Below, in pieces: positions 1 to 64,000 of a stretch of DNA of 64,000 bases. The DNA comes from Roridomyces roridus. Taxonomy: Eukaryota > Basidiomycota > Agaricomycetes > Agaricales > Mycenaceae. The DNA lies in the NCBI GenBank assembly GCA_029378245.1, contig JARKIF010000027.1:726910-790909 (forward strand). Direction: 5' to 3'. Position numbers and translations under genes: made by a program. Each line of letters starts with the position of its first letter. Position 1 is the stretch's first letter. The notes under the pieces were generated by a model. That model was not told where the DNA came from and made no database searches. It saw nothing but the letters and a program-made list of their open reading frames with translations.

Positions 1-1117
1 AGTCTCCCGCACGCGGTCTTGCCAAAACCCTTCCCTTCCACCGATTCCGGAGCTCTTCGACCCAAACTTTCTGGACGTTCTCATCCGACCTCCCAAGCTT
101 CCGGACAATGCTAGCCCACAGAATCCAATGGTGGACGCCTTGAGTGCCGATTCGAGCGAGGACGACTGGTACGACTACAGACGCTCCCCGCTATTAGCTG
201 CGTTCTATGATATCTACCAGTATGCATGGGGTTCCGCGGACAAAGATCTTTTGGACAAGGTGCGTCCTCTTTGCCTGCAGTATCATTATCGCTGAGAGTG
301 ACACGAGTTAGTCGTGGGCGGAGGACCCAGCGCTGACGCTCAAGATAATATGGACGCTACGTAGAATACGTACTTTCCCTTGGAAGGGACGACGGGTGGA
401 CGATGAGGGTTTCTATCGGTACGTGCTTGATCACTTCATGCAAGCCACTGCTCATTGAGCTCCAGTGCGTTTGGCTGGCTATACGATAACCATCCGCGTA
501 CTGCTATCGCGAATCTTCATCTCCTTGCCACCCCTGTGTACGGCAAGCAGGGCAAGCTCGCGCATGGGTACTGGAAGGACCTCCTGAATATCCTGGCTCT
601 CGCTACCGTCGACGAGCTGAGTATCATATCCCACCGCAGCACCAAGTTTCTGCATCGGCTTCCAGATGTCCAGCCCCAGGTCTGCCCGCCGCCCAGGATC
701 AAGAAGCTCGTCGTCAAGGCACGCCGTGCTACCGTTGGCGAAGCGAATCGTGCCCGTATAGAACACAAGCTCGCCGATCTCAAGTACAGGGCCCTCTTCG
801 TTGCCGTTGCACGCCTCTTCTCCGAGCGCCTTCTCATCGACTGGGGCCTGTTCTATTCGGGCCAAAACGACGATATCTCACTTGCACCGAAGTGGGCCCC
901 AAGCCCTCTTGCCATGCACGACCGGCACACCAACATCTCCACCGCTATTGCCCGTCTTATCCTTCATGATGGTCCCGCCCTTGCCCTCCCTTCCGTTCGC
1001 TTCCCCACCGCCTTGAAGGACCTGCGGCCCGAATCGCCCGAGGCCACCGATATCCTTCGCTCGTTCTACAGACGCTGGATCCTCACCCCTCTCCGTGCAG
1101 TCACACGCGTCCCGGTC
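1..1117 (+). pseudogene. DUF2828 (TROVE/vWA-like) gene, 5' part, cut by insertions
   Basis: The gene enters from the left edge. Exons read at about 1-258, 311-419 and 468-1117, with GT-AG introns of about 50 bp. The phases join cleanly into a protein with WAEDPALTLKIIWTLR, then FGWLYDNHPRTAIANLHLL, then LAHGYWKDLLNILALA. From memory of the family this is the N-terminal half of DUF2828, a fungal/plant family with a TROVE-like helical region followed by a von Willebrand A domain; its function is unknown. Reading stays open to about 1117, where an inverted-repeat element begins and soon brings a stop. The gene resumes at 2386 and again at 27557, so this is one gene split into three pieces. The true N-terminus lies outside the window. 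Family call fairly sure; role not known. Confidence 0.8.
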
Positions 1118-2385
1118 CTATGGAGGCCCGGAGCATCGCGCTTTGAAACACGATGATAATCCGTGATGGCCGCTGCCAAAGACAGTTCCGAGGGAGGACC
1201 CCGTAACCATCGGCACACTCATCCGTATTCCAACATTGATTCAACAATCATTTCATCTGGGAACCGAATATGGGCGCACCTCTGAGGTTCAGTGCCGGGT
1301 ACCCATGCCGAGCTGCTAGCCTGCTCACTCCTCCTGTTGGAACTTGGTTGTGCGGCGCGCTATCATCTATAGCGGATGAACTCCGATGCCCTGCGTTTGT
1401 GAGTTGTGGTTGAATCTTTGAAACACACACACAAATTTCAAATTTCAAAAGCACATACTCGTGGGCCGATCCGGGACATAGTACAGATGTGTCGACTTGC
1501 TACCAAGTATGATGAGCGGGTGTGCGACTTCGGAGGGCTGAGTACAAAGAGAGAGAGGAGAGCACCGGCACGCACCGGCAAGAAGGAGTTGATTTATCCC
1601 CAACAGTCCTATTCATCCCGCGAGTGTGCCAGACGAGACTCGTCACGAGAGTTTCCGACGGGCAGTCTCCCGTTTGGCGGAATGAACACCAGTACATAGT
1701 GATCCGGCACGCATACGGTTCCAACGAGATCAGGGGGTGATGAGGCGGACGGTCCTGGATATAGACTGCAGACGGGTCGGATTGATGCGAGTGACTTGTG
1801 AGGGATAAGCGGTGAGGGGGGGGGGACCACATGGGTAGCATGCTCCAGGTCTTTTTTGAAGCCCGCTGAGTACCCACCACTCTCGATGCGTCCCTCGAGG
1901 GATGTGGACAGTCTACGGCGGTGTTAACGGGCTCCGAGCCAGGTGGTGATGCAGAGTAGAGGAATGGACGGCCAGGAATGAACAGAAAGCCGCGTCAACA
2001 TGTCGATGTTGCGAGCGACACGAGATCGTGGTGGTACGGAAGAAAGAGGTGATTTCGAACTCCGACTCCGACAGAAACAAATTGATCGTCGCGGTAGCCG
2101 ATATCTAATCAATTGTATCAAACACTTTTAGGAAAACAAGGCAGTTGTCCAAATGACATGCATGCATGTAGCAAGCAAGCCCCGGATAGAAAAAAAAAGT
2201 AGTTGCGGTGTCTGCCAGGCCAAGGCCCAAGGTTGCTTCGACTTGAACACTAGCCGTGGAAAATCAATGTTGGAACGCGGCAAGACATGCCGAGGGTTAC
2301 GGGGTCCTTCCTCGGAACTGTCTTTGGCAGCGGCCATCACGGATTATCATCGTGTTTCAAAGCGCGATGCTCCGGGCCTCCATAG
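1118..2385. mobile_element. 1.27-kb terminal-inverted-repeat element inside the DUF2828 gene
   Basis: The first ~120 bp (starting CTATGGAGGCCCGGAGC) reappear as a near-perfect reverse complement ending at 2385. The arms are about 1118-1240 and 2263-2385 and diverge inwards. The interior has no credible ORF and includes a short G run near 1816. The element separates the DUF2828 codons ...RVPV from ...MSADRWADI, so it is an insertion and not an intron. I could not find a clean target-site duplication, so the exact ends may be off by a few bases. Probably a non-autonomous DNA transposon of unknown superfamily. Confidence 0.6.
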
Positions 2386-2468
2386 AGACGCTCATGTCAG
2401 CTGACCGGTGGGCGGACATTCCCTACGACCGCGTCAGCAAGGTCTGCATGAAGAAAAACGAGTACCGT
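2386..2468 (+). pseudogene. DUF2828 gene, middle fragment between two insertions
   Basis: About 80 bp of coding sequence (…SADRWADIPYDRVSKVCMKK…) continues the DUF2828 protein after the inverted-repeat element. It stops at codon CGT where the LTR of the 25-kb retroelement begins. The next codons of the same frame, FFLHDPEGFQKYLL, are found immediately after the right LTR at 27557. Confidence 0.75.
2465..2468. other. Target-site duplication, left copy (CCGT)
   Basis: CCGT before the left LTR matches CCGT at 27557-27560 after the right LTR. If the LTR is taken to end in TC, the duplication is ACCGT (5 bp), the more usual length for Ty3/gypsy. The bases belong to the interrupted DUF2828 codons. 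Confidence 0.8.
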
Positions 2469-3933
2469 TGATAAGCATGGAATTTGACTGCCCTTGAAAA
2501 CGCGCGTTTTGCACGATTTCAGAGGTAGTATCCTAGCTAAGTCATCTCAGTACAAGACTGATGTTGAGCCCAGAGACAGTCAGTGTGGTGGATACTTAAG
2601 AGTACTGTACGGGTTGAAGGGTATTTACCTGAATATGGCCGACGGGCTCACTCCGAAACATGTAGGAGTTGTGGATACCTGCTCTACCAATGGGATACAC
2701 CAATTAAACAAGTTCTTAACCGTTGTACGATTGTCAGCCGTTCGAACCTTGGTGCGAGTGCAATTCGGAGGTTCGGAAGTTCACGGGATGATGGGCAAGT
2801 CGGCCGAAAAGCCTGAAACATGAGTAGACCGCCGAAGCGGGTCCGAAGGGAGTGACGTAGTTGTCATCAGCAGTCGGGACAAGGAGGATCCGGGTCGGAT
2901 ACTAGTCTTCAAACTAGTATCTGCTGGTATCCGGGACAGGTAGTCGGAGATATGGGTATCGTTCTGGACCTACAACCTATGGGCGTACGTCTGGAGGGTA
3001 TACAATCAAGGGAGAGGTCGGATACGACTTCACTAAAATCAGTCGAGTCATGGATCAATGTTGGAGTCACGGATCGACAGGTCCGCCACGCGGAATCATG
3101 GCTTGACACACCGGCCGTACACGATGCCGGTTCTGATCAACCAATCAGGGTGTTTCCATTCCAGATACCAAGGATATTTTTAATTATTGCGCCATTCGTT
3201 TGTACTATCATATGATTCTCGGACCTGTATAAAGTAGATAGAGTGCTACCCTAGAGGGCAGCGGATACTTCCCCCACTAGCAAGCTACCAGCTGCGATCA
3301 AGGGTTTTGTCCGAGGCTTTCGACGGTGCATTGCGTAGTTAAGCAATCGCTATTGAAAATCTAAACATTTGTTTGTTGGCTATTGTGTGTGTGACTTGAG
3401 TGTGAATCAGTATGTTGGAATCAGTATCTGTTGGATTGTGTCGTACCGTGTGTCTGTCAAGGGTTATTTGTGTGTTCAGAGTTGCGAAGTGTCGGAATCT
3501 ACGAAATCCGTGTTGTATCGGTCGCTGTCGTCTTCGGATACCAGTGTGAAAGGGATCGAAAGACCCAAATACCTGCTTTATTGCAAAACCCCGGCTTTAG
3601 CCAAACTCAATCTATCTTTTGTGTTAGCTGTGAAGCTTTACCATCTACAAAACGCTTTAGAATCGTCATTCTTGGTTTACATCAAGGATCTCTATTCGCA
3701 ATACTTTGTTTCGACATCGTATCCGAGACTATATCATTCAATTCCCTACAACCTTTACAAGGCCCTGTACTAGGGACTTATACTCGCCACATTCCCGCTA
3801 TTCAATAGTTGTCACTCGCCCCGGAGCTTCGTGATTGGGTTAGTTGGATATAGATTCGTCTGTATCTCGACTCATCTGGTTAGATTCTTCGAGTGTTGTC
3901 GATTTCTATAGTAGGTTTAGAGCACATACATCA
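2469..3933 (+). repeat. 5' LTR of the gypsy element
   Basis: This 1465-bp repeat matches 26092-27556 at an offset of 23623. It begins TGATAAGCATGG and ends ACATACATCA. It contains ten GGATAC/GTATCC hexamers by my count. A possible TATA-like element (TATAAAGTAG) lies near 3229. ORFs here occur in both LTRs and look like chance reading frames. Confidence 0.95.
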
Positions 3934-3935
3934 TC

Positions 3936-3951
3936 TGGAGCCCACCGCGAG
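3936..3951 (+). other. Candidate tRNA primer-binding site
   Basis: TGGAGCCCACCGCGAG starts 2 nt after the 5' LTR. TGG pairs with the CCA end of a tRNA, as expected for a minus-strand primer site, implying a tRNA 3' end of ...GGGCTCCA. I did not identify which tRNA that is. Confidence 0.5.
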
Positions 3952-4030
3952 GGGGTTGAAGTGATAAAATCTCTTTCGATTTATCGAATACTCTGTGTTG
4001 TTGCACGTCTGAGTCTTACTTGGACAATCA

Positions 4031-5650
4031 TTGCTGTCGGATTTCGCTATTCCACCGAAAGGAAAGGAAAAGGCTATCCAAGACAAGTCGGCTGGGCATT
4101 TTCCCAGTTTACTTCGAGGAGAAGGGCAATTAAACGCGGGTACTCTGCGTTCTAACGTCAATCATCCTCCTGGTCGGCAGACCAAAACCTCTCAAAAGGC
4201 AAAAGCGACTTTAGTCCAGCCTCTCGAAACTTCTCGTGTTACCAAACCGAGAGTTTCAACCCGAACACCGCGTGTCACCATTGCATCCACCTCTCAGCTA
4301 GAAAACGAAGCAGGACCGTCAGGTACCGGCGTCGAGCAAGAGAATACGATCAATACCACCGTCGTTCAAAACCCTATTCCGAATATTACCACCATACCAA
4401 GAGTCAGAATGACTACCGCGTTTAAAATACCGGCGTCTTATGACAACAATCGACCACATTTCAAAGGGGAGGCGGCTGGCGACCTGAGATTGTTTATCAG
4501 GCATTGCGAGACCGTGTTCACCAATGGGAGCATTACAGACGATACGAGGAAGAAAGAGTTGTTGCTGGACTATGTTGATGATGAAAACATTCGGGACCAG
4601 TGGAAGATGTTAAGCAAGTATCCGGCTCCGGGGACCTTCGCAGAGTGGAAAGAAGAAATCCTGACCCTATATCCTGAAGTCGAGGATATGGATCTGGGAT
4701 CTCTGAACAGGCTCCGGGAGATATGTAGTCAGAATCGACCAATTTCCCGCTCCGAACTCGGGAAATTGCGCCGTTTCGAGATCTCGTTCACCCACGAAGC
4801 TACGAAGCTCTTGAAAGGATCGGCGTTGGTCACAAACTTACAGCTTGTTGAGATGATACTGGGAGTATTTGATGAGAACTTCGCGGCCGAAGTCGAAGGG
4901 GGTATGAACCAGCAAGCCATTTGGGCTTTGCTAGGTCCACAACCAGCAGCGCCAGTTCTTGGGGCTGCACCTATTGCGGGCAATCGTCGCGGAGACAAAT
5001 TACTCTTCTCCACTGTGTTCAAGATTGCGGATTCTATTGCAGACAACTGGTCAGGAAGGAGAGCAATGAGTTTGTTGGGAGGAGCGACGCCAGCGAGGGC
5101 ACCTATGAACCCAGTATACGACCCACCGGTTAATCCGACGGCTAGGACAGCGGGAGAGGTACGCCTGAAGACTGAAATCGAGGACCGTTTGGAAGGATTT
5201 GCGAGCGAGATAGCCTCTATCAAAGATCTGACAAAAATCCAGAGCAAGAGGTTCGAGGATGGGTTGAAGAACATCGAAACCGCCTTTGAATCTTCGGTCC
5301 GTCTTCTCAATCAAAATATCAGAGCGCCTCCGTCGCATACCGCTCCTCAACAATCGAGTAATAGACAGGAAGATGGTCATGGTAGGCAAGAAGAGCAGAA
5401 GCCGTACGCGCCACCAAGAGTGGAATATCAACCGAGGGAGGAAGGGCCATGCTTCTTCTGTGGGGGACCGCATAGGATACGATCGTGCCATGTGAAGGAC
5501 GAATTCATCTCTTTGGGATGGATCATCCTTGACGATAGACAAGTCAAATTGTCAAATGGTCAACTCATTCCTCGGTATCCCGAGAATGTCAGTCGTGCTC
5601 AAAAGGTGGAGGAACATTACCGTCGGCAAGGTCTCAGCAAGCGGCAATGA
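4031..5650 (+). CDS. Gag polyprotein of the gypsy element
   Basis: Open frame of about 540 codons. The middle (around 4409-5060) has the Gag helical core: MTTAFKIPASYD, FIRHCETVF, DDENIRDQWKML. A coiled-coil-like stretch follows (near 5160-5330). Near the C-terminus is one zinc knuckle, CFFCGGPHRIRSC (C-x2-C-x3-H-x4-C, one residue shorter than usual). The start is unclear: the frame opens without ATG at 4031 and the first in-frame ATG is at 4409. The intervening residues look coding, so a spliced leader or a non-ATG start is possible. The stop TGA (5648-5650) overlaps the ATG of the next ORF in ATGA, suggesting coupled translation. It should form the cytoplasmic virus-like particle that packages the element RNA. 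Confidence 0.85.
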   Translation: MLSDFAIPPKGKEKAIQDKSAGHFPSLLRGEGQLNAGTLRSNVNHPPGRQTKTSQKAKATLVQPLETSRVTKPRVSTRTPRVTIASTSQLENEAGPSGTGVEQENTINTTVVQNPIPNITTIPRVRMTTAFKIPASYDNNRPHFKGEAAGDLRLFIRHCETVFTNGSITDDTRKKELLLDYVDDENIRDQWKMLSKYPAPGTFAEWKEEILTLYPEVEDMDLGSLNRLREICSQNRPISRSELGKLRRFEISFTHEATKLLKGSALVTNLQLVEMILGVFDENFAAEVEGGMNQQAIWALLGPQPAAPVLGAAPIAGNRRGDKLLFSTVFKIADSIADNWSGRRAMSLLGGATPARAPMNPVYDPPVNPTARTAGEVRLKTEIEDRLEGFASEIASIKDLTKIQSKRFEDGLKNIETAFESSVRLLNQNIRAPPSHTAPQQSSNRQEDGHGRQEEQKPYAPPRVEYQPREEGPCFFCGGPHRIRSCHVKDEFISLGWIILDDRQVKLSNGQLIPRYPENVSRAQKVEEHYRRQGLSKRQ

Positions 5651-6114
5651 TGCAAACCTTTTATGTTGGGGGACCAAGTGCGGCAGGAGATCAATACTAT
5701 CCCGAATATCAGGATCGTGTAGATCACTTGTACGATACTAGGGACGACGAGATGCATTCAAAGCGTGTGCAGCAGATGTATTCCAGCAGGAATCAGTTCG
5801 TTCAACGACCTGACACTCGGGATACACCTCCTCACATGCCACAGGGTGTTCAACCACCCTTTTCCCAGAGCAATGGCGGTGTTCAACCACCGCGGCAACA
5901 GCAGTTCATGCAACAACCGGTTGTCAGCTCACCAAGCCCTCTTCTGGGTGCGGGGTATGACTTGAATCAGGTTATACAGTTGGTACAGGCGTGCAGAGGA
6001 GAACTATTCCCTGCGCAGGGCGGAGACGAGGCCCAGGGTCAGTTCATTTCGACTAGAACTGGTGCGTCGTCCAGCCCACCGCCTCAAGCGTCGGGTTTCC
6101 CAAAAGTTCAATGA
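5647..6114 (+). CDS. Small Gln/Pro-rich ORF between gag and protease
   Basis: 155 codons starting ATGATG at 5647, overlapping the gag stop by 4 nt, and ending TGA at 6112-6114, which overlaps the next ATG in the same way. The protein is rich in Gln, Pro, Tyr and Ser (QYYPEYQDRV, PPRQQQFMQQP) with one short helix (LNQVIQLVQACRG). No domain recognised. It may be a Gag extension or linker made by reinitiation. Its order and tight coupling with gag and protease argue that it is real. Confidence 0.65.
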   Translation: MMQTFYVGGPSAAGDQYYPEYQDRVDHLYDTRDDEMHSKRVQQMYSSRNQFVQRPDTRDTPPHMPQGVQPPFSQSNGGVQPPRQQQFMQQPVVSSPSPLLGAGYDLNQVIQLVQACRGELFPAQGGDEAQGQFISTRTGASSSPPPQASGFPKVQ

Positions 6115-7427
6115 AGGGGGCTGAGAGGAGGGCGAAACTTGCACCACCTCCCATTGCCAAGACCCCTGAGAACGAGAATCCGGCTGATAAAAACCAAAAC
6201 TGGAGAAGCAGAACGAGCGGAGAAAAGAGAGTGGGATTCATGGTTCCTTCGGAGATCATGGATGATACGAGCAAAGAGAATACGGGCTCACCCACGAAGA
6301 AGGTTTCTAAACCTACGCCAGTTCAACCTGAGCGGAGGATGGTTACAGTAGAGGAGATGACTGATGACGAGGAGTCTCCGGTACCCTTTCAGAAGTTGGA
6401 TTCACCTGCATCGCAGCAGCGACCGGGGGGTATCCTGAAAAACAAGAACAATGGTGGTGGACAGGAGAGGGCTTATCGTCTGGTACCTCAATACGATGAT
6501 CCAAAAATTATACCAGATCTAGTGGACCAGACGAAGGGGTTGGAACTCCGTGGCATTACCGTTGAAAAGCTAGTCGCCATGAACGGGGAATATGCGAAAC
6601 AGCTCCGTGCGATTACACAGAAGTCTAGGCGACCTATAAAGCCGTTGACCGTGTCTAATCCCATAGAAGAGCAGTCGGCGTTCCCGTTCATGGAAGATGA
6701 AGGCATACCTGTGTTCCTGCAGATGGATGCCATAGGAGTAGATGATCTGCCAGGTGTGAGCTCATTTTATATGTCAACAGATGAAGACGAAGGTCTAGAA
6801 CCCGGGTGCATGGTCGCTATTGATCCTGTACTTGCGTATCTATCCTCGCTTGACGAAAATGAAACCCCGAGGCAGATATTTGCAGCGGAAGCATCGGTAG
6901 CCCTTCGTGTTCTATTCCCTATAGTGAATAAGATGGGAAGGGTGGAAAGTATCCGAGATACTGGGTCTCAGATTGTGTCGATGGCACGGTCTGTTGCTGA
7001 GAAAATCGGTGTACAATGGCTACCCGATGTCCAGATCTACATGCAGAGTGCGAATGGCCAGTTGAAGAAATCAGCAGGCCTGGCTAGAAACGTGCCTTTC
7101 ACTTTTGGAGACATTACAGTGTACTTACAAGTACATGTGATAGAACAACCCGCATACGAAGTGCTGTTGGGCCGACCGTTTGACATTCTAACGGAAGCTC
7201 GGACCCAGGACTTCAGAGACGGGTCCCAGACGGTGACTATTAGAGACCCAGACGGGGGTGACAGGATCACGATGCCTACATTCGCGCGGGGATCGGTGGT
7301 AAGTGATGGAAAGAACCTGAGATTGGTTGAGCCATCACCGCCGAAGCAGAAACAGGAGTCCGCACCCGTAACCGAGGTGGCAAGTGTTGAGGCCCAATCG
7401 GATTTTCATGGCTCTTCGAGGAATTAG
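6111..7427 (+). CDS. Retropepsin-like aspartic protease ORF
   Basis: 438 codons from the ATG at 6111. The first ~200 residues are charged and low-complexity. The C-terminal third looks like a retropepsin: hydrophobic lead-in, catalytic-loop-like IRDTGSQIVSM (DTGS at about residues 283-286), then a flap region and VLLGRPFDIL near residue 360. From family knowledge it would cut the Gag and Pol polyproteins. It starts in an ATGA overlap with the preceding ORF. It stops at 7427; pol lies in the same frame after about 200 nt, with a short different-frame ORF between. Confidence 0.8.
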   Translation: MKGAERRAKLAPPPIAKTPENENPADKNQNWRSRTSGEKRVGFMVPSEIMDDTSKENTGSPTKKVSKPTPVQPERRMVTVEEMTDDEESPVPFQKLDSPASQQRPGGILKNKNNGGGQERAYRLVPQYDDPKIIPDLVDQTKGLELRGITVEKLVAMNGEYAKQLRAITQKSRRPIKPLTVSNPIEEQSAFPFMEDEGIPVFLQMDAIGVDDLPGVSSFYMSTDEDEGLEPGCMVAIDPVLAYLSSLDENETPRQIFAAEASVALRVLFPIVNKMGRVESIRDTGSQIVSMARSVAEKIGVQWLPDVQIYMQSANGQLKKSAGLARNVPFTFGDITVYLQVHVIEQPAYEVLLGRPFDILTEARTQDFRDGSQTVTIRDPDGGDRITMPTFARGSVVSDGKNLRLVEPSPPKQKQESAPVTEVASVEAQSDFHGSSRN

Positions 7428-7456
7428 GCATTGGCGCCGAAGGAGGAGAGTTAGCA

Positions 7457-7780
7457 GTGAAGTTCGGTTTTGATGAATACGGAGAGTTGCGGATTGAGGG
7501 GTATGCAGAACCCAGAGACGATGGGAAGTTCAATCCGGATGAGCTAAAGGCGGCGTATCTGGTAGCTTCTGAGGATAGTGAGGCATTGAAACAGGATCAA
7601 GCGGCTGCACAGCTCCTAAACGAGTTTGTGAGTGGCGTTGATACAAAGGAAAGCAAGGTTGATGGGCCTACGTACCAGGTATTTACCTTTGATGAGCATT
7701 TACCATCTCATCTGGGGGGAACACGAAGTCGAAGCTCTATCAAAAAGGCCAACAGAAAGAGGAGGAAAACGGTGTCATGA
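7457..7780 (+). CDS. Short ORF between protease and pol
   Basis: About 107 codons in a third frame, opening at a GTG (AAGTTCGG follows), reading KFGFDEYGELRIEGYAEP and ending in a basic tail (KKANRKRRKTVS). The stop TGA overlaps an ATG (ATGA at 7777), but that ATG opens only 26 codons. Elements of this family usually carry a linker here before RT. Likely a piece of the polyprotein reached by frameshifting, or a decayed linker. Function unknown. Confidence 0.4.
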   Translation: MKFGFDEYGELRIEGYAEPRDDGKFNPDELKAAYLVASEDSEALKQDQAAAQLLNEFVSGVDTKESKVDGPTYQVFTFDEHLPSHLGGTRSRSSIKKANRKRRKTVS

Positions 7781-10700
7781 AGAGGACACCGCCAAGGAAT
7801 GTTTCAAGTGCTCTGTACACGGCCATGTACCGCGACTGGAATCGGACTCAGTCTTAGATCCTGGTATCCCGGTCCTGGAGGTGTTTGCCGGCAAAAAGTA
7901 CAAACCTGTGGCCCTGAAGACGAAACCAGTCTTCACCGAGTTACCCGAAAAATACCGGATACAGAGGCAGATTATTGGGGACCCATTGAAGGACCTCCCT
8001 ACGTTGCCAACTAATCCAGGGGATTTTGTCCCGACAGGACGATACACCCAAGAACGGAAGGAGGGCATAGACAAGCTTCATGATGAAGGCTTTCTGTGGG
8101 ATGAGGAGCGGAAACTCATGCATGACTTTGTATCTAAGCACAACGACGCATTCGCATGGGATGATTCCGAGAGAGGATCGTGGAAACATGAATTCTTCCC
8201 ACCGGTTGAAATTCCCACGGTTGAACATAAGGTCTGGGTTGAGAGATCTATACCCATACCTCGTGGTCAGCTAGATGAGTTCTGTCAAGTGATCAAGAAG
8301 AAGATCGATGCAGGAGTGTACGAGCCGTCCAACTCCTCGTACCGTTCGAAGTTTTTCGGAGTACTAAAGAAGGATGGGAAGAGTATCCGGTTGGTACATG
8401 CGCTGGAACCTTTGAATGCGGTGACCATAGCGCATTCTGGAATTCCACCAGCTACAGATGAGATTGCGAGTCAGTTTGCAGGAAGAGCGTGCGGAGCTGT
8501 ATTCGATCTCTATTCTGGGTACGACCATAGGGATATTGCCGAGTCCTCTCGCGACTATACTACCTTTCAAACGCCCTTTGGAGCTCTGAGATTGGTGAAA
8601 TTGCCGCAGGGCTGGACGAATTCGGTACCCATCTTCCATGACCACGTTACCTTTATCCTCAAAGACGAGATACCTCATATAACCATCCCGTATATCGACG
8701 ATGTACCGGTGAAAGGGCCAGGATCGCGATATCAGGACAAACATGGTACTTATGAGACTATACCAGAGAATCGGGGGATTCGACGTTTTGTATGGGAGCA
8801 CTTTCAGAACCTGAACAGAATTGCCCAGAGACTGAAATACTGCGGAGGCACTATCTCAGCTCTCAAGGTGATTATCTGTAAAGCTGAATTTGCAGTAGTA
8901 GGGCATGTGTGTTCATTCGAGGGGCGAAAACCGTCCACCGATAGGATTGGTGTCATCTCGAGATGGCCTCCTCTTGAGGACGTCTCTCAGGTACGACAAT
9001 TCCTAGGTGTAGTTGGTTGTCTCAGAATGTTCATAAAGGACTATTCGACAAAGGCACGTTGGCTCATTCGTTTGCTGAGGAAGGACATTGAGTTTGAATG
9101 GACGGATAAGGCGCAAGGCTCTATGGATACATTGAAGTATTCGGTGGAGCACTGCGAAGCCTTGAAGCCATTAAATTACGATTGGGACTCGGATATAGTA
9201 TTAGCTGTGGATACATCTTGGATGGCTATAGGTATAGAGATATATCAAGTCGATCCTAATGACCCGAAGAAGCGGTACTATGCAAAGTTCGACTCCATCC
9301 CCCTCAACGAGCGAGAAGCTAGGTTTTCACAACCAAAACGCGAACTTTACGGGCTCAAGCGTGCACTGGAACATATGCAATACTGGTTACTTGGATGCCG
9401 GCGCTTGGTGGTGGAAACAGATGCCATGTACATTAAAGGGATGCTAGACAACCCTGGCATGGGGCCTAACGCAACCATCAACCGTTGGATTGAAGAGATA
9501 CTAATGTTCCACTTTACGTTGAAGCATGTGAAGGGCTGTACCTTCTCACCGGATGGTCTGTCTCGACGCAAGAAACAACCAGGTGATCCAGACTATCCAA
9601 GCCCGGAGGACGGATTTGATGATAACCCGCCGCCCGAGCAACACGATGACTGGGACTATGATATCGAACAGCCCGCTGACTTCGAAGACTTCAAGGCTGG
9701 GATCGATACCAGAGGTGGGTACTTCGCTGAGGTGAAGGAAGAGGCTACGGAGTCGACTGACGTGCTCCTGCAATTCGAACATCAGTGTATGGACGCGTAT
9801 CTGGAGGAACGCGGGGAAGCTAGAATGATCAGAGAGAAATTCCGAGAGAAAGACTTGGAGATACCTCAATTTATCATGAGCCATATCCGTGAGGAAGAAC
9901 CTCTCTTACCACCAGACGCTTTCAAGTTCGATCCTGCAAAAAGGGAAACGTATCCGGAGGGCATGAGGTCGGTAGGAGCGAAGAATCAGGATTGGAAGCT
10001 CGGATACGTGAAGCAGTGGCTACTGGATCCTATAAACAATAGGCCAAAGAACATAAATCCTTTGGCACTGAGGCGTTTTATCCAATACGCTAGGAAATTC
10101 TTCTTGGATCCCCAAGGACGATTATTCCGACGCTCAGCGGACTCAGCTCACAAACTGGTAGTGGAAAAGGAGCACAGGATGTACATGATGAGGGCTTCGC
10201 ACGATAGTTTGGGACATAGAGGGATATATGCAACCAGATCTCTAATTGAGCAGAGGTTCTGGTGGCCAGAGATGGAACATGACATCAAATGGTATGTTCA
10301 GAGTTGTCATCTGTGCCAGACTCGAAAAGAAGAGTTATTGCGGATACCTCCGGTCCCAACGTTCACGCCGAGCCTGTTCCAGAAGATCCATGTCGATGTT
10401 GCGATTATGGGGGCTATATCGAACGGCTGTCGTTACGTAGTATCGGCTAGGGATTCTCTCAGTCGGTGGCTGGAGTCTAAAGGTCTTAAAGCCGACAACG
10501 CAGCTGCGCTGGGACGTTTCTTGCTGGAACATATCATTTGCAGATGGGGCTGTCCGAAGGAGATCGTGACAGACAACGCACCACAGTTCCTAGCGGCGCT
10601 CGAATGGCTGAATCTGAAATATGGGATAACAGGTATTCGTATCTCCCCGTACAACTCACAAGCCAACGGACCCGTGGAATCTGGTCATAAGCAAATGCGC

Positions 10701-11060
10701 CAGATGGTATACAAAGCCACTGGGGGGGATGTTAGGAAATGGTTCTGGTTCTTACCGCAAGTAGTATGGGCTGATAGGATTACAACCCGACGCGGCTTGG
10801 GTTGTTCACCCTATTATGCAGTGACGGGTTGTCATCCCACTGTGCCACTCGACATTGTGGAAGCGACTTGGTTAGTAGATTATCCAGGAGAGATAATCCC
10901 GACAGAAGACCTTGTAGGCTTGAGGGCTAGGGCACTGGCAAAACATAGGCAACATGTAGAAGAGATGCGGCACCTGGAGACTTGGTACTCATTCGGAATA
11001 CTCGAGTTGAGAAGTCGCTCAACACGAAACTCGAACCCAAGTACTTGGGCCCCATGGTAA
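7632..11060 (+). CDS. Pol: reverse transcriptase, RNase H, integrase (C-terminus shifted)
   Basis: Homology is clear from about 7880 onward; the true start is uncertain. RT: KKIDAGVYEPSNSSYRSKFF, FQTPFGALRLVKLPQGWTNS and the catalytic YIDD (PYIDDVPVKGP, near 8690). RNase H: LAVDTSWMAIGIE, KRELYGLKRAL, VVETDAMYIKG supply the acidic residues. Integrase zinc finger: SHDSLGHRG...CHLC (H-H-C-C); core: HVDVAIMG, VTDNAPQFL, NGPVESGHK (D, D, E). This is the widespread agaricomycete gypsy Pol. Reading ends in the wrong frame after EEMR near 10970. The conserved PGDLVLIRNT continues in another frame, with the usual intervening helix missing, which suggests a small frameshifting deletion. No chromodomain follows. 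Confidence 0.9.
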   Translation: MALIQRKARLMGLRTRYLPLMSIYHLIWGEHEVEALSKRPTERGGKRCHEEDTAKECFKCSVHGHVPRLESDSVLDPGIPVLEVFAGKKYKPVALKTKPVFTELPEKYRIQRQIIGDPLKDLPTLPTNPGDFVPTGRYTQERKEGIDKLHDEGFLWDEERKLMHDFVSKHNDAFAWDDSERGSWKHEFFPPVEIPTVEHKVWVERSIPIPRGQLDEFCQVIKKKIDAGVYEPSNSSYRSKFFGVLKKDGKSIRLVHALEPLNAVTIAHSGIPPATDEIASQFAGRACGAVFDLYSGYDHRDIAESSRDYTTFQTPFGALRLVKLPQGWTNSVPIFHDHVTFILKDEIPHITIPYIDDVPVKGPGSRYQDKHGTYETIPENRGIRRFVWEHFQNLNRIAQRLKYCGGTISALKVIICKAEFAVVGHVCSFEGRKPSTDRIGVISRWPPLEDVSQVRQFLGVVGCLRMFIKDYSTKARWLIRLLRKDIEFEWTDKAQGSMDTLKYSVEHCEALKPLNYDWDSDIVLAVDTSWMAIGIEIYQVDPNDPKKRYYAKFDSIPLNEREARFSQPKRELYGLKRALEHMQYWLLGCRRLVVETDAMYIKGMLDNPGMGPNATINRWIEEILMFHFTLKHVKGCTFSPDGLSRRKKQPGDPDYPSPEDGFDDNPPPEQHDDWDYDIEQPADFEDFKAGIDTRGGYFAEVKEEATESTDVLLQFEHQCMDAYLEERGEARMIREKFREKDLEIPQFIMSHIREEEPLLPPDAFKFDPAKRETYPEGMRSVGAKNQDWKLGYVKQWLLDPINNRPKNINPLALRRFIQYARKFFLDPQGRLFRRSADSAHKLVVEKEHRMYMMRASHDSLGHRGIYATRSLIEQRFWWPEMEHDIKWYVQSCHLCQTRKEELLRIPPVPTFTPSLFQKIHVDVAIMGAISNGCRYVVSARDSLSRWLESKGLKADNAAALGRFLLEHIICRWGCPKEIVTDNAPQFLAALEWLNLKYGITGIRISPYNSQANGPVESGHKQMRQMVYKATGGDVRKWFWFLPQVVWADRITTRRGLGCSPYYAVTGCHPTVPLDIVEATWLVDYPGEIIPTEDLVGLRARALAKHRQHVEEMRHLETWYSFGILELRSRSTRNSNPSTWAPW

Positions 11061-11449
11061 TTCTGCGAAGAACGCAAGGTGGCTCGTACATTGTATGTGA
11101 AATGAACGGCGCTGTGTATCCTGGAAAGGTCGGAGCGTTTCGGGTGGTTCCATACTTTGCGCGCAAAACCATCAAGTTCAAGAGCAAAATCGAAGAGCTG
11201 ATTGATATGACCAAAGAAGAATTGGACATATTAGTAGAGCGACGACAACCTAGGGACGAAACTTCGGGTCGAGACTATCAGTTTGAGGACATCACCTTGG
11301 ACCCGGACTGGGAGCAGCGTGACCCTGCTGAGTTGAGCGATGAAGAAAAGGCAGAAGAGGATGCCTTGGAAGGCGATGAGGAGCTGGTACTCGAGGAAGG
11401 GCCGAGGCGTTCTACTCGCACCAAGAAGAGAAGCCAACGTGGTATTTAG
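10973..11449 (+). CDS. Integrase C-terminal GPY/F module in the shifted frame
   Basis: This frame picks up at PGDLVLIRNTRVE and runs through KYLGPMVILRRTQGGSYIVCEMNG (GPY/F-like module), then an acidic tail and a basic RRSTRTKKRSQRG end. It belongs to the pol polyprotein but is offset from the upstream frame. Either this copy's integrase is truncated or the join is made by frameshifting. I favour a deletion, because family members have roughly 25 extra residues before this motif. Confidence 0.7.
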   Translation, partial: PGDLVLIRNTRVEKSLNTKLEPKYLGPMVILRRTQGGSYIVCEMNGAVYPGKVGAFRVVPYFARKTIKFKSKIEELIDMTKEELDILVERRQPRDETSGRDYQFEDITLDPDWEQRDPAELSDEEKAEEDALEGDEELVLEEGPRRSTRTKKRSQRGI

Positions 11450-11568
11450 CGAGAAACGGCGATGATACATGGACTACAAATCTACGTATCAAGGGTCGGG
11501 ACGGAATACCAGGCTAAAGAAGCAGTTGAGGGAGGGTACGGAAGAAGAACGTAGGACATACCGCTTAT
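11450..11568. other. Spacer between pol and the antisense cargo
   Basis: Short gap between the plus-strand pol stop and the stop of the last minus-strand gene, so the two transcription units converge here. No terminator motif was identified. Confidence 0.5.
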
Positions 11569-12029
11569 TTAGAAGCGAGCGAGTCGATAGCGGTTGCAGC
11601 CAACCAAGAACGAGTTCACAATCTCGGGAATGCGAACGTAATTGGGCCCATGACGGTTCTTGCGGTCGTACGCGATTTGGGTAATCTTGATTTCAATGGC
11701 GGCAAGGAGAGTGGCGACACCCTCCTGGCCGAGGATGAGCAGCATCAAAGGTTCCTCGAGGAAACGGAGCTGCAAGGATGAATATCGGCGAGAATACCAG
11801 TATGTAGCGAGCTCACCCAGAGTCTAGCGCATCTGGACATGATCTTGTTCGTCTCCTTGTGGTCTCCGAGCCCGACGAGTTGAAGCAGTTCGTGCGAAGC
11901 GATGATGATGTGCAACCAGTCTCCGCGGAGGTCGGCGGGTGGAGTAAACTCGGGCATGGGAACGATACGGGTAAAGCGAGAGACGAGCATTTTGAAGACG
12001 CAGGGATGGGTGTGGGTAGGGAACTCCAT
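11569..12029 (-). CDS. Antisense cargo gene E (small paralog, 137 aa)
   Basis: Two exons, 12029-11817 and 11769-11569, total 414 nt, phase 0, intact. Exon 1 starts MEFPTHTHPCVFKML and ends CARLW directly at the donor (GTGAGC). Exon 2 begins LRFLEEPLMLLILG and ends with GCNRYRLARF. It resembles gene C: both have a Trp at the exon-1 end, EP(L/F) at the start of exon 2, a long amphipathic stretch (VEIRILQIKF in C, IEIKITQIAY here) and a C-terminal GC(D/N)RYR. No known domain, no signal peptide, no membrane segment. Transcribed against the retroelement. Function unknown. Confidence 0.7.
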
Positions 12030-12254
12030 GGTCCAGGGCGCTCTATTTCAATGCAAAATCGCTAAAAACTACTCGCCTATCATTTCGGAAACACCGGATA
12101 CGACAATTCGATCAGCTGAACCAGGTATCGAACCAGGTACTTGGAAAATCACCGCGTGGACGTCTCAAGTAGGGATTTCTGGGTCAACAATAACCAATTT
12201 ATCACGGAGCTGGGTACACATGGATAGTATCTACGGCCGGAGAGTTATTCTAGC

Positions 12255-12757
12255 TTAGAGTCCGCTGAGGTCGACGCTAGGGAGAGATGAGCGTATTGCA
12301 AGCAGGAGTGCAAATGAACTCACGGCGCGGCGTTGAGGAGGCGCTCATAACCATTGTAAAACTGAGCGCGCTCGGGGATGATAATGGTATGGGCAAGGCC
12401 ACTATCGAGGGTGCCGTCGACCGGGAGCGAAGTGAGGCGCTCCATCTTGGCCTTGACTTCGACGGCAAGCACAACCATCTCGGGGCAACGAGCGGTGTGA
12501 GTGACGTTGAGGTTAGTCAACAGGGGTTCCTAGTAGCCAGGTCAGATACACGTTGGGGAGCTCGGATACAAGGAACGCACCCAGGCATTGAGGCAGGTCG
12601 CTACTCGGACAAGCGTGAGACGAGTGTTGTACTCCGTCGGCGTCTTGAGGAGGTGGTCCGAGGCGAGGAAGACCGCGGCGACACGGGTAGCAGTGCCAGG
12701 GCTGGGGATGAACGCTTTATGGGCGTTGGTAACGAGGATGGAAGTGAATTCGGCCAT
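12255..12757 (-). CDS. Antisense cargo gene D (small paralog, 134 aa)
   Basis: Three exons, 12757-12581, 12529-12324, 12276-12255; the sum of 405 nt keeps frame to TAA. Starts MAEFTSILVTNAHK; exon 1 ends CLNAW at the donor; exon 2 begins EPLLTNLNV and contains EMVVLAVEVKAKMERL. The exon-1 boundary and EPLL match genes C and E, but the rest is more diverged (AQFYNGYERL where C has GCDRYR). Alpha/beta-looking small soluble protein of unknown function. Intron 1 contains a GTATCC hexamer like those in the LTR. Confidence 0.65.
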
Positions 12758-12939
12758 GAATAATTGGGGATTGCCTGTATCCGGCCCTTTATAAGGCGGT
12801 GGCAAGGGTAATCCGGTGGTAGTGTTATTCCGGGCTGTGAAACAGCCATGTGTGCGACAATCGCCGTCTTAGGTGATCGCGTGGACGGGGCGGTTTGAAA
12901 TTGAGGGGACGCCGTGATCCAGAAGAAGCCAAAAACGGA

Positions 12940-13546
12940 TTATTGCTTAAATTTACATGACAATCTAAGTATCCGGGCGCTACTACTGGAGCCTCTGGCT
13001 GTCCTTGAACGACTCTATTCCGCGACGGGAGTACGCGATTCTGGGGACAGAATCAATGGTCGACCGGGGGTAGAATGTGTGAAACGTACCTTCAGCGGTA
13101 AATCGATAGATACCAAGCTCGACCTTGATCTTCTCAATTCCGGCGCGGTAACGGTCGCAGCCAGACGAGAAGGTGATGAGGGCGGCCTCAAAGCTCGAAT
13201 CGTAAGGGACGCCAGTGTGCTGGAACTCGAACTTGATCTGGAGAATACGAATCTCGACCGACGACAATAGAGCCTGAATCTCGTATTCGGCGATAACGAG
13301 CGAAAGGTTGGGTTCCGTAAGGAAAGGCTCCTGTATTAAGGACGGTTCAACCGGAATACTGTGAAAAGAGAGGATGGGACCACGAACCCAAGATCTCATG
13401 CAGTCGGTAGCGCGCTTGAAGGTAGCACGAAGAGGAGCGTTGGGGCTGAGGTTGAGCAACGCGTCAGAATCGGTACGAGCGCTGGCCCAACGAATCTCGA
13501 AGCCAGGGGCAGGCTTGAACTCGTCAAGAACGGTGGGGAGGCTCAT
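12940..13546 (-). CDS. Antisense cargo gene C (small paralog, ~152 aa)
   Basis: Three exons, about 13546-13388, 13330-13090, 12998-12940; total 459 nt in frame. Starts MSLPTVLDEFKPAPGFEIRW; exon 1 ends CMRSW at the donor (GTTCGT). Exon 2 starts EPFLTEPNLSLVIAEYEIQ and includes VEIRILQIKFEFQ and GCDRYRAGIEKIKVEL. An alternative reads through intron 1 without a stop (the intron is 57 nt), so a retained-intron form is possible. Paralogous to E and more distantly to D. No known family recognised. Confidence 0.6.
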
Positions 13547-14306
13547 TGGTGAAGCAGGACAAAGGAAAGATGGGGTGGATACCGAAATTTTTGGTCTCGG
13601 CCTATTTGTGACCATCTCCCTGACCTGATAAATTCATTTGAACAAGCGCTCCACAGTTCCAATCGAAAATTCCGATCTGCAGAGTCGCCATCCATACGGT
13701 TTGGGTCCTGGAAACAATGATGTGCCTGAAGGAGATTGGAGGATTGGCAATTGGGAATTGCTGGGGCTGGATACGACTTTGCTTACTCCCGATACATGGA
13801 ATAGAAGACGGATACAAGTCTTCTACGACAATGTAGGGACGGGGAGTCGGCCGGCTGGCTGGGATACCTGGGAATTTGAGGTGCCAAGCCAAAAAGATCT
13901 GGTGAAATGCCGGACCGTCGGTATCTACGCGTGGAAGTGACGTAAAAAGATCGACGATGGTGCCGGGCTAACGTGAACACCGGATATTTGGCAGGATCCG
14001 ACAATCAGCCTGTACGTAACAACCGGTTGGCGGTGGAGCTCGGCTGAGGAATCCTATACTCGTGGATACCCTCCTTGAAACAGGGCGAAATGAGTCCAGG
14101 CGAGAAGACATTGCATTGTATGCTGGTATCTAGCTAGGAATACTTTTCTAGGGAGACGGATACAAGGAATGTACTAGGAGTTGGTCGAGGGGAATCGAGT
14201 TAAACGAGTGGAGTAGGAGTTAGACAAGGAAAAATCGCAGTATAAGGAGTGGACGCGTATGAGCTACGACTTGAATTGTGATTTGGAAAAGAAGGAGGGG
14301 AAAGCT
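13547..14306. other. Intergenic gap in the cargo
   Basis: No gene supported. This 760-bp gap would hold the promoter of gene C and the 3' end of gene B. It is studded with GGATAC hexamers (for example near 13769, 13809, 13862, 14062, 14159), the same motif that is dense in the LTRs. Confidence 0.5.
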
Positions 14307-15928
14307 CTAGTTAGAGCGGCCGTTCTTGGCCTTGGCGGACTCGATACCAGGGATGAGCACTCCATGGCGAGTAAAGACACGGTGGGGAACGTTGGAGCCT
14401 CCAGGAATCGGGATGGAATTGTCGCTATGAAGAGAATAAGTGACCTAGGGAATGAGGGTGACCAGATACGTACTTTGTGGGAAAGTCGATCGGCGTCAAG
14501 TTACGATCCTCCATCTGGCGACGAACGTGCTCGTACTCGTTAAAGACACCATCGTAGTAGCGAAGGTGGACAGCGAGGCGACCACCAATCTCGGTGAGGA
14601 GAGTGCGATACGCGCAATCGGTCCGCACGAGGCCGTCCGCAGAAACGAGCATCTTGGAGTGACGCTCAGAGAGCCGGGAGGCCTTCTCGAGAGCGTTGCG
14701 AATATCCTCGTAGGACGCAATATCTGGAAAGGCTCAGAGAGGTACAGCGGGGAAAGCAAGGATACATACCAATATTGTCGTTCGGGGCGCTGGCGGAAGT
14801 GCTAGCCTATATCGAGCGTTAGTGATCGGTATGTCAAGGTATCCGAGATCGTACCCGGGCGTTACCAGCCTTGGGACCGGTAGGAGGTTGTTTCTTGTTG
14901 CCAGGAACGTCTTTGGACTTGACGTCAGGCTTGGGAGTAGCCTTCGAGGGAGGCGTAGGGGTGACGGTCTGAGCGGTAGTGTCCGTGCGCTTATAGAAGC
15001 GAAGATTGGCCTGCAATTAGTATGAGAGGGAATAGGAACCGACTATGGCTACTCACCGCCTTTTTGTTGCGAGGCTTGGTGTCGACCTCGGCCTCCTCGT
15101 CTGAAACGATGAAGGTAGGCTCAATGGCGGGCGCTTTAGTCTTACCCTTGGGCTTGAAAAAGGTCAGAACGGGGTAGAGCACAAAAATAGGGGAGACGCA
15201 CTGGCTCGGAGACTTCATCTACATCCATGAGGCCATCATCGTCAACCTCCTCCTCTCCGGAAAGGTTGATGGTGTCCAAGCTGCGCGAACGACCACGTTT
15301 CTGACAAGGATACTGAGTATCGAAAAAGCACGGTGCACGGAATACACACCTTGCTAGAACTCTGGCTGTTCTCCGCGGACGGGGGAGTCTTGAGGTACTG
15401 GCGAACAGCGGCACGAGTCGCGCCAGCGGCGATTTTCTGGCGGACGGTGCGGAAGAGCTTGGCGCGTTCAAGGAACGGGTGAACAGAATCGGGCGCGACT
15501 TGGTTCTGGAAGGAAGAGTCGGTACCATACTTGTGAACCACCTGATCGACCTTGTTTACAGTGCTCGAGAGCAAACTGTGAACGCCGTCGATCGGGCTAG
15601 CGTCAAACAAATTGGTATCCGACATGAACGCAAGCTGAGAGACGTTTAGCTGCAAGTATCCGGACCAGGGGAGATGAAAACGTACCCAAGCCTGAGCAGT
15701 GCGATCCATTGAGTCGCGAAAAACTTTGGAACTGGTGTTCTTGTTGCCAAGGAGGTTCTCGGACTCGTCGCGGGCGTCGACCCAGACAGGTTGGATGGCG
15801 TCGGGGAAGGTAACGCTGGCGGCCTCAGAGAGCGGACTCATGTTGGAATAGAGAGATGAGGCAAAGTCGACGGTACGGGGGTAGAGTTGGGTGAGGAACT
15901 CGTATGGGGTGTACAAGTTATATTCCAT
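14307..15928 (-). CDS. Antisense cargo gene B (432 aa)
   Basis: Eight exons by hand: 15928-15686, 15649-15350, 15300-15202, 15152-15057, 15010-14855, 14806-14770, 14723-14474, 14424-14307. The 1299 nt keep frame throughout. Starts MEYNLYTPYEFLTQLYPRTV. Exon 1 ends TAQAW at the donor, the same Trp-boundary as genes C, D and E. A helical N-terminal half (LFRTVRQKIAAGATRAAVRQ) is followed by a basic RKRGRSRS-like patch, an acidic stretch (GEEEVDDDGLMDVDE), a Lys/Pro/Thr-rich linker and a compact C-terminal module (LLTEIGGRLAVHLRYYDGVF). Suggests a nuclear protein. No family recognised. Confidence 0.65.
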
Positions 15929-16689
15929 CGGGTACTTTACGCGATTCGGTCTGTTACGTTTTGCTGAGGACAGCAAAAGGTTCAAATGGGGGAGGAAGGG
16001 TATTACCATGTGGTTGGGAAAATTTTACCGATAAATGAACCGCACGGCAAACCAGTTCTGACCCAGACAAACCGAGCTCGAGACCCGGATACATGAGTAT
16101 TCGACCGGATACGGTCATGAAACGGGGTATATTGTGGGTCCTATCAGAAGAAGTTCTAGAATACGTTCCAAGGAGTCATGATCAGCGTGCTCGGACCTTA
16201 CATCATGACTCAGCGTATCCACAATTTCCAATGAGAAGGCGGAAGAAGGAAAAGACTTGTTTCGGACTAGGCGATGTCAGAGATACTCAGGTATCCGGCA
16301 AAGACAAGAGTACAGACGATGCATATTCTCCCAAAAACTAAAGTTGGGAGCCCACTGAATCCTCTACGGCGAGAAAGATTATCTGGGATGCGGATGTGCA
16401 GCCAGGAACAGAAGAAGCAGGATCGACAGTGATACGCGATGGTGGATACGGCAGTATGAGGTGATGATTGACCTTTTGTGTCAAAACACCGGTGTATCGG
16501 GCTCGTTTCTATTAGAAACGAGTAATAGCCGACAGACAGCCTAGCGTATCAAGCCAGATCCAGCTTAAAGTCGACAGTTCAATCCCTGATATAAGATTTT
16601 CTTTTATCTCAGGTTTTGACTTAGAAGGCTCGCACGTTTAGAAACAGGAAAGCATTTGATATTTGGCCTCTGGCCCAAAGCAAGTGTTA
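15929..16689. other. Intergenic region upstream of gene B
   Basis: No gene supported; it should contain the promoter of gene B. GGATAC/GTATCC recurs (near 16086, 16108, 16216, 16290, 16443). It ends where the inverted repeat of the nested DNA transposon begins. Confidence 0.5.
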
Positions 16690-16955
16690 TACAAACTGTA
16701 TCTAAACTTAGACTCGACACCAGTAAGCACGCAAGGGTTGGCAGATTTGATGATAGTCGATCAAAGCCGTTCCGCGTAGCGACTGGTGGATAATCAGCCG
16801 ATTCTCGCATGGAGCGGAAGTTGCCGAGGTTTCGTGGACTTAGCGTCGAAAGCTCGAAAAGCTGGGTCCACTTTTGTCGAGTTGGCCCGGCGGGTGGATA
16901 TAGGACTATACTACCAACTTTTCTAAGACTTTTGTATGTTTCCGTTTCTCTTTAA
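16690..16955 (+). repeat. Left terminal inverted repeat of the DNA transposon
   Basis: Reverse-complement match to the right end. Blocks such as TTAGACTCG (16709), CGACTGG, GATAATCAGCCGATTCTCG, TTTCGTGGACTTAGCGTCG and CGGCGGGTGGATATAG pair with the right arm in the same order. The inner end is an A/T-rich stretch ending CTTTAAAG. Confidence 0.8.
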
Positions 16956-17030
16956 AGGGTGCCGTTCCTGAGTTATTGAGGCCGGAAGATCGGCCGTTCC
17001 CAATCGGGAAGTGACCCCTCTTTGCTCTCA

Positions 17031-19589
17031 ATGCCTTACGAGGCCGTCGCAGAACCGGACCCAACATGCGTACAGCACACCAAGGACCTCATATTCGGTA
17101 TCTGGAACGTCTCTGAGCTTCGCCCGCACCAAGAAATTGCCGGGATTCACTTGATACAAGGCAAGAATGTTGTCCTCGATGTCCCTACTGGCGGTGGCAA
17201 GACCCTTGCATTCTGGTGGCCGCTTCTGTACCACTGGGACCCGAACGTCAACGCCGAGGGCACGCGCAAGATCTTGCTGGTCGTCAGTCCCCTGGTGGCT
17301 CTCATGAGCGAGCAAGCGGAGGATCTGTGCAATCGAAAGATCCCCGCACTTGCGCTCACTTCACATACGCCAGATTTGAAACAGGCGCTCAAGGTCGGCC
17401 CATTCTGCTTCTCTCTACCCATTCTGAATCTCGCGCCAGGACGCCGGTCAAAACAAGTTTCGTGTGCTGTTTGTGAGCCCCGAGATGGCCGTTGGTGCAG
17501 CTTTCCACGAGCATGTCCTGAAAGCTGCACCCTTCCGGGACAATATCATCGGCTTCATTGCCGACGAGTTCCACGCCATAGTGGAGTGGGGTACACCCGA
17601 CTTCAGGCCAGAATATAGCGAGCTCATCGTTCTTCTGCGGCGGTTACCCACTGGTGTTCCTGTGATGATGGGCTCAGCGACACTGCCTGGTATTCTTCTC
17701 CAGGATGGTCTTCGGCTTCTGGCGATTACAAAATACGAGCACATCGCTTTCTCGAACAACAAGCCAAATGTGGCGCTCTCTGTGCGCCTCATGCAGCATC
17801 CCCGAACCACATACGTGGATCTCATCAATCTTTTCCCTCACGATCCTTCCCCGAATGCACAAGACTTCCCCCAAACTCTCATCTACGTCAACAGCCTGCA
17901 GGAGTCAGAGGACATCCAAGACTTTCTGCGGGCCCACTCGCCAAAATCCATCCCCGCCGTGTCGTTCGAGTTCTACCATCGGCACATTGCTGAGTCTCGC
18001 AAGATTATCATCCAGGGAGCTCTTCGAGACGGCTCTTTACGTGCAGTCTCCGCAACGGATGCTCTTGGAATGGTGAGGCAATAATATTGAACTGCCATAC
18101 ATATGCCAACGATTTCGTTCCAGGGTATGGATTTTTCGAAGGTTCGGCGAGTGGTCCTTTGGCGCGAACCCAAGTCGTTCCTCTCGCTGGTGCAGAAAAC
18201 AGGCAGGTGTGCACGGCAGATCCAAGACCGCGGCGAGATGATTCTTTTCATCACAAAGGCGTCGTATGCTCGTCATTTGGCGCTTCTTGAGGCGGAAGGC
18301 GATTTTGATGAGAGTGACCCTGAGGACGATGATAGAGAGGAGGGTGTCGATAATGATGACGCGGCAGAAGAGCCTCTCGACAGGGAGGCCGCAATCGGGC
18401 CTGATGAGTTAGAGGAGGAAGATGAAGTCCCAACTACATCCTCAACGGCGAGCGCAGGTTTTAAGGCGCAAGACTCCCTCTTTTTAGCCCGGTTCATTGT
18501 GGAACCCAAATGCCGTCGTGACCCTTGGAACGAGTACTTCCAAAATGCCAAGAAAAGTACGAATCTAGTTATCATTCAATTTCTCTCACTCATCTTTGAG
18601 CAGAGGTCTTCATCCCGCAAGACCCTGATACCCGCTGTTGCGACTGCTGCGATCCATCCCAGTTTCCGGTTGATAGCATTGAAGCAGTGCTCTTGCCGCT
18701 CGACAAACCCGGCCGCGGCTCGAAACCAACCCCAGAGCTTTCTTTGGCTGTGGTGGAAGCTCTTCAAGCATGGCGCGACAAGATTATTGCTCGAGACTTT
18801 CCGAACCAGTTGAACATCACCGGCAAACTCATTCTGTCGAACAAAGTTATCCAGTCCATTGCCGCTCGTCCTCGTGCAATCACAACACCCCACATTTTCG
18901 TCTCTTCCATCATTTGGAGATACGGGACAGTTCAGGATTTCCGTTATGGGCTTGAGGTTGTCTCTGAAATTTCAAGGCTACTTCTTGACCATCCAGACCT
19001 CGAGGAACAGGAGCGAGAAGCCGCGCGGCGCGAGAAAGCATATCAGCAGCTGACCGTTCTAGCTTCGAAGGATTATCGACGTAGGCTCACCGCCCTTGGT
19101 GACGAATGCTGGGAAGCTGTTGCTTCAGTTGGAACGGGTAACATGGTGCAACGCGGCACAGGCGTAAATAGGCGGATGGTGCCGGAATTACGGTGCCAGG
19201 TATTTCTTGCTCTCCCGCGCAAAACGGTACGTGCTGAGCATACTATCTGTCATCGCTCCTAACTTCATTCCACATAGTTCCACCCGCAATATTATGAGCA
19301 AACTCAACGGCCAATCTCAATGTCGACAATTAAACAGCTCACCCATGCCACAACACAGAAGGGGGGCTACTCCAATTTGTCCGATTATGTGGCAGATTGG
19401 CGACTGTTGTTTTTAAATGCTCGGACCTACAACCGGGATGAATCGCAGATTTTCCGTGATGCCGTCTTTCTGGAGGGTGTCTTTGAGAACGCTGTTGCCA
19501 CCGCCGCTGTTCGAAACAACTTGGAGATGGAATGGAAGCAGATTCAGGCAGGAAAAGACTTGGAGCAGGATAATTTTGATTTGATTTAG
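17031..19589 (+). CDS. RecQ-type DNA helicase with C-terminal bromodomain (787 aa)
   Basis: Five exons: 17031-17393, 17440-18072, 18124-18556, 18604-19226, 19278-19589 (2364 nt, in frame). Walker A is DVPTGGGKTLAF (residues ~50-60); the DEAD-box position reads ADEFHAIVEWG; motif III-like MGSATLPG; C-terminal helicase motifs TDALGMGMDFSKVR and QKTGRCARQ. A RecQ-type zinc-binding module follows: CRRDPWNEYFQN...CCDCC. After an acidic linker and ~200 helical residues comes a bromodomain: YYEQTQRPISMSTIK, YVADWRLLFLNARTYNRDES, FRDAVFLEGVFE (Asn in NARTYN is the expected acetyl-lysine contact). Helicase for unwinding element or target DNA is inferred; the bromodomain suggests docking on acetylated chromatin. 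Intact, so possibly active. Confidence 0.9.
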
Positions 19590-19620
19590 ATGAACTCTGA
19601 TAAACGGCGTACAAATATAA

Positions 19621-22600
19621 CTATTTTGACATCTCATCCACCATGTCTGTCGCCGACTGCAGAATTGCGTTCAACATTTGGTACGGTTCCTCGTCGTCCA
19701 TCTCCAAATCCTCTTGTGTCACGTCATATGCCTCCTGTGCGCTCGCCTCCTCCTCCTCTTCCTCCTCGTTCCGCAAGGGATCATGTTCGGCACCAGACTC
19801 CCTGGTGTACTGGGTGGTACGCTGCGTGAACTTGGCAAACGCGCCGCGTGTGTTGATGTAATCGGCACCCTCTTCCATGAGATCACGGGCGCGCTGGACC
19901 TTCTCCTTTTGAGGACGCTCTGCCCAGTGCTCCTGGAGCCGCTCTTGCTTCAAACCATCTGCGACGCAGCTCACTTCCTTCGTCATGTTCGGAACTGTAT
20001 GTTTGGTGCCGGAGTCTGGGATATTGAACGTCTTGTGCACTGTTTGCATGGCGTCGCGAAGTGCGAAGATGCATACAGTGATCATTCCGAGCCAGGCCCA
20101 GCTGCGATTGACCCCTTTCGCATTGTAGATGACCTTCGCCCAGAAATTCTGGTGCTCTTGCAGAAGATCCACCTCCTTGAAGCCGTTGGGAACACCCTTG
20201 ACATTGACGAGCCAATTATGAAGAAAGAATTTCCTGTGGCCGGTTCAGTATCAAGCACATGAGGACAGGAGAGATCGACGCACCGTAATGTTTCGGGATA
20301 GGTTTTGAGACGAAGGAGGGTCTCAAAGAAAGCATCCGCATACTTCGGCATTGTTTTTGGTGTGCGCATCATGACAGCGCAATACCGAAAGACAAGGACA
20401 ACACGTCCTATGTCGCCCGCCTTGATTGACTGCACCAGGAGATGATAGAGGAGCGAATCACGGTTGTAGAGGATTGAATTCTCGAAAGCGGGATCACGCT
20501 CCTCCTCCGGCCGTTTGCATGCCTTGTCGTAAGCTGCTGTGGTGTACAGGGAATCATATACCTTGTCTGCAACCTTCTCAAATTCTTCAAAGGTCGCTTG
20601 GGACGCCCACTCGGCAAAGTCAGCCTTGCCGCAGTGAATCCGGAAGGCGTCGAGCACATGGCCGGCGGAGGATATTTGAAGTAGCTCGTGAGACGGTTTC
20701 CACGGGGCGGCTTTCTTCGATTTCCATCCAGCTGAGACCGGCTTGCGCTTGAGGAGCGTGTTATTCTCCCACCAGAGCCCGCCTGCGACGGAGTTGGGCT
20801 TGCCCCAATGTTCGTTCATCACCAAACGGCTAACGGCCATTTTGCCGTGGAACGCGCCAAAGCGATCCAGAAAATTCTTGAGGCTTTCCAGAACCTCGGC
20901 GTCGCTCAACTTGTCGCTATTACGGTGAGCCCCTTCGACCTAGAAGAGAGTTAGCAAAGCAGAATGATGAACCAGAGGCAGCGCACCGTATGGAAGAGAT
21001 TGACCGTCAAGAGATCTCCGTTCACGAAAATGAGACCGTGCGCCTTGAGTTCTTCTGCCGTGACCTCAAGCTGCTTCAAAATTGCTTGAATAACCTTGAT
21101 AGTTCCTTCGAGACTGGACTCGTCAAGATGCATGGCAGCGAAAGGGAACTGTTCCGTGAGGTGCACAAGGATCTGGTCGATCTCCGGGCATGGCCCAAGC
21201 TGCTTCAACAGCCGGTGGAGTTGCTCAATATGTTCGAGCGCGATCTTTTTCACTTGCCAGCGAAGACATCTGTCCAGCGTTGCGGCATCCTCAGCAGATG
21301 GTAGGGCATCCTCGGCAGTCCAGTCAAGATTGTTCTGCCGAGACGTGCGCAGCGGTTTAAGCTCGATGGGGAGAGTCCCGTGGGGGACTGAGGTGCTGTT
21401 GGTGAATGGATCATACAACGGAATGAGTGTTGCTGTCGTCCCGCTGTCGAAATGATTCTTGTTGTCGAGACGCTGAGATTCCACTCGGAATGCGATGTTG
21501 AGGTTGTCCCACACGATGGAGCACATGCAGCGGCGAAAGACAGCCCGGAATTCGGTCATACCCTCCTCGGAAAGTGCTTTCACGTACTTGATGACGGATC
21601 TGTACGACAGAGAAATGCCGGCGTGTGCAAACACTTCAATCTCGCGTTTCGAGGCTCCAGAACCAAGGAGAAACAGGGAGATGACCGCCTGGAAGTTATT
21701 GGCCTTCTGGGAGCGAAGGAGGCTGATCATGGCGCACACGGTGGTAAAGACCTGACCAAATCGGGATTAGATTGATTCTTACCAAAAACGGACTTTCTCA
21801 CCAACGACGAGTCGCGACGTTTTGACTCTGCCTTGGGTGTCCACGACGCCTCACTCAGAAGCTGCCACATGTTGGGTGCAAGCTCCCGAAGACTTTCCGC
21901 AAGAGTTTGGAGGTCGAACGAATGCAGCAAATCCGAGATCTTGGTGCCCTTCGGGCGGGACAGATGGCCCTGAATCGCCGCTCCCTCTCTCCTCAAAACT
22001 GCGCCCATACGTTCCAAAGCAAACGTGTCCGCCTTGTCTGGAGCCCTGTCTGCGATCTGCTGCATCAACTCCACCCCGTTACTCCGAAATGCCTTCGTCA
22101 GGAGCCCCGTCATGGCTGGATCCTTCGCGTTGGGTGCGAAAAGTGCGTGAAGTATATCTTTCATCGTCGCGCCATTCTTCATCTTTTCCCGAAGAACTCC
22201 GTGCAGCTCCGTCTGTAGCGCTTGCTTCAGTCCCTGCACCTTGTTTGTGCTTCCGAGGGCGTCAAACTGCATGGAGACGTCCAGTGCGGCCTGTTTCGTG
22301 CCAAAAAGATCGTGGCCTGTCCAGTCTGGTGGGGAGCCTGGAGTCTGATCTGCGAGGGGGTTCCGCGAGACTCTGTTCTTCCGAGGTCGACCACCCTTTG
22401 GCTTCTCGGGGCTGAGGTCCATGACCGACATGGGACTGTCGGATACATGAGGAAGTGTGGGAGTCGCAGTGGGAGTTACCGCGTCGCTGCCAGGGGAAGG
22501 CGGTTCCGACGGTGGTAAGTCGAATGGGAAAGGCTCCTCCATCGTGAGCTGATCATCTAATCTCGAGAAGGAGGGCGAGCTTGGCGCGGTCCGCGGAGGG

Positions 22601-22833
22601 GTATTCAGGTCGGCATGGGCGTCGAAGGTGTCTATAGCCTGGCTGGGCTCGCCAGCAGGTGGCACCGGAGTCGAGTCCAGGGCAAGGAGGCTGCCTCTAG
22701 TGCGAGTTTTGCGAGGAGACGTTGTAAGCCGCGGCGTGGCTGCCAGCCGCTTCCTGGTTGTTGCAGGTATGTCATACTCGTCCACAGAGCGCGCTCTTTT
22801 GCGGCCTTTACCCTCCTTTGCAGTGAAAACCAT
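19621..22833 (-). CDS. DUF6589 protein, probable transposase (1021 aa)
   Basis: Four exons: 22833-21802, 21751-20987, 20939-20284, 20233-19621 (3066 nt, in frame). The N-terminal ~200 residues are low-complexity with an AT-hook-like GGRPRKNRVS; then a helical region; then a core with IVWDNLNIAFRVE, TTATLIPLYDP and LIFVNGDLLTVNLFHTV; then FHGKMAVSRLVMNEHWGKP and a C-terminal acidic tail. I recognise the core as DUF6589, a basidiomycete family. The two Asp residues on strand-like segments (WDN, NGD) look like the first two acids of an RNase-H-fold DDE transposase; a third acid is not assigned. As the only other gene in a TIR element it is the best transposase candidate. Intact. Confidence 0.8.
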
Positions 22834-23049
22834 GAGGAGGAGTAGTATCGTCTTGATCACAATTTTACCCCTAAGATTGCCGAGTCTATGATTGCACCGC
22901 GCACAGCTGCGGCTCACACATCCTCGAGACAATGTATTAGTCCCACCCTGACACATATGTATACATGTATCACACTGAGTAACGCGCGGGTCCCCAGTTT
23001 TAAGCAGACAGACTGCAGATCTTGAGGCCCCAATAACTCGCGAACGAGG

Positions 23050-23312
23050 AGCTTTAAAAAAAAACGGAAACATAGAAAAATCTTAGAAATATTCATACTT
23101 GAGGCCTATATCCACCCGCCGGGCCAACTCGACAAAAGTGGACCCAGCTTTGCGAGCTCTCGACGCTAAGTCCACGAAACCTCGGCAATTTCCGGTCCAT
23201 GCGAGAATCGGCTGATTATCCTCCAGTCGCTTCGCGCAGTGATCCCGCCCGCCCATCATCACACCAGCGAACGCCGACTGGTTTACGAGTCTAATCTAAA
23301 CTACGCGTGTAG
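23050..23312 (-). repeat. Right terminal inverted repeat of the DNA transposon
   Basis: Mirror of the left end. It contains CTATATCCACCCGCCG, CGACGCTAAGTCCACGAAA and CGAGAATCGGCTGATTATC in the order expected for an inverted copy, and the diverged outer part ends near CTAATCTAAACTACGCG. Confidence 0.8.
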
Positions 23313-23417
23313 AAAAGAACAGTACTCGATATATTCTGGCGCGTAGAGCGCAGTCCGATACTGGAACATCTGCAAAAATCAAAGGCGAAAAGCGCCCGGC
23401 GCCCGAAGACGCAACCC

Positions 23418-25597
23418 CTATTGAGACGAATCTCCACCCGGCGCACCACCATCGTTCCCTGCTGGAATAGAACCATCCGCTTCCTCGACAGGCTTGGCGA
23501 CGAGGGAAGCACGGAGTTGGCCAACCTGGGCGACATCGAGCCGAAGAGCGTTGAGGAGGGAAGAGAGCTCGTCAGCCTCAGGAGGGCGTGTTGACTTGGA
23601 GACGACGTCGTTGAAGTTGTGGATGAGGGTGTTGATCCCATGAAGAGCGGGGAACATCAGCATCTCGTCGTCATCCTTGCCTTGGACCTGCTCGAAGAAA
23701 GTCTCGAAGGCAGCTCCACCAGCATGGTCCATGAGGGAGCGGAAACGACGGAACATGTCGCGGAATTCGTTGAGCAAGTCCTCGCGAATGAGGCGGGATG
23801 TCTCCTCGGACGACTGGATCTGAGCAACGAGGCGAGAGATGCGCGACAAGTTGATAGGAGGCTCTAAAGGGAGGGCAGAGTTAGGAAAAACAAGGTAGGA
23901 GCGAAAAGGGAGGACGCACCAGATGGGAAAAGGAGCGCGCGATATGACTCCGAGGCCCACATCAACTTGCGAATCCTCTCCGGGCTAAGCGCGTGGTCAC
24001 AAATCATCGTAATCTTGAGGCGATTACAGTTGTGGCAGGGTTGGCCGTACGCGGCGGGTTCGCAGGGTTCTGCAGCGCGAAGAGCGCAGGTGAGGCAGCT
24101 ATTCGGAGGCTAGAAATGGGTCAGTACGAGGCCATGATAGGAGAGAAGAGATGGGAACTGACCACAGAGGTCGAGAGCATCCCTCCCGCCTCATCCGTCG
24201 CCGTATGAGGGATGAGCGGCTCAGGAATGGTCGATTCGGGAGCGGCGGACTTCGCTTGGGCCGAGGACTCGTGCATGTGGTCGTAGAGGCGGAGTTTGGT
24301 GTTGCCGTTGGCGCGGGTGAAGCTAAGCGAGAGGACGTAGCCAGGGATCGAGCCTGGAACCGAGGTCACTAGCAAAAGGGTCAGATAGGGTGAGGGAACG
24401 AAGAAAGATACACGCACCATGCCAAGTATCACGCTCCATGATGACCTTCTTGGCCAATTTGCGAAGCTGGGTGGTCAGATGCTCGACCTTCTGATCGTTG
24501 TTCATCTGAAGGAAGGAGGATTAGTGGAAGAAATGGAAGAATACGGGTATGGACGTACCGTTTTCCAAGTCAGGGGCTGATCCTCGGGGACGATATCAAG
24601 CTGCTGGTCGTCGATGGTGGAACTAGGCCGTCTGGACTTGGCGCCGGAACGGGAACTCTTGGGACGAGGAGGCACGACCACGGCAAAACTGGGCCCCTCC
24701 TCCTCTTCAGAATGGTCGTCTTCGACCTCGACGTTGGCGCGGCGCTGAAAAGGGGTTTAGGAAATGAAAATGAATCAAAGAAGGGACATACCTTCTTGGA
24801 GGCAGGTTTCCCAGAACCCTTTTTACCAACTGGAGGAGGTGTGACTGATCCAGCGACGGACCCATCGTCCTCCTCCTCCTCAGAGACAGAATCGTCGGGC
24901 CTAGAAAAGGAATCAGTACCGAGTTCAAACGAAAAGAAGATGGGGTATCTCACTTTCGTTTCGAGAGAGGCTTTACTGGCGAAGGCTTTGCTGAAGAAGG
25001 CGGGGCGCGGCCTTGGAATATGGTTTTGAAGGACGGGGCTTTGGCCGTGCTAAGCAGAGTGTGGGGCGATTTGTGGTCCGTCTCGAGCTGGTAGATCTTG
25101 GCAAAGGACGCGGACTAAACACGCTGTCGTTAGAACAAAGAATGGGAAAGCAGAGAAACGGTGGGTACATACCGAAGAAGGAGGCCAGGGGAAGCTCTCA
25201 TAGTCAGGATCGGACTTCCCGCTTCCCTGGGAGACCCTCTTGAGTCCTCGGAAGAAGAGGAAAGTCGAGCCAGAAACAGCCTTTGGGCTCTCCCAAGAGT
25301 TCAGCGCGGTTCGCTAGATACAACGATCAGGAGTGGAGCTCGGAACGAAAAAGAGAGAGTACGCACTACGAAAGGGGTGATCTTCTCAAGGACCGACTGG
25401 CACCAGATCTTGGAGCCGACCTCCTCTTCCTTGTGGGCGACTCGGAGAACGTAGTTGGCCGAGCCAACGCAGTCGGAACCCCGGAAAAAGTCGAAGAAGG
25501 ATCGAGAAGGAGCGCCGACGGGCCCAACAGGGGGTGTCCACTCGATTGTGAGCTTCTTGGTGGCCTGAGTTTTGGCTGGCAAGGAACTGGTAGACAT
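23418..25597 (-). CDS. Antisense cargo gene A (585 aa, six-Cys module)
   Basis: Nine exons by hand: 25597-25367, 25313-25173, 25114-24954, 24900-24792, 24744-24559, 24505-24418, 24368-24163, 24109-23920, 23863-23418 (1758 nt, in frame). Starts MSTSSLPAKTQATKKL. The middle has alternating acidic and basic low-complexity (SEEEEDDGSVAGS; KKGSGKPASKKRR), suggesting a nuclear protein, and a short coiled coil (VEHLTTQLRKLAKKVIMER). Exon 8 carries a Cys array C-x2-C-x7-C-x8-C-x2-C-x8-C (starting CLTC), likely metal-binding. The C-terminus is helical (LLNEFRDMFRRFRSLM). No family recognised. It lies 480 bp from the 3' LTR, which it faces with its start. Confidence 0.7.
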
Positions 25598-26076
25598 GGT
25601 GGTAGGAGAAAGAGAAGGGAGTGCGGCGATCGAGCCAATTGAAAAATTTTCATGGCTAATGATTGGCTGGAAAACAAGTCTAAAGAAAGACTTGCAATCT
25701 GCAAGCTGGGAGAATCGAAGGCGCCCCTAAATTACGAACTAGAAGTTTGATGGCGGGCAGTGCTATTTAATTGCAGGGTCTGACTCATGGATTTTCAGGG
25801 CAACCAGAAGGTCCGCCGAGGAAAGTCCCAGCCGCCGGCAAACTCTATTTTCGTCGGACTTGAAGCGGTGGGGAAGTTACCAAAGGTGTATTTGGGGTCA
25901 GGAGGTTGTATCCGGGAGCAAATGTCCGAGCCTCGTGTATCGGAACACGGATCGACGGGGACTATTAATTTGGTTCCACCTCCTCGGTGTCACGACAGAG
26001 TCGATCATGACGGAACCCATGGATTAACGAATTGCAAAAGCGCGAGGAAACGAGTTGACCGGGGACGGTCAAGATT
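25598..26076. promoter_or_regulatory. Region upstream of gene A, before the 3' LTR
   Basis: No gene supported. This 480-bp stretch lies between the start of antisense gene A and the polypurine tract, so it must hold gene A's promoter unless the LTR drives it in antisense. A CTTT-rich run on the minus strand around 25680 is the only notable feature. Confidence 0.35.
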
Positions 26077-26091
26077 TAAAAATAGGGGAGA
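26077..26091 (+). other. Polypurine tract
   Basis: AAAAATAGGGGAGA sits directly before the TG of the 3' LTR. This is where plus-strand DNA priming is expected, and it shows that the cargo's right edge is a genuine retroelement end. Confidence 0.75.
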
Positions 26092-27556
26092 TGATAAGCA
26101 TGGAATTTGACTGCCCTTGAAAACGCGCGTTTTGCACGATTTCAGAGGTAGTATCCTAGCTAAGTCATCTCAGTACAAGACTGATGTTGAGCCCAGAGAC
26201 AGTCAGTGTGGTGGATACTTAAGAGTACTGTACGGGTTGAAGGGTATTTACCTGAATATGGCCGACGGGCTCACTCCGAAACATGTAGGAGTTGTGGATA
26301 CCTGCTCTACCAATGGGATACACCAATTAAACAAGTTCTTAACCGTTGTACGATTGTCAGCCGTTCGAACCTTGGTGCGAGTGCAATTCGGAGGTTCGGA
26401 AGTTCACGGGATGATGGGCAAGTCGGCCGAAAAGCCTGAAACATGAGTAGACCGCCGAAGCGGGTCCGAAGGGAGTGACGTAGTTGTCATCAGCAGTCGG
26501 GACAAGGAGGATCCGGGTCGGATACTAGTCTTCAAACTAGTATCTGCTGGTATCCGGGACAGGTAGTCGGAGATATGGGTATCGTTCTGGACCTACAACC
26601 TATGGGCGTACGTCTGGAGGGTATACAATCAAGGGAGAGGTCGGATACGACTTCACTAAAATCAGTCGAGTCATGGATCAATGTTGGAGTCACGGATCGA
26701 CAGGTCCGCCACGCGGAATCATGGCTTGACACACCGGCCGTACACGATGCCGGTTCTGATCAACCAATCAGGGTGTTTCCATTCCAGATACCAAGGATAT
26801 TTTTAATTATTGCGCCATTCGTTTGTACTATCATATGATTCTCGGACCTGTATAAAGTAGATAGAGTGCTACCCTAGAGGGCAGCGGATACTTCCCCCAC
26901 TAGCAAGCTACCAGCTGCGATCAAGGGTTTTGTCCGAGGCTTTCGACGGTGCATTGCGTAGTTAAGCAATCGCTATTGAAAATCTAAACATTTGTTTGTT
27001 GGCTATTGTGTGTGTGACTTGAGTGTGAATCAGTATGTTGGAATCAGTATCTGTTGGATTGTGTCGTACCGTGTGTCTGTCAAGGGTTATTTGTGTGTTC
27101 AGAGTTGCGAAGTGTCGGAATCTACGAAATCCGTGTTGTATCGGTCGCTGTCGTCTTCGGATACCAGTGTGAAAGGGATCGAAAGACCCAAATACCTGCT
27201 TTATTGCAAAACCCCGGCTTTAGCCAAACTCAATCTATCTTTTGTGTTAGCTGTGAAGCTTTACCATCTACAAAACGCTTTAGAATCGTCATTCTTGGTT
27301 TACATCAAGGATCTCTGTTCGCAATACTTTGTTTCGACATCGTATCCGAGACTATATCATTCAATTCCCTACAACCTTTACAAGGCCCTGTATTAGGGAT
27401 TTATACTCGCCACATTCCCGCTATTCAATAGTTGTCACTCGCCCAGGAGCTTCGTGATTGGGTTAGTTGGATATAGATTCGTCTGTATCTCGACTCATCT
27501 GGTTAGATTCTTCGAGTGTTGTCGATTTCTATAGTAGGTTTAGAGCACATACATCA
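26092..27556 (+). repeat. 3' LTR of the gypsy element
   Basis: Same 1465-bp repeat as the 5' LTR with about four substitutions clustered in its last 250 bp. Followed directly by CCGT, the target-site duplication, and then the continuation of the DUF2828 frame. Confidence 0.95.
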
Positions 27557-28520
27557 CCGTTTCTTCTTGCACGATCCCGAGGGTTTCCAGAAATACCTCC
27601 TCTCGATTGACAAGGGGGGGCGGCGGCGGCCTGTCGATTGCGTGGAGGCCGCCACCCTCAAGCCGCACGAGCTCACTGGAGAATTAGCTTGACTGAGAGT
27701 GCCCTATACAGTATATCCCGAGCTGCAGAAGCATCGGGAGGCGCTCGTGGAGGAGGACCGACGGGTTATTGAGTCGCAGTGGAAGACGCTCGTGCACAAC
27801 CTGCGCGAGGCCGGGTCGATCGAGAACGCTATCGCAGTGTGCGATGTCTCGGGGTCGATGGGCTCCATGGGGTGCTTGCAATATCACCACCGCTACCCCG
27901 AACAGGTTTCCGTTCACACCGAAGTGTTGCCCGCCGTGTCTCTCTCCCTCCTCCTCGCTCAGCTCGCCAAACCGCCGTTCAATGGATTCATCACTTTCTC
28001 GCAGGACCCCGAGTTCGTCAAGCTGGATCCACACAAGAGTCTTCGTGAGACTGCCGTGGGCATGGGGAGCGCTCCTTGGCAGCTTAATGTGGACCTGTAT
28101 GCTGTCTTTATGCACGTCATACTGCCTTTGGCGATCAAGAACAAAGTCAAGCCCAAGGATATGGTCCAGCGCGTATACGTCTTCACGGATCGGAAATTCG
28201 ACCAGTGCGTTGTCGGTGTCGAGGCTTGGGACGTCCAGCAGAGGGTCGAGCTCGCTCGGGAGGTGCATCCGGTCCTGGGGCAAGGAGGATTGGGAGTGGG
28301 AGTGGCCCCGGTGGCGGCTGAAGAAGAAGCGGCTCCAGTGGTGGACGACATATGATCGGATTGGACGGGCGTTCAAGGAGGCGGGGTATGAGGTGCCCAA
28401 GATTGTCTTTTGGAATCTGGGGTTCCGAGTCTTAAAATTTATTTTTAAGCTCGGTCTTATCGGCCCGTTGTCCGCCAAAGTGGGGGTCCAACTTTTCGAT
28501 GACGTCAATGTCGTGTGTTG
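27557..28520 (+). pseudogene. DUF2828 gene, 3' part (vWA domain)
   Basis: Continues the protein broken at 2468: FFLHDPEGFQKYLL, then VCDVSGSMGSM (the MIDAS-like DxSGS of a vWA domain), FNGFITFSQDPEFV, KDMVQRVYVFTD and, in another frame, FKEAGYEVPKIVFWNLG. An in-frame TGA lies near 27690, possibly inside an unrecognised intron ending TATACAG. The C-terminal motif is in a different frame from the vWA core, so the copy is either spliced in a way I did not resolve or frameshifted. With two insertions upstream the gene cannot be functional in this allele. Confidence 0.75.
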
Positions 28521-29034
28521 GATTCATTTCTATTTCCGGTAATTTTTGGCATCTTTTTGCTCTTTTTGGGAATCCTCCTGTCATTTGCTCTTATGCTCTG
28601 AACATGGATCTCTCTTCCCTGCCCGCCGACGTGTTACGATCTCCACCGACCCTCACCGACGGTCAACGGCAGCGGAACGGCAACGGAGCTCAGTTTGACA
28701 GCCGTTGACAGTTCCGTTGACGGCTTCGTCTTGCTTTAGACCACACGCCCGCTCAACGCCCACTCAATATCCATTTCCGCTAGCCCTACAGGCGATAACC
28801 TTGCATCAAACCTTACTTAATACTTACTCTGGCCTACTTTGACCTCTTTGCCCACTGGCAGTTCTTTTCACCCTCCTTAAATCATCCGCAAATGTGTGTA
28901 TCGACATTTGACAAACAAGGGTAGCCGGGTCTGCGTGAAAGTCTTCTCTCAATATATCATATCCTCCCCTCCCGGCATCATCTCTCTGGCAAGTATGTCT
29001 GCATTGAAAGCTTCAAGTTTTCTTCAAGTTTTCT
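28521..29034. other. Non-coding gap
   Basis: No gene supported. A short imperfect repeat of GTTGAC/CAACGG words (near 28660-28720) is the only structure seen. Confidence 0.4.
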
Positions 29035-29211
29035 GTGTCCTCGTCGACGTCGCTTGAGAGTCGAAATCAAATCATTGCCCTCATCTCATCCATCATCCTT
29101 GCTGCTACCAGGCTTCGGGTCTTCCCGTCCTCTCTCCATACCCCAGCATGCGCACCTAGAATTGAAGCACTCGCTCAAAAGCTACTGGACTCGGATTGCC
29201 ATGCACAAGCA

Positions 29212-29487
29212 ATGGCCCCTAAAAGCAGGTATCAATCTTGGCAAGAGGCACCCAAGGACCGGGAGGGTGTGACGATGCTGGGCCAATTCACACCTGCGTT
29301 GCTGAGGGAGTTTATGGGCAAGACGGGCGAGGTCGTGGAGGAGAAGGTCGTAAAGGAGGAGTATGACTGGGAGAAGATTCGCGCGGAACGGGAGGCTGAG
29401 GGAGGCACTTGGCTGCAGAGAGACCTGAGGCGGATGAGGAAGGACTTGGAGAAGGAGTGTTACACCGGCCTGGTCGTGTTGGATTAG
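29212..29487 (+). CDS. Small charged hypothetical protein or last exon
   Basis: From ATG 29212: MAPKSRYQSWQEAPKDREG, then a highly charged helical region (VVEEKVVKEEYDWEKIRAER) to a stop at 29487. The frame is open upstream to 29035, so this may be the last exon of a longer gene. No family recognised. The charged coiled-coil-like composition favours real coding over chance. Confidence 0.4.
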   Translation: MAPKSRYQSWQEAPKDREGVTMLGQFTPALLREFMGKTGEVVEEKVVKEEYDWEKIRAEREAEGGTWLQRDLRRMRKDLEKECYTGLVVLD

Positions 29488-29787
29488 AGCATTAAACCCC
29501 ACATTGTATCCTTAGTACCGCGAAACGCATTCATCTCGCAGGACCGCCGGTATTGCCTAATTGGGACTTGCCTCCCTCTCCCACAAACGAGGTGGGCGTG
29601 GCTTGCATCTTGGTCCTGTAAAGCCACTTTGGTACCGTGAGCGTCGAGGGTGGGAAGTCCGAGGTCGAGGCAGACAGTGATTCGGGTTTTGCCTCCATGG
29701 ATTGACTTTCTGTCTGGTCTTTTTTGTCGTGAGTACGTTCTCCGCCTTCATTCTACGCGTTCTTCTCATAATCTCCGTTCCACACAG

Positions 29788-30124
29788 CTCGGCAAGGGAG
29801 AAGGACACAAAGTCGGACCTAACCTCCACTGGGTACGTGTCTCGCGCCTTCTTCATCGAATGACACGTCGAATTGCATTCCAGCCTCTTTGGCCGCAAGA
29901 CCGGAACAGGCTGATGGATTCTCGTATACCGCGGCCAACGTCAACAAGGGTATTACATGGGGCGGGGAAACGCTTTTCGACTACCCCGAGAACCCCCAAA
30001 AGGTGCGTTACTCATCACCTACCGACGCTGACTGTGGTAGTACATCCCTGGTACGAAGATGGCGCTCGCTGGGCTGAAGAAGGACAAGGAGCGGAACGAT
30101 CTTATTACGCATTTGAAGGAGGCG
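29788..30124 (+). pseudogene. CYC1: Cytochrome c pseudogene (heme-binding exon missing)
   Basis: Three exon-like blocks match cytochrome c: 29788-29832 ([14 protein letters not shown]), 29884-30002 (FGRKTG then [16 protein letters not shown] and [11 protein letters not shown]), 30041-30124 ([20 protein letters not shown]). They are separated by GT-AG introns. An extra A at about 29904 shifts the frame between FGRKTG and the downstream QADGFSY. I found no N-terminal exon with the CxxCH heme site upstream, and the C-terminus runs into unrelated sequence. A genuine cytochrome c would be an intermembrane-space electron carrier; this copy cannot be. A single-base assembly error could explain the shift but not the missing heme exon. 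Confidence 0.8.
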
Positions 30125-30194
30125 GTGAGTGTCCGTCCACAGTACAGATAATTGGCTTTCAATTCTGACCGATCTTCCGTAGACCAAGTCGTCT

Positions 30195-30850
30195 CTAATT
30201 ATCTCTTCTCTTGGGAATACATCTACTACTTGGAATGTTACCTGCCGTCGTTTGCCTTTGAGATACCTCAGCTGTCGCCTCCCGTTCCCTGAGAATCTCC
30301 TCGACAAGCTCTACCATTCTGTCGTACTCCATCCCTCCACGAGTCAACTGCGGATGCGCCTCCAATTCCTCAGTCGTCAATAGGCTAGCTCGGCCCGGCA
30401 ACGTCTGAAGCTCAATCCACCTGCCAACCTCCATCTCCGCCTCGAAGCGTTGGACAAAATCATCATGCGACTTGAACGCACCCGTGAACCGCTTCAAAAT
30501 GGCGATATGGGCAGGAAAGTGCCAAAAGTACGCCCCGCCAGCGTGGAAAAGGAATCTCGAACTGGAGACTTGATGTGCGAGGGGCTCAATCCAGTCTGTG
30601 ATTCCAAAATCATCTTGGACCTCGGCTTGATATTCGTCAAGGTCGTTGTATTTCCAGGGCTTCCAGTCACAGGACCATCCCGGTGGGATGATCGTATCGG
30701 GTTGGGGGCGGTAAGCAACAGTGAACCTACCCCAAACGTGGTATGCGTGCTTTTGAGCAAAAATGAGTGTTGGGCTGTCAGGAGAGGAATTGGATCATAC
30801 GAATCGACGCATGGCGACGTCGAGTCTCTGCACTGCGGACCTCTTATAAG
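30195..30850 (-). CDS. Hypothetical protein, intron-containing
   Basis: The minus-strand frame is open from about 30720 down to 30195 and reads DTIIPPGWSCDWKPWKYNDL, HAGGAYFWHFPAHIAI and FVQRFEAEMEVGRWIELQTL, ending near PSSRCIPKRRDN. Upstream, after possible introns, lie TLIFAQKHAYHVWG and an ATG near 30805. The Trp-rich, well-ordered composition looks like a real protein, but I do not recognise the family and the 5' exons are uncertain. It overlaps nothing else and is divergent from the F-box gene at 31006. Confidence 0.5.
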
Positions 30851-31005
30851 GCCGAATTCCGTAGAGTATGCGGAACATGCGAGAGGTGGGTTGCTCTAAC
30901 TGTTCAAAATTAATCGGATGTCTCATTCCAGACTCCTCTCCGTTGGACACTTGCCGTTACAGGTTTGGTTTGCTCTCTGAGACATTTCCACTCCTGAATC
31001 AAAAA

Positions 31006-32394
31006 ATGGCTCTCATCGACTCCTTCCCCGCGGAAATCCTGGTGGAGATCTTCCGACTTTCCACCGTAGATTCATTCCCTGAACTCTGGCATGCCGGTCT
31101 TGCGCTATCCGCGGAGCTAGCTCGCATCGCCAACGCCCCTCTCCTATCCCTGTCATCCGTCTGCTCTCGCTGGCGCAGCATCGTCCAGGACAATCCATTA
31201 TTCTGGTCCAACATCGAGATTGACGGTGTCACGGAGGACGCTCTCGACAAGACGATGAAGCTATTGGCTGTTCGCCTCGAGCGGAGCCGCGACGCACCAT
31301 TATCCGTGCACTTCTCATCCGAGGGGCCAGATGACCTGGGACCCCATCCCCGGATCTTCGATTTTTTGGTGCAGCATTCACACAAGTGGCAGACGGCCAA
31401 GTTCCTCTGCTCTTTTGAAGACGTCGATACCTCCCTTCTGCGAGGCCGTATCCCGCGTCTCGAATCGCTCGTCCTGCTCTCCACAACCCCGGCTGCGCTC
31501 GACAGCTTTGTGACTCCCTCTTTGGAGAGACTTTTCATCCAAGCACCACAGCTGCACTCGGACGGATTCAGCGCAATCCGAACCCAGTTACGAGAATTCG
31601 CCTGCATAGCGACGCACCACGATGAATTAACAGACGTAGTTGGCATACTGCCGACTCTACCCGATTCCATCCTTGTTCATCTCGCAATCGAGTTCGAACC
31701 TGAGCCACAGTTCGTCCTCCCACCAGTGACTGCGCCGAACATCGGCTCCCTATCTTGCACAGCGACTCCATACGGCCACAGCTGGGGTCTCGCGCCGCTG
31801 TTTACGAGCCTGACTCTTCCGCAGCTCAGAAAACTTGTCCTTAAATGCGACAGGTATCCGCGACGCATTGTCGCCTGGCCGCCGCAGCAACACTGGGCCT
31901 TCCTCGATATGTGTCAGCGTTCTGGGTTCGCTGACACCCTCAAAATACTGTCCATATCCCAAGTTGGTATCGTCCCGGCCGACTTGATTCCTCTCCTCGT
32001 CGTCCTTCCGGCGCTCGAGCATCTCTCCGTGGGCGACTCTCCCAGAAATGATGGGTTGGAGGAGGAGGCGTTGATCACCGACGGGTTCCTCCGCGCTCTG
32101 ATGGAGCCCACACCCGCCCTAATTGTGCCCCGCCTCTCGTACCTTGCGTGTAGGTCGCGGTGGCGAGGTGAGTTCACCCACAGTTTCATGGTGGATTTCG
32201 TTTTGTGCAGGGTAAAATACCTGAACCCCGGCGCCAAGTTCGAGCTGTGCATTCGCTCGATGTATGACGCCAAGGCTGGGCTCGAGCCCGAGTCGCAAAC
32301 GCGTTTGTTGGAATTGGAGGATACGACCGAGAGATTTGTTTATCGGTGGGGGTGGCAGGACATTCATAGAGGACTATCCCCTCAGACCTTTTGA
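31006..32394 (+). CDS. F-box domain protein (462 aa)
   Basis: Single-exon ORF from ATG 31006. The N-terminus MALIDSFPAEILVEIFRLS...LLSLSSVCSRWRSIVQDNPLFWSNIEI is a typical basidiomycete F-box: P-E-I-L, V-C-S-R-W and L-W at the expected spacing. The remaining ~390 residues have leucine-rich-repeat-like segments (LPQLRKLVLKCDRYP, ALEHLSVGDS). By family, it would recruit substrates to an SCF ubiquitin ligase; the substrate is unknown. The frame remains open upstream to 30868, but this ATG puts the F-box at the usual N-terminal place. No defects seen. Confidence 0.85.
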   Translation: MALIDSFPAEILVEIFRLSTVDSFPELWHAGLALSAELARIANAPLLSLSSVCSRWRSIVQDNPLFWSNIEIDGVTEDALDKTMKLLAVRLERSRDAPLSVHFSSEGPDDLGPHPRIFDFLVQHSHKWQTAKFLCSFEDVDTSLLRGRIPRLESLVLLSTTPAALDSFVTPSLERLFIQAPQLHSDGFSAIRTQLREFACIATHHDELTDVVGILPTLPDSILVHLAIEFEPEPQFVLPPVTAPNIGSLSCTATPYGHSWGLAPLFTSLTLPQLRKLVLKCDRYPRRIVAWPPQQHWAFLDMCQRSGFADTLKILSISQVGIVPADLIPLLVVLPALEHLSVGDSPRNDGLEEEALITDGFLRALMEPTPALIVPRLSYLACRSRWRGEFTHSFMVDFVLCRVKYLNPGAKFELCIRSMYDAKAGLEPESQTRLLELEDTTERFVYRWGWQDIHRGLSPQTF

Positions 32395-32432
32395 ACATTG
32401 GCTTTTGTGATAAATACATTCCGTATACAGGT

Positions 32433-35400
32433 TCAAAGTAACCACTTTGTTTTGCGAAAACTCCGTGCCAGCCTCTGATGCACTTCAACAATCTCTGGCC
32501 GCTGATCCGGATTCGAATTCCAACATCGGTCCAGAACAACCCACGACTCTTCCTTGACCAGTTCCTCGTCGTAATCGGCGCGTTTGGGGCGAAGGTCCGC
32601 AAGCACTTCCGCCGTTACGATCGGTCTTGAAGGCCGCCCTTTCGGGGGTTGACAGGTCAAAATCTACCACCCAGTTGTGAGGGTTATAATGCAGGATAAC
32701 GCAGACACGCACCTCTAGAACCAACAGACCGAAGGAATACACGTCCGAACTCTTGGTCGTACTTGGAGACGACTGCATCGAAGCAGGTGGGGCGTCAAGC
32801 ACCAGGAACAACTCTGGTGCCATGTATGGAGCTGTCCCGACGCTGCAGGTCGTAAACCCTCGATGACCGATTATTTTGGAGATCCCAAAGTCGCATATGC
32901 AGGGAGAGCCCCGTTTGTCGACTAGGACGTTTTGCTGGACCAGATAAACAACATCTTCCAATATGAATTTCTGAGGACATACCACTTTGAGATCCCCGTG
33001 GACGATCTCCCTGCCATGGAGGTACTGCAACCCGGAAGCAACACCGCAGGCCAACTCTTCTCGGTTCGCTGCGGGGTTCATACGGACGTACGTTCCTATA
33101 TGACCGAGTTTGTAGAACGGTGATACAAGGACTGGCCACGGCGCAATGTCATCGCATACGCCGAAGAACGGAAGGACATTTTGGTGTTTCAACCCAGCCC
33201 AGAGGTCTACCTGGCGTTTCAACCGCTACGAAATATGTTCAACCTTGAGAGCGTAAGTATTCTTTGAAAAAACTCACTCGGGAAATCTCTTCCATCTGAC
33301 CAGACCCATCATCGGATACGCGGAGCATTTTGATGGCCACCTGAGATCCCCATGTTATTTCAGCGGGAATTCGAAGGTAGATTAAGCAAGTCGAGCAACA
33401 TACCCGAATCTTTCGGCCATTCGATCTCGTCAATTTCCCCCGATAGACATTCGAGTTGGCTCCTCCGGCAAAAGGATATTGGTCAACCTGTCTTACACGG
33501 CCCTTGAGGTCCCGGCCATTCACGTTGTCGATGACTTCCGGCAAGGCAATGTCCTTGGAGTTCAAATTGTTGAGAATTGCTTCATGCAGCGCAGGAGAAT
33601 TGAAACGAACCCCGAGAGACGGCGAGGCTTCTGAACCGCTAGATAATATCGAGGCCCTCTCAGCCTAGATTGACGCAATGAACGTATGCTCGGATTTTGA
33701 TTGTTTCAAACCGTACCGCTAGCTCACGCAATTCAACACTTCCATGAAGGTTTTTTTCTCTGCATCGAATGAATAAGCGAACAAGTCGAGTCTAGTACGA
33801 CGACAACAAATACCTGAAAGAAAGTAGGCTCAGGATAATATCCGGCATTCCCGGCCTCGACGGGGGACTCTCGTTCCACACCCAAGTGAGAAACCGCCAA
33901 ACGTCGTTCGAGATGACTATATCTTGAGTCCGGCTGGGCCGACCTCCTCGAACGACATGAATGAATACAGCTTGTTCGCTGCCGAGGTCGTGGTATGGCG
34001 GCAGACCAGATAATATCTCATGTCGTTCATTCAGTCAACAATTCCGCACTTTCTAGTTGAATTGAAATACCTCCAAGACAATCATGGAGAACGAATACAC
34101 GTCTCCCGAATCGGAGCGAGCCAACGACGAGCCTTTGGCGACGAATGATTCCGGGGGAGCAAAGCGGGTGGGTGAGGAGAAGAGGGACGTGGTGGCACTG
34201 GATGCAGGTTGCCGCAGAGCTTTGGACATGCCGTAGCCGCAGATTACAGGCGAGCCTCCAGCATCAACTAGGATTTTTTTCTGTGCGAACGGGATGAGGG
34301 AGATTCGAAAGATGAGCGAGGGAAAGACAACGGCACACGTACCGTGCACAGGTTACCGTGTACGATTCCTTGCGAGTGTAGGTATGCCAAACCCTCCGCT
34401 ACGCCGATGATCTGGAAGCAATTTGGTCAACAATCCGGCTGTTCGAATCAGTCAATCAACCAACCATCTGGAGCCTTTCGTGCTGATCCTTCTTCTTATG
34501 TTGGAGGTGCTTCATTATGGGCCCGGATACGCAAAGCGGTGAGATGAGTGCAGGAGATCGGCCTAGGTTCGAAGCAATGCCCAGAAACGGGAGGATATTG
34601 GGATGTTCAAGCTGTTGCCAGATCCGAGCCTCTTGATACAGGTACTATTGGAGCGTCGGTGATCAGTATTTCGACGGGCAAATATGTGGATTTCAAAGTG
34701 AACGACTGACCTTGCTTGTCTTTTCGAAAGTCTCCCGCTCGTAATGCATTCGCCGAAATATTTTGACGGCAACCTGAGTGCAATCAGAAGCAGACGGTCA
34801 AACACAGAAGTTCTAACGGACAGGCAATTTGGTGGCCGTCAATTCTGCCTTGTAAATATCCGCGACGCTCCCGGATTCGAAAGGGTATCGGTCCAATTCC
34901 GCTACCTTGTCCGTCAAGTCCTGTATAGCCTCAGTCTATATCGGACGACAAAAAGGTTGAATCAAACTTACCAGATATTCCTCATCAGGCCGACACTCCG
35001 ACGACCTAGTGCTAGGAATAGTCCAATCCCACAAAGACGATCGCGTAGACGGGCCCGCAGAAGCAAACGACGAGTCCTCGTCGCTCTCATGCTCGAGATC
35101 ACTAGCACTATCCGTTGTATACCCGCTCAACCAGGACGAGCCGAATGACGCGTTTGATGAATTCCTTCTCCGAGATCTACTCCTCGCAGACCGGCTGCGG
35201 CTGCGTCCGCGCCGGCCCCGGGGAGGTGCAATTGACTCTTGGCTGGATTGTCTGGAATATGCACTGAGAAGTGTGGGCGAATCCTTCGAGTTTTTTCGCG
35301 ATTTCGAAGGCCGGCTGCTACTTGAACGAGAACCAGGCGAGGTCGGAGGAGTGTAATTCGCTAGGTTCTTGCCGAAAGCCACTGTGGTTGGCAGCACAGG

Positions 35401-36963
35401 GGGAGGAATGCAGCTGATGAATTCATGGTTTTTTATCCCTTGAGCGGCGTTCACGGTGCAGCCGAGTCGACGACGAACGTCCGGACACAGTAGAGCCTCG
35501 ATGAACCGACGAGCTGCCAGAGAAGGTGCAGTCTCCCATTTCCAATCTATTTTCCCGGAGATGATTTTGAGCAACGCCTCTTCAACGTTGGGTGTTTCGA
35601 ACGGTGTAGATCCGCAAAGAAATTCGTGAGCCATGATTCCCAACGCCCACTGAACCCTGTGAGAAGACGACGAGCTTGCAATCGGCACTCACCCAGTCAA
35701 TACTCGCATCATCGTCTTGAAGCCCGAGGACAGCTTCCGGAGTGAGATAGAGGGCTGTCCGAATGGAATTGCTCAAGTTGCGTCCCAAAAATTCTCTCTG
35801 GCTCAATCCGAAATCGGTCAGTTTCAAACGCTGGTTGTCGTCTATGAGGACGTGTTCCGGTCGAAGATCCCTATACAAGGTTCAGTGCCCATCCGTGGTT
35901 GCTACCTGGGCGCACCGATGAATGATCCCCGCATCGTGGAGGTGCTCTAGCCCGTCGACTAGCTGTACAACGAAATTCCTCGCCGCCACTTCTCCAACTC
36001 TCCCGAGTGAATTCCGAATCAAGGCAACACAATTCCCCTGCCGGTGCAACTCCTTCACCAGATACACGTTACTCTTACTCTGAAAGGTGAAATAAATCTT
36101 GTTGACGAAATATGAATCTGTCCGGTTGTAAATCGCCATACGTTTGTCCCGAATTAGAGTGATCTTGTTCTTGGAAAACATGACTCGCTTTGGGACGACT
36201 TTGACGACGAATGTGTCCGGCGTGCTGGTTCTTTGGGCGATGAACACTCGTCGGCTCAAAGTCGAGACAATGGGAAAGTCCTTGATGGATTCAGGTGAAT
36301 TTGGCGCGTGTTCCGGGCCTATATGTATCATGCCTAAGCAAAGGCCGATTGAATGAAAAAGGACGTACTGGATTCCTGCCAGGACACAAAAAAATTCCAC
36401 CCCGTGTGATCGCCTTCCTCGGAATCTCGCACAGCCTGATACCACTTTAACGTCCGACTGAATGCTGCAACCGAAGCCAGAATTTCTGAGAACCAATGCT
36501 GCGGGATTGAACCCGTCTGACAACTCCTCCCAAGATCCCGGAGTTTGGATACCAGTCGGTGGCAACTGCTGGGATCCCCCAGAAAGGCATCGAGAGAGGT
36601 GCTGATTATTTGGTTTCCGACGGCGTGGATGTCAAACAGTGAAGCGTTGGACGGGTGGAAGGCGAAGAGAGCCTTGGGGTCGTACGCAGCCTGAGACCGT
36701 CCGCGTCTGCCCGCAGATCTGCGGAGAGATGGGGCGTGCCGTGGTCCGACACCGACCGAGCGGATGATTCCTAGACACATTGAAGTCAGCACAAGCATAT
36801 CTTATCAGCTGTAGCCATTGCATATACCATCCGTATCTTTGCTATCTCCACCGTCGTCCTCACAAGTCGAGCGGACTTCGACGACTTGCAGGCACTTGCG
36901 CAACGTCTCGTCGCAGGTCTTCTTGGCAGACTCGAGGACTTGGATGCTTTCCGCTCCCTTCAT
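32433..36963 (-). CDS. Three-kinase-domain protein: two pseudokinases plus one TKL kinase (1220 aa)
   Basis: Sixteen exons by hand: 36963-36828, 36770-36369, 36333-35916, 35870-35693, 35649-34972, 34935-34822, 34773-34711, 34644-34465, 34411-34343, 34280-34071, 34016-33814, 33656-33404, 33340-33278, 33225-32983, 32934-32713, 32663-32433. They sum to 3663 nt with every phase matching. Domain 1 is AGC-like (RIM15/NDR flavour): no glycine loop, FVVKVV, catalytic loop HRDLRPEH (K and N replaced), DFG present, DWWALGIMAHEFL. An SR-rich linker follows. Domain 2: VAVK present, but HGNLCTKK replaces HRD and CGYG replaces DFG. Domain 3: VAIK, HGDLK..N, DFG, APE and DVYSFGLLVLE all present, so probably active. 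Role unknown; the arrangement suggests pseudokinase control of domain 3. Confidence 0.8.
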
Positions 36964-37044
36964 GCCTGCGGACAGCAAAGGATGTAGACAGTCCTTGGGA
37001 GAGATCGGAGGACCGCTTCAATCCCGGGTCTCACGGCAAAGATT

Positions 37045-37359
37045 TTGACACAAGTTGGCTGTGCGGAGACTTCCATCGAAGCCGGTGACCTCTTTACCCC
37101 GGACGTTTGGTATTATGCGCTGGCAGCCAGGCGCTTGTTCGTTCATCACGGGATGTTGCAGGAGGCTAGCCTCCAAGTTCTGCGATGGCAGCCGGCACGG
37201 ACGTCGGACTCGGAAGGAAAGAAAGGGCATTTGATGCCGTACGTAATTATGGTACAAGAATGGGATTCGGATCAGCCGCATCACATCTCAGATTTCTCAT
37301 CCCCCTCGCTTGCACCTCGCCGATATGCGTCTTCTTCGTCTCGAGCGCGTGCGGGATAA
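37045..37359 (+). CDS. Hypothetical protein fragment
   Basis: Open frame reading FTPDVWYYALAARRLFVHHG, LQVLRWQPARTSDSEG and MVQEWDSDQPHHISDF, ending in a Ser/Arg-rich tail. No ATG near the start, so it may be a terminal exon or a remnant. Divergent from the kinase gene. Composition looks protein-like; family not recognised. Confidence 0.3.
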   Translation: MTQVGCAETSIEAGDLFTPDVWYYALAARRLFVHHGMLQEASLQVLRWQPARTSDSEGKKGHLMPYVIMVQEWDSDQPHHISDFSSPSLAPRRYASSSSRARAG

Positions 37360-37612
37360 TTTGGTCGCCGAATACGGCGTGCTGAAGGAGGGACGCAACT
37401 TAATACGAATTCAAATCAAATTCAAATGGTTGGTTCGATGCAGGGGCGTGTTCTACTTTGCGATTCTGGTTCTCGCGTTCATTTGGCGCTCAAACGCTGA
37501 TGCCAGCGAGCCAAATGTTGTGACCAATACAACCAATCCATCTTCGGTGCAAGAAGTAGGCACGCAAGTTATAACAAGTTCGATGTTTGCTGGACATTAT
37601 ATCTCGGTTTGA

Positions 37613-38489
37613 TCATTGCTACGATTTGGGACGATGTCGCAGCCGAGTAGCACAGTACTTACACCAAACGACGATATATACCCAAACTACATATGCGAGT
37701 CGGACATTTGAACAGAACCCCCCATGTCCTTGCACAAGCGTAGCGACGTGATCGCGTGTCTCACATGACTGTGAATGCCGGCATCAATCAGCCGCCTTTG
37801 TTCCCGACTCTCTTGTCCAGAAGGCGGGCGTTGGCCCTTCTCTCTCTCGTAACGTCTCTTCTCCGATCGCGCTCCGAAGTCATTCTCTTAATCTGCGAGT
37901 GACTCCCGACTTGATCCGTGGGCTCGTTCCTTTGACCACTGTGCCTCGGCATTGCGGCATTTTCATTATCCGCCATCATTCATCATTCTGGCCTATTGTT
38001 CCACCAACTTTCCTACTTACGCGACGCCGCGGGCTAAGACTTGGTTGGTTAGCGCATAGATCTGACGAATGTCTTGCGCACCTCACGCAGTCTACCGCTG
38101 ATATCCACGAGTTACAGATCCTAGCCTCGGAGTGCAATGCACTTTCTCCTGCCCGAATCGCGCGGCACCTCACTCTTTGCGCCTCATGGCGTCCGACGAC
38201 GACGCCTACACTGGTGAAAACATCTTGGTGAGCATCCATGGCCATCATTGTTGCGCATGCATTCCATCTGAATCCTCATAATCATCCATGGCAACGCCGA
38301 TATGTATGAAAGAACTCTTCAATGAATATAATGAACATTAATTTAGATCGGGTACTGCCCGAGTTTCACTCCCTGGACCATACACTGGTGTTGGCCCGGT
38401 CCTCTGGTCATTCTCACGGCAGTCCGCATCCGTTGCGGCGCTGGAGCTTGGATTCGGACGCGTATCCCATCGACTCGACGTATAAATTG
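37613..38489. other. Non-coding gap
   Basis: No gene supported between the fragment above and the MYND gene; only short chance ORFs on either strand. Confidence 0.4.
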
Positions 38490-40635
38490 CTAATGAATCT
38501 CAACAATACCATCCTCTGACTGTAGCAAGAAATCAATCTCTTTCATCAGATCCTCCTCCGCCAACAATCCTTGACGCAACTCCTGTGAAAGCCTCAACAA
38601 CCCCGCGGAAAGCTCGCCCCGGTCTGTCCTCAACGGCACGACCCACGTCCTCGTAGGCTTATCCACCACAATTCCCTCATGCATAACACGGATGGCATGC
38701 AACTGAAAGCACCCCTCTCCCAACCTCGCACGTTCCACGATATACTCCCACTCCTCGCTCTTCGTATCCACGAGCTCGTGCAGCCGCGCTTGCGCTTCTG
38801 GATCGCTCGAGTCGACGGGGTAAACCCGGATGGTGGGAGAAGACTTGCGGCAGAGCTCAAAGAGCGTGAAGAGGGCGTCTGGGATGTGTATGGCAGGATC
38901 GTATTGGGAGAGTACGTGAATTTGTTGCGCACAAATGGAGCGCCGTTCTTTATGGTATCTGTCGTGGATGAGAGCACGGAGAAAGGATCGTTCGCTGAAA
39001 GTCAGCGTCGCGCGTGCGGCTAAGAAGGAACATTGTATTAGAAAGAATTTTGCAGAGTCGCAAGCCACCTACAGAGAAGTAGGCTGTCGTGTGTGTGACA
39101 GACATGCCGATGACCGAGTTCCCAATCGTTCCGTTGGCATTCGACGGAGCAGTAATAAAACGCCTGGCAACCTGAACATCGTCGGAGGCAAGACGATTTC
39201 TTTATCAGACTGCACTGTTGGAAAGCATGAACACGGCGCATGAAAAGACGATTTGCGACTCACTTTTCGATTATCGCATGCTTTTTGCACCACAGAAGCC
39301 GACGATTGATATTCTGCCAATACCTCGACGCGTTCGTTGGCTGAAGCAAGGAATTCCTCCCATTTGCACATGGCATACAACGGGGTTCGCTTGAAGGCAT
39401 GGCCCGAGAGTAGATCTTGAACATCTTTGAGAGCATTGCCATACGCAACAACGGAGCGGAAATAAACGAGACTGGCGGGGAGTAACAGCATCAAGAAATA
39501 CCGGACATGATGCTCGAGCTTCCACCCGCGCTGATGGCACCGCAGTGTGATTAGGACTAACGCCCGGAAGACCCCGCTTTCAAGCAGATCAATGAGCCAC
39601 ACCGTCACCGGAGAGGTGCCGATCATACGCCGTACCAGTATAAGACACTCGTTAATTACACGGCCGGCTTCACGTTCCTGTCTATCACAGAGAAGGAGGA
39701 CGGCGGAAACAATCTCCCGGGCGAAATCGGTGTAGGTGTATAGCACGAAACCTAGGGGGCCGATCGGCACTGACGTCGCCTCGTTTCCGCAATCTCGAGG
39801 GAATTGGTCGACCTCGTCGATGAATGTCAAGAGACGCAAGATCGGTTGGTGAGGTGCCTGGTCGATTTCCGGCGTGTAATACTTCACAAATGTGCGGAGG
39901 AAATCTGCAACGAGCCCGGCCAAGCGAATGAATGACCCTGCAGCGTCTATCATCTCTTCGAGACGCTCCGGATGGGTACGCACGCCGGAATTGGCAAGAA
40001 ACCAGCCGAGATTGTCGAGCACCATGAAACACTCGTATGGGCTGTCGAGTTGAGTGAGGAACGTCCAGGCCATGAGGAGACATGCCCAGAACCCGGGAGT
40101 TCCAGACATGAGTGCGTATGTCGCCGGATGGTCTCGGAAGCCTCCAACAAAAAGAATAAAGGTGAAATGGAAGGACCTCTCTGACGGGAAATTAATTTTA
40201 TCTTGAAGATGGTCGCGGTGCGTCCTCATAAACTCGACCCATGGCCAAACGCGTGGCCACAAAGACAGTCCGATGTCGCCCTGTGCCTGCAGCCGGAACA
40301 TCGCGTCCAAGGCCACACCGGCACATAGGATGTTATCGAGGGTCTTGTCATCCGCAGATGCCTCCTCTTCAAGACGGGGGATACGAGCCGGGTCGAGAAC
40401 GGGGAAGAAGACGGCTAGAAATGCCAGTCGTTGACGGTTGGAGAGTGTGGATGTGTGCACAAGGTCTCGTGCATGTTGTACCTGAGCGCAGGTACGAGTC
40501 TCCGCTGCTGCAAGTGCCGCGACTCGCTGTAGCGCAATCAGATGGTGCTTGATGAAGGAAGAAAATGCTCACCCTAATGGATACTGGAAGACAGTCTAGT
40601 CTGCGAGCTTGTAGATCGCGATGCATGAGTCGAAT
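38490..40635 (-). CDS. MYND zinc-finger protein
   Basis: At least four exons: a short first exon near 40635-40574, a long exon about 40527-39268, the finger exon about 39216-39094, and a last exon about 39020-38490. The long exon is helical, with no recognised domain (WPRVWPWVEFMRTHRDH, MVLDNLGWFLANSGVRTHPE). The finger exon reads CSLIKKSSCLRRCSGCQ then YYCSVECQRNDWELGHRH and VC, the C..C...C..C...C..C...H...C order of MYND. The last exon has LHELVDTKSEEWEYIVERA and ends DFLLQSEDGIVEIH. This matches the agaricomycete layout of long helical region, MYND, C-terminal tail. MYND fingers bind proline-containing peptides; the partner is unknown. The first exon's ATG is tentative. Confidence 0.75.
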
Positions 40636-40867
40636 GTCAAGGATGCGAGGAATTTGGAGCGCGGCGACTCCGATGAAAGAGCACAACGGAGACGTGGAAA
40701 GAAAGGTGAGTCACGCGGAGGCAGGAACGGGTTCGCCTTCGAGGGTCTTGACGTCAAACTTGTTTGTTTTGCGGATTCAGGTGATTCGAGCGATGAAGGT
40801 GCACACAAAAACGAGCTCGTTCAAAGGTCGTCGTTGGTGCTGGCAGAGAAGGGTGTCATTACGGCAG

Positions 40868-41239
40868 CCGTGACGGGTCACAAATCGATCTCGCTCGTCT
40901 TTCCCACGACAATCTTCCCCCAGAGTATGATCGTCGAGGTGTCTCCGTCGGAGACGTCGGCAGGGTCACTCCGGAGGGGGTTTCCGACTTATTTTTCAAC
41001 ATCTACCTGCCCGCGGACCATCGACGTGCCCGAATTTCTTTCTCCGTTGGGCTGTACGACTCGAAGAATGTGCTGCCAAGGGAATATCTACCGGGGCAGC
41101 ATTGGATTTTGAGTGCTCTGCTCGAGTCGCTCAGGAGTCAGGATTATCTGTGGGGTTCGAACGTCTCCTTCATGCCATTACAAAAGCTGAACCATCGTCA
41201 TTCTCGGGTCTGGAGACTACGCAACGCAAGTGATAAATG
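40868..41239 (+). pseudogene. Fragment of an uncharacterised agaricomycete family
   Basis: One frame reads RDGSQIDLARLSHDNLPPEY, GVSVGDVGRVTPEGVSD and FFNIYLPADH, a block I recognise from many repeated, unnamed basidiomycete proteins, then runs to a stop at 41239. Upstream the frame lacks the expected N-terminal partner and has no ATG. Probably a truncated copy. Function unknown. Confidence 0.45.
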
Positions 41240-41321
41240 ATTCGAGCTGTCCATGAGGTGTTCCACAGTCACGTACTGTTTGATCGACTCCCATTCCACA
41301 TATACTACAAAGCCGTTGAAT

Positions 41322-42660
41322 CTACTCTGCGCCAGCAAACCCAACTCTGCGTGTCTGACGCCTACGCACGCCCCGATCAACGAGAAATCCATCCGACTGC
41401 CTTGACATTCGAGCAAGGTATTCTTCCTCCCTGGGAGAAAAGGCTGCACCGTTCAGATCCAACTCTATCGAACGAATCGAGGGAAAGGGTGCGTCTTCGT
41501 CGCGTCGTTGGCACCAGAAGTAGTCTATCATGGACACAACGGCAAATCCATCGGAGACGTCGCTGGACTGGCAGAGTATGAGGGTGGTTAGGAGTGGGAG
41601 CCGAACTTGGCGATACCACCCGGTGAGGCAGCCCGAGTCTGAATCCAAGTTGGAGATCACCAGCGTTTCCAGCGAGGGCAGGAGCTGGAGTATCTCGACA
41701 AGCTCCTCCAATTCCATATGAAATGAGGTTACACTCAAATGGCGCAGCTGAAACTGCGATCGTTCATGGAGGTCAACGAATATGGCGGGTGCTTCGCCGT
41801 ATGACTGCTCCAGCGGGCCGAGCTCAAGAGATTCCAAGCTAGGGAGCTTGAGAGAGGCTAGCAGGTTGATGCCGTAGTTGTAGGAAGTGAAATGCGGAGA
41901 ACGCAAAGTGTTCATGGTGTGGAGCGGCCCTCAAGCTCAAAGTCCCCCTGAGCACACCCCAGGCGACAATTCTCAAGGCTAATGCACAGAGTGAGGATGT
42001 CGTAAAACTCAACCCAGTTCATTACGATTGAGATCTCCGGCTGTGAGTTGGTTCCAATGGAAATGTAGCTCTGGTATGGTCCAGGGGATTGACGTGTCAA
42101 AGGTAAGCGACAACGTGTCAAGGGCGGGAGAGTCCTTAAAGAACTCCAACACGTTGGCTACCGACACCTCTGAATCGTCGCAGGTGGATACGGTGATGTC
42201 GAGGGAGGTGAGTTTTGGGAATGTGGGCAAAGAGGGCGGACGTCCGAGCACGTCTTGGGCGTCGAATGTCAGGACCATATACTCTAGTCTATCCCGAACC
42301 CTCCTCAACGGTCCGAAGGCAAACGGTACGTTCCAGGTGCCAGGAACGCGCGCTTCATGGAGAGGACTGATCATATCCAGAGTCAGAGACAACGGAAGGC
42401 TCGCGGATCGCGAGAGGATGTCCCGCATGAAGGCACGATGTAAGGCTGGAGTCGTATGCGATCGTGTGAAGTATGGGTTGGTCCACAGACGCGGGAACAT
42501 ACACCACTGAGTACGAAGAGTGGTACCAAGTAGTTGGACGGCAGGTGTCCGCCAGATGTCGCCAGGAAGAGTCGGAATATCATGACCAGAATTTCTGGTG
42601 GACACCGATGGATGGGGCTTTGGGCGGTGACGAGGGACACTGTACGATCCATGCTTCAAC
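41322..42660 (-). pseudogene. F-box/LRR gene broken by frameshifts
   Basis: Reading from the right, an F-box start (HRCPPEILVMIFRLF, VLSGVCSR) is in one frame. TNPYFTRSHTTPALHRAF through LTSLDITVSTCDDSEVSV continues in a second frame with the usual VCSRW-to-LWTN stretch missing. WVEFYDILTLCISLENCRL is in a third, and LASLKLPSLESLELGPLE to the stop at 41322 is in a fourth segment. The leucine-rich-repeat layout resembles the intact F-box gene at 31006, so this is likely a decayed relative. Some joins might be introns, but I found no consistent splice model. Confidence 0.6.
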
Positions 42661-42740
42661 TAGTATAAGTCAAGTCGCACAATTCTTGGAAGGAGCCACT
42701 CACCGACAGTACGACGATAAAGCAGGGAGATGATGGCGGG

Positions 42741-44018
42741 AGTAGACTGGGAGGAAATTCACGCCCATGGCCAGGGCTTAAATAGCAGGCAGAGATGACG
42801 CTTTGACCGTGGGCCCACCTGCAAGAGGGCCACTTTTACGCGTCGTCCGAGCATCCACTGGGTCCAAGGTTGGTCCAAGCGTTGTCCAAGCGTCAGAAGG
42901 TACCAGCTTCCAGAATAGATGGGAGGTGGTCGGCGGGATAATTTTTCAGGGGAGACTCAGAACCATATCAAGCCCAACCGAGTAAGATGAAACCGAACAC
43001 GAGCGTGACTTCAGGCCGATTGTTGTAACTTGAAGTTGGGACTCCGGAAGATCCATTGAAGGAGGATATATTTATTGAGCGTAGATCAAATTATCTAGGG
43101 CCAAGTAGCACGTCGAGAGTCCGAACTCGGGAGAGACGATTGAAACACTGAGCGCGGCGACATGATGGTAAGAAGACAAGCAGACAAAGCGGTGTTCTGA
43201 AATTGGCTCTATTTGTGATCGATCAATCACTCTCTCTTCCTTCCCCGTCATGTCGTGTGGACCGAATATCACTGGCATCTCGAACGACGGAATAGCTTCG
43301 CTGCAATTGCGTCAAAGCTTCACCTGTGGACTCGGACTCTCTGAACCTGATCTTTGCTGAAGTCGACTCTCCCTGTCCTTGGGCGTGGACTCCACGGCGA
43401 ATGTGGCGTGCATTGTGCACACGTCGCGTCTTGAACTGTATCGATCTTATGCTTGCGAATTGAAATCGGCGCCGATGAACACACCAAATTGTCACATAAA
43501 CCACGGACGTTGCCGACCCATGCAGTATGAATCAATGCCGCACCTTGAAAGAGAATTCGAAACTGCAAATGCACAACCGGTACGCGGTACCGGTGTCATC
43601 CACGTGTCCGTCGATTTTATTGAGGCAGTGGGGCTTTTGGTGCTAGTGGGCCTGTCAAATTCTTCTCTGAAATCTCTGCTGCCGATACCGATTCCAAGCT
43701 CCCACGGCCCGGTATCCAATGAGGAATGTCCTCACATACCAGGACCTGACACCGTCTCTCCGTCACCCGAGGTCGCCTCGGAACTTCGATTACTGTCGAC
43801 CCCGCCCGCTTCCGTCTTGAACGCAGGGGAGTATAGAGAAGAGCCAATCAGACTCGCCGTACTGCCGTATCGCCGCCCGACATCGGACAATCCCACCACC
43901 CAAGACAGTACCGAGAAGGGGCTTGATGATGGTCCAATCGGTAGATCGGCCCTCGGCGGACAACGACCAACCCATATAATCATGGGCAGAGCTCACCACC
44001 GTCGGCGACACCAACATC
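42741..44018. other. Long gap upstream of the monooxygenase
   Basis: No gene supported. Open frames exist on both strands (for example plus 43379-44026) but their sequence is low-information and does not resemble protein. It probably holds the promoter of the monooxygenase. Confidence 0.4.
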
Positions 44019-45372
44019 ATGTGTGATTCTGCTCCACTTCCTCCCTCAATCGAAGTATGTATCGTCGGAGCTGGGCCAACTGGATTAGCCTGCGCGCTCG
44101 GGCTGGCGGCACGCAAAGTCTCGTTCGTAATCGTCGAAGCTGTAGCTGAGGGACATACCACCTCGCGCGCTATAGCTGTATATCCGGGGACACTCGAGGT
44201 GAGTTGACAGTTACTCCCCCGCTCCCGGAGTGCAAATTGACAGTGACACATCACAGGCCATCGGCGCGCTCCACCCGGGAGTGGTAGACGACATGATAGC
44301 GACTGGTATTCGTGGCGATTTTACGCGGGCCTTTGACCGACATGGCCAACTTGTATTCAATATCATGTTCGCAAAGCTCCGGACCAAATACCCATTCCAG
44401 ATATTCATGGGCCAACACACGGTGGAGGAAGCCATGCGCGCGGGCATACGCCGGAGTGGCCATAGTATCCACTTTGGCAAACGGATGGAAGCGATCAAGG
44501 AGGTCAACGAGGGCCAACAGTTTGAATTGCTTTTCGAGTCCGGGGAGAAGCTGCGCGCCAGGTTCGTCGTCGCCGCTGACGGGCCAAAGTCCTTCCTGCG
44601 TTCATTCGCGGGTATCACATTGCGCGACCCTTATACGAACAAGGAGGCGGTCCCAGGCCCGCAAGACTCCAACTATATCGTTGCGGACGTCGTGTACGAA
44701 AAACCGACGGACAACGTCCCGCGGGATGCGGTGCAGCTGAATATCGGGGAACAAGGATTCGTGCTCATGGCCCCAATGAAGGACCCGGTGGACCCAGAGC
44801 GCAATCTCTTCAGACTTTACGTCGGAGTCACGGGCACCCCGCCACGAGAGCCCGACCTGGCCTACCTGCAGGGCATTCTGGACGCAAAGGGTCCTGGTTC
44901 ACGGACGACGCCTCGCAACGTGCCCAAGATCGCGAAACTGCTACACGCAGCACGCTTCCGCACACGGCCGGCTCTGGCAGATTCGTTCCTGCATAGAACC
45001 AAGCGTGGGGCGTACATCCTCCTTGCGGGCGATGCAGCCCACACACACGGACCAGCGGGCGGGCAGGGTATGAATCTCGGCATGTGCGACGGGACAGTGC
45101 TGGCGCTGGCGATTGACAGGCACCAGACGGCGAGGAGGCAAGGCGAGGAGGCAAAAGCTACGCAGATTCTGGAATCGTATTCCAAGACGCGGAGAGAGGT
45201 CGCCTGGACCGTGATCAAATTGGTACAAGGTGTAGCGAATCTGGAGGCGGGTGGGATGACTTGGGCGCACTGGTTCCGCGTCGTGAGCATGCGCATATTT
45301 TCTCCCGTGCCGTTTGTGAACAATTTTGTGGCGTGGAATCTTAGCGGGCTTGGGCATGCCACCAAGGTTTGA
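44019..45372 (+). CDS. FAD-dependent class A monooxygenase (431 aa)
   Basis: Two exons, 44019-44198 and 44257-45372, phase 0. N-terminal Rossmann motif VCIVGAGPTGLACALGLA (GxGxxG) binds FAD ADP; the second FAD motif is YILLAGDAAHTHGPAGGQG, the GD-AAH-PxGGQG signature of PHBH-like phenol/aromatic hydroxylases. A middle FVVAADGPKSFLR segment matches the DG motif. Expected to hydroxylate an aromatic or polyketide substrate using NAD(P)H and O2. The substrate is unknown; no biosynthetic cluster is visible nearby. At 431 residues it lacks the C-terminal thioredoxin-like domain of larger phenol hydroxylases. No defects. Confidence 0.9.
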
Positions 45373-45540
45373 CGTGTTGTATTTCGACTAGTCAAAGTTT
45401 CATCAATGCGGGACACCGAGACGCTCTAGGATTTCTTTCGTCCAAGTACATAGCATGGGTTCCATTGAAGAACGTTCAACTTGCACAACTCGCGCGGAAT
45501 TCCACCTGTTTCCAACTTCGATGAGGAGCGACCGATTTGA

Positions 45541-45712
45541 AAGTTTGCTGCAGGAGGAAGGCGATAGATTTGCGGACTACTTGATTTCTTAAGTGAGCAA
45601 CACTTCAACCTGTGAGCTTTTTCACTTTGGAATCGAACTGAAAATGAATTGTAGATCTCCGGAAGTACTTCGGTGCCTTTCTTCTCCTTTTGAATGAGAA
45701 GTTGTAGCATTA
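45541..45712 (+). pseudogene. G-alpha C-terminal fragment
   Basis: DRFADYLIS then, after a stop and a GT-AG intron-like gap ending ATTGTAG, a relic of YLRKYFGAF. The same exon pair, better preserved, is at 57600-57760 (VRFADYVISYGDRPND, YLRKHFGAF). A decayed duplicate tail of a divergent G-alpha gene, interrupted on its right by a MITE. Confidence 0.55.
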
Positions 45713-46069
45713 GAGGCTTTGCGGTGAGCCACCAGAAGCCATCTAGTGGCTCGGATGGCGTGCATCGGAGCTGCCCCAGGGAAGTCAATTCGCTGCCTTT
45801 CGACCTGAAACAGAGTCCCAATTTCTCCCAAATCTATACACACCCATAACCGACGTATCTTGAGGCCTAAAAGTCGATACTACGGCGTATTTTTGCTATC
45901 CCTGAGCCGTCTGTCTCTCTGGGCTTGGTGGGAGTGGTAGGAGGCACAGAATACGATTCAACTCACCATTTTGACAAGATAAATCCAGCCACCAGAAAGC
46001 CACCAACCAGCGTAGCCACCCGGTACCACATGCCATCCGAGCCACCTGGGTGGCTCACCGCAAAGTCTC
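45713..46069. mobile_element. 357-bp MITE with TA target duplication
   Basis: Starts GAGGCTTTGCGGTGAGCCAC and ends with the near-exact reverse complement GTGGCTCACCGCAAAGTCTC. Longer arms (GGTGGCTCGGATGGC-like) also pair. Flanked by TA at 45711-45712 and 46070-46071. No coding capacity. TA duplication and short TIRs point to Tc1/mariner-pogo-type mobilisation. Confidence 0.7.
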
Positions 46070-46591
46070 TATTCAAAAAAGCACTTATACTGCTCAGGTT
46101 CCCCGGGGACTTTTACTGTAATTTACAGGTCAATTCATATCATTGCGAATGTTACTTGCCTTTGACCGACCAGTTGACGATGTTCAATGTTGAAACGGAT
46201 GACCAATCGACCGACGTTTGATGACGGATCAAATCGGCGGACACAGCCACACGCTCTTGATCTGCGACAACCACCACTCGAGAGTCGAGACCACGACTGC
46301 TCATCGGAGCGGCATCCTTACCTCTTTTCGCGGTGATGCTTCTCGGAACTAATGCATACCACGGCCTCGTCAAAACGGAATTGAAACGGAAGCGGCCAAG
46401 AAGCGGCATTGAATGGAAAAGTGGGTGGTCGATGAGGTTATGGAGTTGGCGGAAACATTCAGCAGTACTTCAACGCTCATGTTGCACTCATGTACAGAAA
46501 AGTAAAATTTCCTCCAATCTGCTATCAAGCTTCTCACCGGATCTCTGTGGCGCAGCATATCCTTTCGCATGTCAAGTGCTGTCGACCGGGC

Positions 46592-46743
46592 TGTAAGGAT
46601 CACATTCGGCGATCACGGCGATCACGGCGATCAGCACAGCAAACTGTACAGCTTCCCGCTGCGCGCCAACTGCGGGCACAGTTGAACACTGGTTCAACCT
46701 GCGGCGCAGCGGTCAGGTGGGTGGCGCACGGACCACCCTTGTA
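46592..46743 (+). repeat. Left LTR, 5' portion
   Basis: Matches 53699-53850 of the right LTR. Contains three tandem GATCACGGC units. Ends at the TA duplicated by the pogo insertion. Confidence 0.9.
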
Positions 46744-49700
46744 TTATCTGAGACTGGCCATCCAGCCAGCCTAGCCATCCGGCCACTTGGATTTTGTACG
46801 GGATTGGCTTACCCTGCTGGTCCACTTTTACTCGTATGTTGGAAAGGATGTATAGGCGACCTCCCATGTCAAATTTGACAGCCATTGGTGGTGTTGATGA
46901 GATGCCACGCTCGCTTGTCGGAGCGGTGGGGTTGACGTGTGCTTGTTTTCTTATTTTGGGCACGACATCGCTTATGCCAAATCGCCTCGTTCTTCCCGAC
47001 CACTGCCTCGTTCCACGTCGTCCGGTACTCGTTCTGCTCAGCAGAAGTCCTGTTACTCCTGGAAGACAACTTGGGTCACCCAGCCCCCTTCATGCGTTGC
47101 TATCCTCGCGGACATTCGTCGTTGCAGAGCAAAATCCGCCTGAAAAGGTGCATCCGCGCAAGCGCCGTATCGGATTCAATCTTGATACCAGGACCACAAA
47201 ACTTGAGATGGGCGTTCACCATGGTAAGTGCATTCCCTTAATGCTATTCGCGTGATTTTAGCGATTTTATTGGTCGGTTACTGCGGCCGATACATCAAAC
47301 CGCCTTTACACGTCACCTCCGATCTTCGAGATTTTCTGTGAGGGACCGCTGACCGGGTAGTGTGACTACGGGTTGTGGTACGTCAATACGATTGCCTTGG
47401 TCTTGCTACAAGCTCATTCGAAGCCCAAGACGTATCTCGACGTCGTACAGGCGGTCGTCATCAGCCGCTATTGGGGAACTAGTGCGCGCCATCGACAACG
47501 CCAATCCATATTCGATCACCTTTCACTGATGTATATTCGCCCTCTAATTCGATGCCTGCGAGCCGCTTTACCTCATTGAATGATACATGAAGGGCTGGGG
47601 CTCGATATACACCCACTGCGCGAAACCCACTGCCCACCCCATTTCCGTCTCGGTTCTGTGCGTCTCTCCTTACTGAGCATGCCCCCGCGTACAAGAGGCA
47701 CTGCCGTCGCTCAAGATTCGCCCGTTGAACCGAATGAGACCAATCCTCCCTCACAAACTTTGGACGAGACCGATCTTGACCTGCTGGACGATATCGAGCA
47801 CCTCACGATGGAACAGCGAATTCAGCAGGCCATGGCCGTTATTGAAAGCGGTCTCATGTCGCAGCGGAAAGCCGCCATTTACTACGCTGTCGCCCGGGGA
47901 ACTTTACAGGGTCGTCTGAAGGGAGCCGTCGGGCGGGCAGAAGCTCAAATTGAGAAGCGCAAACTTTCTGTGCCGCAGGAGGAGGTGCTGGTGGAATGGA
48001 TCAAAGTGCGTGAATCCTCACCGTTTCGCTGTGACCGTCAACTGACAAAATTCAGACTCTCGGTAGACGCGGCATTCCTCTTACCTTGTCCGACATCGGC
48101 GCGTACGCAGCCGATATTTATCGCGCACCGCTTGGGATTACTTGGCCTATTCGTTTCAAGAGACGACACCCCGACCTCAAGATTAAGGTACTAGACCGTT
48201 TATTGTAACTATCGACGGGCGCCTCACGTAAAATCAGTGGACGAATAGCCTTGAGGAATGCCGTGCACGAGCCCTGAATCCAACTACAGTTCACAACTAC
48301 TTTGAGCTCCTCCGGGAAACCATTGAAGAGTTCGACGTGAAGCCTCAGAATATCTGGAATATGGACGAAAAGGTACCCACCCTTTCTCGATTATGCTTCG
48401 TCTTGACTCTCTATAAAAGGGAATCCAACTGGGTGTGGGTGACAGGGTCCCCGCTCTTGTTGACCGTGACCAAAAGGTCGTGTCCAAGATCGAGAGCGGT
48501 AACCGAGACCTCGTCACGATCATCGAATGTATATCTGCCACGGGGAATGCAATACGCCCGGGGGTGGTCTTTCAGGGGAAGCGCCGGGACCTGCGTTGGG
48601 GAGAAGACAATCCGTGTCATGCGAGGTCCGTTGCTTGCTTGCTTGAGGTTTGTTTGCTACCACTCACGCCGGCCTTAGTATCTCCATATCCGAACGTGGG
48701 TGGACGGATCACGAGCTTGGGTCGTTGTGGATGGAAAAGGACTTTGCCTCAGAGTCCGCCAAGTTCCTTGACGACCCCGGCGACTATCGTCTCCTGATTG
48801 TTGACGGGAACAGCAGCCACTGCACTCACCGCTTCGTTACTTTCGCACAGGTAAAGCTGACTCTTTTCTTCTTCTTGAGAGTGTGTGACGTCGTCCTTCA
48901 GAAACACAGAATTGTGGTCCTACGTCTTCCTGCACATACGACACACGCGCTTCAACCTTGTGACGTCGGCGTCTTTAGCCCTCTCGCATCGTGTTGGAAG
49001 TCCAGAGTTTCGGAGGCAAGTTGAACGAAGCATCGTCTCTATGGGAATGTCCTCATTCGTTGGCTGTTTAGCAACACAGAATTGGGATCCTGATAGATAA
49101 ATACAACCTCCTCTCCAACTATGCTGTAGCCAGAGATAAGGCGCTCACGAAATCCAACATCATTGCGGCATTCCGCAAATGTGGTATCGAACCACTCGAC
49201 GAGGACGCTATTCCCAAGGTCGCTTTTGCACCAGCTTTGAACTACGATACGCGGGCGGCTATGCCAGTGGGCGCGTGCCTACCTGCTCTACTAGTTCCCG
49301 TGGATCCCAACTCTACTCCATCGACAACGCCAGTTCAATCCCGTACGTCAAATAAGTTCATTGGCATGTTCATACTGTAACTGACATTCACTAGATTCAT
49401 CGGGTACTTCCATTCCGTCCACACCCACATCCTCCCCGACCCGCCCGTCGACACCGATCAACCGCTCGGCAAGCCAGTTCCCACCATGCACACCCACCGC
49501 CTCTGCTCCCGCCCCGCCCGCACCGAATGAAGAGGCGATGCAAGCTGCGTATGCCATTGCTATGCCTTCCCCAGTGAAGAAGACAGCTTCTCGGAGAGCG
49601 TTGGCGACCGAGAACGATCAGCTGCGGAGCCTCCTCAAAGCAGCTGGGGTTGATCTGGAGAGGAACTACACGCAGATGAAGCTGATGGAGCGTGAAAATG

Positions 49701-50947
49701 CTAATTTACGTCAGGGATTATATGCGAAGAAGAACAAACGCAAGCCGGAGTTTTCAGATGCAGCGGCGCGTCAGATGACCAGCGATGAAAATATTGACGC
49801 CCTTTGGAATCAGCTCATACGTAAACGGTGGAAGGTGGTCTTCTCCGATCTGAAGGAGAATGTCTTTCCCGAGCGCAAGAAGAAGATTGACGATGCGGTG
49901 AAAGCGGCCCAAGCTGCAATCAAGGCAGCGGCGAAGCAGGCGAAGGAGGCAGCTAGGGAAGCGGTCAAGGTGGCCAAGGCGGCAGAAAAGGAGGCGGCGA
50001 AGGCGGCGAGAGCGGAGATGAAAGCAAAGAAGGCGGCGGAGCGGGAGGAGGCGAAGATTGCTAGGGCGGCGGCAAGGGCACGTGGGCGTGGGCGGGGTGG
50101 GGCGGGCAGAGGTCGGGGACGAGCGGGGGCTGCTCGCGGGCGAGGCAGAGGTCGGGCTGAAGCGCAGTACAGCAGTGACGAAGACGAGCCGAGTGAAGAA
50201 TCTTCCGCCGAAGAAACCGATCTCGAGGAGCTTGATGCCACACTGGAACCCCTCGCTGACGCGGAATCAGAGCCGTCAGATGAAGAAGAAGACAACCCAC
50301 TCGCCATGTCACCCTCCCGTGCCACAGACCTGCCCTCCGACACAGAGACCCACTCTGACGATGACGACGAGGCGGATGACGAAGAAGAGATCGGTGTCGC
50401 GTCTTTGAACGGCCACAGGTGGAAACAACGAAGGGACCTGGAGTTTCAGGTGGTCTGGACAGACGGCGATGTTACCTGGGAGCCGTTGGAGAGCGTCAAC
50501 GACTGTGCGGGTCTCGAAGCATACCTGGGACGCATGAATATTGACGATCCTCTCCTCTTGTCGAGGCGCAAATATCTCATTGACAGCAAGCTGAAGGCGA
50601 GTAACGAGTAGATCCATACGTGTAGGATGTGTAGTCTGTCTGCCGAACAGGTTTCTTGGGTGTCTTGGCCTTGAGCGGGGCGGGGCGAGCCAGAAAGAGA
50701 GAGGCGATGAGCTGGCCGAAATGATTCCCACGCCTGGCTGGCTGTGTAGTTTTGTCCACTTTTGGACCTGTCTCCGAAAGATATTCACAGGCACATCAAA
50801 ACGTCATGAAATTTCGTGCTTGGGGGCTCATTCAGTCCGGAATAACCTAGCCTACAACCTGACATGCCATTACCCTCGGAGTGAGTCTTCGTGGTCTCTC
50901 AGCATACACAAAACCCTTAAGGTGGCTGGAAGGTCAGTCACAGATAA
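46744..50947 (+). mobile_element. Pogo/Tigger-type DNA transposon, intact
   Basis: 4204 bp with ~30-bp TIRs (TTATCTGAGACTGGCC left; TTATCTGTGACTGACC as reverse complement of the right) flanked by TA (46742-46743 and 50948-50949). The LTR sequence on either side joins perfectly once the element and one TA are removed. It carries one intact transposase gene. About 930 bp before the gene are non-coding. Confidence 0.9.
47679..50611 (+). CDS. Pogo-family transposase with C-terminal chromodomain (854 aa)
   Basis: Eight exons: 47679-48005, 48056-48187, 48238-48372, 48420-48625, 48679-48850, 48902-49006, 49072-49342, 49395-50611 (2565 nt, all phases match). N-terminus: HTH/CENP-B-like DNA-binding region (SGLMSQRKAAIYYAVARGTL). 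DDE core: IWNMDEKG (first D), LLIVDGNSSHCT (second D), LPAHTTHALQPCDVGVF (third D), the DDE_1 superfamily. After a coiled coil come an Ala/Lys helix, an RGRGRGG-rich basic stretch, an acidic stretch and a chromodomain (LEFQVVWTDGDVTWEPLE, DCAGLEAYL). It should cut and paste the element at TA; the chromodomain may steer it to methylated-histone chromatin. No defects. Confidence 0.9.
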
Positions 50948-50949
50948 TA

Positions 50950-51095
50950 GGTATAAATGGTTCATTTCGTAGCCAGTAGATTAGCATTCTGAATATTATA
51001 GATTTATCGACTCAAGCCTCGTGTTTACGACGAATCTGCAACACTCGGAATCTCCGTGTCTACGACTTCTACATCAAGAACTCCGTAGCCTCACA
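50950..51095 (+). repeat. Left LTR, 3' portion
   Basis: Matches 53851-53996. Starts GGTATAAATGG, with a TATA-box-like TATAAAT, and ends CTCACA at the internal region. Confidence 0.9.
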
Positions 51096-53483
51096 TTTTT
51101 TTTGAGTCCAAATTTTCTCAAAGAAGTTCAACAAATTCAAGATTCAAGACATGGACCGGATGGATCACCCAGTCCCATTTCGACAATCGACAACGGTAAC
51201 AACAACAAGGATGGTCGGTACTCGCGTTCATGGGTATTGCCTTTTGGAACCAACAGCTCGGATCCTGCGGGAGACATTCCAGCGAAAGGTGGCCGAGGTT
51301 GGGAGCTCGTTCAACGGATCGAACGAGGACGCAGGTCAGGTACACGCCGAAGAATTTTCGGGTGGAGCCCTGACTGCATTGGGGTTTTTTCACCAACGGC
51401 TCGGGCCTCGTGGATGTTGATCCAGCGGCAGGTGGCTGAGGTTGGTGCCTCGTTCGAGGATTCGAGCGAGTGCGCATGTCGGGTATGTGCCGAGGGATTG
51501 CCGGCCAGAGCCCCGAGTGCCTCTTTTGGATTGGACTTGCAGGGATCCTCATCCGGGGCGGACAGATGTTCAAGGCGGATGAAGGGCGAGTCGAACGCAA
51601 GTCGGGTATGTGCCGAGGGATTGCCGGCCCCGAGTGTCGTTTCTGGGTTTTACTCGCAGGTATCCTCATCTGGGTTTGACACGCGTTCAAGACGGATGGG
51701 GGGCGAGTGCAACACAAGTCGGGTATGTGCTGAAGGATTGCCAGCCAGAGCCCCGAGTGTGTTGGGTTTTTCTGCATGTCGGGTAGATGCCGAGGGATTG
51801 CCGGCTACAGCCCCGAGTGCACTGGGTTCAATTCACCCACACGGACGCACCTCTGATCTCAATGGACAGCATAGGCGGTCGGGAACGATGGAGGGCGAGG
51901 ATTCCGGAGGGATCGGTGACGGAACAGTCAGCGCGCGTGGGATCGAGAGCGACGGATTGCCTCGGAGGAAATTCACACATGCCGCGAGGGACTGGATGGG
52001 CATTCAAGATGGGTTTGTTCTACCCCGGGTTGTCACCAAGAAATCGACGCACCACATTCCACGGCGTGTCGAGCGTGTCACGGACTCAAAGTTCTTTCCC
52101 CGCTGGTTTGGCTCCGGTAACTACGAGAACCATCTCAGCACAGCACCACAGGGGACTTGGAACTTGATGGTTGAAAATGGCACACAGTCGGTGACGAAGG
52201 GATACCATCCAGAGCCACGGGTCGAGTTCATGGCCATCAGCGTTGAAAGCGTCGAACATAAGCAAAAAGGTGTTCGGAAGTCGCGGGAGCCGAAGCCGTA
52301 TTTCGTCAGGCCCGCATCGCAGATGCCGGAGGGCGGGTGGTTTAGGAAGACTATATCTGAGGACCCACCGGATATCCCCAGCAGCTCGAGTTCTTCAAGT
52401 TCATCCGAGGACTCAAGTTCGGGCGACTCGCATTCTTCCCAAGTTGAACACAGTGGCAGGCTCAACAAACATGCTGCCAGGAAGTGTCGGGATAGAAAGA
52501 AACGAGCCGAGGCAAGGCAGATGCGGAGGGCAACCAAAGGATTGGAGATCCAGACACCGTTCGTATGGGATGGAAAACCAGAGTTGGACCTATTTGACCA
52601 TTGGACGTTCACGGTTGACCAATGGCAACAACTCACCGGCCTCACCGACAAATTCGCAATCAAGCTCATTGTCAATTTTATGAGTGGGAAGGCCAGTCGG
52701 TTCTTCATGGATCATGTTGCGTCGGACATGCACAAGTGGACGATCAAGGGTATTTATCGTGCACTATTTGACCACTGCTTCCCGACGGACATCAAACAAC
52801 GGCTACGCAGGAAACTGCTGAACACGCACCAAGGAAATACTACGGTCCGCGACTTTGTTCGTGACATCAAGAGTCTCGCGAGACGATTCCCCGACGTAGG
52901 CCAGCAACAATTGGTCCAGATCCTTTGGGACGGCGCCGTGTCATATGTTCGGGTAAAGTGGCTCGAGAAAGGCCTGAGCCCCGAGGACACATCGTTCGAG
53001 AGATTGGAGAAGTGGGCCTTGCGTTATGAGAGTGCGCATGAGGCCTTGGAGATGGAGAAGAGTCATTGGGAATCGGACAAGGAGGCTCGGCGTACCTGGG
53101 AGTATACATCGGAGACAAGTGAAACCGATGATGGAAACTCGATGGAAGACAGCTCGGATTCCAGTCATTCGGAAGCCGAGGACTCGAGTGGGCGGCAGGC
53201 AACAGGCACTGGGCGACGGAATGCCAGTGATAGACGGCCGATGGGTTCGAGAACACGGCTATCTGCCGAAGACAAAGATGCTCTTCGCGCGGAGGGACGC
53301 TGCTTCAATTGCAGAGAGGTTGGTCACCAGGAGCGCAACTGTCCGGAAAGACATGAGGTGTCAGTCGGGGCAGCACGCTACGAGTATTCGGACTCACCTG
53401 GTTCCGAATCCTCCTCTGATGAAGAGCAAGAAGGATATTGGAACACGCAAGGCGGCGACTCCTCTGCCTCGGACAAAGACTAG
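51096..53483 (+). CDS. Gag protein of the gag-only element
   Basis: Frame open through the LTR end to 53483. The N-terminal third contains about four copies of an RVCAEGLPA-type repeat (near 51480, 51600, 51720, 51780). A Ser-rich stretch precedes the retrotransposon Gag core: WDGKPELDLFDHWTFTVDQW, ASRFFMDHVASDMHKW, NTHQGNTTVRDFVRDIKSLA, LEKWALRYESAHEALE. Near the end is a zinc knuckle CFNCREVGHQERNC (CX2CX4HX4C). The start is uncertain because no ATG is placed early in this frame; ATGs upstream are in another frame. After the TAG the frame stays open about 55 more codons (EWSEWKGGGHVRWKEYGHW), a possible readthrough extension. Confidence 0.85.
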   Translation, partial: FFLSPNFLKEVQQIQDSRHGPDGSPSPISTIDNGNNNKDGRYSRSWVLPFGTNSSDPAGDIPAKGGRGWELVQRIERGRRSGTRRRIFGWSPDCIGVFSPTARASWMLIQRQVAEVGASFEDSSECACRVCAEGLPARAPSASFGLDLQGSSSGADRCSRRMKGESNASRVCAEGLPAPSVVSGFYSQVSSSGFDTRSRRMGGECNTSRVCAEGLPARAPSVLGFSACRVDAEGLPATAPSALGSIHPHGRTSDLNGQHRRSGTMEGEDSGGIGDGTVSARGIESDGLPRRKFTHAARDWMGIQDGFVLPRVVTKKSTHHIPRRVERVTDSKFFPRWFGSGNYENHLSTAPQGTWNLMVENGTQSVTKGYHPEPRVEFMAISVESVEHKQKGVRKSREPKPYFVRPASQMPEGGWFRKTISEDPPDIPSSSSSSSSSEDSSSGDSHSSQVEHSGRLNKHAARKCRDRKKRAEARQMRRATKGLEIQTPFVWDGKPELDLFDHWTFTVDQWQQLTGLTDKFAIKLIVNFMSGKASRFFMDHVASDMHKWTIKGIYRALFDHCFPTDIKQRLRRKLLNTHQGNTTVRDFVRDIKSLARRFPDVGQQQLVQILWDGAVSYVRVKWLEKGLSPEDTSFERLEKWALRYESAHEALEMEKSHWESDKEARRTWEYTSETSETDDGNSMEDSSDSSHSEAEDSSGRQATGTGRRNASDRRPMGSRTRLSAEDKDALRAEGRCFNCREVGHQERNCPERHEVSVGAARYEYSDSPGSESSSDEEQEGYWNTQGGDSSASDKD

Positions 53484-53698
53484 GAATGGTCCGAATGGAA
53501 AGGCGGAGGGCATGTGCGCTGGAAGGAATATGGACATTGGATACTAACTGATTCCGTGAGGAAGACCAAAGGAGGGTGCGAGAGCAGGAGGGCTGGCAGA
53601 GACAAGATGACGGTCTGTGTCAAGGAGGACCGGAGCCGGATAGCCGAGTGACCGTTGACGTGATATTTGATGATCATGTGAGATCATCGGAGGGCGGA

Positions 53699-53996
53699 TG
53701 TAAGGATCACATTCGGCGATCACGGCGATCACGGCGATCAGCACAGCAAACTGTACAGCTTCCCGCTGCGCGCCAACTGCGGGCACAGTTGAACACTGGT
53801 TCAACCTGCGGCGCAGCGGTCAGGTGGGTGGCGCACGGACCACCCTTGTAGGTATAAATGGTTCATTTCGTAGCCAGTAGATTAGCATTCTGAATATTAT
53901 AGATTTATCGACTCAAGCCTCGTGTTTACGACGAATCTGCAACACTCGGAATCTCCGTGTCTACGACTTCTACATCAAGAACTCCGTAGCCTCACA
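53699..53996 (+). repeat. Right LTR of the gag-only element
   Basis: Uninterrupted 298-bp copy, TG...CA, followed by the CGGGC target duplication. Serves as the reference for the broken left LTR. Confidence 0.95.
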
Positions 53997-54483
53997 CGGG
54001 CTGTGTCCGCCTGCTGTGCGACCAAGGGGGTACCGAAATTTTGGTGATGGAACATACGCCCCTTTAGGGGTTAAATGGGCTGCGAATCCAAATCTGACCT
54101 CCAAATGTGTCCAAGGTCCGTCCTCGTGGAGATCTGGCCGTTTTTGCCGGAAAAAATATTAATATATTTCTGATTTTTTTTCTGGACGTTTCGGCTCAGT
54201 GCCAGCAACTTTTGAAAAAAAAAATTGGAGCGAGGGGACTAACTAACGTAATGATCGGATCAATTCTGCCTATATATGGTATGCCATCACCCATAAAAGG
54301 CAGGTGATCACGCCCACAAAAGTGGCCGTATCTCCTCAACCACGCCACCCTGAGACATTTCACGGTAGGTGCCTGTATGCCAGACCTCATTTGAGTCTAA
54401 AAGGGGCGTATAGTACTTATTTCATTTGTTGGTACCCCCTTGTGTGCGACGACTGGGCCACCACCCACCTTTCCACCACACTC

Positions 54484-55620
54484 ATGGCTAATACCGACCA
54501 TCCAGGATCGCTGGTCCTCTACTCCTCGTCAGCTACTATCCAACCCTCACCCGACAAATCAAAATGGGAGCTGGCATTCACTCCCAGCCCTGGCCGCACG
54601 CTCAACGAGATGTACTCATCCTGTGGCAAGGTTCTAGAGACGCGGGCCAATCGACTCGCTCACCAGTGTGGATGGGGTCCAATCTCCGTGGCACAAAACT
54701 TTCAATCGATGCTCGGTGATGGAGAAGAGCGAACCTCGAGCCTCTCTCGTCTACAGACCGATGTTCCGCCCAAACTGGAGAGGAATGTCGCCAAATTGAT
54801 AAAGTATACTCGCGCGTGCGTTCGTTCTCGCTTCTTCGAGTATCAGTTACTGACTTTCGCAGCACCGAGTCGGCGAAAACACAAATCCAAGCCTTCAGGG
54901 CGATAGTGGACCTCACCACATCTTTTCCTGGTTGCGCTCGCTGTTTCTCGCTTCAAGACCCATGTACGGCGTTTCGAGGACCATGGAAGACATCTCGGCT
55001 CTTTGGAATCGAGATGGTGAACATCCTCCGGACGGCAAGTGGACATTCTGGAGGGACTTCGCCGCAATCTGCCTCTCGGATACAGCCATCGCCCCCATTG
55101 TGGAAGAACAGCCCATCGCACGGTTGACAAACTGCGTAATGGACAATGGAGGCCTTAGCGTTCTTGAACGTCTCATCATCGCACACGATTGCGAGTGAGT
55201 GAATTTCAAAAATTCCGAGTCGATACCAGGTGATCATAACTTCCTTCAGAACAGAATCTATTTTCACCGGTGCACTTTGCGTTCGATATCTTGCGGGGAT
55301 TCTGGACCTTCCCGACTTCTGGAACGACACAGACCCCGTGCACAGCGACGTCGCCAAGAAATTGTGCTTGAAACTCGTTCAAATTGGCAAGGATATGGGG
55401 TTGGATGTCCCGACTCTGGATATCCTTCTCGAATCAATGGAACCGTCTGTTGATTACGATGGGACTGACCTTTTTGCTGACAAGATTCTGGCGGGAATAT
55501 TGACTTGGCTTGAAAAACTCGAAAGTGCGACGCAGCGTCTTCAGCCTTGGTACGAGCACTTTTGGCAGGTAATTCAACTGTTGCGCGGGTCAGTCGCATT
55601 CTGTTTTAGACGAATACGTT
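54484..55620 (+). CDS. Helical protein of unknown function, upstream of the G-alpha gene
   Basis: Starts MANTDHPGSLVLYSSSATIQ; exons near 54484-54810, 54866-55196 and 55250-55568 separated by short GT-AG introns. The text reads WELAFTPSPGRTLNEMYSS, AFRAIVDLTTSF, GGLSVLERLIIAHDC, LAGILDLPDFWNDTDPVHSD and TLDILLESMEPSVDYDG. Mostly alpha-helical, repeat-like (ARM/HEAT flavour), no recognised domain. It may be one gene with, or the neighbour of, the G-alpha-like exons that follow; the exons around 54815-54865 and after 55570 are not settled. Confidence 0.5.
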
Positions 55621-55627
55621 CGGGAAC

Positions 55628-56110
55628 TTGAGGAACCACAGGCCACGCTCCGCGATACTGCTACCGACATCGTTCTCCCGTGCCACGAGCGAGGAATTCG
55701 AAGCTGTCGTGCCCACGATCCTTCGTGTCGTCGAGTTGGATATTCCCGTCCCAGTGTACGTGCCGTGCCTTTCAACCTGGCGTATTCAGGTGCTCAATCC
55801 TCCCCGAATCAGACCTAAAGGTACAATTGGGGCGATGCAAGCCGAGGACCGTTCGGTTGATCTCATTTGGGATGAAGAACCCGCCTTGCCCAATGTATTG
55901 ACGAAAGAAGAGCGGTGCGTAGATGTGGGATAGTTGTCTTATACTAAATGCTCAATCTTCTCCCAATCAGACCTGATGGTACAGTCGGGCGATGAAAACC
56001 GAGGACCGTTCAGTTAATCTCATTTGCGATGAAGAACCTGCCTTGCCAACTGCGAATCTTTCGACAAAAGAAGAGCGGTGCGTAGACATGGGATAGCTAT
56101 CTCAGACTAA
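55628..56110 (+). repeat. Exon region with tandem internal duplication
   Basis: The block CCGAGGACCGTTCGGTTGATC to AAAGAAGAGCGGTGCGTAGA (about 55800-55930) is repeated with drift at about 55975-56100, each copy followed by a similar intron-like GTGGGATAG/ATGGGATAG tail. Upstream frame reads FEAVVPTILRVVELDIPVPV. Looks like a duplicated exon-intron unit 5' of the G-alpha domain; the second copy carries in-frame stops. Confidence 0.55.
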
Positions 56111-56119
56111 TCCGCCATA

Positions 56120-57765
56120 ACAGATCCAACGAGCGCACGTCCAGTGAAATTGCTACTACTCGGTACGTATCCAGTCTCGGTTCCGGCTTTTATTACAAGT
56201 TGACCTGTGCTTAGGCCAGAGGGATGTAGGCAAATCCACTATTTTGAACAGTAGGTGCCGCAGCCTACAGTGAATTCAGTCTGACAATGAGCAGACTTCC
56301 GACTCGTTCATGACGCCGAAGTGCATGGCTAGCCCAATCTCTTAACTCCCTGACAAATCTTCGCAGGCCTTTCACGCCGAACGAGCCTCCTGGCGCCCCA
56401 TCATCCAAGCGAGCGTCGTCCGCTCGGTTCAAGTAATCCTCGAGGCAATTCAGCTCTGGGAAAACCACGGTTCTCATACCGAGCCCATTCTGCCTGCGGA
56501 GCTCCTTGCACTTAGGGATCGCCTTTTGCTTCACTTTCAGAAACTTGACCCGGCAGCGTTGTGTCGCTGCATGGATTCCTGGCCGAACAATATGTCCCAT
56601 GGGACACGCGGAACTGGCAACATTCACGAAACTCTTTGAAGATCCAACTCGCTCAAGAACGATATGAAAGCTCTGTGGGACGATGGGACGGTGCAAACAG
56701 TGCTGACGAAGCAGATAATGCGAGTAGAAGAGACGTCTGGTTTGTACGTCCCATGTTCTTGGTCTGGGAGCAATACTTCTGCATGTGATAGCTTTCTCGA
56801 TTGCTTGGATGAAGTAATGGTGAAGAACTATGTTCCCTCGAACGGTGAGCTGAATTGTTGCCGGAATCCGACTGCAGCTTATCGTCCCACTTCTAGAGCA
56901 TATTCTACGAGCTGGAGTGAAAACCCAGGTTTGTGGACTGGATTGGTGGAACTTGGCTGAGACCAAAATTAGGCCCAATGTCAGAATGTCGTATCAAGAT
57001 GAGAGGTGCGAGGGGCTCTTCCTCGGGAATCGTCAGCCGCGATTGGAGTATATACGAGGGTGAGTTCAACGCGTTCATCGAAATTTTGTTTGCTGATCAG
57101 TCTGGTGCAAGGCCGCCATGTACAGGTGAGTACTCTCCGATTCTAACCAGCTGGAAATCTCGAAATATATTCGATCAGCAAGGTAAGGAGTAGAAACCAT
57201 CGTACGCTCCTGGACTAATAGTCAGCAGGAGTTCTCACCTCCTCCATGAATGACATGTGCGTTGCAGTCCTCACCAAAACGAAGCCAACAACTCATGGCT
57301 CCCGATTTGCAGGGACAGCATTATCTTCCTTGCGCCCATCTGGGCTTTCGACCAAAAGCTGGTAGACAACCCCCGAATAAATCGCCTCGTGAATAAATTC
57401 CACTCCGTCCTCTACATTCATTATGAATCATCCATCAGGAAGACTCATTCATACTCTGGAAAGATGTTGTCTCCTCCTCCGTTTTCGAGAGAACGAATAT
57501 CATCTTGGTTTTGAACAAGGTGGACCTGATGAGCGTAAACTCGTGCGTTGGAACACAATAGATCCTCCGAGGCCGATCTGAAAGGTCGGTGCAGGAAAAT
57601 GGTGTTAGATTTGCGGACTATGTCATTTCATACGGTGACCGGCCCAATGATTTTGAAAGCACTTCGACCTGTGAGCGATTTCTTTTTATCTTTGTTCAAC
57701 TAAAATGAATTGTAGACCTTCGCAAGCACTTCGGTGCCTTTTCTTCTCCCTTACAAGTTTCTTGA
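56120..57765 (+). pseudogene. Divergent G-alpha subunit gene, partly decayed
   Basis: Exon pieces in order: VKLLLLGQRDVGKSTILNNF (P-loop GxxxxGKS, split by introns), AFHAERASWRPIIQASVVRS and IQLWENHGSHTEPILPAELL (helical domain), ALWDDGTVQTVLTKQIMRVE, SIIFLAPIWAFDQKLVDNPR, then EDSFILWKDVVSSSVFERTN, IILVLNKVDLMSV (NKxD guanine motif), VRFADYVISYGDRPND and YLRKHFGAF. This is the large, intron-rich G-alpha type expanded in this fungal group. A TAG follows NKVDL shortly (near 57559), the switch II DxGG region is not recognisable (57000-57200), and the usual C-terminal tail ends early. Most likely a pseudogene or badly diverged paralog. Confidence 0.65.
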
Positions 57766-58934
57766 CAACTCAAAACAACTCAGCTAGTATCCACAAACAA
57801 TACTCACCTTCCCCTAGGCCTTTATACTATTATTTCACCACGGCCCACGGTGGGCACAAGTTTCCACTTAAAATCTCGTCTCATGACTTGGTCTCCACAG
57901 GACCCCGGGTCGGCGCAGCGTATAATTGGGAGGGGTACGTTCGACTTACTTCCTGGGCCACCGTGGTTAATGCGGCGTTTTAGTGAGGCAAATGGCGGCG
58001 AGCATGTGAAAGATCTAGGCAATTGCCTTTCATTTGTAGATATACTGCGCTCGTTTTGTTGAATGGACGGGAATGTGAAAATGTCCCAAAACCGAGCCAC
58101 CTCTCTGGTAATGTGGAAGCAGGACCGGTGGTTATCCCACATAAGGTCAGAGTCCGAAAATCGACCCCTCCAACTTTTTGTCCGGACTCGGCGTCGCGCG
58201 GACGCCAATTTTTGTCCGGACTGTGTTGTAACATCCAGATTTTCCCGAATTTTTGTCCGGACTGGCTTAAGATCAGCCCATCAAAATCGCCCAGAAATCC
58301 TAGAAAAATTGGGCGAAAAAATCCTACAGGTCAGAGGAAGTGTCCCAAATGCTCAAATCCGCCACTCGAGCTCCATTCTGTGTGTGATCACGACATTGGC
58401 ATCTTTGACACCCCGTGGGTCCGCCTTTTTGTCCGGTCAGTTCCTTTCAAGGTAATTTTTTTGGTCATTTCTTCCTACTAACCACTGTTTCCGTGACATG
58501 GACCCGAATCTGGATCTTTACTCGCGGCTTACCGGCTGGTCCACTCACTGTCCGCTACTCCAGCTCCTCTTATTGCCGCCTGTGCTCATTGGTAAAAGCA
58601 CGACGGGACGGCTCGATAGGGTGGTCCCAATTTCTATCCCGCCGACTCGAAACCGGTGGATCTCGGAAGTATGTGGATGCCAACATCTGATTCTTATTCC
58701 GGACATAGTGGCGAGTTGTTCACACCGGAGGATTCCGCAATGTCACTGCTGACTCTGGGCGGATAGGCTTTCAGCTTCTCCGCCGTGCTCCCTCTTTTAA
58801 GTTGTGAGCCGGTTCTCTCTCTTGGATTCATACACTCTTAAACAATTCAACGCATGCATCTTCCATCTCCCAACAATTAGTTCATCCAACTATTCCTCAC
58901 GTTCTCGGATCTCCAACCTGCAGGCAATCGGGGG
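57766..58934. other. Repeat-rich gap
   Basis: No gene supported. Contains four copies of TTTTTGTCCGG (see the repeat entry) and otherwise low-information sequence with chance ORFs. Confidence 0.45.
58175..58436. repeat. Four copies of TTTTTGTCCGGAC
   Basis: TTTTTGTCCGGAC at 58175-58187, 58209-58221 and 58250-58262, and TTTTTGTCCGG at 58426-58436. GTCCGGAC is its own reverse complement, so each copy is a palindromic 8-mer with a T run on one side. Could be transposon subterminal sites or a protein-binding array. Confidence 0.5.
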
Positions 58935-59080
58935 GCTCCTATAAATCGCCGCACTGCCGCATTTTTGCCGCTACCGCTACCGCGGTGTACCGCGCCGTGC
59001 CGCCAAGTTGGTCACACTACCGCGCTGTCACCAGGGTCAGTGCCGCCACTGCCGCGGTGTTTCAAAATATCTTCAACTCC
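58935..59080. repeat. CCGC/ACCGCGG-rich simple repeat
   Basis: Dense run of GCCGC and ACCGC words (GCCGCTACCGCTACCGCGG, CCGCGCCGTGCCGCC, TGCCGCCACTGCCGCGG) just upstream of the DUF6729-type gene. Possibly the terminal region of the transposon that carries that gene; no matching inverted copy lies inside the window. Confidence 0.4.
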
Positions 59081-59479
59081 TTGTAATCGGGGCTCATTAG
59101 CGATGACAGGAAGAGACCAAGTCTCGCTTAGCGCTGGGGACAGCTCCCGTGTTTGATGCCCGCGGCCATGGCTCCCGTGGAGCGCGGCCGTGCGTTCCGT
59201 TGTGTTTGCACATGCTGGGATTACGTGTCCTGTCACTCTTCGATTAGCACCACCTCCCCAGCCCAATCCACCCGCTGAGAAGCCCCGCGGAACGCACGGC
59301 GGAGCCCGCACACGGTGCTGGCAGAACGCCAAAAAGTGCCAACCAAACCACACCCGCCTCCACCCGCCCCCAGCTCGGTGTCCAAGGCAGTCCTCAATCC
59401 GTGTCACCTGCACCGCACCACCACACCAATTAGCCCCAATTTTCCCGCAACGTAGATCAAAACGGCACGGTCCCAGACA

Positions 59480-62400
59480 ATGATCCACCTCCGCCTTCCT
59501 TTGGTCTGCATTCCAACCCGGACTCAGTCATACAGACTCAGTCTGCACTTGGGTGGTGTCAGTGGAGCCTCGATCCTGGTATGTGCTTTTTTTTCAATAA
59601 AGAAAAGTATTCAATTACCATACCTCTCTAGCTTGACCTCAGCCAATCTTGAGCAGATCCACGACCAGCTCAAATTCATCTCAGAGAATGACGAGCATGG
59701 TGATATTGCCCGCGGGGACATTCGCGTCGATGACAGTCTTCTCGATGAAGTCTCCGAGTCCAATCCAGTCGATAGCAACTCTGAAGACGACGAGCCAGAT
59801 CCCAGCTCATCAACTTTGGCGCTATCTTTCCTCTGTCAAGGAGCGCATTGGGAAGGAGATTAAGCAGCATGGGAACCCCTTATGCTACAGGCACGGTGAT
59901 TTATTTGATCGGCCTCCCCATCCCATTTTTGCCCTCCGCAATAGCTTCATTCGGCTGGGTGGCGACACTCACCCTGAAGATCCACTCTATGCCCGTGATG
60001 TTTGTATCTGGCTACCTCATCTTCTTCCCGGTGCACCCGATATCTTCAAGTGCACCTGCGGCAAACACCTTTCCCGCAATGGTGAGTGCTAGATTTTGTA
60101 CTGTGTTCATATCAGCTTATATACAGGCTTCAATGATAATCCTATTGCTCGTCGGGTCAGGTCTATGCCTAATGACTATTTTCTCCTCACCAACCGCTTT
60201 CTGTGTGATCACCGACAAAACAATGATCCTGGGTGTGGACTACATTTTCGAGGGACTGATCCCATCATTCTGGCACAGCTACCTAGGTTTCTGCAGGTTG
60301 CATTCCCGGGTACAACCATTTTATTGCTGCTGCCCAAGGAGCTTATACATCATACAGCCTATATAACCACTCGTGCAGCCATATCAAAGACGCTCATGTG
60401 GCAAATGCGAAACACATTTGCCACGCGGTTTGGCCCCGCACCTTTCGCAGAGCTGATATCTGAAGTCCAGCACCGGCAGCACGCCGAGTCTGAACTGATG
60501 TATCTTGCCGCTGCTGATTTTTTTGGTGTGCGGGATGTCAAGCCTTTCTCTACCTTTGATGACAGAGCTGGCTATGCTGGGTCACTCCCCTCCGTGTCAT
60601 ATCTCAAGGGAACCTTCACCGACTTCATGATCGCACATCGAGTCTATGTTGACCGATATATTGCAAGTCTCCCTCTCACGATTGCAAAGGCTGACATACA
60701 TTTGACGTAAGATGCAAATACTTTTTAATGGTGTCCTCGCTGACTCTCCTTGTTCCAGTTTTTGAAATACACTGGTGGCGTCAAGGGCGAGCGTATTTTC
60801 ATGGCTGCCTACACCGTCTTGAATGAGTGGGAGCAGACACGCTGTCATTCCCTCACCATGACTAAAGCTCTCGACTTTGTTGAGGAAATGTGGCAGAATA
60901 CTCAAGATGGTCTGAGCGCCGCCAACCATCCACCCACCCAAATAATTTATGTTGATGCACCACAGTGTAAGATTCATTTTAATTTCCCAGTTTCAGTTTT
61001 ATGCTTATGCTTGATTCCAGCGGAACGCAAATTCCATGAACGACTCAATGTCAGTCTGACCAGTGCAGTTCATCCTGTAACTGTGTGGACTGACCTCCCT
61101 GCATTTTCCCGGGTGCTGGATATTCCTGTGGAGACCTCATCGGACTCGATGAAGATGGAGGAGTTGGCAAACACAATTATCCGCCAGTTCCAAATGGGCT
61201 CTCAACCCGATGATGTCCATCTTGTAGCTCTGAGTATTGTTGCCGAACCTCCACGCAATCCAGATGGTCGTCCTCAACTCCAAATTATCCAGCTCCGGAC
61301 ACGATTTGGCATCTACATATTCAATGTATGTAATTTCAGTGCATGCATCCTAAACTTATTCTACCTCAAGGTTTCAGCTCTCACATCACCTAGTCATCTT
61401 CTCCCATCCCTTCGCGCCATTCTCACCAATTCAAGTATTATCAAATTTGGAGTCGGAATCCGCCATACTTTGGAGATTCTCGCCAAAGTCTTCGACTTGA
61501 CTTTACTGACACAGCTTCTGTCTTCTCGGAATCCACCATTTTTTGAACTGGGTGCCTACGCCAAACTCAAAGGTGCCGTCACTGACCCTACTGCCTCTCT
61601 CCACACTCTTGCTGGAGTAGTCCTCAAGAAGGCCTTTTCTGAGGAGATTTATCCCCATCCGACAGCACCAGATGCACTCCCATACCTTTATCGCCATATT
61701 GATTGCCAATGGCAAATTGGTGCTGATCTCTTCTCTCGGGCATCAGTTGGGTTACCATTGTCTGCAGAGCAGGCTTCCTCACATGGCCAACCGGTCATGA
61801 TGGTGCTCGGTTGCAAGCCTGTAGCTGAGGCCCTCATTGTCCGAGGACATCCTGGGCATATTGATGCTGTCATGGACTCAGACGGCCACACAAAGCAAAT
61901 CAACGTCAGCACAACTCGTTCCCTTGTGAAAATCACAAAAGTAAGTCTCTTCACTATCTTGGTTTCAACTTTGTTTGAATGTCAGGCAGGTCTTGGATGG
62001 TGGATCTATCCTCTCACTTCACAAGCAAACTGTCGAGTGGATCTTTCAAAATGGGGGTTGCGCTGTCGTTAGCACTTCTCAACTCCACTCCCGCAACAAT
62101 GTCTCCGCCTTCAGCAATTCTCCACTGGGCTATAATATGGGAACTCCTGCATCTCAACCTTGCTACGATGAAGATGCTGAATTCATTGTTGATCCTCAAT
62201 TTTCTCAATGGGAGCCAACAGTTGTAGATGTTGATCTGGGTGCAGAATCTGATGATTCTGACTCGGACTCGGACACTGTAAGCACCTTGTATCCTGCTAC
62301 TTCATTTATATTGAATCCCTCCTGCAGGCCAACAACATTTCTGAATATCCAGACATGGCTATGCAAATGTTTCAGTGGAATGTCAACGAGGTCTGAGTCT

Positions 62401-64000
62401 TGCAGACAGATTTCTTCAATGTTGTACATCAGCTGACGAGTTCCAGGATATGTCCGTGGCCGATATCTTCTCGGAGCTTGATCTCACAATCACCACTCTT
62501 CAAGAGCAAGGGGATCGACTTCCGACTCGTGTTTTGGATGATGCTTTCCACTACATGGATCGCCTCATTCGCCTACTATCCAAAAAGCATCCGACTTTCA
62601 AAGCATTCTGCCACGATTTCAGTGAAGCAATTTTTATTCGGGACAAATCAGATTTGCAAGCAGTTCAAGGAGTTCTTGCCGCAAAAGGCGTGAGCTGGGC
62701 ATACGCCAGCCGTGCTAAAACTGACGCCCTTAATCGCCGTGTCCGTCGATATATCCCTCCACGCCGCATTCTGGTTCACCGCCTACAAATCCTGTTCAAG
62801 GCTTATTTTGGATTTGAAGGCGACCCGCCCTTTTTCTCGAAGGAGGCTGCAGAGATGTGTAAACACCTCCTCGAGACGGCACGATCTGGATATCTATCCG
62901 ATATCCTGGGTATTCACTTTACTATGTTATTGGACGAGACCGTGATGGACTGTTGTTTACCGCACAGTTCGAGGCACCAATTCTGTGGAGGGTGGCTTTC
63001 ACATGGCCATCCGCCGAGTGTTTAGTTCTCTCCGAGCCTCACCTGAACTGGCGGAGTGTGTACTTGTCAACTGGATTTTGCGCCGCAATCAACGGGTCAG
63101 TACTTATTTGCTCTTGATGTCATTGTGCTCAGTGGTTCAAGGTTGGGTACAAAAATCGGACAGGAAAGACATTCCAAGGGCATTATGATTATGGGTTCGT
63201 GACGAGATAGTTGAACTTGCGGTGGAAGTTGGCTGCAGACCTTCCTTCCCGATGCCCCGAGTGCTTTCAACCCGGATTGCAACATCGGAAACCATTGGCA
63301 TCCTCCCAATTTCCTCTCTCTGGCCCAGTCACTGTCCATGACCACACTTCCCGCCCGGCAATAGCTGGACTTCCCCATCATCGTGATACACCTACTCACC
63401 ACTCACCCGTCTTTGCACCAAGCGATACCCGGTATCGATACCTGCAACTGCGCCAATTGACACTCCCCTGTTCTCCCGGTGTATACACAAGGGTATATCA
63501 CATTCAAGCAGTTGATCAACAATATCCACTTCCGGCGCAAGGGGACTCCACACTCGCCGAGTGAGCAGTGGAAGGATATCGACTTTGAAAAGATGGCCAA
63601 ATCCTGGAACGAAATGACCAACTTGCAGTCCACCCAAATCATTGATTCCAACCAGGGATGTACTACACGTTACCACAGCAGTTGGAAGCACACCACAAGA
63701 AGACCATAGCATGGTCCTTGGAACGCTCTACGTTGGCCGAGGGTCAAAACTTTTTAGCTCGACAACCACTGCTGGAGCTACTCACCTCAAAGAACAATGT
63801 GGCGGTTGGGCCTGATGCTCTGCCTCTGCCTGAGCCCGATGGTGAAACTGACCTGGCCGTGAACGGTAAGCAAAATTTCAAGCTCTGTGATTTTTTATTC
63901 TGAGAATGAAATAGGTACTCACGATCCCACTGCATTTGATGGTTTGGAACCCCTCACAGAAGGTGTACCTTCCGCCGTCTACGAACCTGACCCAAAATGA
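59480..64000 (+). pseudogene. DUF6729 / 3'-5' exonuclease-like transposon gene, frameshifted, runs off the end
   Basis: Recognisable in order: ANLEQIHDQLKFISENDEHG; then, one base out of frame at ~59808, DUF6729 (FALRNSFIRLGGDTHPEDPL, FKCTCGKHLSRNGFNDNP, FLCDHRQNNDPGCG); a DDE-like part (FLKYTGGVKGERIFMAAYT, TQIIYVDAPQAERKFHE); an exonuclease-like fold (LQIIQLRTRFGIYIFNV, IIKFGVGIRHTLEILA, LHTLAGVVLKKAF) lacking the DEDD acids; a linker with EFIVDPQFSQWEP; and a C-terminal half (RILVHRLQILFKAYFGFEG, GGFHMAIRRVFSSLRASPEL, LPQQLEAHHKKTIAWSLER). Further frame changes occur near 62960 and 63310. I know this architecture from repeated agaricomycete proteins, thought to be transposon-borne. This copy is decayed and its 3' end is outside the window. 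Confidence 0.7.

What the first reader, a model, noticed from the sequence alone, without database searches (positions are those of the whole stretch)
11569..25597. A gypsy retrotransposon carrying five intact spliced genes in antisense between pol and the 3' LTR
Between pol and the polypurine tract lie about 14.6 kb; about 8 kb of it (excluding the nested DNA transposon) encodes genes A, B, C, D, E, all on the minus strand. Hand-built exon models keep frame perfectly in every one (585, 432, ~152, 134, 137 aa, with 9, 8, 3, 3 and 2 exons). Introns inside a retrotransposon are only kept if they are antisense to the genomic RNA, which these are. LTR identity, purine tract and target duplication show the cargo is inside the element. 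Extra ORFs, some antisense, are known in a few plant gypsy elements, but I know of no described five-gene antisense module like this in fungi.
Basis: partly seen in the sequence, partly recalled or inferred. Interest (0 to 1): 0.88.

Follow-up and report, generated by a model that had tools for sequence, protein, structure and literature searches.

The report
Retrotransposons carrying conserved antisense spliced genes
A jumping element in the genome of the mushroom Roridomyces roridus carries, written backwards between its enzyme gene and its end, a set of intron-containing genes of its own that natural selection has kept, and related elements in the same genome carry similar sets.

Summary
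Window 2469-27556 is a Ty3/gypsy-type LTR retrotransposon (LTRs 1461/1465 identical, 4-bp target duplication) with five antisense spliced genes between pol and the 3' LTR and a nested 6.6-kb DNA transposon. The host is Roridomyces roridus, not Rhizoctonia. Six of six loci with pol at least 95% identical carry the cargo, two of them damaged. Among copies, exon third positions vary like introns (12.2%, 12.5%), first and second positions less (4.2%, 2.2%); dN/dS is 0.11-0.14 against the three more distant copies, like pol. A second family (pol 80-84% at protein level) has the same kinds of genes in the same order, with shared intron positions. More distant elements (pol 56-64%) carry antisense genes with a six-cysteine, Zn2Cys6-like cluster: 31 of 42 tallied matches had a listed pol within 6 kb, and all 31, from 16 pol loci, were antisense and downstream. 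A hairpin plus purine tract marks the 3' end and recurs 5' of internal antisense genes. Antisense ORFs here are known in plants, and one (brtn) in a fungus: a new variant of a known kind. Likeliest function, inferred: nuclear regulators of the element. No expression or binding data; no homolog found outside R. roridus.

The parts
2465..2468 (.). target-site duplication CCGT, left copy
2469..3933 (+). 5' LTR, 1465 bp, starts TG, ends CA
4031..5650 (+). ORF in gag position, no Pfam hit
6111..7427 (+). aspartic protease ORF (PF13975)
7632..11060 (+). pol: RT, RNase H, integrase; lacks about 82 bp near its 3' end relative to other copies
11569..12029 (-). gene E, 137 aa, 2 exons (12029-11817, 11769-11569)
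12255..12757 (-). gene D, 134 aa, 3 exons (12757-12581, 12529-12324, 12276-12255)
13015..13546 (-). gene C, 141 aa, 3 exons (13546-13388, 13330-13090, 13040-13015)
14307..15928 (-). gene B, 427 aa, 8 exons, first intron 15685-15635; N-terminal half resembles C, D, E
15959..15978 (.). internal hairpin TTTTGCTG-AGGA-CAGCAAAA, about 30 nt 5' of the gene B ATG, followed on the + strand by AAATGGGGGAGG
16709..23293 (-). nested DNA transposon with a DUF6589 gene and long terminal inverted repeats; duplication ATCTAAACT at 16700-16708 and 23294-23302
23418..25597 (-). gene A, 585 aa, 9 exons; six-cysteine Zn2Cys6-like cluster
26055..26072 (.). terminal hairpin TTGACCG-GGGA-CGGTCAA
26078..26091 (+). 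polypurine tract AAAAATAGGGGAGA
26092..27556 (+). 3' LTR, 1465 bp
27557..27560 (.). target-site duplication CCGT, right copy

Best explanation
A clade of Ty3/gypsy-type LTR retrotransposons in Roridomyces roridus is ambisense. gag, protease and pol run one way; [quoted passage not shown] In the two best-studied families these are, reading back from the 3' LTR, a zinc-cluster gene (A), then after an internal hairpin and purine-rich tract a gene (B) with an N-terminal domain predicted (weakly) helical in a relative, then two or three short genes made of that domain alone (C, D, E; C/D-like and E in family 2). Shown: position, orientation, splicing models, retention in copies, purifying selection, recurrence in diverged elements. 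Inferred: the genes are transcribed from antisense promoters near the 3' end and near the internal hairpin; their introns survive retrotransposition because the sense genomic RNA does not carry them in spliceable orientation; and the proteins act in the nucleus, the cluster protein binding DNA of the element and the small proteins assembling with B, to regulate the element's transcription or its chromatin.
For: Cargo present in 6 of 6 listed loci with pol at least 95% identical, directly followed by the LTR in C460, C451, C357 and C472. Codon-position bias; 12 indel events in 996 intron bases against 5 in 4301 exon bases. dN/dS of concatenated antisense genes against C451, C90, C357: 0.127, 0.108, 0.144; pol against C90 and C357: 0.147 and 0.100. 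Family 2 carries A, B, C/D-like and E homologs, antisense, same order; the intron after a conserved Trp (Leu in family-2 B) is shared by B, C, D, E and their family-2 counterparts. Six-cysteine motif: 15 antisense, 0 sense in 14 regions, 0 in 20 shuffles. 31 of 31 tallied cluster-protein matches with a listed pol within 6 kb are antisense and downstream. In nine diverged loci all 42 tblastn matches of antisense proteins, 29 of them to a locus other than the query's own, are antisense; two loci had none. Public annotation predicts seven such proteins, and UniRef calls two of them Zn(2)-C6 fungal-type.
Against: No RNA, protein or binding data. The zinc cluster is below Pfam's cut-off (PF00172: best 16 bits against 21; none for A). 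No solved fold matched at E <= 0.001 and the model is weak (mean pLDDT 58.7). No homolog outside R. roridus was found. In 5 of 14 regions the motif was absent, one of which holds only genes B-E. Against the closest copies C472 and C460 dN/dS is higher (0.222, 0.315) on 17 and 22 substitutions, and pol against C460 gives 0.518 on a damaged copy. 11 of 42 cluster matches had no listed pol nearby.
Confidence: 0.6

Rival explanations
1. One-off capture of host genes: a stretch of host DNA was carried along and is decaying.
For: The genes have introns and look like ordinary fungal genes.
Against: Present in all six close copies and in a diverged family, under purifying selection, and no locus away from these elements in three protein searches of the genome.
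Confidence: 0.03
2. The antisense RNA, not the proteins, matters: transcripts pair with genomic RNA and feed silencing or autoregulation.
For: Antisense transcripts of other LTR elements have been proposed to do so (PMC7264820, passages read).
Against: Selection acts on codons: position 2 varies 2.2%, position 3 12.2%, introns 12.5%. An RNA role could exist in addition.
Confidence: 0.07
3. The antisense block descends from another mobile element or virus that inserted backwards and was co-opted; its proteins now serve replication.
For: An internal copy of the hairpin plus purine tract lies within the block; the one outgroup element examined has the hairpin shortly after pol and no cluster motif.
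Against: Pfam gives nothing for A and B; no search for relics of another element inside the block was made beyond that.
Confidence: 0.15
4. The proteins act outside transcription: particle assembly, nuclear import of cDNA or choice of integration site.
For: Small proteins of one shared domain could be assembly partners; a cluster protein could tether to chromatin (reasoning only).
Against: No match of the small domain to the gag-position ORF in a profile search; nothing here tests these roles directly.
Confidence: 0.2
5. Counter-defence: the proteins oppose host silencing of the element, which would explain their fast divergence and tandem duplication.
For: Between families the antisense proteins are about 28-60% identical in matched stretches where pol is 80-84%; cluster genes number 1 to 4 per region.
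Against: Within family 1 dN/dS is low; no test for positive selection was made.
Confidence: 0.15

Closest known systems
Antisense additional ORFs between pol and 3' LTR (aORF-3R) of plant gypsy elements: Grande, RIRE2, Retand
   Same: Same place, same orientation, present in most copies, conserved about as well as other element proteins (PMC7264820: passages and section 5 read; PMC11963269: passages read).
   Different: Neither text contains the word 'intron', though PMC7264820 asks that spliced antisense transcripts be looked for; in Retand most carry a TRP28 domain. Here there are up to five multi-exon genes, no TRP28 hit in those scanned, and a Zn2Cys6-like cluster.
brtn of the Boty-like gypsy element of Botrytis cinerea
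   Same: Antisense additional gene in a fungal gypsy element (known here only through PMC8365987 and PMC7264820, passages; the original paper was not read).
   Different: One gene, in an ascomycete; no sequence was available for comparison.
Antisense genes of retroviruses such as HBZ of HTLV-1
   Same: Antisense, nuclear, regulatory (named in PMC11963269, passage).
   Different: No sequence comparison made; different size and gene number (recalled).
Fungal Zn2Cys6 binuclear cluster proteins (PF00172)
   Same: Cysteine spacing close to C-x2-C-x6-C-x8-C-x2-C-x6-8-C; PF00172 is the only Pfam family listed for three of the four annotated antisense cluster proteins.
   Different: Scores are below the curated cut-off; the genes lie inside retrotransposons; gene A has seven residues between its second and third Cys.

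Membership tests
Ty3/gypsy LTR retrotransposon | paired LTRs with target duplication | tested here: met
Ty3/gypsy LTR retrotransposon | protease, RT, RNase H, integrase in that order | tested here: met
   protease in ORF 6111-7427; in the pol ORF RVT_1 277-425 (below its cut-off), RNase H 490-624, H2C2 845-899, rve 917-1008 (below its cut-off)
Ty3/gypsy LTR retrotransposon | primer binding site complementary to a tRNA | not tested
   TGGAGCCCACC follows the 5' LTR at 3936; no tRNA was matched
[quoted passage not shown]
aORF-3R (antisense additional ORF between pol and 3' LTR) | conservation like that of other element proteins | tested here: met
   within family 1; between families they diverge more than pol
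aORF-3R (antisense additional ORF between pol and 3' LTR) | own antisense promoter and transcript | not testable with these tools
   no RNA data
Retand lineage | antisense TRP28 domain (PF04195) | tested here: not met
   Pfam scan of A, B and a family-2 E protein lists no family; C and D were not scanned
Zn2Cys6 fungal cluster (PF00172) | six cysteines with the family's spacing | tested here: met
   15 antisense motifs found by a pattern with that spacing, slightly widened
Zn2Cys6 fungal cluster (PF00172) | score above the curated cut-off | tested here: not met
   best 15.7-16 bits against 21; gene A no hit
Zn2Cys6 fungal cluster (PF00172) | fold of two short helices around a zinc pair | tested here: inconclusive
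   AlphaFold model of P0004 has helices 92-96 and 111-116 beside Cys pairs 91/94 and 110/113, local pLDDT 78-83 over 91-120, overall 58.7; no PDB match at E <= 0.001
brtn of Boty | sequence homology to brtn | not tested
   no brtn sequence at hand

The most novel reading that the evidence does not exclude
These are ambisense retrotransposons: a gypsy lineage that has assembled, on the strand opposite its genomic RNA, an expanding set of spliced regulatory genes (tandem zinc-cluster genes and tandem copies of a small partner domain), with a hairpin plus purine tract that is both the plus-strand priming region of the cDNA and the promoter or 5' leader of the antisense genes, so that one signal links replication and antisense expression.
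Probability: 0.3. Interest if true: 0.82.

Novelty: new variant of a known kind. Interest (0 to 1): 0.64.

Why it matters
The function of antisense genes of LTR elements is described as unknown in the review read (PMC7264820). Here they are numerous, spliced, under measurable purifying selection and shared by element families with diverged pol, and they carry a recognisable cysteine cluster. This gives concrete proteins and sites to test, suggests that a retrotransposon can keep many introns by placing genes on the strand that is not packaged, and warns that transposon-borne genes of this kind may be counted as host Zn(2)-C6 regulators in mushroom annotations (P0004 and P0007 carry that UniRef label).

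Tried and rejected
Rejected: Rhizoctonia as host. Host-gene capture. The 82-bp difference in pol as a spliced-out sense intron: no GT..AG ends in the four copies in which it was seen directly. Frame-keeping alone as proof of genes: the permissive model built equally long sense 'genes'. Relation of the small domain to the gag-position ORF: no profile hit. Structure models were weak (mean pLDDT 58.7 and 48.9) and fold searches gave no significant match; no zinc-cluster protein was among the rows shown, from which no conclusion is drawn. Three protein-database searches found nothing outside R. roridus; they need shared 5-residue words, so distant relatives are not excluded. Ten paper searches covered open-access papers only.

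Weaknesses of the hairpin evidence. With paired arms required, 15 sense and 3 antisense sites were found in 92.7 kb, against 0.25 and 0.14 expected in shuffles. The covariation count (5 of 7 pairs changed on both sides) is not independent, because its 12 sites had been picked by palindromy. A search that ignores the arms and asks only for GNGGAC and a purine tract gave 16 sense matches, not far above the 9.3 of shuffles, and 5 antisense; 13 of the 16 and 1 of the 5 have at least 6 of 8 arm pairs. The site at 13037 in gene C overlaps a splice acceptor and may be chance. Family-2 copy C13 and partial copy L006 lack the terminal hairpin.

Weaknesses of the cluster evidence. The alignment has all six cysteines in 11 of 11 rows, but the rows were chosen by that motif. 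Of the 15 motifs three are near-identical family-2 copies and one (C469 region, 9953) may lie outside its element. Regions C464, C223 and C458 were fetched because protein searches had already matched there.

Limits of counts. Dropped rows were matches of a query to its own element (3 and 3) and further rows of contigs already listed. 31 had a listed pol within 6 kb, all antisense and downstream, from 16 pol loci; one of them (C2) is weak (E 0.5), and some reach only the C-terminal part of the query. 11 had none: C257 and C26, three rows each, all in the first 5 kb of their contigs, and weak matches in C113, C168, C490, C480 and C90. One search scored only 40 of 398 pol candidates. Gene B entered in its 432-aa form, and genes C and D with their last codon cut or overrun. 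The C57 copies are rearranged and were not resolved. L029 gave no cluster motif and one antisense match to a C346 protein; L028 (C35) has a cluster of different spacing that the pattern missed; L015 and L027 gave no match.
Full report
What is there. Window 2469-27556 is a Ty3/gypsy-type LTR retrotransposon. The LTRs match at 1461 of 1465 bases, run TG to CA and are flanked by CCGT on both sides. A protease ORF and a pol ORF with RT, RNase H and integrase domains lie on the + strand. A 6585-bp DNA transposon with a DUF6589 gene (16709-23293) is nested inside, with a 9-bp duplication. Between pol (to 11060) and the 3' LTR (from 26092), leaving out the nested element, lie about 8.4 kb that carry five minus-strand genes.

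Host. Proteins found are named FB45DRAFT_... [Roridomyces roridus], and their contig lengths equal those of C113, C112 and C472 of the window's own assembly. The window therefore belongs to this Mycenaceae mushroom, not to Rhizoctonia.

Are the genes real? The first gene finder, with loose introns, built long models on both strands, so frame-keeping alone is weak evidence. With strict introns the models listed for the sense strand were single-exon in the window and at most two-exon in the diverged copies; the same strict settings recovered A, D and E but not B and C as drawn. All 20 antisense introns are 46-58 nt. The stronger test uses copies: among window, C460, C472, C451, C90, C357 and two partial copies, variable sites are 4.2% at codon position 1, 2.2% at position 2, 12.2% at position 3 and 12.5% in introns. 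Indels: 12 events in 996 intron bases, mostly of one base, against 5 in 4301 exon bases. Of those five, two are multiples of three (18 and 9 bp in A), one is a deletion of about 0.9 kb in B of C472, one is a single base in A of the partial copy C456, and one is a single base at 15645 in C451 that falls in the intron of the preferred B model. In aligned codons no internal stop was found in C460, C472, C451, C90 and the two partial copies; C357 has one in A. dN/dS over the concatenated genes is 0.127, 0.108 and 0.144 against C451, C90 and C357, and pol gives 0.147 and 0.100 against C90 and C357. Against the closest copies C460 and C472 the antisense value is 0.315 and 0.222 on 22 and 17 substitutions, and pol against C460 gives 0.518 in an alignment with seven stops.

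Is the cargo part of the element? All six listed loci with pol at least 95% identical carry it. Two are damaged: C472 lost most of B, and the C90 cargo ends within A. The LTR follows directly in C460, C451, C357 and C472. Searches with family-2 E, a family-2 B domain and the A C-terminus gave 29, 17 and 11 matches, all on contigs C190, C460, C472, C451, C90, C357, C473, C113, C13, C112 and C57, in or beside elements of the two families.

A second family. Elements at C473, C13 and C112 (pol 81-84% at protein level; LTRs 100%, 96.8% and 96.8% identical) carry antisense homologs of E, a C/D-like gene, B and A in the same order. The A match is weak by itself (28% identity, E about 0.002) and rests also on position. 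E, B and the C/D-like gene share an intron right after a conserved Trp, or Leu in family-2 B. C, D and E are paralogs (C-E 2e-13, C-D 1e-9; B-E only 0.002-0.006); that the N-terminal half of B is the same domain rests on this, the alignment and the shared intron. The block thus grew at least in part by duplication of one domain.

Across the clade. Antisense genes downstream of pol in further elements carry a six-cysteine cluster, C-x2-C-x6-C-x8-C-x2-C-x6-8-C or close to it. A pattern scan of 14 pol-downstream regions found it 15 times antisense and never sense, and not once in 20 shuffles. Nine of the 14 regions have it. Of the five without, one holds only genes B-E, C473 reads it out of one frame, C57 is rearranged, the C113 genes lie outside the stretch fetched, and L015 showed none. 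Four motifs occur in the C469 region, three in C458, two in C464. Whole-genome protein searches compared with pol places gave 42 tallied rows: 31 have a listed pol within 6 kb and all 31, from 16 pol loci, are antisense and downstream; 11 have none listed. Each of the ten pol loci of the C464 group has an antisense match to P0005, in C13 and C473 to its C-terminal part only. In nine diverged loci all 42 tblastn matches of antisense proteins are antisense, 29 of them to a locus other than the query's own. The one outgroup copy examined (C461, of five) shows no cluster. UniRef names P0004 and P0007 'Zn(2)-C6 fungal-type domain', but Pfam scores stay below cut-off. I call it Zn2Cys6-like.

A shared hairpin. 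An inverted repeat with near-constant centre, C[TC]G-NGGA-C[AG]G, followed by a GGGGAG-like purine tract, lies before the 3' LTR of the window element and of family-2 copies C473 and C112. In several elements it recurs 5' of an internal antisense gene: about 30-50 nt from the likely ATG in family 1 B, family 2 B, C35 and C464, and roughly 90-190 nt in C223, C346, C458 and C469. A search that ignores the arms found 16 sense matches, 13 with paired arms, and 5 antisense, 1 so paired. The terminal copies of families 1 and 2 run into GGGGAGA|TGA at the LTR start; their internal copies do not. The outgroup C461 has the hairpin about 0.6 kb after pol, so its first role is probably at the 3' end (plus-strand priming or RNA structure); use as antisense leader or promoter would be secondary. 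This is inference. In yeast Ty3 the purine tract lies in a base-paired region (PMC11381356, passages).

How it probably works. The sense genomic RNA contains the antisense genes as reverse complement, so their introns are not spliced from it and are copied intact by reverse transcription. After integration the antisense genes can be transcribed and spliced. A and B have short basic stretches (KRK, KKRR, KKR). The cysteine cluster suggests DNA binding. I therefore take regulation of the element itself as likeliest, at about even odds, with counter-silencing, assembly or targeting as open rivals. Nothing here measures function.

What is known. Papers on plant elements (PMC7264820, passages and section 5; PMC11963269, passages) describe antisense ORFs at this position, conserved and possibly regulatory; neither text contains the word 'intron'. 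One fungal case, brtn in Boty-like elements of Botrytis, is cited there and in PMC8365987 (passages); the original paper was not read. Searches aimed at fungal, multi-gene or spliced antisense modules showed none in the titles and abstract starts listed; one search listed no paper. On this evidence it is a new variant of a known kind.

Noticed in passing
window 26055-26091 and 15959-15995; L008 4249-4290; L025 2190-2235 and 3770-3810; L028 2195-2235; L027 (reverse orientation) near 615: Hairpin with near-constant centre and varying arms followed by a purine tract, at the 3' end and again inside elements of this gypsy clade; possibly an internal priming site or antisense leader.
   Followed up: partly
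window 10930-11060: Pol of the window copy lacks about 82 bp present in the other copies near its 3' end; the missing piece is not an intron.
   Followed up: yes
pol against cargo in C90 and C357 compared with the window: Synonymous divergence is lower in pol (0.042, 0.075) than in the antisense genes (0.096, 0.105), which suggests mosaic copies formed by recombination between subfamilies.
   Followed up: no
LTR of this family genome-wide: 40 LTR copies scored and listed out of 204 candidates, but only six loci with pol and cargo; many are probably solo LTRs.
   Followed up: no
L006 1677-5391 (on its reverse strand): Internally deleted copy at C13: a 286-bp LTR piece, then part of gene A, then a full LTR.
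   Followed up: no
window 16709-23293: DNA transposon with long inverted repeats (225-bp arms at 87%), a DUF6589 protein and a 9-bp target duplication; its ends match other places in the genome.
   Followed up: partly
window 1118-1215 and 2288-2385: 98-bp inverted repeat, 98% complementary, just left of the element; probably another small transposon.
   Followed up: no
window 51021-53483: ORF with Retrotrans_gag and zinc-knuckle domains, a second retroelement in the window.
   Followed up: no
window 30868-32394 and 44230-45372: F-box protein ORF and FAD-binding monooxygenase-like ORF, probably host genes.
   Followed up: no
L014 (reverse orientation) 2737-2235: Antisense ORF ending in a CCHC-like zinc knuckle (read by eye) near the cluster gene in the C346 element.
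   Followed up: no
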